A DNA stretch of 36,012 nucleotides. Source: a virus. Under the pieces are notes generated by a model, which saw nothing but the letters and a program-made list of their open reading frames with translations, was not told where the DNA came from and made no database searches. Numbering within the stretch: position 1 is the first letter of the stretch; the number at the start of each line of letters is the position of its first letter. Location: the IMG/VR virus record IMGVR_UViG_3300042316_000297, positions 1-36,012 of that record; one strand, written 5' to 3'. Shown here piece after piece: positions 1-36,012 of this stretch. The translations under genes and the position numbers were made by a program.

Positions 1-1
1 G

Positions 2-31
2 ATCGATTCAATTAAAGCATCAATTTTGTAA
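2..31 (+). CDS. Possible 3' end of a gene starting left of the window
   Basis: One frame reads nine codons (IDSIKASIL) to a TAA at 29-31. This leaves a 21-nt A/C-rich gap before the next start, the spacing and leader style seen elsewhere here. Another frame is also open across this stretch, so the assignment is weak. No function can be given. Confidence 0.2.
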   Translation: MDSIKASIL

Positions 32-52
32 AAACCATTTTAACTTAACCAA

Positions 53-415
53 ATGCTCGCTGCCAATTACGACATCACTCTTGATCGCGCAGCCGAATAC
101 ACGTTCGTGCTTACGGTTCAGGCTACGAACGGTAGCGCCGTAAATATTAGTAGTGCTGCGTTCTACGCTGACATCCGTGACCCATTCACTCTTAGAAAAG
201 CTGTCTCATTTACCCCTACAATTTTAGATAGTGGGGTGAATGGTCAAGTAAAGTTTAGCCTTACAGAAGCAGATACGCTATCACTCAGTTCTTTGAACAA
301 ATACAACTACGACATCTTTATGCGTCGCAGCAGTGTATCAGAGCGACTGCTTTACGGTTCTGTAACTGTACGCTCTAACACAACCAAAGGGTCTCCCATA
401 GACCCAACCACCTAA
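53..415 (+). CDS. Small phage structural protein, tail or baseplate associated
   Basis: This 120-residue protein has no membrane segment or signal peptide. It begins NYDITLDRAAEYTF and is predicted largely beta, with alternating hydrophobic residues. That N-terminal pattern (YDIT-x-DR-x-A-x-(Y/F)-x-F) is common in short phage tail-region proteins that sit just before fibre genes; this is my family recollection and I cannot name a Pfam entry. It lies 4 nt upstream of the fibre gene at 420 and is probably cotranscribed with it. The start is preceded by an A/C-rich stretch (aacttaaccaaATG) and no Shine-Dalgarno sequence, as for most genes here. A virion role is inferred mainly from context. Confidence 0.55.
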   Translation: MLAANYDITLDRAAEYTFVLTVQATNGSAVNISSAAFYADIRDPFTLRKAVSFTPTILDSGVNGQVKFSLTEADTLSLSSLNKYNYDIFMRRSSVSERLLYGSVTVRSNTTKGSPIDPTT

Positions 416-419
416 AACA

Positions 420-1733
420 ATGCCATCCGATTCCTATACCTTGATTATTTCAGATGCTGGCGTCAGCACGCCCTCTACAGGTTCCGTTACAAATACGTCT
501 GTGGCAGCCAACGCGGCAATCGCGTTTAGCAAGTTGGCAACCTTGACCAGCGGGAACATTCTTGTAGGCAATAGCTCGAACGCAGCCGCGTCAGTTGCAG
601 TTACTGGTGACGTTGCAGTATCCAATACGGGCGTAATGACCATCGCCAATGATGCAACAACCTTCGCCAAGATGCAAAACGTCTCAGGCTACTCCATCTT
701 AGGCAAGCCAACTTCAGGTTCTGGTGACGTTGCTGAGGTCAGTTCATCTTCCTTTATGTTGGAAGCTTCCACTGGATTTTTGAGACAAGCGGATGCAACA
801 TCTGCACGATCCGCATTGGGTATAGCTGACGCCGCGACAGGCAACGCGCTGCTCTCTGGTGGTGTAGCTACAGCGCCAGTTTATGGGAAGGTAGGGCTTA
901 CAACTCACGTCTCAGGCACTTTACCAGTGGCGAACGGCGGCACTGGCGTAACGACTTCAACGGGAAGTGGCGCTAATGTGTTAGCTACATCTCCGACTTT
1001 AGCCACACCTACTTTAGTCACACCTATCTTGGGCACACCAACTTCTGGCACGCTTACAAGTTGCACTGGTTTGCCTTTAACCACTGGCGTAACTGGAACA
1101 TTGCTAGTAGCTAATGGCGGCACTGGCGTAACGACTTCGACTGGAAGCGGCGCTAATGCGCTGGCGACTTCCCCAACTTTAGTCACACCTATCTTGGGCA
1201 CACCAACTTCTGGCACGCTTACAAGTTGCACTGGTTTGCCCCTAACTACTGGTGTTACTGGAACTCTACCCGTCACCAATGGTGGAACGGGTGTCGCGGC
1301 CTCAGCATATGGCCAGACGGGCAGCCAGACCGCAGGAACATCAACAGCATACACTACTACTTATGCTAAGCTAGTCCTCACTACGAGTCTAGACGCAGCG
1401 GCTCAATTCGATGCTAACGGTGTAAATAATCGTCTGCGCTATACAGGCTCCGCGACCCGTAGGTTCTTGGTATTTGCCAGCATGGATATGTTTACAGCTA
1501 CTGATGGCGCACAGTTCACTATTAGGATCGCAAAGAACGGAACAACGATTGAAGCTACGCAGTGTAATGCGGCAGCAGCAGTCAAAGCGGGTTCTGGCAT
1601 TGCCAAGTTGGTGTGTTCTTGGATCATCGAGTTCGCTACAAACGACTACGTTGAGCTTTTTGTGGCTTCCGTGGGGGGCAGTGAAACTGGAACCCCGCAA
1701 CGTATGCGCCTAATCGCAACCCCCGTATTCTAA
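420..1733 (+). CDS. Repeat-containing tail fibre protein with C1q-like C-terminal domain
   Basis: This 437-residue protein is Ala/Thr/Ser/Gly-rich. Residues 1-167 are irregular fibre-like sequence. Residues 168-227 and 228-282 are near-identical repeats, each opening with VANGGTG and containing ATSPT, GTPTSGTLTS and TGLPLTTGVTGT. A third, partial unit begins at residue 283. NGGTG repeats of this kind are typical of trimeric phage tail fibres and side fibres. From about residue 315 to the end the sequence looks like a beta-sandwich C1q/TNF-like head (alternating strands, FDANGVNNRLRYTG, IRIAKNGTTI, final RMRLIATPVF), a common receptor-binding tip. Likely role: host-surface adhesion at the tail tip. 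It starts 4 nt after the preceding gene and ends 1 nt before the next, so it is part of a structural operon. Confidence 0.75.
   Translation: MPSDSYTLIISDAGVSTPSTGSVTNTSVAANAAIAFSKLATLTSGNILVGNSSNAAASVAVTGDVAVSNTGVMTIANDATTFAKMQNVSGYSILGKPTSGSGDVAEVSSSSFMLEASTGFLRQADATSARSALGIADAATGNALLSGGVATAPVYGKVGLTTHVSGTLPVANGGTGVTTSTGSGANVLATSPTLATPTLVTPILGTPTSGTLTSCTGLPLTTGVTGTLLVANGGTGVTTSTGSGANALATSPTLVTPILGTPTSGTLTSCTGLPLTTGVTGTLPVTNGGTGVAASAYGQTGSQTAGTSTAYTTTYAKLVLTTSLDAAAQFDANGVNNRLRYTGSATRRFLVFASMDMFTATDGAQFTIRIAKNGTTIEATQCNAAAAVKAGSGIAKLVCSWIIEFATNDYVELFVASVGGSETGTPQRMRLIATPVF
921..1314 (+). repeat. In-frame tandem repeat inside the fibre gene (180 nt and 165 nt units plus a partial third)
   Basis: Unit 1 spans 921-1100, unit 2 spans 1101-1265, and a partial unit begins at 1266. 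Units 1 and 2 are nearly identical in DNA, including a long shared block from the ILGTPTSG region to GLPLTTG. Unit 2 lacks 15 nt (five residues), because TLATPTLVTP in unit 1 is TLVTP in unit 2. All changes keep the frame. The high DNA identity implies recent duplication or gene conversion, and copy number could vary by recombination. Confidence 0.85.
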
Positions 1734-1734
1734 T

Positions 1735-3306
1735 ATGCCAATCTCACCGCTACCACAAGCACCATTTAGGCAGGATCGGAGAACATTCCCGACTCCTCTG
1801 ATTGGTGACGTGTTATTCAGCGAAATCCGTGACTGCAACCGCATCCTGATTCCCGAATACGGAACCCCGCATCCTGATACAGTAAAGTGGCCACATCACA
1901 AACTTGTCTACGTCAAGCCCGTTGATATAGAACGCAATGAAATATTTGAGTTCTTTTACGCAGCAGACCGCGAGAATCAAGATTTATACAACTGGACATC
2001 AGACATAGCTAACATCGCTGATATGCGCTTTGATACCGTCAAACGGATCTATGTATTCAGACGTGATGACTATAATCCTGAGGAGCTTCAAATGGGTGAT
2101 CCCATGCCGAACATCCCTGTGAACAGATTTCCTGATCCAGTGACAGCAGATGGCGATGAGACAACAAATGACGATGATCCTCCATCCTACGCGAATCATG
2201 TTTTAGCTTATAGGAATCAGCTTAACTCAAGTGATGAGGTTCTGAATTCAATCTTCATTGTAGAGGAAAGGGTCTATGTTAAGCGTTGTTCGATCACTAC
2301 GATTCAGACGGAAGACTTCTTTGGTATTGGGGGAAGCAAGGTTGATAGATGGTATTACAGGGGCGAGGTCGTGGACGGATCAGCAGTTGAAGTTCACTTT
2401 GCCGATCCTAATAGCTCTTACTGGGGCTGGCAGGCTGATGGGACTCAGCGAGATGGTTTACAGATTTCAGAGAACTGGTTTATCATTTCTATCATTAGTT
2501 CGATTGTAGATGCCATTGATGAATATGTTTTCTCGTATCCAACACTGACTAACGTCAACCTCCCTCGAAGACTGATAGACACCCAGTTGACATTCAACGT
2601 GAATAGTGGGATTGGGGATCAGGATTCATGGGGGTGGGATGCCGCAGCGGGGGCCCTACCGCTGTCTTCATCACTAGGTCTAACCGATTCATGCTCATCA
2701 AGTGTCTCTATATCCCCAGAAGTGGGTCTGACTTTTCAAGACCCTGACGGGAGCTATACACTCGGTATGGTATATTCATTTTTCCTCCCGCAGCCAGTGA
2801 CGATGGCAGACATTATTGCTAGGGTCAGCACGTTACACGGGTCGTCCGTAAGTGTTTACACCCCTGCGACAACCGCCACCGCAGTCATGACCTTGGTAAG
2901 CGCGAGTGCCAGCGTAAGGTGCTCCGCCACAGCGTCTCAAGGGCAGAGTTTCGAAGAAGAAAGAAGTTCGGCTAGACAGGAAAAATCAACAAGCTCAGAT
3001 AAATCCGTAGGTCAACAAACACAGTTTATTCAGGTGTCAGGATTCGTAGGGGATTTAGACCTTAACGCGTCTCAATCGGCGGAGGTGGAGGCTACAGCGT
3101 CCATGATTATAAATGGGACTGGCCTAGCGACGGGATACACTACCTCGGCTTTTATCACGGACAGTGCATCAGCGACGGCATCCGTCACAACATCTAGTGG
3201 GGGCAACTCAGAGGGTAGCTCGGATGGAGCTTTCATCACTAAAATTAACGTGGAGCATTACCGCTTCCAGAGAGCTAAAGTATTTATCGAAGTTGTAGAC
3301 TTATAA
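1735..3306 (+). CDS. Phage structural protein of unknown function, Ser/Ala/Thr-rich C-terminus
   Basis: This 523-residue protein has two visible parts. Residues 1 to about 290 are an acidic, aromatic-rich globular region (PTPLIGDVLFSEIRD, LIPEYGTPHPDTVKWP, many W and Y). Residues from about 300 onward are low-complexity and rich in Ser, Ala and Thr, with long runs of small residues alternating with strands, as in fibre or baseplate parts. There is no signal peptide or obvious enzyme motif. It lies between the fibre gene and three further structural genes with 1-4 nt spacing, so a tail or baseplate role is likely by context. I do not recognise the family with confidence. Confidence 0.5.
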   Translation: MPISPLPQAPFRQDRRTFPTPLIGDVLFSEIRDCNRILIPEYGTPHPDTVKWPHHKLVYVKPVDIERNEIFEFFYAADRENQDLYNWTSDIANIADMRFDTVKRIYVFRRDDYNPEELQMGDPMPNIPVNRFPDPVTADGDETTNDDDPPSYANHVLAYRNQLNSSDEVLNSIFIVEERVYVKRCSITTIQTEDFFGIGGSKVDRWYYRGEVVDGSAVEVHFADPNSSYWGWQADGTQRDGLQISENWFIISIISSIVDAIDEYVFSYPTLTNVNLPRRLIDTQLTFNVNSGIGDQDSWGWDAAAGALPLSSSLGLTDSCSSSVSISPEVGLTFQDPDGSYTLGMVYSFFLPQPVTMADIIARVSTLHGSSVSVYTPATTATAVMTLVSASASVRCSATASQGQSFEEERSSARQEKSTSSDKSVGQQTQFIQVSGFVGDLDLNASQSAEVEATASMIINGTGLATGYTTSAFITDSASATASVTTSSGGNSEGSSDGAFITKINVEHYRFQRAKVFIEVVDL

Positions 3307-3310
3307 AATT

Positions 3311-4009
3311 ATGGGTGACGAAACTAAAATGGCTCCAGTCAAGACGTCCCTGATGGATGCCTCAGACGTTAAATGGGAGAGGATGATGGCAAAACGCAAT
3401 GAGCCGAAGGTTGACCCAGCTAAAGACCTTGGAGAATTTACCGCCAAGTCAGACGCCCAAGGCAAAGAGGCAAATGTGGCAATGAGGAAGAAGGGCATCG
3501 ACGGTAAAATCATAGTATTTACCGACCCAGTAAAGAGCGAAGCGGGGATGCCCCCAATCCTCAAGGGACAGATACCGAAGCACAGAGATGAGGCAAATGC
3601 TGATAGCGAGGTAATAGATTACGATTGGAAGATCGTTGCATCAGGAGATGCGCGGAACCCCGCATGGACTGTCGGGGAAGGAAAAGTGTATTATCTCAAC
3701 GATGCCACCGAAGCTACGGTATTAAGCACATCTGTAGAGGGGGAGGCTGGGGGGATTTACCTACATATAACCCGAAATCCTGCGTCGAGAGCAGTCACAG
3801 CACAAACCGTGGAGCTATACGTCGAGACTCCGTTCACTGGCGAGTCAGACCAATATTTCCTACTAGGAAACGTGGGGGGTAGCCCCGTCATCATCCAGAG
3901 GCAGTTCACCCCCATCCGTGTCTACGAAGACCTTTTCATAATCAATGGAGAATTTAAACTTGGCAGCATTGCAATGTTAGCCGATAACCTATACACACCA
4001 CCAGCATGA
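3311..4009 (+). CDS. Hypothetical phage structural protein
   Basis: This 232-residue protein has a charged, Lys/Asp/Glu-rich N-terminal third (residues 1-95, probably helical or extended). A beta-rich second half carries YDWKIVASGDARNPAWTVGEGKVYY and ends NGEFKLGSIAMLADNLYTPPA; the latter part resembles a small virion attachment domain. It has no enzyme motif, signal peptide or membrane segment. Its last four bases overlap the start of the next gene (ATGA), which suggests translational coupling with the 364-residue protein. A tail or fibre accessory role is inferred from its neighbours. Confidence 0.45.
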   Translation: MGDETKMAPVKTSLMDASDVKWERMMAKRNEPKVDPAKDLGEFTAKSDAQGKEANVAMRKKGIDGKIIVFTDPVKSEAGMPPILKGQIPKHRDEANADSEVIDYDWKIVASGDARNPAWTVGEGKVYYLNDATEATVLSTSVEGEAGGIYLHITRNPASRAVTAQTVELYVETPFTGESDQYFLLGNVGGSPVIIQRQFTPIRVYEDLFIINGEFKLGSIAMLADNLYTPPA

Positions 4010-5100
4010 GCATTCAAGCAAACATCAACCTACTTCATTTTCCGAGCGGCACTTCAGTCAGCGGAGGGGGGAGACGCACCCCTAATGAGGGCTCATTTGC
4101 TACTAATGCAGTGAGCTTAACAACTGCTTCAGAAGTTGTCCCTAAAGGTGACATCATCACTCCACGGTATGTAGCAATCAAAAATTACGAAGGTGATGAC
4201 GCGCTCATCTCACTTGATGGTGGCAGCACATGGCCCTTCCGCTTGTCTCCAGATAATGATGTCTTGCTTCTCCGTTTAAATCTTGAGGATTACCGCGAGA
4301 TTAGCACTTTCGTTTGTGAAGCAGACACAGCAGGGAGCCTATCTGGAGAACACCTTGAGATCTATGATCATGTTGGCGAGGTTTGGCCTTGGTTCAATAT
4401 CACCGATTTTACATCTGTGAAAGAGATCAGCACAATTACAACGGTTGCAGACGTAGCCGCGTCGCTTGATGCAAAATACTTTGTTATCTCCGATAATGTA
4501 GGAACAGTTGGAGTGTGGTTCGATGTCGATAATAATGGAACAACAATTCCCAGCGGCGCGTCCGCTTGCGCTCGCTCAATCGAAGTCACTACCATTGTCA
4601 CGGGTGACAGTGCAAATACCGTAGCCACTAAGGTTGCAGCAGTGCTAGAGGCAGACTCCAAATTTGTAGCCACCGCAGCGACAAACATCGTGACTGTGAC
4701 AGACGCAAACTATGGCGCAAGGACAAACCTCACCGCAGGCGATTCTGGATTTACTATGGCAGTGACAACGCAGGGAGTATCGGGGATTAACCCAAGCACC
4801 GCTCCTGCCGTCACCACTGAGCGACTCATTCAGGTGGACATCACTGTAGGAAGCACCGCAGTTCAGGTTGCAGTGGCACTCGCCGCAGCGATGGACGCAG
4901 ATGCAGAGTTTATTGCCGCAGTGCCTACCACCTCAACCGCAGTCATTACTGACCAGAACTCAGGCGCGAGGGCAGCGGCTACCGCAGGTGACACAGGCTG
5001 GGCATCTGTTACCTCAGGAAACCAAGGGACAGACTTCTACGACGTTGAAATCAAATCAGTAGGCACTAGCCAAGTGGTGACTGCGGTATGCCCCAACTAA
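4006..5100 (+). CDS. Tail-region protein with tandem beta repeat domains
   Basis: This 364-residue protein contains a duplicated module. One copy spans about residues 155-255 (YFVISDNVGTVGVWFDVDN, then TGDSANTVATKVAAVLEAD, then VTDANYGAR and AGDSGF). A second copy at about 270-345 lacks the first strand block (GSTAVQVAVALAAAMDAD, ITDQNSGAR, AGDTGW). A degenerate fragment (YDHVGEVWPWFNI) precedes them at about residue 120. Repeats of this form (Y-F-x-I-x-D... V-W-F-D-V-D-N followed by a helix and a G-A-R turn) recur in phage virion proteins and I take them as structural or ligand-contacting modules. The gene overlaps the preceding one by 4 nt and precedes the next by 3 nt. Confidence 0.55.
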   Translation: MSIQANINLLHFPSGTSVSGGGRRTPNEGSFATNAVSLTTASEVVPKGDIITPRYVAIKNYEGDDALISLDGGSTWPFRLSPDNDVLLLRLNLEDYREISTFVCEADTAGSLSGEHLEIYDHVGEVWPWFNITDFTSVKEISTITTVADVAASLDAKYFVISDNVGTVGVWFDVDNNGTTIPSGASACARSIEVTTIVTGDSANTVATKVAAVLEADSKFVATAATNIVTVTDANYGARTNLTAGDSGFTMAVTTQGVSGINPSTAPAVTTERLIQVDITVGSTAVQVAVALAAAMDADAEFIAAVPTTSTAVITDQNSGARAAATAGDTGWASVTSGNQGTDFYDVEIKSVGTSQVVTAVCPN

Positions 5101-5103
5101 GAT

Positions 5104-5991
5104 ATGGCTCAAGGAGTTTACACACGGGAAAATCGCGTTCAGTTCGTCAAAGGTTGGCTAACTGGCGGAACAGATCCAGCCGACGGCAGCGTGGAGTGTG
5201 GCGATGGGACGGCATTTCCAATGGAGGTGACGCTCGATCAAGTTGCTGAGATATTTTATCGCGTCAAAGATGCTTGGTTCACAGGAGGCAGTGCATCATG
5301 GAAATACTTAGGATTTGCTCAAACGATAAACGCAGCAACAGATGCACCAGCAAATCGGCGGCTTGATGTAAGCGCGTCAACCTACCAGCAGCGCGGTTAT
5401 TGCAAGCTCGGCGGCGACGATTACAACGGAGCGACATACGACGCAGGCATCGGTAACAATTACAGCGACATTGCAGACAACGAAAACGGAATGTGGCGCG
5501 ACGCGTGGAATGATCCAGATCATGTCGACGCCTTTTCATATGAACAAAATGATCCGAACAGCATCCAAGGAGGAGATCCTGAATGGTGGGGCGATACTGG
5601 TCTAGGAGTCTACGCAACAGTCTTTCGAGGCAAGCGAGTTGCAGTCGTCAAACTCGATCCAGCAGATGGGCTTTACGCGGCAACGAACAAGTTCTATCTG
5701 GAGATTGAGATGTATTGGTTCGATTATGGAGTCGTTCCGTTTGGAGGCAGCACCAACATTTACAACTCTGAGGGCGGATTCGGTGATTTCAGCTCTCGAG
5801 CAGTTTTTATTTCAAACTACATTTTGAGACTTGCAACTGGTGACGCAACTTGTCCTGTCTACTTCGATGCGCTTGGATCAACTGACGAGACTGGAACCGA
5901 TTTCATCCATGAGCCGCAGGTCTGGTGGCCATATGCCAAGGACAATCCAGCCGTGCCTGTTTGGGATACTGATAAGGGCATAAAGTTGTAG
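5104..5991 (+). CDS. Hypothetical structural protein, aromatic-rich
   Basis: This 295-residue protein is rich in Trp, Tyr, Asp and Asn (for example WRDAWNDPDHVDAFSYEQND, EIEMYWFDYGVVPFGG) and predicted mostly beta. It has no signal peptide, membrane segment or recognised catalytic motif. The composition fits a virion surface or receptor-binding protein, and it is the last gene of the contiguous structural block before a 414-nt gap. Codon use looks slightly more GC-rich than the neighbouring gene at 1735. I do not recognise the family, so function is context only. Confidence 0.45.
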   Translation: MAQGVYTRENRVQFVKGWLTGGTDPADGSVECGDGTAFPMEVTLDQVAEIFYRVKDAWFTGGSASWKYLGFAQTINAATDAPANRRLDVSASTYQQRGYCKLGGDDYNGATYDAGIGNNYSDIADNENGMWRDAWNDPDHVDAFSYEQNDPNSIQGGDPEWWGDTGLGVYATVFRGKRVAVVKLDPADGLYAATNKFYLEIEMYWFDYGVVPFGGSTNIYNSEGGFGDFSSRAVFISNYILRLATGDATCPVYFDALGSTDETGTDFIHEPQVWWPYAKDNPAVPVWDTDKGIKL

Positions 5992-6063
5992 ACAATACAA
6001 CTTTCTTGGAGTAAACACACAACAGCTAACTGAAAAAGTTATTCGACAAACACATTAAAACTT

Positions 6064-6299
6064 ATGGAAAGTACTAAAAAACAGATGAATCACCTAAAGA
6101 AGTCATTATAAATGAGCTACGCGTATGGTTGACCAGATTGGATCTAGCGTCACAACCGACTAAGGTTGCCCTACAGATATCACAAAATATCGAGCCTCAG
6201 ACCGACACACTCAATCGAGTGTTTAATATTACCGTTAGCAGAAATTTAGAGAGGCTAGTTGAAGCCAAGCCTGTCGAAATAATTGAAAATACGGATTAA
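6064..6299 (+). pseudogene. Probable frameshifted small gene (about 78 residues if repaired)
   Basis: ATG at 6064 follows an A/C-rich leader typical of real starts here, but its frame stops after 15 codons. Adding one A to the six-A run at 6076-6081 would join MESTKK to a 72-codon open frame (6081-6296, stop 6297-6299). That frame reads like protein: ELRVWLTRLDLASQPTKVAL near the start and ERLVEAKPVEIIENTD at the end, mixing amphipathic helices with acidic segments. The 72-codon frame has no ATG of its own. Explanations are a homopolymer sequencing or assembly error, a true decay mutation, phase variation, or a -1 slip on the A-run. It occupies most of the gap between the structural block and the lysozyme. 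Function unknown. Confidence 0.45.
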
Positions 6300-6340
6300 C
6301 CACACGATGAGGCTAACCCAGCACTGACAATACGTTTGGC

Positions 6341-6368
6341 TTGTCAACTGGTAAATTAGTGGTATAGT
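6341..6368 (+). promoter_or_regulatory. Sigma70-like promoter for the lysozyme gene block
   Basis: TTGTCA (6341-6346), a 16-nt spacer and TATAGT (6363-6368) match the bacterial housekeeping consensus at 5/6 in each box. Transcription would begin near 6375, giving a leader of about 30 nt before ATG at 6406. The rest of the gap (5992-6340) holds the frameshifted gene and a weak 6-bp hairpin at 6207-6222. Confidence 0.6.
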
Positions 6369-6405
6369 CGCGTAACTAATAACTAACCAATAAGACACCC
6401 GACCG

Positions 6406-7017
6406 ATGGAACCCGTACTCGTAAAACCAAAGACCACCCCCGATCAAGTGGCAAAAATGATGAACACTGAATACGGGGAGGACGAACCTACTGGTCTTGA
6501 ACTTGAAGCCTATAAGGTAATCAGGCGTCATGAGGGTTTCAAGGATAAAGTTTATACGGACACTAAGGGAAATAAGACAATTGGAATTGGCACACTTATT
6601 GGGGATGGGTCAGAAGAGGCTTATAAAAAGAGCCCGTATTTCAATAAGACGATTGACGAAGATCAAGCAGCCGAAATCGCTAAAGAAGCTATTAAGGAAA
6701 AAATTGCAACGTCTGAAAAGCTGCTCGGTAAAGATTATCTATATTCCCTATCTCCTGAGCTACAAGCACAGATCGTTAGCAGCGTCTATCGCGGCGGGTT
6801 TAGTGGATCACCAAATGCCCAGCGCCTGTTGAAGGCGGGTAAATTTGAAGAAGCTGCTAAGGAGTATTTAGATAACGAAGAATACCGCCAAGCAAAGGCA
6901 GTAAAGTCAGGCGTCGCTAAACGCATGGAAGAAACTGCCGCAATCATGGCAGCTGAAGCTAAACGCGGGTTTGAGGGCGCTGTTGAGGATCGTTTAAAAC
7001 AACAAACTAAAAGATAA
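6406..7017 (+). CDS. T4-type lysozyme (GH24 endolysin or virion muramidase)
   Basis: This 203-residue protein hydrolyses the beta-1,4 bond between N-acetylmuramic acid and N-acetylglucosamine in peptidoglycan. The GH24 catalytic triad is visible: E43 in RRHEGF, D52 in YTDTKGNKT and T58 before IGIG. The spacings of 9 and 6 residues equal those of T4 lysozyme (E11, D20, T26). The domain occupies about residues 30-180. A roughly 30-residue N-terminal extension has no signal peptide, and the C-terminus is a charged helix. It is longer than T4 lysozyme (164 residues). No holin is evident next to it. Because it lies beside tail genes it may act at lysis or be virion-borne for entry. It has its own promoter at 6341. 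Confidence 0.88.
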   Translation: MEPVLVKPKTTPDQVAKMMNTEYGEDEPTGLELEAYKVIRRHEGFKDKVYTDTKGNKTIGIGTLIGDGSEEAYKKSPYFNKTIDEDQAAEIAKEAIKEKIATSEKLLGKDYLYSLSPELQAQIVSSVYRGGFSGSPNAQRLLKAGKFEEAAKEYLDNEEYRQAKAVKSGVAKRMEETAAIMAAEAKRGFEGAVEDRLKQQTKR

Positions 7018-7023
7018 ATTATT

Positions 7024-7950
7024 ATGCCCGCACTTACCGTAGCTCAGCTTCAACCAATTTTAGGTTCTTACACTGAACCAGCAGCGGATTTTTCTGCGGC
7101 TCTCGCACAAGTCTTACCACGCCTTTACGCATTAGGTATGTGGCGTGATCTTGTATATCAAGTTTCGATGCGTTCTGAAAATGGAATCGTGAGTCTTCCC
7201 GAAGGTTCTGAGTCGATTATCTCATGCACCATTGACGACAAACCTCAACCCGTCCGAAGTCTGTGGCACGATATTCGTATTGTGGGTCGCCAAGCAGAGA
7301 CCAGTCCTTATTTTGGAATGGTCGATGACGGTTTGCATCCCACATTCCGCCTCTTGCCAGACGATCTTACGGAACTTTTTGTTGTCCCATCTACTGAGAA
7401 TGTTGTTGGAGATGCCTTCGACCCTGATTCAGGCGAGTCGATCACGATTCGGGCATCTGATGGAATTCAAATGTATCAGGTTACTGCTTCGGATGGGTCA
7501 CCAAACTTTACATTTCCTGAGCCAATTACTTTCATCGAATCTATTACTTACAATGGACTTATCGAAAAGTTCGACATCCGTTCTGAAGCAGCTACTGTTA
7601 ATACTACACTTGCTACCGTCGGTAAAGGTAATGGGACAACTCGCTATCGCCGCTTTAGAGTGGGTGATCCAGCACAGTCTGCGGTTACCGCACACATGCT
7701 AGTTAAACGGTCATGCCCGACGATTTTAACTGAAGACACTATTATCCATCTTGGAAACATCAACGCGCTCAAGCACGGTCTTTTGGGTCGCATTGCAGAA
7801 GACGGTGCTGATATTGAGCGTGCCAATTACCATTGGCAGATTTGCACTCAGCTTCTTGATTCTGAATTAGATGCCTTTAGAGGTGCTGCTAAACCAATGC
7901 TTCAGATTAATCCATATGGTGCGAGTGAAGCACCATTTAACATGCTATAA
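7024..7950 (+). CDS. Tail tube/adaptor-like virion protein
   Basis: In this 308-residue protein the N-terminus (residues 1-45) contains LPRLYALGMWRDL followed by strands with G-x-V-S-L-P. The C-terminal 70 residues are helical, with GNINALKHGLLGRIAEDGADIERANYHW broken into amphipathic segments, and end in NPYGASEAPFNML. This layout (N-terminal helix with P-R-L-Y-x-x-G-x-W, beta core, C-terminal A-L-K-x-G-L-L-G-R-x-A-E-D helix) resembles head-tail or tail-tube adaptor proteins in podovirus-like genomes. I recall the pattern but cannot confirm a family name. The gene follows the lysozyme by 6 nt and its stop overlaps the next start by 1 nt (TAATG). Confidence 0.5.
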   Translation: MPALTVAQLQPILGSYTEPAADFSAALAQVLPRLYALGMWRDLVYQVSMRSENGIVSLPEGSESIISCTIDDKPQPVRSLWHDIRIVGRQAETSPYFGMVDDGLHPTFRLLPDDLTELFVVPSTENVVGDAFDPDSGESITIRASDGIQMYQVTASDGSPNFTFPEPITFIESITYNGLIEKFDIRSEAATVNTTLATVGKGNGTTRYRRFRVGDPAQSAVTAHMLVKRSCPTILTEDTIIHLGNINALKHGLLGRIAEDGADIERANYHWQICTQLLDSELDAFRGAAKPMLQINPYGASEAPFNML

Positions 7951-8252
7951 TGAAATTTCCTAAAACAATCGCTATTGCGGGACACAATGTCAAGTTACGT
8001 TTTGTAAAGCTGAACGATTGCTACGGGCAGTATGAGCATGATCGAAAAGTTATTGAAATCGACAAAGCTGCCCACGGCAACACGGTAAGTGTTCTGGAAA
8101 CTATTCGCCATGAAATGATGGAGGCATCTCTCTTGCTATCTGGTGTTGGGTTTTCAGAAAAGTATGATCAAGAAATTGTTGTGAGATGTATGGAAGAAAT
8201 ATTTTTTCCTGCATGGGACCGCTTCTGCAAACGAATCTATGCCGAAAAATAA
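7950..8252 (+). CDS. Small zincin-like protein with HExxE motif
   Basis: This 100-residue protein has a central helix reading ETIRHEMMEASLL, an HExxE arrangement where classic zincins have HExxH. It is followed by a second helix DQEIVVRCMEEIFF that could supply an acidic metal ligand. I recall small phage proteins with HExxEA in this context that look like reduced SprT/IrrE-type metallopeptidase folds; whether they cleave anything is unknown. The first 50 residues are beta-rich (IAGHNVKLRFVKLND, KVIEIDKAA), as in those families. It shares one base with the stop of the preceding gene and overlaps the next gene by 14 nt. Confidence 0.5.
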   Translation: MKFPKTIAIAGHNVKLRFVKLNDCYGQYEHDRKVIEIDKAAHGNTVSVLETIRHEMMEASLLLSGVGFSEKYDQEIVVRCMEEIFFPAWDRFCKRIYAEK

Positions 8253-8772
8253 TTCTACAAGTAAGTCAAAAATAATTGAGGTTATTCCGACGGCGGAAGA
8301 TCTAAAAGAAGCATCTGATAGGGCAGCACAATTGGGCGTATTGCCCAATTCGTTTACGGGCGGTCGTGGCAGAATGACTGGCTTCTTAGGTGAAGTTGCT
8401 TTTGAGAGATACTATAAGGAGTGTGGGTATGTAGGAGATTCTTCTTTTACGCACGACTATACGCTAAACGACTGGAAAATTGAAGTTAAATCGAAGACAT
8501 GCTCATCGAAACCAAAACTGGAATACACTGTGTCAGTTAACGGCGCGGATAATAAAGAATGGTTTAATGATATTTTTTTCTTCACAAGAGTAAATTCATC
8601 TTATTCTCGCGTCTGGCTTCTCGGCTGGATGAAGCGTGAGAATTTCCTTCGCAGGGCTGAATACAAAAAAGCAGGTGAATCCGATTCTGACGGATTCACC
8701 TACCGATCTGCGGGGTATCACTTACCTATTAAGCTATTACGTCGTCCAGATTCTTTTCTTGACTCATTGTAA
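8239..8772 (+). CDS. PD-(D/E)XK-type nuclease
   Basis: This 177-residue protein contains the layout of the PD-(D/E)XK nuclease fold: a helix with GFLGEVAFERYY (E52), then an Asp (D73 in THDYTL, or D78) and E82-V-K84 in KIEVKSK. A predicted strand-helix core follows (FNDIFFFTRV, VWLLGWM). Such single-domain phage enzymes act as Holliday-junction, restriction-like or DNA-processing endonucleases; substrate cannot be decided here. The start overlaps the preceding gene by 14 nt. The 3' end overlaps the convergent primase-helicase gene by 44 bp, and the coding sequence contains the terminator hairpin of that opposing operon (codons for KKAGESDSDGFT). Confidence 0.6.
   Translation: MPKNNSTSKSKIIEVIPTAEDLKEASDRAAQLGVLPNSFTGGRGRMTGFLGEVAFERYYKECGYVGDSSFTHDYTLNDWKIEVKSKTCSSKPKLEYTVSVNGADNKEWFNDIFFFTRVNSSYSRVWLLGWMKRENFLRRAEYKKAGESDSDGFTYRSAGYHLPIKLLRRPDSFLDSL
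8665..8701 (-). terminator. Rho-independent terminator of the minus-strand replication operon
   Basis: A perfect 10-bp stem (8673-8682 with 8692-8701) encloses a 9-nt loop. Read on the minus strand it is followed after 2 nt by six T residues (8665-8670 on the opposite strand). It lies 28 nt past the stop of the primase-helicase gene. It sits entirely within the coding region of the convergent nuclease gene. On the plus strand no T-run follows, so it should act in one direction only. Confidence 0.75.
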
Positions 8773-10909
8773 TATCGTATTTTGAACTGAGATCGATCTC
8801 CCAGATCTTACCACCACCTTGACCATCAGAACGAACGGGTCTAACGTGAGGGTTGTTCTTGCCAGCTTCTTCCATAGTTGACATACCACGGCGAACAAAT
8901 TCCAAGTTAGCGCTCATGCCGACATTACGACCGTTATTAAACTCATGGAGTGAAACTTGGAACTCAGTAAGAGTCCCGCTCCAATGAGTTTTGTCAGGTG
9001 TGTATTCGCGAGCGCGCTTAGCAAAGAACTCGACAAGCTCAGCAACAGACGAGCGGCTGGAATTGTCATAAGCGGCTGACGCAATAGTCTCGTCGATATA
9101 GCTCTTAATTCCAAAACGCCCGAACTCTTCTATGGCTTTTGGTACTTTCCAATCCAACAGCCATTTTGCGAAGTGGGGCAGCTCCTGCTCGATTGTTTTC
9201 TCTAACTGCGAATTGCGGGGGAATTTACTTGTTGCAGTATCAGAAATGCGCAGTGCCATGAGCTTATCGCGGTTGCTGCTGTCAAGAGCGGGTATAACCG
9301 ACAAGCTGTTCGCGTCCATGTTAAGCGAGAAGATTACTCGCCCCGTCCACGGAATCGAAAGCGCATCAGCATACTTCGCCATATATTCAACACGTGGGTT
9401 AGCCACAGAACGCTTGATCAATTCGGTAGCCTTGCGTTGATCCTGAAAGGAAGCCGCCGACGTCGTATCGTCGATAACCCATGCTGCCACACGACCCAAG
9501 TCTTTGTTGAACTTAGTCTGACCACTTAAGTAATCGCTGGCGTCAGCGTATCCGCCGACTAACCCACTGATCACTCGGTTAGATAATAATGACTTACCTT
9601 TGTTTGTGGGACCAACTAGCAGAAGCGCGTGACCTTGGACGAACTCGCGCTCATAGACTGCTTTATAGAAACGCTGAAGCCATGCGAAGAAGTATTCAAC
9701 AGTAGTATTAGTGCGTGACGGATCATCGACAAATAACTGGTTCAACCAACCGTGTATGAATGGCCACTTCAAAATATCCCCGTCAACGTCTGGCTCGATT
9801 GGTTTTATATTTGCGCAGTTGAGAATGCGATTCCCATTGCTGACAACAATTCGGTCTTTGCTAAAGACGACAGGAGCAATCTCATCGATGCGATTCTGAT
9901 TCGATATCGTCAGAATAGCTGCTTCAACTTCCGAAAGAGGTTGTCCTTTCTTCTGTTTGATTGAGAACCCGCTCTGGCGTAGTTCAAGAACAAGCTGCTC
10001 GCGCGGTATCGTGACAGCTGATTCGAACAGTAGCTTGAAGAACGAACGCCCATTGAACCAGTATTCGCCAAGTAGATTGCCCATCTTCTTCTGCTCGAAG
10101 GCTTTTACGAATGAGCCGCCGAGAATATCTCCCCAGCTCATGAAGCCTTGAGAAGCACGGTCGCTGTAACAGATAATCCCGTCTTCCACGACTTGGCACC
10201 CATCACGGTTAATACCGTCATCAATCCAGAATAGTGGACCACGTGAGCCGATCTCGAAATCTCCAACCCAACGGTTAGGGAATCGAGCTTCAACTTCTGC
10301 TGCGACAATATCGATTGGGATCGACGTATCGTTGGATTGTGGTGGCGCATCTCCAGCAGCCTTAGTAAGAGCCGTCTGCACGGCGATGTCGGAGAGTATG
10401 CCCCCAACACTTGTCCAGTCATCGCCCAGTTCGAAATATTGATTCGCCTTGATCGAAGTGCTATCAAAGCCAGCGAATAAACGCTCTAGCTTGAGCGTCG
10501 TCTTGATATGCTTCATGAAGCTGTCAAACATTGCGGGCGCAATCGGCATTGGATTTTCAAATTCCCAGATAAGACGCATGTATCCTGATTGGGTTTTCGT
10601 TCTCCATGTTGGGGGATTCATGCCACACTTAGAAGCGATATCACTATCAATGCTACCCCAGTTTACTGGTGCATCATAGTCAGCGATGACTCCGTAGATC
10701 TTGTTTGGGGGGTTGTCGTTTGAGACACGCTTTGATGGAGCGCTTCCTTCGACCGCGCTATAGAAAACGTGGTCTGTCCCAGCGTCTGCACACCAAGCTC
10801 GATAAGCTGCCTTGTTAGCGAAGGCTGGCTTAGGCTTGCTAATGGTGTTTAGCGCTGCGGTTTTTATGGCGCGGTTGTCGCGCAGGTTCTTAATGTATCG
10901 GTATGTCAT
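8729..10909 (-). CDS. Bifunctional AEP-type primase and SF3 helicase
   Basis: This 726-residue protein is a two-domain replication protein. The N-terminal part (about 60-180) looks like an archaeo-eukaryotic primase/prim-pol domain: IADYD gives the paired metal-binding acids D77 and D79, followed by TQSGYMRLIWEF at the position of the usual S-G-x-x-x-H motif. Here Arg replaces the His, so catalysis needs checking. The C-terminal part is a superfamily 3/D5-type AAA+ helicase: Walker A GPTNKGKS (433-440), Walker B VAAWVIDD (474-481) and sensor-type FSLNMD (527-532). Expected role: primer synthesis and fork unwinding for the polymerase encoded 13 nt upstream. It is the last gene of the minus-strand operon. 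Confidence 0.8.
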   Translation of the reverse strand: MTYRYIKNLRDNRAIKTAALNTISKPKPAFANKAAYRAWCADAGTDHVFYSAVEGSAPSKRVSNDNPPNKIYGVIADYDAPVNWGSIDSDIASKCGMNPPTWRTKTQSGYMRLIWEFENPMPIAPAMFDSFMKHIKTTLKLERLFAGFDSTSIKANQYFELGDDWTSVGGILSDIAVQTALTKAAGDAPPQSNDTSIPIDIVAAEVEARFPNRWVGDFEIGSRGPLFWIDDGINRDGCQVVEDGIICYSDRASQGFMSWGDILGGSFVKAFEQKKMGNLLGEYWFNGRSFFKLLFESAVTIPREQLVLELRQSGFSIKQKKGQPLSEVEAAILTISNQNRIDEIAPVVFSKDRIVVSNGNRILNCANIKPIEPDVDGDILKWPFIHGWLNQLFVDDPSRTNTTVEYFFAWLQRFYKAVYEREFVQGHALLLVGPTNKGKSLLSNRVISGLVGGYADASDYLSGQTKFNKDLGRVAAWVIDDTTSAASFQDQRKATELIKRSVANPRVEYMAKYADALSIPWTGRVIFSLNMDANSLSVIPALDSSNRDKLMALRISDTATSKFPRNSQLEKTIEQELPHFAKWLLDWKVPKAIEEFGRFGIKSYIDETIASAAYDNSSRSSVAELVEFFAKRAREYTPDKTHWSGTLTEFQVSLHEFNNGRNVGMSANLEFVRRGMSTMEEAGKNNPHVRPVRSDGQGGGKIWEIDLSSKYDITMSQEKNLDDVIA

Positions 10910-10922
10910 TTGTATGATTGGT

Positions 10923-12683
10923 TTATTTTTCGTAGATTGAGATGATGCTTCCTTCGGCGGAAACTGGAATGTCTGAAATCCATTCAGGTGGAGTGGACAT
11001 GATCTCGATAATGCGTGTCAATGCGTCCTCTGCTTCAGATTCATCGACTTCAATGACTACTTCGTCGTGGACGTGGAAGATGATCTTAAACCCAGAATCA
11101 TGAATCCTGCAAAGCATGTTGCAGAAGATATCACGCGCAAGTGCTTGGGAAGCATTCTCGGCAAGAAGACCGCCCCATAACTTAACTGGAACACGTTTTC
11201 CGTTCCGATTTATCAGAGCGACATAGTTAATTTTCCCGTTCTGTTTTACTGGTCGCAGCTTACCGTAGTCAAGGGATCGCCCACTTGGAAGGTCGATAGT
11301 GAGTGGGATCTGCTGGTCGTAAGAAACTGCTACGTCTGTTGTGTAGTCGCGCCAGAGTTTAGTGACGGATGTCATTTTTTTCCGATAGAGTTGGATGGCA
11401 GAAGTCGCGTCTTTCAAAGTCATTCCCGACATGATGGTAAACTTTTCCGCACCCGCGCCGTAGCCGCAGCCAAGAACCATTGCCTTTACGCGGTGGCGTA
11501 GCTTAGGATCATTCTCGCGGAGGCTGCCTTTGTCGCGACTCCACAGTCCGAAACGGATGGCGAAGGCTTCGTAGATGTCATCGCTCGCCTTGATCTCTGC
11601 CATCGTATCCTTATCGTTGGCTAGCCAACACAACGTGCGCACCTCAATTTGCGAAAGGTCAACGACAATGAGTTTTTTACCCGCAGGCGCTGTAATTAGA
11701 CTACGCAGTTTCACTCCGAACAGTTCTTCTTTCGGTAGGTTTTGTAGATTCAGGTTTCCACCAGAACCGCTGAAGCGTCCAGTATGTGCCCCGAAATACA
11801 TTAGCCCACCATAATAACGACCATCAGGCATTGTCGCAAACTGAAACGATTCGATTTTCTTCTTGAGCGAATTGATTCGCCGCCAGCTAATGACGGCGTT
11901 GACCCACGCATACTTCTTGCCGTTGATGCGCAACCACTCTTGGGCATCTGCGTCCGTTGCAGCAAGACTGTGCGGCGGCTCGATACCAACCTTACGGCAC
12001 TGCTCGTCGAATGCTGGACGACTGAGCAGGGGTTTGTCGCCGAGCCACGGAATAGCTTCTTCAGCTTCGAAGAGTTTTACGTTGATAATTTCGATCTGTT
12101 TTTTCAACAGCTCAGTATCAATCGGAATGCCGCGCTGCATGGCTAACCTATTGACGGAACTGATAGTCCGTTCGGAGATTGGCCATTTTGGTGAGTAGTC
12201 TTGCCATAGGCGCAAGCAGAGTTCTGAGTCCTTCAAGGCATACTCGGAAACCTCTTTCTTAAACTCCTCCGTCATGTTCTCCCACCTTTTGTTGCTCATG
12301 TTGTCACGCGTCGATTTATCAACGGTGAGATTGTAAGCAGTGTCGGTAGCATTTTTCAGGGATCGTGGAAGTCCGCAGTATGCAGCCATATCCGCAGTGC
12401 AGTGCCATTCAGCAGCCTTTGCTTCAGGCCACCAGTTTTGGGTTACGCCATACAGGTAGAGGGTTTCGTCGAAGGACGCGTTGTGGGATATAACGACTTG
12501 TCCTTCAATGAGAGACCAATCGAAATCTTTTGGGTGCCCTACAAAAGTAAAGCCGTTGTCCGCGACAACAGAAACCATGTAGGCGTCGAAGTCGGGATGA
12601 GAAAAATAGCCCAGTGGGCCGAGTGTTTTAATCGAACACTCTTTTGAGTAATACGATTCAAAGTCAATAGCGTAGGTAGTCAT
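10923..12683 (-). CDS. Family A DNA polymerase with 3'-5' exonuclease
   Basis: This 586-residue replicative polymerase has no 5' nuclease domain. Exonuclease motifs are complete: D7-x-E9 (DFES), N68/D72 (SHNASFD) and Y148/D152 (YALKD). Polymerase motifs are TGRFS (301-305), motif A with D342 (VDLSQIEVR), motif B R396/K400/L404/Y408 (RHRVKAMVLGCGYG) and motif C HDE at 539-541. In motif B, Leu stands where E. coli Pol I has Phe762. The gene starts at ATG 12683 after an A/C-rich leader and lies downstream of a hairpin terminator (12707-12750). It may therefore be expressed by readthrough or from a promoter I could not identify. Confidence 0.95.
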   Translation of the reverse strand: MTTYAIDFESYYSKECSIKTLGPLGYFSHPDFDAYMVSVVADNGFTFVGHPKDFDWSLIEGQVVISHNASFDETLYLYGVTQNWWPEAKAAEWHCTADMAAYCGLPRSLKNATDTAYNLTVDKSTRDNMSNKRWENMTEEFKKEVSEYALKDSELCLRLWQDYSPKWPISERTISSVNRLAMQRGIPIDTELLKKQIEIINVKLFEAEEAIPWLGDKPLLSRPAFDEQCRKVGIEPPHSLAATDADAQEWLRINGKKYAWVNAVISWRRINSLKKKIESFQFATMPDGRYYGGLMYFGAHTGRFSGSGGNLNLQNLPKEELFGVKLRSLITAPAGKKLIVVDLSQIEVRTLCWLANDKDTMAEIKASDDIYEAFAIRFGLWSRDKGSLRENDPKLRHRVKAMVLGCGYGAGAEKFTIMSGMTLKDATSAIQLYRKKMTSVTKLWRDYTTDVAVSYDQQIPLTIDLPSGRSLDYGKLRPVKQNGKINYVALINRNGKRVPVKLWGGLLAENASQALARDIFCNMLCRIHDSGFKIIFHVHDEVVIEVDESEAEDALTRIIEIMSTPPEWISDIPVSAEGSIISIYEK

Positions 12684-12706
12684 ATGTGGTATTTGTAATT
12701 CGAGCC

Positions 12707-12750
12707 AAAAATAGCCCGCACTGTGTTATGAAAATATCAGTGCGGGCTAT
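12707..12750 (-). terminator. Strong terminator or attenuator upstream of the polymerase gene
   Basis: A perfect 13-bp stem (12711-12723 with 12738-12750), containing the GC-rich AGCCCGCACTG core, encloses a 14-nt loop. On the minus strand it is followed directly by five T residues, the first of which closes the stem base (12707-12711 read as A on the plus strand). It is placed between the 61-residue gene and the polymerase gene, inside a co-directional operon. It should lower polymerase and primase expression relative to the upstream genes or mark a transcript end. Confidence 0.8.
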
Positions 12751-12766
12751 AGGTTTCAGTCGCTGA

Positions 12767-12952
12767 TTAATCAGTGACTATTTCGAATGGCAGTTCAAGC
12801 TGTTCCTCAGCAGGAATGACTTCCGCAAGGGTATCGCGGACGACAATCAATTTGTTAAGGTTCGACTGGATTTGCTCAAGCTGTCTTGAAAGATCAGAGA
12901 TCATTCCACTCAGCATCGCTACTTCTACTTTTAGGATTTCGTTCTTTTCCAT
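12767..12952 (-). CDS. Small coiled-coil protein
   Basis: This 61-residue acidic protein is predicted to be one long amphipathic helix (VAMLSGMISDLSRQLEQIQS with hydrophobic residues at heptad positions), ending in a short Pro/Glu-rich tail. It lies 19 nt after the SSB-candidate gene and is followed by a hairpin terminator. The leader is A/C-rich like its neighbours, which supports a real gene although short. The function is unknown. A coiled-coil partner of a replication protein is possible but not shown. Confidence 0.6.
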   Translation of the reverse strand: MEKNEILKVEVAMLSGMISDLSRQLEQIQSNLNKLIVVRDTLAEVIPAEEQLELPFEIVTD

Positions 12953-12971
12953 ATAGTTTTTTGTTTTGTGT

Positions 12972-13670
12972 TTATGCTCCGAAGGAACGTGTGAACTCGA
13001 TAGCCGCTTGGTCTGGCGCTTCTTGGCTGACGCTCAGAGACGGTGCATACCAAGAGTATTTACCCTTGGAGATTACTCCTGAGCTGAAGTTCCAGAGACG
13101 ACCTTGGAGAGGCGTTGTCTTGTTGAAGGCTGCGAACGTAGCCAGACGTTTGAAAGTCTGACGGTAAGCATCCTTAGCTACGTTGATGCGACCCATTGCA
13201 TATTGGAAATCACCAATAGGGAACGGATAAACTTCTTCGTTATTGACACCTTCTGGTTGTTTGAAGAGGAGAGTGATCTCCGCGAACTCAAGCATTCCAT
13301 AATCCGATTCTGCAGCGATGCGGTCGGCATCTTCCCGTGAGTAGGCAATCTTTGGAATGCCGTCGTCGTCGTAGGGGATGTCTTCGCGCCATCCTTTAAG
13401 GGCTGAGATGACCATCACTTGACGGACTTCTTCAGCTTCCTGAATGATGTGCTGCTTATCGATAACGACAGCCCCGATGGGTGCAGAGATGTCGCTAGTC
13501 TTCTGAACGATATTGATACGTGGGATATCGATATCGGCCGCGTCAATTGACAAACCGCTTTGGTTTGCAATTCCAGTATTGTGTTCCGTTAGGATAACTT
13601 CGGTTTCCATATTGTTAGTTTGGGTTTGGGGTTTAGTTTTGGTTTCTTGCTTCTTGTTTTTGGTTTCCAT
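12972..13670 (-). CDS. Candidate single-stranded DNA-binding protein
   Basis: In this 232-residue protein the core begins IDIPRINIVQKTSDIS, a pattern I associate with phage ssDNA-binding proteins. Beta-rich segments follow (VRQVMVISALKGWREDI, MLEFAEITLLFK) with an acidic insert, and the C-terminus contains GKYSWYAPSLSV. Position between a recombination nuclease and the polymerase fits an SSB role; there is no signature motif, so this is moderate. The first 20 residues are low-complexity Lys/Gln/Thr (METKNKKQETKTKP). A second ATG at 13610 (METEV) is preceded by nearly the same bases as the first (AA(C/T)AATATGGAAACC), so the true start may be 13610. The upstream leader is A/C-rich. Confidence 0.5.
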   Translation of the reverse strand: METKNKKQETKTKPQTQTNNMETEVILTEHNTGIANQSGLSIDAADIDIPRINIVQKTSDISAPIGAVVIDKQHIIQEAEEVRQVMVISALKGWREDIPYDDDGIPKIAYSREDADRIAAESDYGMLEFAEITLLFKQPEGVNNEEVYPFPIGDFQYAMGRINVAKDAYRQTFKRLATFAAFNKTTPLQGRLWNFSSGVISKGKYSWYAPSLSVSQEAPDQAAIEFTRSFGA

Positions 13671-13712
13671 ATTATTGGTTCTTGTTTCGTGTTTCTTGGT
13701 TATCGACTACGA

Positions 13713-14834
13713 TTACTGAAGTGTATAGCGCGTGTCGGAGGTTTTGAGAATACCTGCGTTTTCACAGGCGTCAACAAATTCTTCAGAAATTTTTCCTTTT
13801 TCTCCTTTTTCAGCTTTGGAGGCAATCAGCTTGCTGATCTTTCCAATGGGAATCGTTGCATTTGCAAGGATTTCTTCCGCGTCAACTCCAAAGCCCATCG
13901 CGACTGTAATGAGTCCATCGTTGTCGGTAACAGTTCTTGTTGCCCCCATTGAGCGAAGGCGGAGGGTAGGGAATTGCATTCCATTCTTAGCATGAGCCAT
14001 AATGCGTTCTTTAAAACGATCAGACCAGTTAGACACAATCTTAGAGATCGCCCACAATTCTTCAAGATCTGATGGGTCTTCGGTTTTATCGAAGTCAATA
14101 TCAGGCAACTGTGGGTTTATCTTCTTAGCAACTTCAACAACAAGACCTCCCAATGCGGGGCAGTAGTCTTCGTGTCTGCAGAAGCGGCAGTTCTGTGTTG
14201 GTCGGCAGTCGCCGATTGTCGGCGTCCCGCTATCCCACATTGCGCGGACACGCTCGCCTTCTTTAATGATGTTGCTGAGTTCATCAATAAGTGGTTGGAG
14301 ATCGCGACTGCGTTCGAAAGTGTGTGCCAGCGAAGCGCGGTGTTGCGGAACGTAGAATACGAACGTGATCTCATTTACTTCCTCAAACTTCTGGAATGCG
14401 CCAATGACGTATGCCTTTGCTTGCCAGTTCTTTTCGGGCGGGTCAATGAGGGAAATGCCCGTCTTGTAGTCAGCCATCACGGCACGGTCGCCGATTTGAA
14501 TGAAGCGGTCGCAGGTTCCCCAAGTCTCGGTTCCGTTGAGTTTAATATGAACTTGGATCTCGTTGTGTTCGACACCACCTTCTGGGAAGTTCTTCATGAA
14601 CTCCTTTTCCATTGCTACGATCTGTTCGTAGATTTCAAGTTCCTCTTCGTTATGCAAAGCGGATGGATCAAAGACTTCGAGAGCTTCGTGGATGCGCGTC
14701 CCCATTTCGGCGGCGGCGGATGAGCCATCCTTACCGTGGTAGCCAGCGCAGCCAGCGACATACTTGAGAGATGATGGCGAGAACTCCGCGTGTCCGCGTG
14801 AGCTATGGTCTGGTTGTTGTTTTTCAGTTATCAT
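13713..14834 (-). CDS. Cas4/RecB-family PD-(D/E)XK exonuclease with Fe-S cysteines
   Basis: This 373-residue protein carries nuclease motifs H49 (GTRIHEALE), D109 (GTCDRF), D122-x-K124 (ADYKTG) and Q138...Y142 (QAKAYVIG). These are the RecB/Cas4 set, in which the Q-x3-Y motif is diagnostic. Cysteines C29 in the N-terminal part and C216, C219 and C225 (NCRFCRHEDYC, with C210 nearby) are arranged as in Fe-S-cluster nucleases of the Cas4/AddB group. Expected role: degrading or resecting DNA ends during phage recombination or host DNA turnover. Its start overlaps the helicase stop by 4 nt (ATGA), so the pair is likely translationally coupled and may act together. Confidence 0.8.
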   Translation of the reverse strand: MITEKQQPDHSSRGHAEFSPSSLKYVAGCAGYHGKDGSSAAAEMGTRIHEALEVFDPSALHNEEELEIYEQIVAMEKEFMKNFPEGGVEHNEIQVHIKLNGTETWGTCDRFIQIGDRAVMADYKTGISLIDPPEKNWQAKAYVIGAFQKFEEVNEITFVFYVPQHRASLAHTFERSRDLQPLIDELSNIIKEGERVRAMWDSGTPTIGDCRPTQNCRFCRHEDYCPALGGLVVEVAKKINPQLPDIDFDKTEDPSDLEELWAISKIVSNWSDRFKERIMAHAKNGMQFPTLRLRSMGATRTVTDNDGLITVAMGFGVDAEEILANATIPIGKISKLIASKAEKGEKGKISEEFVDACENAGILKTSDTRYTLQ

Positions 14835-16129
14835 GATTCTTGTTTCGTGTGAAGTGTTTCCATAGCCTTGCGCTTTTTCTCAAGCGCAGTCAATACTTTT
14901 TCTTCAATAGTTTTTGAGGCGACTAGAACCCTTTGGATAGAAGGGCTTTTTGCATTAGCGCGGTGGATGCGGCCGAGTGTCTGGACATACTCCTTCACGT
15001 TAAACGTAGGCGAGATCAGACTCATGCGCGGATGCCCGCCGTGTTCGTCATGTAAAGATACGCCAACTCCACCAGCAGCGATGTTGCAGATGATCACGCG
15101 GGTTTGATTGGTCTGGAATCGCTGCACGTTATCTTCGCGAACCATAGCTGACTGACCACCAACAACGACTGATGCGTCGGGAAACGACGCCGCCAATGAT
15201 TTGACTGTGTCCACGAAGTTGACAAACACAGCCACACTGTAGCCCTCTTCGAGAGCATCTCCTACCATGTCAATGATGTCGGGAACTTTTGCCGCTTCTG
15301 CAAGTTGTCGGGCGCGAAGAATCTCAACAAGAATGTGTGGGCTTGCACCGCCGCCTTCAAGGAAGGTGTCAACGATTTCAGGTGTGATGCCGTGCTGCTT
15401 GTAGAATTTAGCAATGTCGCTCAAGCCAGAAAATGCTAGTGGCTCTGTGATAATTTGGTTATCAGCAAAGGCCGCTGGCAAATCCGCTGGAGTGAGCTTA
15501 ACGCAGTTCACGCCGTAGAGTTCTTTGTTGAGTTCGATCAACTTCAAGAGTGGACCAGATACCCAGTTGTGCCACGGGTCTTGCCTGCAACCGTAGCGCA
15601 TCATCCAACTCGTCCAACTCTTCTTGTCACCGTCTGGCTTGTTCAGTGAGTGTTTGCCGAGAACATAACCCATAGACCGCATCTCTGTAGGGTCTTGACA
15701 GGCTGTTGCTGATAGAAGCAAGTTGTAGTATCCAGCTTGCCTTGCGGCGATAAGCATCTGGCTGTTCTGGGAATAAGCTGCTTTGCATTTATGGCACTCG
15801 TCCCAAATGATAAGCGTGTCGGTCGGAAGTTTCCAACGGTAGATTTTCTTACCAGCTTTGGTAAGATGTTCGTTACCGCGTTTGATCTTCTCGTAGTTGG
15901 TTACAAAGATCGGCGTGATGCCAACCTCTTTGAACTCGCGCTCCCATGACGGTATGACGATCTTCGGACAGACGACGGCGACTGGCACGCCTAACTCTAA
16001 CGCAACTCTGGCTGCGATAACTGTCTTGCCGACTCCCGTATGAGAGCCGTCAAGTGCGCCTCTGTGCTGCTTGAGCGCGGCGATAAGGAAGTCAACGGAT
16101 ACCCGTTGCTTGTCAAATAGTGTTTTCAT
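14831..16129 (-). CDS. Superfamily 2 DNA helicase (DEAD/SNF2-like)
   Basis: This 432-residue protein has both RecA-like domains. Motif I is GSHTGVGKT (28-36), motif II is DECH (110-113 in IIWDECHKCK), motif III is SAT (140-142), and motif VI is QTLGRIHR (383-390). The spacing and the Q-x-x-G-R-x-x-R form resemble SNF2/UvsW-type phage helicases that remodel forks and branched DNA. It stands 6 nt after the dNTP hydrolase gene and overlaps the Fe-S nuclease by 4 nt, which suggests a helicase-nuclease recombination pair. The length is compact for SF2 and no extra C-terminal domain is visible. Confidence 0.85.
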   Translation of the reverse strand: MKTLFDKQRVSVDFLIAALKQHRGALDGSHTGVGKTVIAARVALELGVPVAVVCPKIVIPSWEREFKEVGITPIFVTNYEKIKRGNEHLTKAGKKIYRWKLPTDTLIIWDECHKCKAAYSQNSQMLIAARQAGYYNLLLSATACQDPTEMRSMGYVLGKHSLNKPDGDKKSWTSWMMRYGCRQDPWHNWVSGPLLKLIELNKELYGVNCVKLTPADLPAAFADNQIITEPLAFSGLSDIAKFYKQHGITPEIVDTFLEGGGASPHILVEILRARQLAEAAKVPDIIDMVGDALEEGYSVAVFVNFVDTVKSLAASFPDASVVVGGQSAMVREDNVQRFQTNQTRVIICNIAAGGVGVSLHDEHGGHPRMSLISPTFNVKEYVQTLGRIHRANAKSPSIQRVLVASKTIEEKVLTALEKKRKAMETLHTKQES

Positions 16130-16135
16130 AGTTAT

Positions 16136-16612
16136 TTAAAAGTGACACTTTTCGCAAGCCCAGCCCAAGTTCCATGTATAGATGAGCCCGCAACCGCACG
16201 CGCATTCCATTTCATATTCTTCTAGTAACTCATCCATTTGGACTCCAAATTCTTCAGCTTTGAATTCCGAACCGTGATGTGGGTTTGCAGGCTTCCTGTA
16301 TCGGTCATCCTGTAACGTGTCGCAGTGCTGGGCATCCAGTAGGATGTTGCAGCTACAGGCTACATGAGCGATGTGCGAGATACCCGATTCAGGGTCCAAG
16401 TCTTCACCGTCACGCCACGCGTTGAGGTGGCGCATGATGGCTGCTACATACGTAGTCGCGCACACGCCTGTATCGCGCCAATTATAGGGCCCGTATTTTT
16501 CTGCACCCAACCTGTGAACCCACGCGGTCTGCTCCATAGCAAACGGCGGGATCAATGCTAGTGGTGTTTTTGTTGCGCCGATTGCGCCTTTAGGATCATT
16601 TGGTGTATTCAT
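16136..16612 (-). CDS. dATP/dGTP diphosphohydrolase-like protein with C-terminal zinc ribbon
   Basis: In this 158-residue protein, residues 18-95 match the phage dATP/dGTP diphosphohydrolase N-terminal domain (formerly DUF5664): EKYGPYNWRD, then YVAAIMRHLNAWRDGED, then ESGISHIAHVACS. His, Glu and Asp at these positions form the metal site. This family removes phosphates from purine dNTPs and so shifts the nucleotide pool. Residues 137-156 add a zinc-ribbon-like tail with C137, C139, C141, C153 and C156 (CACGC...CEKC), joined by a Glu-rich linker. The tail is not part of the family core as I know it. The gene is within the replication operon, 13 nt after the resolvase gene start side. Confidence 0.75.
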   Translation of the reverse strand: MNTPNDPKGAIGATKTPLALIPPFAMEQTAWVHRLGAEKYGPYNWRDTGVCATTYVAAIMRHLNAWRDGEDLDPESGISHIAHVACSCNILLDAQHCDTLQDDRYRKPANPHHGSEFKAEEFGVQMDELLEEYEMECACGCGLIYTWNLGWACEKCHF

Positions 16613-16625
16613 GGTTTGTTATTCG

Positions 16626-17117
16626 TTATTGTTTTATGAGAGCGAAGAAGCGCCCATACTGGGCGATCAGGAAAGCGTCCACGATACCATCGTGCGGGAC
16701 GCGGCAGCGCGGAGAGGCTAGCCATTTTTCTTCTGGTTCGAATGCTTGTGCTTTCTCAAGGGCGACCTTTTTTGTTTGACCTTTGAGAACTTTGCCAAGC
16801 ATCGCCTTCTGCCATTTGGCTACTTCGACAGGCTCGACGGTAAGGACGTGGGACTCGCACATGCCAAGAAGCTTGCCAAATGAGATGCCCATTGAGCGCA
16901 TGGCTTGCGATGTCTTTGCGTGCTTGAGGGGTTCCTCAATCAGGATTCGGGAATCAGTATTCAGATCCATGATCCACCTATACACTTCGAGCGTATCGAT
17001 CTCCCGCTTGCCCGCACGCCACATGCATGGCATTTCAATGTAGCTGATAACTCTACCAGAAAAAGCAGAGATAGCGCAGATGCCTCCGTCGAGTCCATTG
17101 TCGATTCCTATAATCAT
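16626..17117 (-). CDS. RuvC-like Holliday junction resolvase
   Basis: This 163-residue protein shows an RNase-H-fold resolvase pattern. D6 lies in the first strand (IIGIDNGLDGG), E61 or E62 in ILIEEPL, and D143/D147 in the last helix (PHDGIVDAFLIAQYG). A KGQTKK-type basic stretch sits between them. Length and motif order match RuvC-type phage resolvases, which cut four-way junctions during recombination and packaging. Start and stop overlaps with neighbours (4 nt with the DnaA-like gene) place it in the operon. No N-terminal extension or signal is seen. Confidence 0.8.
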   Translation of the reverse strand: MIIGIDNGLDGGICAISAFSGRVISYIEMPCMWRAGKREIDTLEVYRWIMDLNTDSRILIEEPLKHAKTSQAMRSMGISFGKLLGMCESHVLTVEPVEVAKWQKAMLGKVLKGQTKKVALEKAQAFEPEEKWLASPRCRVPHDGIVDAFLIAQYGRFFALIKQ

Positions 17118-17428
17118 TCTTTGTTAGATTTAAGTTGGGTTACGTGGGCTTTTGCCGCAACAATAGCCGCAGCTTGAAGAGTTTTGTTTTGTTCAACACG
17201 TCTGCAAGCACTCATTACAGTAGCATGATTGCGGTTAAAAACTTTGCCGATGTCCGCGAAACTACATTCAAAGAATACGCGCATCAGAGACATAGCTACG
17301 TGTCTGGCGTTTACAATACGTGCTTCCCTAGACTTGCCTTTTATATCTTCGACAGAGACTCCAAATTGGTAGGCAGATGTTTCAAGTATAACTTTATATC
17401 TGGTCTCATCAAACATAGTATTTTTCAT
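17114..17428 (-). CDS. Stand-alone DnaA domain IV (DNA-binding) protein
   Basis: This 104-residue protein aligns by eye with the C-terminal DNA-binding domain of DnaA. VSVEDIKGKSREARIVNARH corresponds to the basic loop and helix that contact the DnaA box (E. coli SKRRSRSVARPRQ), and AMSLMRVFFECSFADIGKVF to the next helices. NRNHATVMSACRRVE (from N65) corresponds to the signature GRDHTTVLHACRKIE. The Asp of the signature is Asn here (N67) and H68 and T70 are kept. The AAA+ ATPase domain and domains I-II are absent. It could recognise a phage origin or compete with host DnaA. Both ends overlap neighbours by 4 nt (ATGA). Confidence 0.85.
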   Translation of the reverse strand: MKNTMFDETRYKVILETSAYQFGVSVEDIKGKSREARIVNARHVAMSLMRVFFECSFADIGKVFNRNHATVMSACRRVEQNKTLQAAAIVAAKAHVTQLKSNKE

Positions 17429-17670
17429 AAGTGTTTAACAGGATCAATAGAACTTTTGTTCACAATAATTCCGTCACCCCATTCAGGCACGTGGATGTCA
17501 TAACCCTTTGTAAGCGACTGCAAGAAGAAAACTTCACGTGCTGTCTCGGGTATGACTCTATAGTATTCACCTTCTAACGTGACAATCTTAAAGGTAAAGT
17601 CGTTAAACACCACACTGTCTATGCGGACTAGCGTCGGTGGGTTTTGCTCGATTTTTATATTGTTAAACAT
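17425..17670 (-). CDS. Hypothetical protein
   Basis: This 81-residue protein is predicted mostly beta (IDSVVFNDFTFKIVTLEGE, then YRVIPETAREVFF) with a short helix, and has no cysteine pair or membrane segment. It lies 2 nt after the HTH/terminase-small-subunit candidate and overlaps the DnaA-like gene by 4 nt. It should therefore be made with the early replication proteins. I do not recognise the family. Confidence 0.5.
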   Translation of the reverse strand: MFNNIKIEQNPPTLVRIDSVVFNDFTFKIVTLEGEYYRVIPETAREVFFLQSLTKGYDIHVPEWGDGIIVNKSSIDPVKHL

Positions 17671-17672
17671 AG

Positions 17673-18326
17673 TTATGATTCTGGTTCTGGTTCTACTTCT
17701 ACATCAATGATTTCTGGTTTCATTTTGGAGATTGTTCCGTTGCCCCTGTCGGTCTTCGCGTTGTTCAGGATGCTAATGTCGATGCGCATGCTGCTAGCGC
17801 CACCGCCGTTCTTAGAATTCAATCCAAGGTTACGGCGAATTAACTGGTCTAGCTCTGACAATTCGCGAACCGACTTCGGCCCTTTCAAATTCTTCATCGA
17901 GTCGCGCAGTAACTTGATTCCAGCTGCCGCAATGTAGTGCTGATACTTGTCGGCTGGAGAAGCTTGTGACTCAGCGATCTCCATCATCTGCTCGTCCTCT
18001 ACCGTGCGCGCCGCTTGCTTGGCAAGTCTGATCGCGTCGCCAGTGTAGTTGTCGAGATTGTCTTCGAGCGCCTCAGCATCCTCATCCGTGTCGTCCACGT
18101 ATTTGATGTGTTCCTCAACTTGTTTAGGCAGTGGAGTGCCAGCGCGCCGTCTAGCAGGCAGACCAATCTTCTTGAACCAGCGACGGACAGTGCCAGCGTG
18201 CACGCCAAGCTCGCGGGCAATCGAATTGATCTTGTAATCTTTTGCATAAAGACCTAACGCCTTTTGCAGTAGCGGGTTGCTCGACGGCATATCGCTATTT
18301 TCTTCGTTTTCAAGTTCTTGCTCCAT
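17673..18326 (-). CDS. HTH protein, terminase small subunit candidate
   Basis: Using the ATG at 18326 the protein has 217 residues. A longer start at 18383 (236 residues) would overlap terL and read through its promoter, so the shorter form is preferred. A helix-turn-helix sits near its N-terminus (KINSIARELGVHAGTVRRWF), followed by an acidic linker (DDTDEDAEALED). A C-terminal helical segment (GPKSVRELSELDQLIRRNLG) resembles oligomerisation regions of phage terminase small subunits. Its position next to terL supports that role. The opposite orientation is unusual, and a transcription regulator of the divergent promoters is the main alternative. It ends with an acidic EPEPES tail. Confidence 0.55.
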   Translation of the reverse strand: MEQELENEENSDMPSSNPLLQKALGLYAKDYKINSIARELGVHAGTVRRWFKKIGLPARRRAGTPLPKQVEEHIKYVDDTDEDAEALEDNLDNYTGDAIRLAKQAARTVEDEQMMEIAESQASPADKYQHYIAAAGIKLLRDSMKNLKGPKSVRELSELDQLIRRNLGLNSKNGGGASSMRIDISILNNAKTDRGNGTISKMKPEIIDVEVEPEPES

Positions 18327-18330
18327 GAGA

Positions 18331-18359
18331 TTGACGGTTCGTGTGTTAGGGGTTATGAT
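18331..18359 (+). promoter_or_regulatory. Strong sigma70-like promoter for terL, nearly leaderless
   Basis: TTGACG (18331-18336), a 17-nt spacer and TATGAT (18354-18359) match consensus at 5/6 in each box. The start point would be near 18366, leaving only about 7-8 nt before ATG at 18374. The 47-bp region is shared with the divergent minus-strand operon, whose own promoter I cannot place with confidence. Confidence 0.7.
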
Positions 18360-18373
18360 GCGATTTAACCAGT

Positions 18374-20164
18374 ATGGCAACAAAAATTGTAAAGAAAAGT
18401 AAAATTCTCGAACCGCGAATCGATCCAGTGACTAAACGCATGGACGTAGGTGGATTTCTTATTCCACCCACAAACCTTATAACAGCGCTGTTATATGGGT
18501 TTGCTAACCACACGAACCTGCGGGCGAAGGAGTTTTATTTCTGGCGTTGCTGTGACGAACTTTGGAACAACGCCGACATGCCAGAGCCGTTGATGGTGAG
18601 ACATCCGTGGGCTGAGGAAATGATTTGGGCTGCGTTGAACAACAAGTATCTGGCAATCGGCGGGTCGGCTAGCTCGGGCAAATCCCACACGATGGCCGCA
18701 TGGGGGCTGATTAACTGGTTGTCGGAGCCGCGAGACACTCTGGTGATGATGACCTCCACTTCTTTGCGTGAAGCCCGCCAGCGTATCTGGGGCTCCGTAA
18801 TCGCGTTGTTGACCGTGATACCGTTCGCACCGTGCAAGATTCGGGATTCGATTGGGTCTATCGCTTACGTCGATGAGGGTGGGACTCTTATCGAACGTGC
18901 TGGCTTACGGCTTATCGCAGCAGAGCGGAGTAAGACACGCGAGGCTGTCGGCAAGTTTATCGGTATCAAGCAGAAGCGGGTCATCGTCATCGGCGATGAG
19001 CTTTCCGAAATCTCGGAGGCGATCCTGCACGCTGGTCTTTCCAACCTTTCAAAAAACCCGTGGCTCCAGATGATCGGTATGTCCAACCCAAACAGCCGTT
19101 TCGACGCTTTCGGTATTTGGGCAGAGCCAAAAAGGGGCTGGGATTCGGTGGATACTCAGACGGCTGACAACTGGGAGACAAAGTGGGGTGGCTACTATCT
19201 GCGACTCGACGGCGAGCGAAGTCCCAACATTACGGCTGGCATGGTTCTGTATCCGTGGCTGCCGACCCAAGAGAAGCTCGACGAGGACAGAGCGCTACTC
19301 GGCGTGGAATCTCGCGGCTACTTGCGGATGGTGCGAGCCGTGTTCTTTGACAGCGACGAGACAACGGGCATCTACTCAGAGGTAGACCTCACTCAAAGCG
19401 GCAGTATGGGTAAAGTGGTATGGGCGGGCAAGCCCACAGCCATAGCTGGCGTTGACCCAGCTTTCACCAACGGCGGCGACCGAACGATTCTCTACACGGC
19501 TTTGGTCGGTTACAACAGGGACGGTCACTACGTCTTCGAGTTTGGGGAATCGATCTTGCTCAACGATGACGCGTCCAACAAGGCGATACCGCGAACCTAC
19601 CAGATTGTCCAGCAGATCAAAGACCATTGCGTCAAGCGGAACATCCTGCCCGAAAACGTGGCAGTTGACGCCACTGGCGCGGGCTCTCCGTTCTGCGACG
19701 TGCTTGCAGGCGAGTGGTCGAATCGGTTCATGCGTGTGGGATTTGGTGGCAAAGCATCTGACAAACGCGTTAGTCAGAACTCCAAACTGACGGGTGAAGA
19801 ACTTTACGTGAACCGTGTATCTGAACTGTGGTTCGTGGGTAAGGAATTAATGAGAACCAGACAGTTGTTTGGGATTGACTCAGATCTTGCACAGGAGATT
19901 ACCAACAGGAACTATGATCTGGTCAAGAGTGGCACGCTAAGAGTCCGCATTGAATCCAAGCCAGAGTTCAAATCGCGGTTCGGTCGCTCACCCGACTTAG
20001 CGGATGCCGCCTTCCTTGCGCTTGACTGCGCGCGCCAGCGGCTCGGGCTGGTGGCTATCGATCCACCGAAAGGGGAACAGGATGCGGGATACAGGAGGCA
20101 GCCTGTGACAATTAAAGAGCTGGGCGGCGCTCTCGAAAACGCGATGAGTTGCTTGGCAGATTAA
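18374..20164 (+). CDS. terL: Terminase large subunit
   Basis: This 596-residue packaging motor has an N-terminal ATPase with Walker A GGSASSGKS (96-104) and Walker B VIVIGDE (D208/E209 as acid and catalytic Glu). The C-terminal RNase-H-fold nuclease has D361 (AGVDPAF), D432 (VAVDATGAG) and D544 with D541 (SPDLADAAF). It cuts concatemeric DNA and drives it into the prohead. Length and motif order are normal for TerL. It is transcribed from a promoter with almost no 5' leader. The small-subunit candidate lies divergently upstream, and the downstream region holds a terminator followed by virion genes. No portal gene is adjacent, unlike many phages. Confidence 0.93.
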   Translation: MATKIVKKSKILEPRIDPVTKRMDVGGFLIPPTNLITALLYGFANHTNLRAKEFYFWRCCDELWNNADMPEPLMVRHPWAEEMIWAALNNKYLAIGGSASSGKSHTMAAWGLINWLSEPRDTLVMMTSTSLREARQRIWGSVIALLTVIPFAPCKIRDSIGSIAYVDEGGTLIERAGLRLIAAERSKTREAVGKFIGIKQKRVIVIGDELSEISEAILHAGLSNLSKNPWLQMIGMSNPNSRFDAFGIWAEPKRGWDSVDTQTADNWETKWGGYYLRLDGERSPNITAGMVLYPWLPTQEKLDEDRALLGVESRGYLRMVRAVFFDSDETTGIYSEVDLTQSGSMGKVVWAGKPTAIAGVDPAFTNGGDRTILYTALVGYNRDGHYVFEFGESILLNDDASNKAIPRTYQIVQQIKDHCVKRNILPENVAVDATGAGSPFCDVLAGEWSNRFMRVGFGGKASDKRVSQNSKLTGEELYVNRVSELWFVGKELMRTRQLFGIDSDLAQEITNRNYDLVKSGTLRVRIESKPEFKSRFGRSPDLADAAFLALDCARQRLGLVAIDPPKGEQDAGYRRQPVTIKELGGALENAMSCLAD

Positions 20165-20170
20165 ATCAGA

Positions 20171-20192
20171 TATGGAGAAAAAACTCTCTATA
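20171..20192 (+). other. First hairpin of the post-terL cluster
   Basis: TATGGAGA (20171-20178) pairs with TCTCTATA (20185-20192) across a six-base loop, with one G-U pair. It is 7 nt after the terL stop. The stem is AT-rich and weak alone, but it is the first of three consecutive hairpins. Confidence 0.4.
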
Positions 20193-20199
20193 TAATAAT

Positions 20200-20230
20200 G
20201 TAGTTCATTAAGCCCAGCTTAATGAACTAC
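20200..20230 (+). repeat. Perfect 13-bp inverted repeat
   Basis: Arms 20200-20212 and 20218-20230 are exact complements, enclosing the loop CCCAG. No T-run follows directly. It could be an RNA hairpin that protects or processes the terL transcript, or a two-fold operator site for a dimeric protein. It lies in the 190-nt gap 20165-20354, which otherwise holds the flanking hairpins, an ACTC triplet repeat near 20283 and a possible promoter. Confidence 0.8.
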
Positions 20231-20251
20231 AACTTCTAAATAGAAGTTTTT
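20231..20251 (+). terminator. Terminator-like hairpin after terL
   Basis: AACTTCTA (20231-20238) and TAGAAGTT (20241-20248) form an AT-rich stem with a very tight turn (in practice a 4-6 nt loop). It runs straight into five T residues (20247-20251). Together with the stronger hairpin immediately upstream it probably ends most terL transcripts. Confidence 0.55.
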
Positions 20252-20316
20252 ATACTCTAATATGAATAGCAAAAGAAACTGACTCACTCACTCATCGATA
20301 TATCACCACTTAGATG

Positions 20317-20345
20317 TTGACAGTCTATTAGATATCGCGTAAGTT
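20317..20345 (+). promoter_or_regulatory. Possible promoter for the virion block at 20355
   Basis: A perfect TTGACA (20317-20322) stands 17 nt before TAAGTT (20340-20345), which matches the -10 consensus poorly (3/6). If used, the transcript would start about 3 nt before the ATG at 20355, again nearly leaderless as proposed for terL. Confidence 0.35.
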
Positions 20346-20354
20346 CCCACCGTT

Positions 20355-21290
20355 ATGGCGGAAGAATTAACAGCAGCACAAAAAGAAATTAATAGAAAAC
20401 TAGCTGAGTCTGGACGCCCCCCACGTTTTCCTGAGTCTTCAGGTGACCAAACAACACCAAAAACTAGTGCGGGTTTAAAAGAGCTTGGCGCACAGTTATT
20501 GCGCGATAGCACAAAGGAAGTGGAGGCTAATAAAAAACTTAATGAAACAGTTAACGGACTTGGGGCTTCAACGGCCATTGGTGGCCCACTTTCGCCAGCG
20601 ATTCTTGATTCGGGATCTGCGCCTACACCCGATAAAACTTTTTTTGATAATCTAGACTCTACCTTTTCAGGTATCCTTGGAGGACCCAATATCCCGTCGA
20701 AATACGGTGGGGCGAAGCTTGAGGAAGCTGCCGATAAACTTCCGAAACAGTCTGAATATGTTCCTCTTTTTAACACAGAACCCGATAAAGAACCCAATAA
20801 AGAATTTGGAACGCCGCTGAGTTCGCGGTCAACTTCATCTCTAAGTGGCAGTGTAGGTAAACTTGGTGAAAAGCGCACTCTCGGAACCCGATCAGGTGCC
20901 ATGCGCACTGAAGCCCGTCGCCTGCGTAGACAAGGTTATCGTAAAGCAGCTGAGGATATGGCGATGGGCGCTTCTATGCAGAGGCTCGATGAACCAAGTA
21001 TCCTGACTCAGGAACAAAGAGGCAGGAGGGAAGTTTTGTCTAAACAAGCTGGCGTAGCTGAAAAAGACGCTATGGCGATGCAGGGCGAACAGGCTCAATA
21101 CATGCGGGATCTTCTTAAGGCACGACAAAAACAACTAAATGAAGGGGTCGTGCCGCCATATCCAGTAGGACAAACTACTGCCCCCAATGAAAATAGTTTA
21201 TTTGGAACGCCAATGGGTTCGCGGTCAACTTCATCTCTAAGTGGTAGCGTAGGCAAATTTGGAGAGAAACGCACTTTTGGCACAACTTGA
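20355..21290 (+). CDS. Virion-type protein with internal duplication
   Basis: This 311-residue hydrophilic protein is largely disordered in its first half (Lys/Glu/Pro/Ser-rich, no aromatic core). An Arg/Ala/Gln-rich helical part follows (MRTEARRLRRQGYRKAAEDM, then KQAGVAEKDAMAMQGEQAQY). A 28-residue motif occurs twice: FGTPLSSRSTSSLSGSVGK with GEKRTLGT before the helical part, and FGTPMGSRSTSSLSGSVGK with GEKRTFGT at the C-terminus. It is the first of three genes ending with the giant protein; by order it could be the equivalent of a small T7-type internal virion protein. There is no enzyme motif or membrane segment. Function is inferred from context. Confidence 0.5.
   Translation: MAEELTAAQKEINRKLAESGRPPRFPESSGDQTTPKTSAGLKELGAQLLRDSTKEVEANKKLNETVNGLGASTAIGGPLSPAILDSGSAPTPDKTFFDNLDSTFSGILGGPNIPSKYGGAKLEEAADKLPKQSEYVPLFNTEPDKEPNKEFGTPLSSRSTSSLSGSVGKLGEKRTLGTRSGAMRTEARRLRRQGYRKAAEDMAMGASMQRLDEPSILTQEQRGRREVLSKQAGVAEKDAMAMQGEQAQYMRDLLKARQKQLNEGVVPPYPVGQTTAPNENSLFGTPMGSRSTSSLSGSVGKFGEKRTFGTT
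20805..20887 (+). repeat. Direct repeat copy 1 (83 nt)
   Basis: This copy matches 21201-21283 closely, with a long identical core reading through the RSTSSLSGSVGK codons. Differences are mostly third-position, so the two coding motifs are kept under selection or recently duplicated. Confidence 0.85.
21201..21283 (+). repeat. Direct repeat copy 2 (83 nt)
   Basis: This is the second copy of the motif at 20805-20887 and forms the C-terminus of the same protein. Recombination between copies would delete 396 nt (132 codons) in frame, removing the helical middle. Confidence 0.85.
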
Positions 21291-21306
21291 TTTTTAGAAT
21301 AATTTT

Positions 21307-22341
21307 ATGGCAGAATTTTCTTACGAGTCTGATATTGCGCCGATGCGCGGGACTTATTTTTCTAATGAAAACCTTAATGATAGGGAGCGCAAACAATTGC
21401 AGACAGACTACTTGCAAAAAATAGCGCCTTATCAAGACATTACTAATAAGACGCTCGACCGAATGTTCGACGTTCAAAATCAGGAAATTTCTTTTCGCCG
21501 CGCCAATCTTGCTTTTGAAGATGAAAAACTCAAACTTCAAGAGGCACGCGATGCGGCTACTAAATATCCTGAAATTACCAAGCAGTTGGAGGATGCTATG
21601 CTTGGTAAAAAATCTGTGGATCAACGCCTGCTTGTAGCGGATATCGAGATGAAGAACCCGTCTTTCTTCGCAACCCCTAACGGGAACGCACTGCTTTCAG
21701 CCGTCAAATCAAAAATATCTGCTTCGGCAACAACTGAAGCCGTCGAACAAGCTAAATCGAATCAGTTATGGAATATGGCTGCGCAACTGGGCATGCCAGA
21801 TATTGCAGAACAGGTAGCGTCTGGCGGAATAAATCCTGACGCCGCGCTTAGTGAAATTACCAAACGTAAAAAAGAAGAAGACATGCTTGAAAAGCAACAG
21901 AAAATTAATACACAACTAAATGAAGACATACTTAAATTTCAAGCGGGTTATATTGCTGACGATAAGAAATTGTATCGCAATGTAAAACTAGTCGGAGGTA
22001 AAGAAGTTAATTATTCTGACTCTGAAGCTGCTGGGGGAAGTGGATCTGCACAAGTATTGCCTGAAAACACTAAGTTTACAGAAACATATAGAGCTAATCT
22101 AATTGACGGAGTATCTAGATATACTGACAAAACTGTCGAAGAGTTGAATAAAGAATATGGGGACGGCACTCGCGATAAAGAGCTTTATGATCTGTTCGGC
22201 AAACGTGTTAGGGATAACGAGACACAATTGTTTAGGTCTATTGGTCGTCTTGGATATGGCGCAGCACCAGCTGCAACGAAAATAGATTTAACAGAAGATG
22301 ACAGAATAAAAGGTAGTTTAAATATTAAGCCACCACAATAA
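21307..22341 (+). CDS. Helical virion-type protein, possible internal (ejected) protein
   Basis: This 344-residue protein is rich in Lys, Glu, Gln and Ala and predicted mainly alpha-helical with coiled-coil stretches (RRANLAFEDEKLKLQEARDA, then KKEEDMLEKQQKINTQLNED). It lacks a signal peptide, membrane segment or catalytic motif. A Gly/Ser linker (AAGGSGSAQ) precedes a helical C-terminal third. It is 16 nt after the preceding gene and 43 nt before the giant gene. Size, helicity and position before a giant protein are compatible with an inner-core protein, but no sequence match is recognised. Confidence 0.5.
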   Translation: MAEFSYESDIAPMRGTYFSNENLNDRERKQLQTDYLQKIAPYQDITNKTLDRMFDVQNQEISFRRANLAFEDEKLKLQEARDAATKYPEITKQLEDAMLGKKSVDQRLLVADIEMKNPSFFATPNGNALLSAVKSKISASATTEAVEQAKSNQLWNMAAQLGMPDIAEQVASGGINPDAALSEITKRKKEEDMLEKQQKINTQLNEDILKFQAGYIADDKKLYRNVKLVGGKEVNYSDSEAAGGSGSAQVLPENTKFTETYRANLIDGVSRYTDKTVEELNKEYGDGTRDKELYDLFGKRVRDNETQLFRSIGRLGYGAAPAATKIDLTEDDRIKGSLNIKPPQ

Positions 22342-22384
22342 TAGAAAACTTTAACCAACACAACACCCAGAACCCGCCACAGCT

Positions 22385-25300
22385 ATGACTGAGCTTACCC
22401 CAATCGACATTTGGTCCACCGAAAATAACATTACAGATCCAATTGAACAGAGGGTAGGTTATAAAAATTATTTAATTGGTGAGTATCTTGCAAATGATAA
22501 ACTTGACGAAGAGACAAATGAACTCATCAGAAATAACGTCGCGCTCTCACTAAAACAAGTTGGAGCTTCCGATGAAGTAATTAAAACACAACTCGGGGTT
22601 AAAGAGGTTTCTTTCGAAGATCAATTAGCTTCGGTATATGCATATACTGATCCAGCTTCAGAAGAAGGGAGCATTCTTCGCGAATATAACACAGCTAAGA
22701 ATATGCTGTTTGATGGGCGGTTTAATGAGACCGACCAACAAGCATATGAAACTCGCATGCCTATTCTTGAAGAACAGGTAAAGACAATAGTAAATACTAA
22801 TTTCAATAAAGCACAACTCGCGCGGGTCGCAGATGGCTCTGTCCCATTTGTCAAAATTAAACGGGAGAACGGAGATTACACATTTGTTGGTGGTGATCTC
22901 GCTTCGAACCTCACACCAGTTGAAGCTTACAAGCAAAGCTTGCGTGCGGGCACTATCTCACCAGATGATGCGTTAGCGATTAAACAGTCTTATGAAATTC
23001 CTGAAGGCGAAACAGTTCCATACTTTAAAGCTAAAAATTATTATGATGCTATAGCTGCAGCAAGTGCAGCCTCTAAAGAAGACAAAGACGTATCAAAATG
23101 GATTGGCCAACTTGCGGAGAATATCGGCGAAGAAGATCAAGAAAAAGGCGGACTACGCAAAACAGCCGAACTACTTCTTGAAGAAGCTGGAGAACAGTTA
23201 AAATTTTCTTTAGAAAATTTTGGCAAATTTGATAGTAAGAAATTAAAAGAAGAAGTAAAAACTCGATATGAATTTGCGCGGAATCTATATTCTGGTGAAG
23301 CTAAATCACGCACACCTAAACTTACGAATGATCAGCTATATAGTTTAATCATAGATAAAATAGAAAAGAAAATACCCGATTCAAAATTTATTTCTGATGA
23401 TGATAAACGTGCGGCTATCGAATATTATGCTGGTAGTAGTGCTGCGCAAAACGGGTTATTAAAGTTCCGCACGGGAGATGAAGCTGGTGAGAACATCCAT
23501 TATTTCGGATATGGAACTCCAGTTATTCATCGCGAAGCTTTAACAAATAAAGAAGCATTTAAGTCGATGCTCGCAGAGAATAAATTATCTGATGAACAAA
23601 AAGAGCAAATGACTAAGGACCGCGATATTATGGTCCAATCAATGTTCAACGACTATGATAAAGTATTTAAAGATACTTATCTTGCAGATGATTGGAACCG
23701 CGCCCTCCAAGAGGGTTATTCCAAAGGTAAAAAAGATGGAGAGATTCTTGATGACTTTTTACAGACAGCTGACTATAGTGGTGTAAGTAATAGAATACGC
23801 GCAATTGGCTGGTCTGTGATAGACTCTATTGCAGAGATAGGTGGTGCAGTAGGGGTAGCCTTTAAATCTGACGCTGCCCGCGAAGTTCTTCTTACAGTTC
23901 AAAGAGAGCGTAACTCTCGGCGTCGCCTTGCCAATATGTTTGGCGATGATTTTGGTATTGCTATGACACTCGGTGAAATGGCTGCCCCCGTTATATTTGA
24001 TGTCGGAACCACAGCTTTATTAACATCTACTACAGGAGTCGGTGGAGCTGCTTATGCGGGTTCTAAGCTCACAGCTCGCGGAGTTGTTCTTGGGATCACT
24101 CGAGGTGCTCTTACTACTGGAGCAAAAGAAACAGCAGAAGCTGCGGCTACACGACTTGTTGCTAACGGGCTTGTCAAAGGTGCTACTAAAGAAGCGGCAA
24201 TAGAATCTGCCGAAACAGCACTTAAAGCTTATGCGAAAACCACAGCAAACAAATATGTAATTCAATCTGCCATATTTATTCCAGCAGCTACAAGATCTGG
24301 TGGCAATACCTACGCGGCGGTATATTCTGCTTTAGATAATTCACAAGAAGGAAAATTCCTAACTAAAGAGGAGAAACATTCGCGTGCACTTGCTGCGGGT
24401 ATTTTTGCGGGTGCTGTTACTGGTGGTATTACACTTGGATTTGGCGCAATAGGGCGCGGGGGGCTTGAAGATTTCATTCTTGGAGGAGCTACTCCACGAC
24501 AACTGAAAGCTGTTCTCACGAAAATAAAGGGTAGAGAGTTTGGTGCGGGAGTTGACTTTGATAAGCTGGTTACAACTTATGCAAAAAATGGGCTTAAGTC
24601 CATGTGGAAAAATTCAGCGCCAGCTGGTGTCGTTAAGAGTTTTACTGATGAGGCTTTAGAAGAAGCAACTGATGAACTGTTTAACGGGTATATTCAAAGT
24701 GCAGCTACTGGTCAAGATGTCCCTATCTTAGATAGACTACAACAGGCAGCAATGGCTGGCTTTTATGGTGGTGTATTCGGTGGCGGTATGGGTGTATTCC
24801 AGCGGACTGCTGGACGACTGGCGCGCGGCGGTGCCATTGAAGCAGAAAGTCGGGACGCTGCATGGAATAAAGTAACGAACGATATCGCGTCCAGACTGAA
24901 AAATGCTGGCAGCCCTCTTGCGGCGGAAGTTATCCTTAACAGACTTAAAAACCCCCTACAAAAAGCAACCACTGCTGCTGCCGTTACGACCACTACTACT
25001 GCTACTAAACCCGCTACTGCTACGGCAGATGCCGCTACAGGCGAAATAAAAGATATCGATTTACCTGAAACTCCCGTAAAAAGATTAGGGGCTCCAGCAG
25101 AAACTACTGAACCAGCTGCAACTACTGAACCAGCTGCAACTACTACGCCAGCTGCAATTGCTGCACCAGCTGCAATTACTGCGCCGACGGCTGTAGAACC
25201 ACCATCTGTAGCTAATAAATTTACAGCCCCTCCTTTTACTTTCGGAGAAAATTCTGCGTCGCCTCTTCAGATTCCTTTCGAGTCTACTTATGCCAGTAAA

Positions 25301-28300
25301 GATAATGGACCACTAGAAACCCGATCTGGTGAAACTGGTATTATAAATAAATCTGGTAGACTGGTCACTTTGTTTGATGTTGGCGGGATAAAAATCCCGT
25401 TCTATTTGTCATCAGGCAGAGGCGGTAAAAAAGGTGTTCCAGCTGGCAAATGGTATCCCTTCTTTGGTTTTGGAGAAGATGGTTGGATGAACAAGGGATC
25501 TACTGCAGCTATCAATGATTACTACGGTTCTCCGACGTTGCGTGCGATTGCGACACATCTCGATAATACTGTAGGAGATATCAGAGGTAATAAAGACATA
25601 CCAAAAACAGGTGAGAAAGGGCCTGCTATTCCATTTATTAATCAGGATCTTAATCCCGTTGAAAACAATACAGATACAACTATTAGTGATTTTGATAAAG
25701 AGGTCGCTAGAATAAAAGATATCTTAGCTACATTAGAAGGGCAAGAAGCCCCGAGCATTGGGCCAGATGTTGAATCTGACTCTCTAGAGAGTGCCCAAGC
25801 GGATCTAGAAAATGTGTCTCAAAACGAAATTCAAGAAGCTATTGAAGAAGTTCTTTCAGAGAGCCAACCTGAAGCCCCCGCACTAGTGTTTACATATACT
25901 ACTCCTGAAGTTGACTCAAGTATTATTGAAGATTCTACAGATGAAGAACTCAAAGAGCTTGAGATAACACCGAGCGAAATAGAAGCATTATATGCAGCGG
26001 GAGATCAACAAGGATTAACAAAAGAACAGATTGATAAGAATTTCGCAGCACTTGCTCCGCCAAAACCAGAATTACCCGAATGGGCAATGGCGCGGACACG
26101 CGAAATCTACGAAGCCAGAACAAAAGCTGCGCAAGAGGCAGCTGCAACAGAAGCAGCAGAAGCGGCAAAGGCAGCTGATATTGCCGCAAAAGAAGTAGCC
26201 GCAGCAGCAAGAGCTACAAAAGCCGCTGAACGTAAAGCGAACGATGCGGCGAAGAATGTAACTCAACAGGGGGACATTAAAGCAAAGAAAGCTGCGGAAA
26301 AAATAGCTATGGCAGAAGCCAAAGCTGCTGAGAAAGCAGCCGCAGCAGAAGCTAAAGCTGTCGAGAAAGCATCTGCGGCAGAAGCAAAAGCTGCTGCAAA
26401 GAAAGCCGCTTTAGAAACAAAAGCAAACGAGAAGGCAGCGGCTGATCCACTTAAAGGAAGCACAATCAAAGCATTTAAAAAAGCTATTGCTTCGGTTAGC
26501 GAAGTAATAGTAGGACTGGGATTCCCCATCAGGCTAACCAAAGGCAGCTCTTTCGGAATGCCTAAAGGATTCCAAAATGTTGAAAATCAATTTGATATTT
26601 CAAACAACATTTCCAAAGCTATCTACGAAAAGTATCCTGTCCTCAGTGTTGTAGAGGTAGCTAAATACTCAGGCATCCTGAAACCTGAACCCCTTAAAAC
26701 TCCACAGGCAAATGAATTTGATCCAGTCAGAGGTGAGTTCGTTGAAAGAAATAAGCAGACGTATTACGTCGCCACTGACGGTGCGGCAATAATCGGTCTA
26801 TTTGATAACAACCCACGGAGCATGATCCAGCTGCTGCGAGACGAGATTCCCGTAATAGTTCCAAAATCATTTCCACAATTTAAGTTTAACAAAGCAATTG
26901 TAATTGATCCTGCTACTCGAGAGGTTATCGATGTGCTGGGACCAACTGCGGCCGACCCGATGGTGTTGGAATCAAAAGTAGATAGGAAGAACCGAAAATC
27001 AACACCACTAGTATCTCAGACTGCCGACGACTCGTTTGAACTTCTTGAAGGACTCAAGCCGATGTCCAGCGCACCGATGGAGGTTCACCGCGACCTAACC
27101 AACATTAAGGATATTGAACCACTTGACAATCCCCAAACTACTTTTGCAGAAGCGTCGGCTAAAATAGACGACTTAATTGGCAAGATATACGTATCTCTTA
27201 CGGGAGGTAGTATCGCAGGTGATTATAGTAAAAACGAGTCGGGTTACAAAAACCGAGCTGCTAAGGATACGGCAGCGGCAATGGCGACTATGATGGGTAT
27301 TGACCGCGCTAATCTACAAGGCGAATTTCTCGAGCGGGCTAAAGCAGAAGCAGCAATGGAACTTGTTCCTGAGTTTAATAAGGCGCTTGTATTTGGAGAG
27401 ATCTTCCAGAGCCTTCAGAGATTGGGCGCAATAGAGATGTCCGACGGACGCTACTCGATTAAAGCAGGTGCAGAGCAAGAGGCTCGCAGCATCTTGCTTG
27501 ATCGTATCAAAGTCCCAGCTGATTTTACCAATGCTAAAACCGATCTACCAATCGTAGAGGAAACAAATCGTAAGGCAGCATTCATCTATACGTTCGGTTT
27601 TAAGAAAGGTCAGAGCAAACCAATCCTAAAAGAAGGGGAGAAGAACAAAACGAAGAAACTCACTTCTGATTGGGATAGCAAAGTTCTCGATTCTTATATC
27701 GGCGGAATTATCAACGACGCAATCGCCCGACCAGATACAGACGGTCTATTCCCCAACATCAAGGTTATCGCGAAACGAGTGGGCACACGCGCAAGAGAGC
27801 GTGCCAAATATGCTATTGATGAGAAAATTAGCGATGATGTCTTCTCGTTAAACATGGTTTCAACTTTCGTTGGCGACGAAAAAGGATCTATCGAGACTGT
27901 TGATGTGAATGAGTTCGGTGATTTGTATAACTCAAGCTCGTCTACCATCCCTTACATCTTCACTAAAGAAGCGGCTGAACAAGCAGCCTTAGAGGTGAAC
28001 AGAATTTTCTTGAAGCCCGCTTACAAGTTGATTAATGAGGACATAGATGTGCAGAAAGCTCTGCGTAGGCTTGCTAAAAACACTGTCCATAAGGCTAGCC
28101 CGTCTCTTGCTGATGCACTGAAACCCCAAGATTTGTTTAAAGCAGTGGCTGAGTGGGCTGTCTCGAAGAGCCGTTCTCAAAGCGACTCGTATAGATTCCG
28201 TCGTCAATTTCTTGACCACTTCAAAGCTACGAACGAAACTACGGCTACGATCAGCCAAGCTTTCGAAGCTATCGGCGCTTACAATTACAATTTCAAAAAA

Positions 28301-31300
28301 GTCGTTAATAAGAAACAACGTGACGCACTCATCAAACAAGGCTTCTCAGAATTAGAAACTACACTAATCACACAGAATTCCGTTCCGACATTACTAGCTG
28401 CGAAACTCGGTATTACAGAAGCTGAAGCGAGAAGTCTTCACAAGAATCTGGCGAAGACGATTCATCGATTCGACGCGCCATCGTTCATCAACTCGAAGCA
28501 CCGCGCTTTCTTCCGTGCGAAGAACGAGAAGGAAATCAAACGCCTGAATCTTGAATCGGGTAACCCGAACTCTGTAGTCGCTGCGATGAATCAGATCATG
28601 AAGAGCAGCAAGAACAAACAGCACCGCGCTGTTGCACAGTTCCTGCTCAAGAATCCTGATCTTATTACCAAGACCAAGTTCTCCATCGCCAACATCGACA
28701 ACAATAAAGCTGGTCAGTTCTTCGTCGGTAACGACGGTATCGGTAACGTCGTCATAAATATGACAGGCTTCTATGGATCTGGTGTCGAGTCCGTATTGCT
28801 CCATGAGTATCTACACGCGGCTACCGTTGAGTTAACCACCAAGCCTGAGTCCGAACTCTCGGATTCACAACGCATGGCTAAGAAGCGCCTCAATGGTTTG
28901 CTTGATATCTCACGTCGCAACTACGAGAAGCAACTCGCTAACGGCGGTCGTAAAAACCTACTGTTCGAGTCAGGCACTCAGAACATCGAAGAGTTCATCG
29001 CTACGTTCTTCACCTCTACTGACTTCCAGAAAACGCTCAAGGTAACTAGAGATGCTGAGGGAAGCAGGAACTTCTTCACTCGTATACTAGACGCGATCAA
29101 AGATCTTTTCGGAGTTCGACTTAACAAAGCATTCGACTCTGCGTTCGCAGACCTTATCGACTTGACCACAATTGGCAACATCGACTCGGCATCTACTTCG
29201 ATTGAAGCCCGTATGGATTATGCGATGAGCGTTGCAATCAACGAAGGACGTAAGTTCTCCCCGATTCCAAAATCAATTAGAGATGCAGCGAGACCCGCTG
29301 CTGAGATCGATCTTGCGCAGTTCTCCAGCTTGGAGCCACTTGTTGACGGAGAACTCGGAACTGCTCAACAGCAGCGGATGATCGACTATCTGATCGATCA
29401 GGCGGTGCGCGGGCTAATCCCAGCCGACGTAGCATTGTCAGTATTTAATACTCAACAAGAAGCCGATGACAGCGGAGTATTCGACGGACGACCTAACGCA
29501 GCCATTGTTGCCACAGTAGTCCGTAACGCAGATGGCACAGAGCAGTCCGCGATATTCATTAACAGAGCCAACATGCGCAACGCATTGCTATCGCGCAGCT
29601 CTGTGATTGAAGATGCTGAGATGGCGAAGGCGATACTCGAAACCATTATCAACGAAGAGCTTACTCACGTAGCTGAGTTCAACGCGATTCCGACTGAGAC
29701 GATCAATGCCATGATCGACGAAACTCTCGATCAAGAGTTTGATGGTATCATTGACGATTACACATCTGATCCTGAACTACGCGCTTCTTTGAAGGAAGGT
29801 ATTCGTGGACCAGATGCAGCGGAAGTCAAACGCCAGATGATTGGTGAGCATCTTCGCATGTATCACCAGCGTGTTGCTCGCGGGTTTACCACAGAGGAGG
29901 ACATTGCTTTCTTTGAAGGTAGCCCAAGCCTGATGAAGATTGTGTTGCGTTACCTTCGCGGAGTATTCAGACGGACATACGCACGTTACAATCTCAACAA
30001 GAACAATCCAGAACTCGCAGCGGTTATCCACCTCATGTCGAATGAGCTGCGTTACCTGCAAGCTGGTTCATATGCAGTTGACGGTCATAATGAGTTTGAC
30101 CCTCGCACGCCACTGGCTGGCTTTGAAGTTCTTCGCCGCCAGTTCGCTGCAACTAGCGTAGATATCACCGATCAAACGACAGATGAAGAAGTCGCTGCTC
30201 GCTTCCAGAGCGTGCTCGACTCTGTTGATCTGCCAGTTTCACAGTATGTAAAAGGAAACTACAAAGGGTTCTCTGGCATAGTAAGCTGGTTCAAGGGCGA
30301 ACTTGATCCGCGTGTAACTCGGGTGAAGAAGCAGCAGATATTTTTTGAGAATGCTGTAGAAGCTATTGCTAAGAATTACATGACGAAGCTAGCTAAGCTG
30401 ATCGATGAAACGGATGGCGGAGTTGATGAAAATGATCTTTCGGATGCAGCTGGAACCACTGAGATGATTACGGTTGATAAAGATACGATGCTTAAATTGT
30501 CACAGCCGTATCTGTCAGCTTTGAAAGAGCGCAAGAGAAGAGTCGCAGCTGGAACACTCGATCCAAAATATATTTCTAAAGAAGCACAATCTGAGATGCG
30601 TAAGAGAATGTTTAAGGACCAACTCGAAGTTTACCGCGACTCTCTCCGTGATAATATTCGGAGTAAGCAAAGCGCGGCGTTAGCGCGTATACGTGAAAAC
30701 TATCCAGAGCTGGCAGCTACTATAGCTGAGTTCCGTTCAGTTATCGATAGCACTTCCAGAAAGCTCAAGGATACTTATAGTCTTTCAGAGAGTATGCAGA
30801 TCAAGTTTGATTCGAACATGGGCATCTACTTGACACGCGCATACAAAGCGTTCAACGAAGAAGGTTACATAGACAAGGTTCTCAGATCAAGTGACGAAGA
30901 ATTTGTTTTGCTACGCGAGAGAGTCACACCATATTTCGAGAAGCGTTATGCGGAGAAACTTGCGGGGATTCTTAAAAAGCAATCTAAGATAGACGCCGCT
31001 AAAGATCCCGCTAAGAAGGAGCTTACAAAGGAAGAAGCTTTGCAGAAGGCCGACAATCAAATAAAAGATGATCCAACTTTAATTGCGAACTTCATGGCTC
31101 AATTCCTGAGATCTTATGAAACGGATTATCGTAAACGTAGACCACTAGAGGGTGGTGTAACCAAGTCACTGATCGATAACTTAAAGAACAAAAGTAATTT
31201 AGATTGGGCAGTTCGCGAATTGCTTGGAGAATACAAAGGCTCAGATCAAGCCATCAACAACATGTTCCGAACATATGCTGTTGTAACATCAATGGTCGCG

Positions 31301-33379
31301 CGCCAGTCATTCTACAATAACTTGATTTCTATTGGGTCAATGGTAGAGCAAACCAATTTGAACGGCAAAAAAGAAATGGTCGGTTTCCTCATGACACGGG
31401 ATGAGTTAAACAAGAAGATGCGTAGCGACCCTGCCTTTATTGCAAGTGATTACGTTAACCTAAGAACTGGGCGCTCCTTTATTGGAGACGCCGATGATGC
31501 CATACCCAAAGATCTTGCTGGTCAGTATGATCCTACATATCACTACTACGGACCTAAAGAATTAGTTGACGGTATGCGTAACGCTTATGCTCCTCAGTTT
31601 GACGACGAGAACAAAACGTCTTCGAGAAGAATTTTAGATAATGCACAGTGGCTTGCTTCAACACTCACTGGTCTATCGCTCGGAGCGAAAACATTATTCT
31701 CTGTTGGATTCTACTTACGAAACATTGTTAGCAACATGGTATTCTTCGGCACATCGCAAGGTTTTGTTAACGTGTTTGCTATGGGTAAAGAGCTGGGTTT
31801 GGTCAAAGATGCTTTTTGGGACCCAAACAATATCGACGAGACCCGCGCAGATCTTACCGCTTTCGGCATTATAAACAACGAGATGACGACAGGTCTTCTG
31901 AAGGACATCCTCAGTGGAAAAGTTTCTGTCGGTAAGTTGGAGAACGATATGAAAGATATCGCAGACAAGCTGAAGGCTATTAAAGATGCGGGATCTAAAG
32001 CAGTAGACCCACTCATGTCTAGACTTCGAGCGCTATCTGGCGCTGTTGATGGCTTCTACAAAGTAGCTTATTTCAAGCATGAACTAGCTACTCTTGAAAG
32101 AGCGAGACAAGCAGACATTGATGCTGGAAACGATAGTTACTATAGCCGCCTAAGTGATTACGAGATGAAGCGCGAAGCCGCCCGCAAGGTTCTTGCGACT
32201 GCGCAGAGTTACTCAGAAGCACCACCCATCGTAAAGGATTTTGTTAGAGGGCCTGGAGTTTTGGTATCTCCGTTCTTGAGATTCAAAGTTGAAGTGCCGC
32301 GAATCGTATGGAACACATACAAAGAGGGTGTTGCTGAGATGAAGTCTGGAAACTCAGTGATGGTTGCACGCGGTGTAAAACGAATGACTGGTATGACTGC
32401 AATGCTAACGCTTGTTTCAGGCGGCCTTGCTGCGATATTCAGAGGGATCTTTGATATCGGAGATGAAGAAGAGGAAGTGCGCCGCAGCGCCCTCCCGTCT
32501 TACATGCGGGATAACTCGATTATTTACTTCACATGGGGTGGTAAATTGCGATCTGTGGATCTTACATTTGTCAACCCATACGCATTAGGAGTTGACCCGA
32601 TTATGCGCGGTGTCGAGAAGGCGTCACGCGGCGATATATCGGGCGCTGCTATGGCAACACTAGGTGCTTTTTGGGGTACGTATGGAGATCTGCAAATTCT
32701 TGCTGGGTCTATTGGGGATGCATATTACAATAGAGATTCTAAAACAGGTCAAAAAATATTCAATGAGACCGACGGTTTAGGAATTCTTGGGAAAGGAATT
32801 ATGTATGTTCTCGACAAAGCCTACAACCCACGTGTGATTGAGAAATCTTGGGACGCCTATAAGGCATCACAAGCGCCTGTAGTTGACGAACAGTATTCAG
32901 CAAGTTCGATATTAGTAGGTGAGTTTGCGCCCGTTAGAACTTTTCCAATAGATACGTCAGAGCAGTATACAAAGCTGGTCGCCAACGCGAGCGCAGATCT
33001 GAGAGCCAATAGAGCAAGTTTGAATATTCTCAGAAGTAAGCGCCCGATATCCGATGAAGAAATTCGAGAGTTAGCTCGCGAACAAATAGCCAATAAGATT
33101 GCGATTAGTCAGGGTGTATTCAAGACAACCAGAGGACTCGTCACTAGCAAGCATGGAGACTTTGATATCAACGAAGCCGCAGGCATTCTGAAGGAGAAGG
33201 GTTACGGTCCGAGAAATATCAATCTGATATTCCACGGATATATCGAACGACCCGCCATCAATAAAGAGCTTGCCGAAAGGGTTATTAATAATATTGGCGA
33301 GGAGGGCTACCGTAGATTGCAGATCTTAAACGATGAGTTTAAGAAGGTGCCGCAGTTTATTAAGTTCGACACTAAATAA
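22385..33379 (+). CDS. Giant polyvalent virion protein (3,664 residues) with zincin domain
   Basis: Order seen: a charged helical N-terminus (1-460). Hydrophobic Gly/Ala segments follow at about 474-492, 534-570, 668-693 and 790-805. A Thr/Pro/Ala repeat tract is at about 902-940, and a compact domain with KWYPFFGFGEDGW at about 980-1074. A TolA-like Ala/Lys/Glu coiled coil lies at about 1236-1359. A metallopeptidase-type motif HEYLH (2140-2144) has a downstream acid in IEEFIATFF (E2202/E2203), and a degenerate second motif EELTH is at 2424-2428. The C-terminal region has hydrophobic segments at about 3098-3134 and 3337-3359. The E-A-L-E-E-A-T-D-E-L stretch before the last Gly-rich N-terminal segment and the HExxH...EEFIA layout are typical of phage large polyvalent proteins, which are thought to be injected with the DNA. 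The A/C-rich leader ends at ATG 22385. Confidence 0.7.
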   Translation: MTELTPIDIWSTENNITDPIEQRVGYKNYLIGEYLANDKLDEETNELIRNNVALSLKQVGASDEVIKTQLGVKEVSFEDQLASVYAYTDPASEEGSILREYNTAKNMLFDGRFNETDQQAYETRMPILEEQVKTIVNTNFNKAQLARVADGSVPFVKIKRENGDYTFVGGDLASNLTPVEAYKQSLRAGTISPDDALAIKQSYEIPEGETVPYFKAKNYYDAIAAASAASKEDKDVSKWIGQLAENIGEEDQEKGGLRKTAELLLEEAGEQLKFSLENFGKFDSKKLKEEVKTRYEFARNLYSGEAKSRTPKLTNDQLYSLIIDKIEKKIPDSKFISDDDKRAAIEYYAGSSAAQNGLLKFRTGDEAGENIHYFGYGTPVIHREALTNKEAFKSMLAENKLSDEQKEQMTKDRDIMVQSMFNDYDKVFKDTYLADDWNRALQEGYSKGKKDGEILDDFLQTADYSGVSNRIRAIGWSVIDSIAEIGGAVGVAFKSDAAREVLLTVQRERNSRRRLANMFGDDFGIAMTLGEMAAPVIFDVGTTALLTSTTGVGGAAYAGSKLTARGVVLGITRGALTTGAKETAEAAATRLVANGLVKGATKEAAIESAETALKAYAKTTANKYVIQSAIFIPAATRSGGNTYAAVYSALDNSQEGKFLTKEEKHSRALAAGIFAGAVTGGITLGFGAIGRGGLEDFILGGATPRQLKAVLTKIKGREFGAGVDFDKLVTTYAKNGLKSMWKNSAPAGVVKSFTDEALEEATDELFNGYIQSAATGQDVPILDRLQQAAMAGFYGGVFGGGMGVFQRTAGRLARGGAIEAESRDAAWNKVTNDIASRLKNAGSPLAAEVILNRLKNPLQKATTAAAVTTTTTATKPATATADAATGEIKDIDLPETPVKRLGAPAETTEPAATTEPAATTTPAAIAAPAAITAPTAVEPPSVANKFTAPPFTFGENSASPLQIPFESTYASKDNGPLETRSGETGIINKSGRLVTLFDVGGIKIPFYLSSGRGGKKGVPAGKWYPFFGFGEDGWMNKGSTAAINDYYGSPTLRAIATHLDNTVGDIRGNKDIPKTGEKGPAIPFINQDLNPVENNTDTTISDFDKEVARIKDILATLEGQEAPSIGPDVESDSLESAQADLENVSQNEIQEAIEEVLSESQPEAPALVFTYTTPEVDSSIIEDSTDEELKELEITPSEIEALYAAGDQQGLTKEQIDKNFAALAPPKPELPEWAMARTREIYEARTKAAQEAAATEAAEAAKAADIAAKEVAAAARATKAAERKANDAAKNVTQQGDIKAKKAAEKIAMAEAKAAEKAAAAEAKAVEKASAAEAKAAAKKAALETKANEKAAADPLKGSTIKAFKKAIASVSEVIVGLGFPIRLTKGSSFGMPKGFQNVENQFDISNNISKAIYEKYPVLSVVEVAKYSGILKPEPLKTPQANEFDPVRGEFVERNKQTYYVATDGAAIIGLFDNNPRSMIQLLRDEIPVIVPKSFPQFKFNKAIVIDPATREVIDVLGPTAADPMVLESKVDRKNRKSTPLVSQTADDSFELLEGLKPMSSAPMEVHRDLTNIKDIEPLDNPQTTFAEASAKIDDLIGKIYVSLTGGSIAGDYSKNESGYKNRAAKDTAAAMATMMGIDRANLQGEFLERAKAEAAMELVPEFNKALVFGEIFQSLQRLGAIEMSDGRYSIKAGAEQEARSILLDRIKVPADFTNAKTDLPIVEETNRKAAFIYTFGFKKGQSKPILKEGEKNKTKKLTSDWDSKVLDSYIGGIINDAIARPDTDGLFPNIKVIAKRVGTRARERAKYAIDEKISDDVFSLNMVSTFVGDEKGSIETVDVNEFGDLYNSSSSTIPYIFTKEAAEQAALEVNRIFLKPAYKLINEDIDVQKALRRLAKNTVHKASPSLADALKPQDLFKAVAEWAVSKSRSQSDSYRFRRQFLDHFKATNETTATISQAFEAIGAYNYNFKKVVNKKQRDALIKQGFSELETTLITQNSVPTLLAAKLGITEAEARSLHKNLAKTIHRFDAPSFINSKHRAFFRAKNEKEIKRLNLESGNPNSVVAAMNQIMKSSKNKQHRAVAQFLLKNPDLITKTKFSIANIDNNKAGQFFVGNDGIGNVVINMTGFYGSGVESVLLHEYLHAATVELTTKPESELSDSQRMAKKRLNGLLDISRRNYEKQLANGGRKNLLFESGTQNIEEFIATFFTSTDFQKTLKVTRDAEGSRNFFTRILDAIKDLFGVRLNKAFDSAFADLIDLTTIGNIDSASTSIEARMDYAMSVAINEGRKFSPIPKSIRDAARPAAEIDLAQFSSLEPLVDGELGTAQQQRMIDYLIDQAVRGLIPADVALSVFNTQQEADDSGVFDGRPNAAIVATVVRNADGTEQSAIFINRANMRNALLSRSSVIEDAEMAKAILETIINEELTHVAEFNAIPTETINAMIDETLDQEFDGIIDDYTSDPELRASLKEGIRGPDAAEVKRQMIGEHLRMYHQRVARGFTTEEDIAFFEGSPSLMKIVLRYLRGVFRRTYARYNLNKNNPELAAVIHLMSNELRYLQAGSYAVDGHNEFDPRTPLAGFEVLRRQFAATSVDITDQTTDEEVAARFQSVLDSVDLPVSQYVKGNYKGFSGIVSWFKGELDPRVTRVKKQQIFFENAVEAIAKNYMTKLAKLIDETDGGVDENDLSDAAGTTEMITVDKDTMLKLSQPYLSALKERKRRVAAGTLDPKYISKEAQSEMRKRMFKDQLEVYRDSLRDNIRSKQSAALARIRENYPELAATIAEFRSVIDSTSRKLKDTYSLSESMQIKFDSNMGIYLTRAYKAFNEEGYIDKVLRSSDEEFVLLRERVTPYFEKRYAEKLAGILKKQSKIDAAKDPAKKELTKEEALQKADNQIKDDPTLIANFMAQFLRSYETDYRKRRPLEGGVTKSLIDNLKNKSNLDWAVRELLGEYKGSDQAINNMFRTYAVVTSMVARQSFYNNLISIGSMVEQTNLNGKKEMVGFLMTRDELNKKMRSDPAFIASDYVNLRTGRSFIGDADDAIPKDLAGQYDPTYHYYGPKELVDGMRNAYAPQFDDENKTSSRRILDNAQWLASTLTGLSLGAKTLFSVGFYLRNIVSNMVFFGTSQGFVNVFAMGKELGLVKDAFWDPNNIDETRADLTAFGIINNEMTTGLLKDILSGKVSVGKLENDMKDIADKLKAIKDAGSKAVDPLMSRLRALSGAVDGFYKVAYFKHELATLERARQADIDAGNDSYYSRLSDYEMKREAARKVLATAQSYSEAPPIVKDFVRGPGVLVSPFLRFKVEVPRIVWNTYKEGVAEMKSGNSVMVARGVKRMTGMTAMLTLVSGGLAAIFRGIFDIGDEEEEVRRSALPSYMRDNSIIYFTWGGKLRSVDLTFVNPYALGVDPIMRGVEKASRGDISGAAMATLGAFWGTYGDLQILAGSIGDAYYNRDSKTGQKIFNETDGLGILGKGIMYVLDKAYNPRVIEKSWDAYKASQAPVVDEQYSASSILVGEFAPVRTFPIDTSEQYTKLVANASADLRANRASLNILRSKRPISDEEIRELAREQIANKIAISQGVFKTTRGLVTSKHGDFDINEAAGILKEKGYGPRNINLIFHGYIERPAINKELAERVINNIGEEGYRRLQILNDEFKKVPQFIKFDTK

Positions 33380-33382
33380 ACT
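33354..33382. terminator. Hairpin between convergent genes
   Basis: Arms 33354-33364 and 33372-33382 pair over 11 positions with one mismatch near the 7-nt loop. The structure spans the stop codon of the giant gene and ends 2 nt before the stop of the convergent minus-strand gene. No T-run follows on either strand, so intrinsic termination is doubtful. A role in blocking convergent readthrough or protecting 3' ends is possible. Confidence 0.4.
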
Positions 33383-33384
33383 AC

Positions 33385-33723
33385 CTAATCCTTTAAGCCT
33401 AACTTTCGAATAACCACATCGAATACTTCAGCAAGCACTTCGCTAGACGCATCGGGATTCCAGTTAATTAGAGAGCGCATCGTGCTTGATGAGATAACAG
33501 CAGGACTAACCCCGAAGGCTAGTGCTGTCTGCTTGAAGTCTAGTAGGAACATCGACACGGCGGTTTGATAGGCGACGTCGCGGCATGAGACAGCCCCGCG
33601 TGATCTCTTCTTGGAAGCAAGAACATGGTATGGAATACTGTATCTTTCAGACACAGCGTGAAACAACTCATGTGCGAGCAGCTTATGGAACTCTGGATCA
33701 TCTGAATATGCTTTTATATTCAT
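33385..33723 (-). CDS. Second, divergent DnaA-domain-IV-like protein
   Basis: In this 112-residue protein, SKKRSRGAVSCRDVAYQ (from residue 37) matches the DnaA domain IV basic loop (E. coli SKRRSRSVARPRQMAMA) with K/R, S-R, V, R and VA in register. FKQTALAFGVSPAVISSSTM then occupies the place of the helix-turn-helix that carries the DHTTV signature, which is not conserved (SPAVI). It also aligns by eye with the 104-residue DnaA-like protein at 17114. The N-terminal helix contains HELFH, formally HExxH, but at a position where the paralogue has an ordinary helix. The start overlaps the preceding gene stop by 4 nt. Likely a DNA-binding protein; target unknown. Confidence 0.55.
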   Translation of the reverse strand: MNIKAYSDDPEFHKLLAHELFHAVSERYSIPYHVLASKKRSRGAVSCRDVAYQTAVSMFLLDFKQTALAFGVSPAVISSSTMRSLINWNPDASSEVLAEVFDVVIRKLGLKD

Positions 33724-33986
33724 TGTCCACTTGTTATATTGGGCGCTATCAGAAGGATGGCTTCCCGAACTGAGGCTAAGTCTTCGTCTCTATCTGAGTC
33801 ACAGCCTGCTAAGATGGCTTCGCAGAACATGTCAAGCAGAGCGGGGCGATGTGTCTTGCTACTCCGAAGTGAACACGACGGAGTGAAGGCGATCACTGAC
33901 CAGCGTCCGTTCTCACATTTAGATTTGATGTCTACGTCATAGCCGTTGATGTCTAGTGATACGGCTGTAGGAGTGTTGGTTTGCAT
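33720..33986 (-). CDS. Hypothetical protein
   Basis: In this 88-residue protein the first half is beta-rich (AVSLDINGYDVDIKSKCENG, then WSVIAFTPS). The second half is helical and acidic (DEDLASVREAILLIAP). Two cysteines near the middle are not arranged as a metal site. It overlaps the DnaA-like gene downstream by 4 nt and is preceded by an unusual TTTGA-repeat leader. The family is not recognised. Confidence 0.5.
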   Translation of the reverse strand: MQTNTPTAVSLDINGYDVDIKSKCENGRWSVIAFTPSCSLRSSKTHRPALLDMFCEAILAGCDSDRDEDLASVREAILLIAPNITSGQ

Positions 33987-33987
33987 A

Positions 33988-34017
33988 TTGATTTGATTTG
34001 ATTTGATTTGTTTGATT
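33988..34017. repeat. TTTGA pentamer microsatellite in a gene leader
   Basis: About five imperfect pentamer units (ATTTG/TTTGA on the plus strand; AAATC/TCAAA on the minus strand) end 2 nt before the ATG of the 88-residue gene at 33986. Read on the coding strand this is an A/C/T-rich, G-free leader. Copy-number slippage here would change leader length without touching the protein. Confidence 0.8.
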
Positions 34018-34029
34018 ATTTATTATTGA

Positions 34030-34191
34030 TTACTTTAACAGTAGAATCAAGACTGTTATCCAGAAGGAGATTAAAGTTAGCACGATCATTAAGCGCGCAA
34101 ACTGCCAGCGGATAAATGATCTACAGGGTTTGTTAATTGATATCGGGCGACCCGTGCGGGCGTTGGTAATAATTGGTTGTATGTGTTTCAT
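34030..34191 (-). CDS. Small membrane protein
   Basis: ATG at 34191 gives 53 residues. A longer frame from 34281 is possible but would overlap the zinc-ribbon gene. The N-terminal half is basic and hydrophilic (KHIQPIITNARTGRPISINK). The C-terminal 22 residues form one hydrophobic segment (RLMIVLTLISFWITVLILLL) ending in Lys, which suggests a tail-anchored inner membrane protein with the N-terminus in the cytoplasm. It could be a lysis accessory or a host-takeover membrane protein; nothing identifies which. An A/C-rich leader (ataaacaaagcaacATG) precedes it, 20 nt after the preceding stop. Confidence 0.5.
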   Translation of the reverse strand: MKHIQPIITNARTGRPISINKPCRSFIRWQFARLMIVLTLISFWITVLILLLK

Positions 34192-34211
34192 GTTGCTTTG
34201 TTTATTGTGGT

Positions 34212-34343
34212 CTAGTATCTTTTTGAACAGTGTGGGCAGATGCCCTGTCCTTGCTTCGTGTAGTATAAGGTTGCTCTGCAATCTCGGCAGAAGCCGAAGA
34301 ACTTGCAGAGTTTACCTAGATAGTAGCGGAATCTGTATCGCAT
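34212..34343 (-). CDS. Small zinc-ribbon protein
   Basis: This 43-residue basic protein carries two CxxC pairs (CRDC and CPHC) 15 residues apart, a zinc-ribbon arrangement that binds one Zn and usually mediates DNA, RNA or protein contacts. The start at 34343 is preferred over an upstream ATG at 34394, because 34343 is preceded by the recurrent CACGAACGAACT junction found before other starts in this array. It overlaps the 3' end of the preceding coiled-coil gene by 28 nt in another frame. Function unknown. Confidence 0.6.
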   Translation of the reverse strand: MRYRFRYYLGKLCKFFGFCRDCRATLYYTKQGQGICPHCSKRY

Positions 34344-34846
34344 AGTTCGTTCGTGGTTAGGGATTGGAGGGCTTCGTAAAGTTTTTTGTCGCATGGTTGT
34401 GGGGCGAAAGGAAGTGTTTCCTTGTGCTTACGGATTGCCTCCGCCAGCCTGTCGCGCTGCTCGGTGACTTTGTGTAACTGGTCGCTTGCATAATCAATGC
34501 CTGATCGTAATCCGTCCACCCGCTCAATCGCTTGATCGTATTCCTCTTTGCTGATTGAATCGCAATCGGCGCAGATCAACGTCTCCTTGCGAAACGCTTC
34601 ATTGTATCGCAGTAAATCATCGCGCTGCTCGGTGACTAATCTAATTTCAGATGTGAGTCTTTCAGCTTCTGCGTGGTGATCTGCGTATTTGCTCTTTAGA
34701 ATTGTAATCTCGGCACGGGCGGCGGTGAGTTCGCGTTCCAAATCTTGGCAATCTTCTTTCAAGAGTTGTTCGCGTAAGCAAGCTTTGGTCAACTCGTTGT
34801 TGTAATTATCTATTGTTTTATCAATAAATGTCGGTGTGTCTTTCAT
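34316..34846 (-). CDS. Coiled-coil modular protein
   Basis: The start at 34846 gives 176 residues; an upstream ATG at 34879 would skip the conserved junction. It is almost wholly coiled coil: LERELTAARAEI near the N-terminus, then VTEQRDDLLRYNEAF and KVTEQRDRLAEAIRKHKE. A CADCDS segment lies in the middle. A C-terminal module YEALQSLTTNEL is shared with the neighbouring 125-residue protein and with the partial gene at the window edge. The start codon overlaps the preceding stop (ATGA). The role is unknown; oligomeric scaffolding or host-protein binding is possible. Confidence 0.6.
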   Translation of the reverse strand: MKDTPTFIDKTIDNYNNELTKACLREQLLKEDCQDLERELTAARAEITILKSKYADHHAEAERLTSEIRLVTEQRDDLLRYNEAFRKETLICADCDSISKEEYDQAIERVDGLRSGIDYASDQLHKVTEQRDRLAEAIRKHKETLPFAPQPCDKKLYEALQSLTTNELCDTDSATI

Positions 34847-35079
34847 AGTTCGTTCGGGTTGGTTGTCCTGAAATTGCAAGCTGGTGAAAAATTAGGCGTC
34901 CAGCACCCGTTTTTCTCCTCAATCGCATATTTAAAAATCCCTGTTGTGGTTTTAACGTAAGCCCAAGCAAAATCATTATTTCTCATCTTTATTTTAACTT
35001 TTCCTTTTGGAAATCCAGACAAGGGAAGCGGGGTTTTAACTCCAAAAATGATATTTTGTTTTGTTGTGATTATTGTCAT
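34843..35079 (-). CDS. Hypothetical small protein
   Basis: With the start at 35079 the protein has 78 residues. It is basic and beta-rich (IIFGVKTPLPLSGFPKGKVK, then FAWAYVKTTTGIFKYAI) with two cysteines near the C-terminus. It ends TNPNEL, encoded by the junction repeat whose last bases form the next gene's ATG (stop and start overlap as ATGA). The start is chosen because the same junction sequence precedes it. Function unknown. Confidence 0.55.
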   Translation of the reverse strand: MTIITTKQNIIFGVKTPLPLSGFPKGKVKIKMRNNDFAWAYVKTTTGIFKYAIEEKNGCWTPNFSPACNFRTTNPNEL

Positions 35080-35300
35080 AGTTCGTTCGGGTTGGTTATT
35101 TCCCAAGGCAATAATGTTTCATCAGCTTCATCTTGGCTGTCGCATGATAGGTTGCGGTATTTCTCAGCTAATCTACGGGCGGCGGTGAGTTCGCGTTCTA
35201 GTTGTCTCGCATGATCGACCATGTAAAAATACTGTGAAAGGTTTTCCCTGTCTTTTCTTAGTTCGTGAATTTCATCTGTTCTCGGTGTGTCTGTGTTCAT
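35076..35300 (-). CDS. Small coiled-coil protein sharing an N-terminal module
   Basis: This 74-residue protein has an N-terminal module, TPRTDEIHELRKDRENLS plus VDHARQLERELTA, that is nearly identical in protein and DNA to residues 6-41 of the 125-residue protein at 35522. After the module the sequence diverges (RRLAEKYRNLSCDSQDEADE) and ends ITNPNEL, encoded by the junction repeat. It looks like a recombined or shortened relative of its neighbour. The role is unknown. Confidence 0.6.
   Translation of the reverse strand: MNTDTPRTDEIHELRKDRENLSQYFYMVDHARQLERELTAARRLAEKYRNLSCDSQDEADETLLPWEITNPNEL
35181..35290 (-). repeat. Direct repeat encoding the shared N-terminal coiled-coil module
   Basis: About 110 nt here closely match 35776-35884, with a core of roughly 70 nt that is identical or nearly so (codons for HELRKDRENLS through DHARQLEREL). 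A shorter piece around the LERELTAAR codons recurs near 34716-34738. The copies are in the same orientation, 595 nt apart. Confidence 0.85.
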
Positions 35301-35318
35301 AGTTCTTTCGGTTGGTTG

Positions 35319-35525
35319 TTAAAGTTTTCGATACCACAAACCTACATAGGAGCGTAGTTTATCAAGGCGGCATTCTTTAGGTGAACAATCTGGCGTTAAT
35401 GCAAACAGCTTACCATCACGTTCGATGATTTTTGATTCGACTCGTAATGGTGGGATTCCAAAAGAGAAATAGATTTCATCCCCTGCTCTTGTTGGTCTGC
35501 CGTCGTCGTCCTTATGATACTTCAT
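35319..35525 (-). CDS. Small conserved-looking phage protein
   Basis: This 68-residue basic protein reads like a small beta-barrel or SH3-type fold (GDEIYFSFGIPPLRVESKI, then DGKLFALTPD). Its start overlaps the preceding stop by 4 nt, after a purine-rich GCGAGAAG that is one of the few Shine-Dalgarno-like sequences here. It separates the two coiled-coil genes that share an N-terminal module. Function unknown. Confidence 0.55.
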   Translation of the reverse strand: MKYHKDDDGRPTRAGDEIYFSFGIPPLRVESKIIERDGKLFALTPDCSPKECRLDKLRSYVGLWYRKL

Positions 35526-35899
35526 ATCTTCTCGCTGGTTAGTTCGTTCGTGGTTAGGGATTGGAGTGCTTCTCTTGCGATAGTCCTTACAGCATCCATA
35601 CGATCTGGCAAACTAATTACCCAATCGCAGTCAGCTAGTTTCTGCAAAGCATCCGCCAGCCTGTCGCGCTGCTGAGTAAGAGTGACAACTTCACGCTCTA
35701 CTTTTGCGATATCTTTAACGCATCCTCTGGCTAAATCAGCCCACAGGTTAGCCCAGTATTCGCGCTGCTCGGTGACGGCGGTTAGTTCGCGTTCGAGTTG
35801 TCTCGCATGATCGACCATGTAAAAATACTGTGAAAGGTTTTCCCTGTCTTTTCTTAGTTCGTGAATAACATCCGTTCTCGGCGTTCCTGATTTACTCAT
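35522..35899 (-). CDS. Coiled-coil modular protein
   Basis: This 125-residue protein has an N-terminal module TPRTDVIHELRKDRENLS and DHARQLERELTA (shared with the 74-residue protein). Coiled-coil units VTEQREYWANLW and LTQQRDRLADALQKL follow, resembling those of the 176-residue protein. A C-terminal EALQSLTTNEL module precedes a short extension TSEKI. The bases that elsewhere form the junction start (CACGAACGAACT) are here followed by extra sequence, so the next ATG lies 15 nt further on. It overlaps the partial upstream gene by 8 nt. Confidence 0.6.
   Translation of the reverse strand: MSKSGTPRTDVIHELRKDRENLSQYFYMVDHARQLERELTAVTEQREYWANLWADLARGCVKDIAKVEREVVTLTQQRDRLADALQKLADCDWVISLPDRMDAVRTIAREALQSLTTNELTSEKI
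35776..35884 (-). repeat. Second copy of the N-terminal module repeat
   Basis: This is the partner of 35181-35290. Recombination between them would remove the 68-residue gene and fuse the two coiled-coil genes in frame. Confidence 0.85.
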
Positions 35900-36012
35900 G
35901 GTCTTTAGTGGTTAGGGATTTGAGGGCTTCGTCAATCACTCGCCTAGTATATCCATTTTTTGAAAAAGTAGCCATTTCTAAACATTCGTCGGCGGCTTTC
36001 AAAGCCTCCGCC
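35892..36012 (-). CDS. C-terminal end of a further modular protein (partial)
   Basis: An open frame enters at the window edge and runs 39 codons to TAA at 35892-35894: AEALKAADECLEMATFSKNG, then YTRRVIDEALKSLTTKDHE. The EAL-x-SLTT ending matches two other genes in the array, so this is a third carrier of the same C-terminal module. The start lies outside the window. Confidence 0.6.
   Translation of the reverse strand, partial: AEALKAADECLEMATFSKNGYTRRVIDEALKSLTTKDHE

Follow-up and report, generated by a model that had tools for sequence, protein, structure and literature searches.

A single gene fills almost a third of the uncultured phage fragment analyzed here (the window, the whole stretch of 36,012 nucleotides). 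The 3,664-amino-acid protein that it encodes is a member of a large family, for the most part not yet described, whose fixed frame of modules carries exchangeable cargo domains. The best reading of this protein (the giant, below) is an N4-like ejected polyvalent protein that has no RNA polymerase (RNAP). With the fixed frame as its scaffold, this giant polyvalent protein is probably housed inside the virion and ejected into the host when infection begins.

The gene lies at 22385..33379 on the + strand (coordinates include the stop), and this frame has an ATG start, 3,664 codons and no internal stops. Contig L002 is 100% identical to the giant over residues 1-3166, and contigs L003 and L004 each carry an unbroken 3,629-amino-acid homologue, so the frame is neither an assembly artefact nor due to chance; the single huge protein that the initial annotation had drawn here is confirmed by the intact frame and by these independent contigs. 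The L003 homologue is 77% identical to the giant, and comparison of the two genes by NG86 gave dN 0.15 and dS 1.04, with dN low across all of the modules; a dN/dS of about 0.14 shows that purifying selection on the gene is strong. The window lacks an exact terminal repeat of 12-200 bases, and no stable hairpin was found directly 3' of the giant gene.

Relatives were sought through the window's terminase large subunit (TerL). A scan of IMG/VR contigs gave 422 related stretches, 80 of which were kept, and most kept contigs of adequate length have a giant frame similar to that of the window close downstream of the terminase. The same TerL had no matches among 50,697 phage records, so the phage group appears, within that collection, to be uncultured; the TerL matches in GTDB MAGs are scattered over bins that are unrelated to one another (Blastopirellula, Opitutae, Altibacter), and for this reason no host is assigned. 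Twenty complete giants, whose frames span 3,354-5,402 residues when read from stop to stop, were retrieved and with those of the window and L003 make 22 full-length proteins. Iterative profiles built from residues 1-860 (module A), 2005-2345 (B), 2400-2592 (B2) and 2605-3664 (C) found all four modules in the same order in all 22, with the module B profile over-extended in two of them, L107 and L109. The frame thus consists of A with its three hydrophobic segments, a zincin B (HExxH...E), a degenerate zincin B2 (EExxH) and a helical C. The polyvalent-type architecture that had been proposed for the giant is supported, and the zincin hub domain of phage polyvalent proteins is present in it.

The lengths between modules vary greatly. 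The A-B spacing is 676-1,707 residues among the twenty fetched giants, and the B2-C spacing runs from about 17 residues in several giants to as many as 2,086; in the window this B2-C cargo slot (30161..30208, +) is 16 amino acids long, against up to about 2,086 in relatives. L104 has an insert separating its modules B and B2 that recurs, with 55% identity, in the B2-C slot of L106. Domain matches in the relatives' cargo, several of which score below Pfam's gathering score, include GNAT in L109 and DUF7178 in L102, L105, L106 and L108, as well as GNAT, methyltransferase, DUF7178 and ADP-ribosyltransferase (ART-PolyVal) matches found together in L107 (G017). The last four lie within a single 1,862-residue slot insert, into which the zincin profile runs, a hint that it may contain a further zincin copy. 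In L105, the slot insert matches Pfam Phage_L5_gp82 (mycobacteriophage L5 gene 82) at about residues 899-1011. A Pfam search of the whole window giant returned nothing, even at E 1. Effector-type domains such as the giant was initially thought to carry are seen in the slots of its relatives, whereas its own recognizable enzyme-type domains are the tandem zincins only.

Module A (residues 1-860; 22385..24964, +) is present in 22/22 giants. Its Gly/Ala-rich hydrophobic segments, noted initially, are real and are kept in the 22-member alignment: 527-564 (23963..24076) and 787-810 (24743..24814), both identified by family-average hydropathy, and 667-695 (24383..24469), identified by hydropathy, all on the + strand. 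They are moderate in the window giant (peak Kyte-Doolittle about 1.6-1.7), so membrane insertion is a guess. The module A family profile has no detectable match to the N4 N-terminal domain (NTD; P=0.011). The N-terminal part of PHROG_2206 matches relative G001 at 2.4e-9 and the window genome at 6.8e-4, and Ala/Gly composition may explain these matches.

Between modules A and B lies a mosaic of segments, all on the + strand. A Thr/Pro/Ala linker is present at about residues 865-940 (24977..25204), as had been described, and is followed by a compact domain that we call KWYPFFG (about 964-1115; 25274..25729), whose previously noted motif KWYPFFGFGEDGW is found at residue 1022. This domain is movable: it sits in the A-B region of the window giant and, as a homologue with E=3.5e-15, in the B2-C slot of L105. 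Similar stretches occur in phi4:1 gp38 (E 1e-4) and, weakly, in phi14:2 gp078 (E 2e-3), both of which are annotated as virion proteins from MS/MS according to their deposited records. Next comes an Ala/Lys/Glu repeat (about 1244-1352; 26114..26440); the repeat behind the "TolA-like coiled coil" of the initial annotation is real, but its resemblance to TolA is compositional only. A PHROG "tail protein" match to the middle region falls on this repeat and was likewise treated as compositional. Beyond it, the AlphaFold2 (AF2) model has an alpha/beta domain at 1372-1535 (26498..26989), with similar stretches in L099, L100, L101, L103, L105 and L115, and a helical region at 1540-2005 (27002..28399) for which profile comparison was negative; no family was recognized for either. 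The model of residues 1372-2571 has pLDDT 70.5 and pTM 0.36, and Foldseek found no match to it in the PDB (best E 0.18). Most of 2450-3100, which had appeared to match nothing, is now placed, since 2402-2592 form a second zincin-like domain and 2609-3662 a module with homologues.

The zincin of module B (2007-2336; 28403..29392, +) is related to proteins of known phages. Aligned by hhalign, module B matches the C1 subdomain of six N4-like polymerases with P=1.4e-9 and phiKMV gp37 with P=1.7e-8, and a reversed C1 alignment used as a decoy gave P 0.37. In VIA, the zincin part of the AF2 model aligns to residues 2124-2359 of N4 gp50 (Z 7.2 over 180 residues, with an rmsd of 4.5) and to the zincin domain of lethal factor (Z 8.1 over 153 residues). 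The tool itself rates Z values of this size as middling, and the profile result therefore carries more weight than the fold match. By these profile comparisons module B is a zincin homologous to the N4 virion RNA polymerase C1 and to phiKMV gp37. The metallopeptidase motif picked out initially proves to be part of a genuine zincin fold, with profile and fold support: the zinc-binding motif is HEYLH at 2140-2144 (28802..28816, +), and in the 22-sequence alignment E2141, H2144 and E2203 are each invariant while H2140 is present in 17 sequences and replaced by Glu in the other five. EExxH in place of HExxH, with the downstream Glu kept, was seen in module B of L025, L032/L038, L082-L085, L092 and L097; it is the form that predominates in module B2. 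The latter (2402-2592; 29588..30160, +) is a degenerate second zincin found in 22/22 giants, with EExxH at 2424-2428, and is a weaker relative of module B (hhalign, P=5e-4). The position at which the zincin starts (2124 in N4, 2007 here) was considered as evidence and rejected, because in relatives the start falls anywhere between about 1530 and 2590.

Could the region ahead of the zincin be a highly diverged single-subunit RNAP of the N4 type, packaged in the virion and starting early transcription? The giant is similar in size to the N4-type virion RNA polymerase, the middle region directly precedes the zincin, as RNAP does in N4, and residues 1876-2263 match PHROG_2206 (virion RNA polymerase) with E=3.6e-5. 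The zincin accounts for this match, however; in phiKMV gp37, too, the part that PHROG_2206 matches is confined to the zincin. Moreover, comparison of the middle region (about 630 amino acids) with N4-like RNAP domains gave P values of 0.55-0.9, which do not improve on those of reversed decoys, and PF00940 matches none of 16 family records, whereas the positive controls (T7, phiKMV and N4-like phages) do match. The structure search, which barely tested the middle region, listed no phage polymerase fold, and a close-family HMM gave no match to N4 and other virion RNAPs. Motifs A, B and C of an RNAP picked by eye (LTGGSIAGDY, NRKAAFIYTFGF and VHKASPSL, respectively) were discarded, having no profile signal and a negative PF00940 result. 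We consider a polymerase here highly improbable. The likeness to N4 gp50 that had been suggested thus holds for the C1 zincin, which is demonstrably shared, but not for the RNAP domain, which was not found. The suggested likeness to T7 gp16 was not detected by profile comparison (best P=0.0098 for module C, 0.28 with a deeper profile), and a lytic transglycosylase domain of the T7 gp16 type had no match in Pfam or PHROGs.

Module C (2609-3662; 30209..33370, +), again present in 22/22 giants, is long and helical in a model made from a 48-sequence alignment (pLDDT 76, pTM 0.67). C-terminal hydrophobic segments had been described in the plural; one, 3333-3361 (32381..32467, +, by hydropathy), is conserved. 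Foldseek found no match for the module in the PDB (best E 0.098), and the VIA list contains common helical arrangements only, with Z under 7 and N4 not among the chains listed. In BFVD its predicted fold has 45 matches with E below 0.001, and many of the proteins matched bear the name large polyvalent protein associated domain, LPD38 among them; the LPD38 HMM (PF18857) matched none of 21 records and none of the controls either. Comparison with N4 C2, which is also helical and also follows the zincin, gave P 0.007-0.04. Profile comparison did find homologues in three phages: phi18:3 gp123 (P=3.6e-30), whose structural annotation rests on MS/MS proteomics according to the deposited note, Y3 WPJ21803 (P=1.9e-45) and HTVC027P gp85 (P=1e-20), deposited as a "putative structural protein". 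The proposed virion association is thereby upheld, through deposited MS/MS annotations, for homologues of module C and of the KWYPFFG domain, and packaging of the giant itself in the virion is supported through such homologues.

The giant gene closes a conserved cassette with the order TerL (18374..20164; PHROG terminase E=1e-14), 311-amino-acid family (20355..21290), 344-amino-acid family (21307..22341) and giant, all on the + strand. As the giant adjoins TerL in this cassette, it counts as encoded among late or virion genes. The 311-amino-acid protein is of low complexity, with relatives of about 190-700 amino acids (52 sequences, iterative HMM), and the family of the 344-amino-acid protein directly before the giant spans 300-374 amino acids (50 sequences). 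These two upstream genes had been called helical and virion-type; what stands is that they are conserved in the cassette, which resembles other three-gene ejection cassettes. A 15-pair inverted repeat, TGTAGTTCATTAAGC-TGG-GCTTAATGAACTACA, lies at 20199-20231 in the gap between the TerL and 311-amino-acid genes and may be a terminator or have a regulatory function. The 311-amino-acid protein contains two copies of the peptide SRSTSSLSGSVGK.GEKRT (window 20823 and 21219), which is absent elsewhere in the window; the L004 relative ends without the C-terminal copy.

We infer ejection, membrane insertion and proteolysis of the giant by analogy, and envision the following course of events. The 311- and 344-amino-acid proteins and the giant would be synthesized late and packed in the capsid, and on adsorption all three would exit through the tail ahead of the DNA, the two smaller proteins perhaps helping to form the envelope conduit and the giant travelling in a loosely folded state, like a string of beads. 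If N4 gp50 and T7 gp16 are a guide, the hydrophobic segments of module A, and perhaps of module C, would anchor it at the inner membrane, and its middle and C-terminal parts would reach the cytoplasm. The zincin might then either cut the giant, freeing cargo, or act on a host protein, both of which roles Iyer et al. have proposed for polyvalent proteins (PMC5512222), and the EExxH copy, B2, may be its non-canonical or structural partner. The lineage-specific cargo of the middle region and the B2-C slot, which is shown at the domain level (KWYPFFG, the alpha/beta domain and the helical region here, and GNAT, methyltransferase, ADP-ribosyltransferase and DUF7178 in relatives), would be delivered to the cytoplasm.

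Two other fates of the protein must be weighed. It might stay in the particle without ejection, as a structural or tape-like component of the capsid interior or the tail; homologues annotated merely as "structural protein" and the long, helical module C would fit such a role, but the conserved zincin ligands, the exchangeable enzyme-type cargo of relatives and the homology of module B to the ejected N4 gp50 all favor delivery, and we judge retention unlikely. Alternatively, the giant might be a precursor that its own zincin cuts before packaging, some of the fragments then being packaged. Autoproteolysis before packaging has been predicted for P1 DdrB (PMC5512222), and tandem zincins and flexible linkers would suit it, but the N4 virion RNAP, which has the same zincin, is packaged unprocessed (PMC5512222), and EExxH in module B of some relatives means that canonical catalysis is not universal. 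Such a precursor seems quite improbable, and we retain the ejected polyvalent protein as the best explanation.

Among known systems, gp50 of Escherichia phage N4 (Schitoviridae) is, like the giant, a single huge chain encoded after smaller ejection-protein genes, with a hydrophobic N-terminal part and a homologous C1 zincin followed by a long helical region. N4 ejects gp50, gp51 and gp52; gp51 and gp52 build the conduit, and gp50 has a membrane-associated N-terminal domain and a C1-C2 domain that inhibits the polymerase (PMC12633501). Unlike gp50, the giant has no RNAP domain that we found, has a second, degenerate zincin and a slot between B2 and C, and shows no similarity of its modules A and C to the N4 NTD and C2 that the tools used could detect. 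Cellulophaga phage phi18:3 gp123 shares the C-terminal module and has a hydrophobic Gly/Ala stretch in its N-terminal part, as does the giant, but it is 1,935 amino acids long and no module A, B or B2 was detected in it. The homologous C-terminal module is likewise present, with no zincin detected, in Pelagibacter phage HTVC027P gp85 (1,342 amino acids) and Pseudoalteromonas phage Y3 WPJ21803 (1,027 amino acids); in the latter it is joined to an ADP-ribosyltransferase-like domain (an ART-PolyVal match below Pfam's cut-off), and Y3, unlike the window phage, has a separate 3,421-amino-acid polyvalent gene upstream. Pseudomonas phage phiKMV gp37, an internal virion protein in the T7 gp16 position (PDB sequence 9sfn), has the homologous zincin region but is 1,337 amino acids long, with no further shared module detected. 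The polyvalent proteins that Iyer et al. described in 2017 from phages and conjugative elements (PMC5512222) resemble the giant in being multidomain with a zincin hub domain, and its relatives in combining unrelated enzymes in one chain; the giant differs from them in its fixed four-module frame with defined slots, its uncultured group and its few recognizable cargo domains.

Both the N4 C1 domain and phage polyvalent proteins that carry a zincin were known before. As far as our tools could check, what is new is a frame of four fixed modules that includes two regions for cargo, the occurrence of this frame across a phage group whose terminase has no deposited relatives, the presence of a second zincin in degenerate form, and the connection of module C and KWYPFFG with virion proteins of isolated phages. 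These results define an alignable frame for giant ejected phage proteins and separate it from cargo, so that what the shared modules do can be addressed in the isolated phages phi18:3, N4 and phiKMV, and the family offers a natural RNAP-less comparison for any function of the N4 C-terminal domain beyond autoinhibition. A more tentative idea, which we find possible though doubtful, is that N4-type giants and this family share one ancestral ejection frame, made up of an N-terminal membrane module, a slot for cargo, a zincin and a helical C-terminal module, in which the N4 RNAP is one slot cargo; if so, uncultured phages fill the slot that holds RNAP in N4 with other host-modifying enzymes.

Portal and capsid genes are expected somewhere in a phage genome. 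No portal, capsid or tail gene was identified in the window, so a short-tailed morphology is not established, and the virion genes of this phage group look highly diverged. Four adjacent + strand genes at 1735-5991 (523, 232, 364 and 295 amino acids) have no Pfam or PHROG match, and a separate lysozyme gene is located at 6406-7017.
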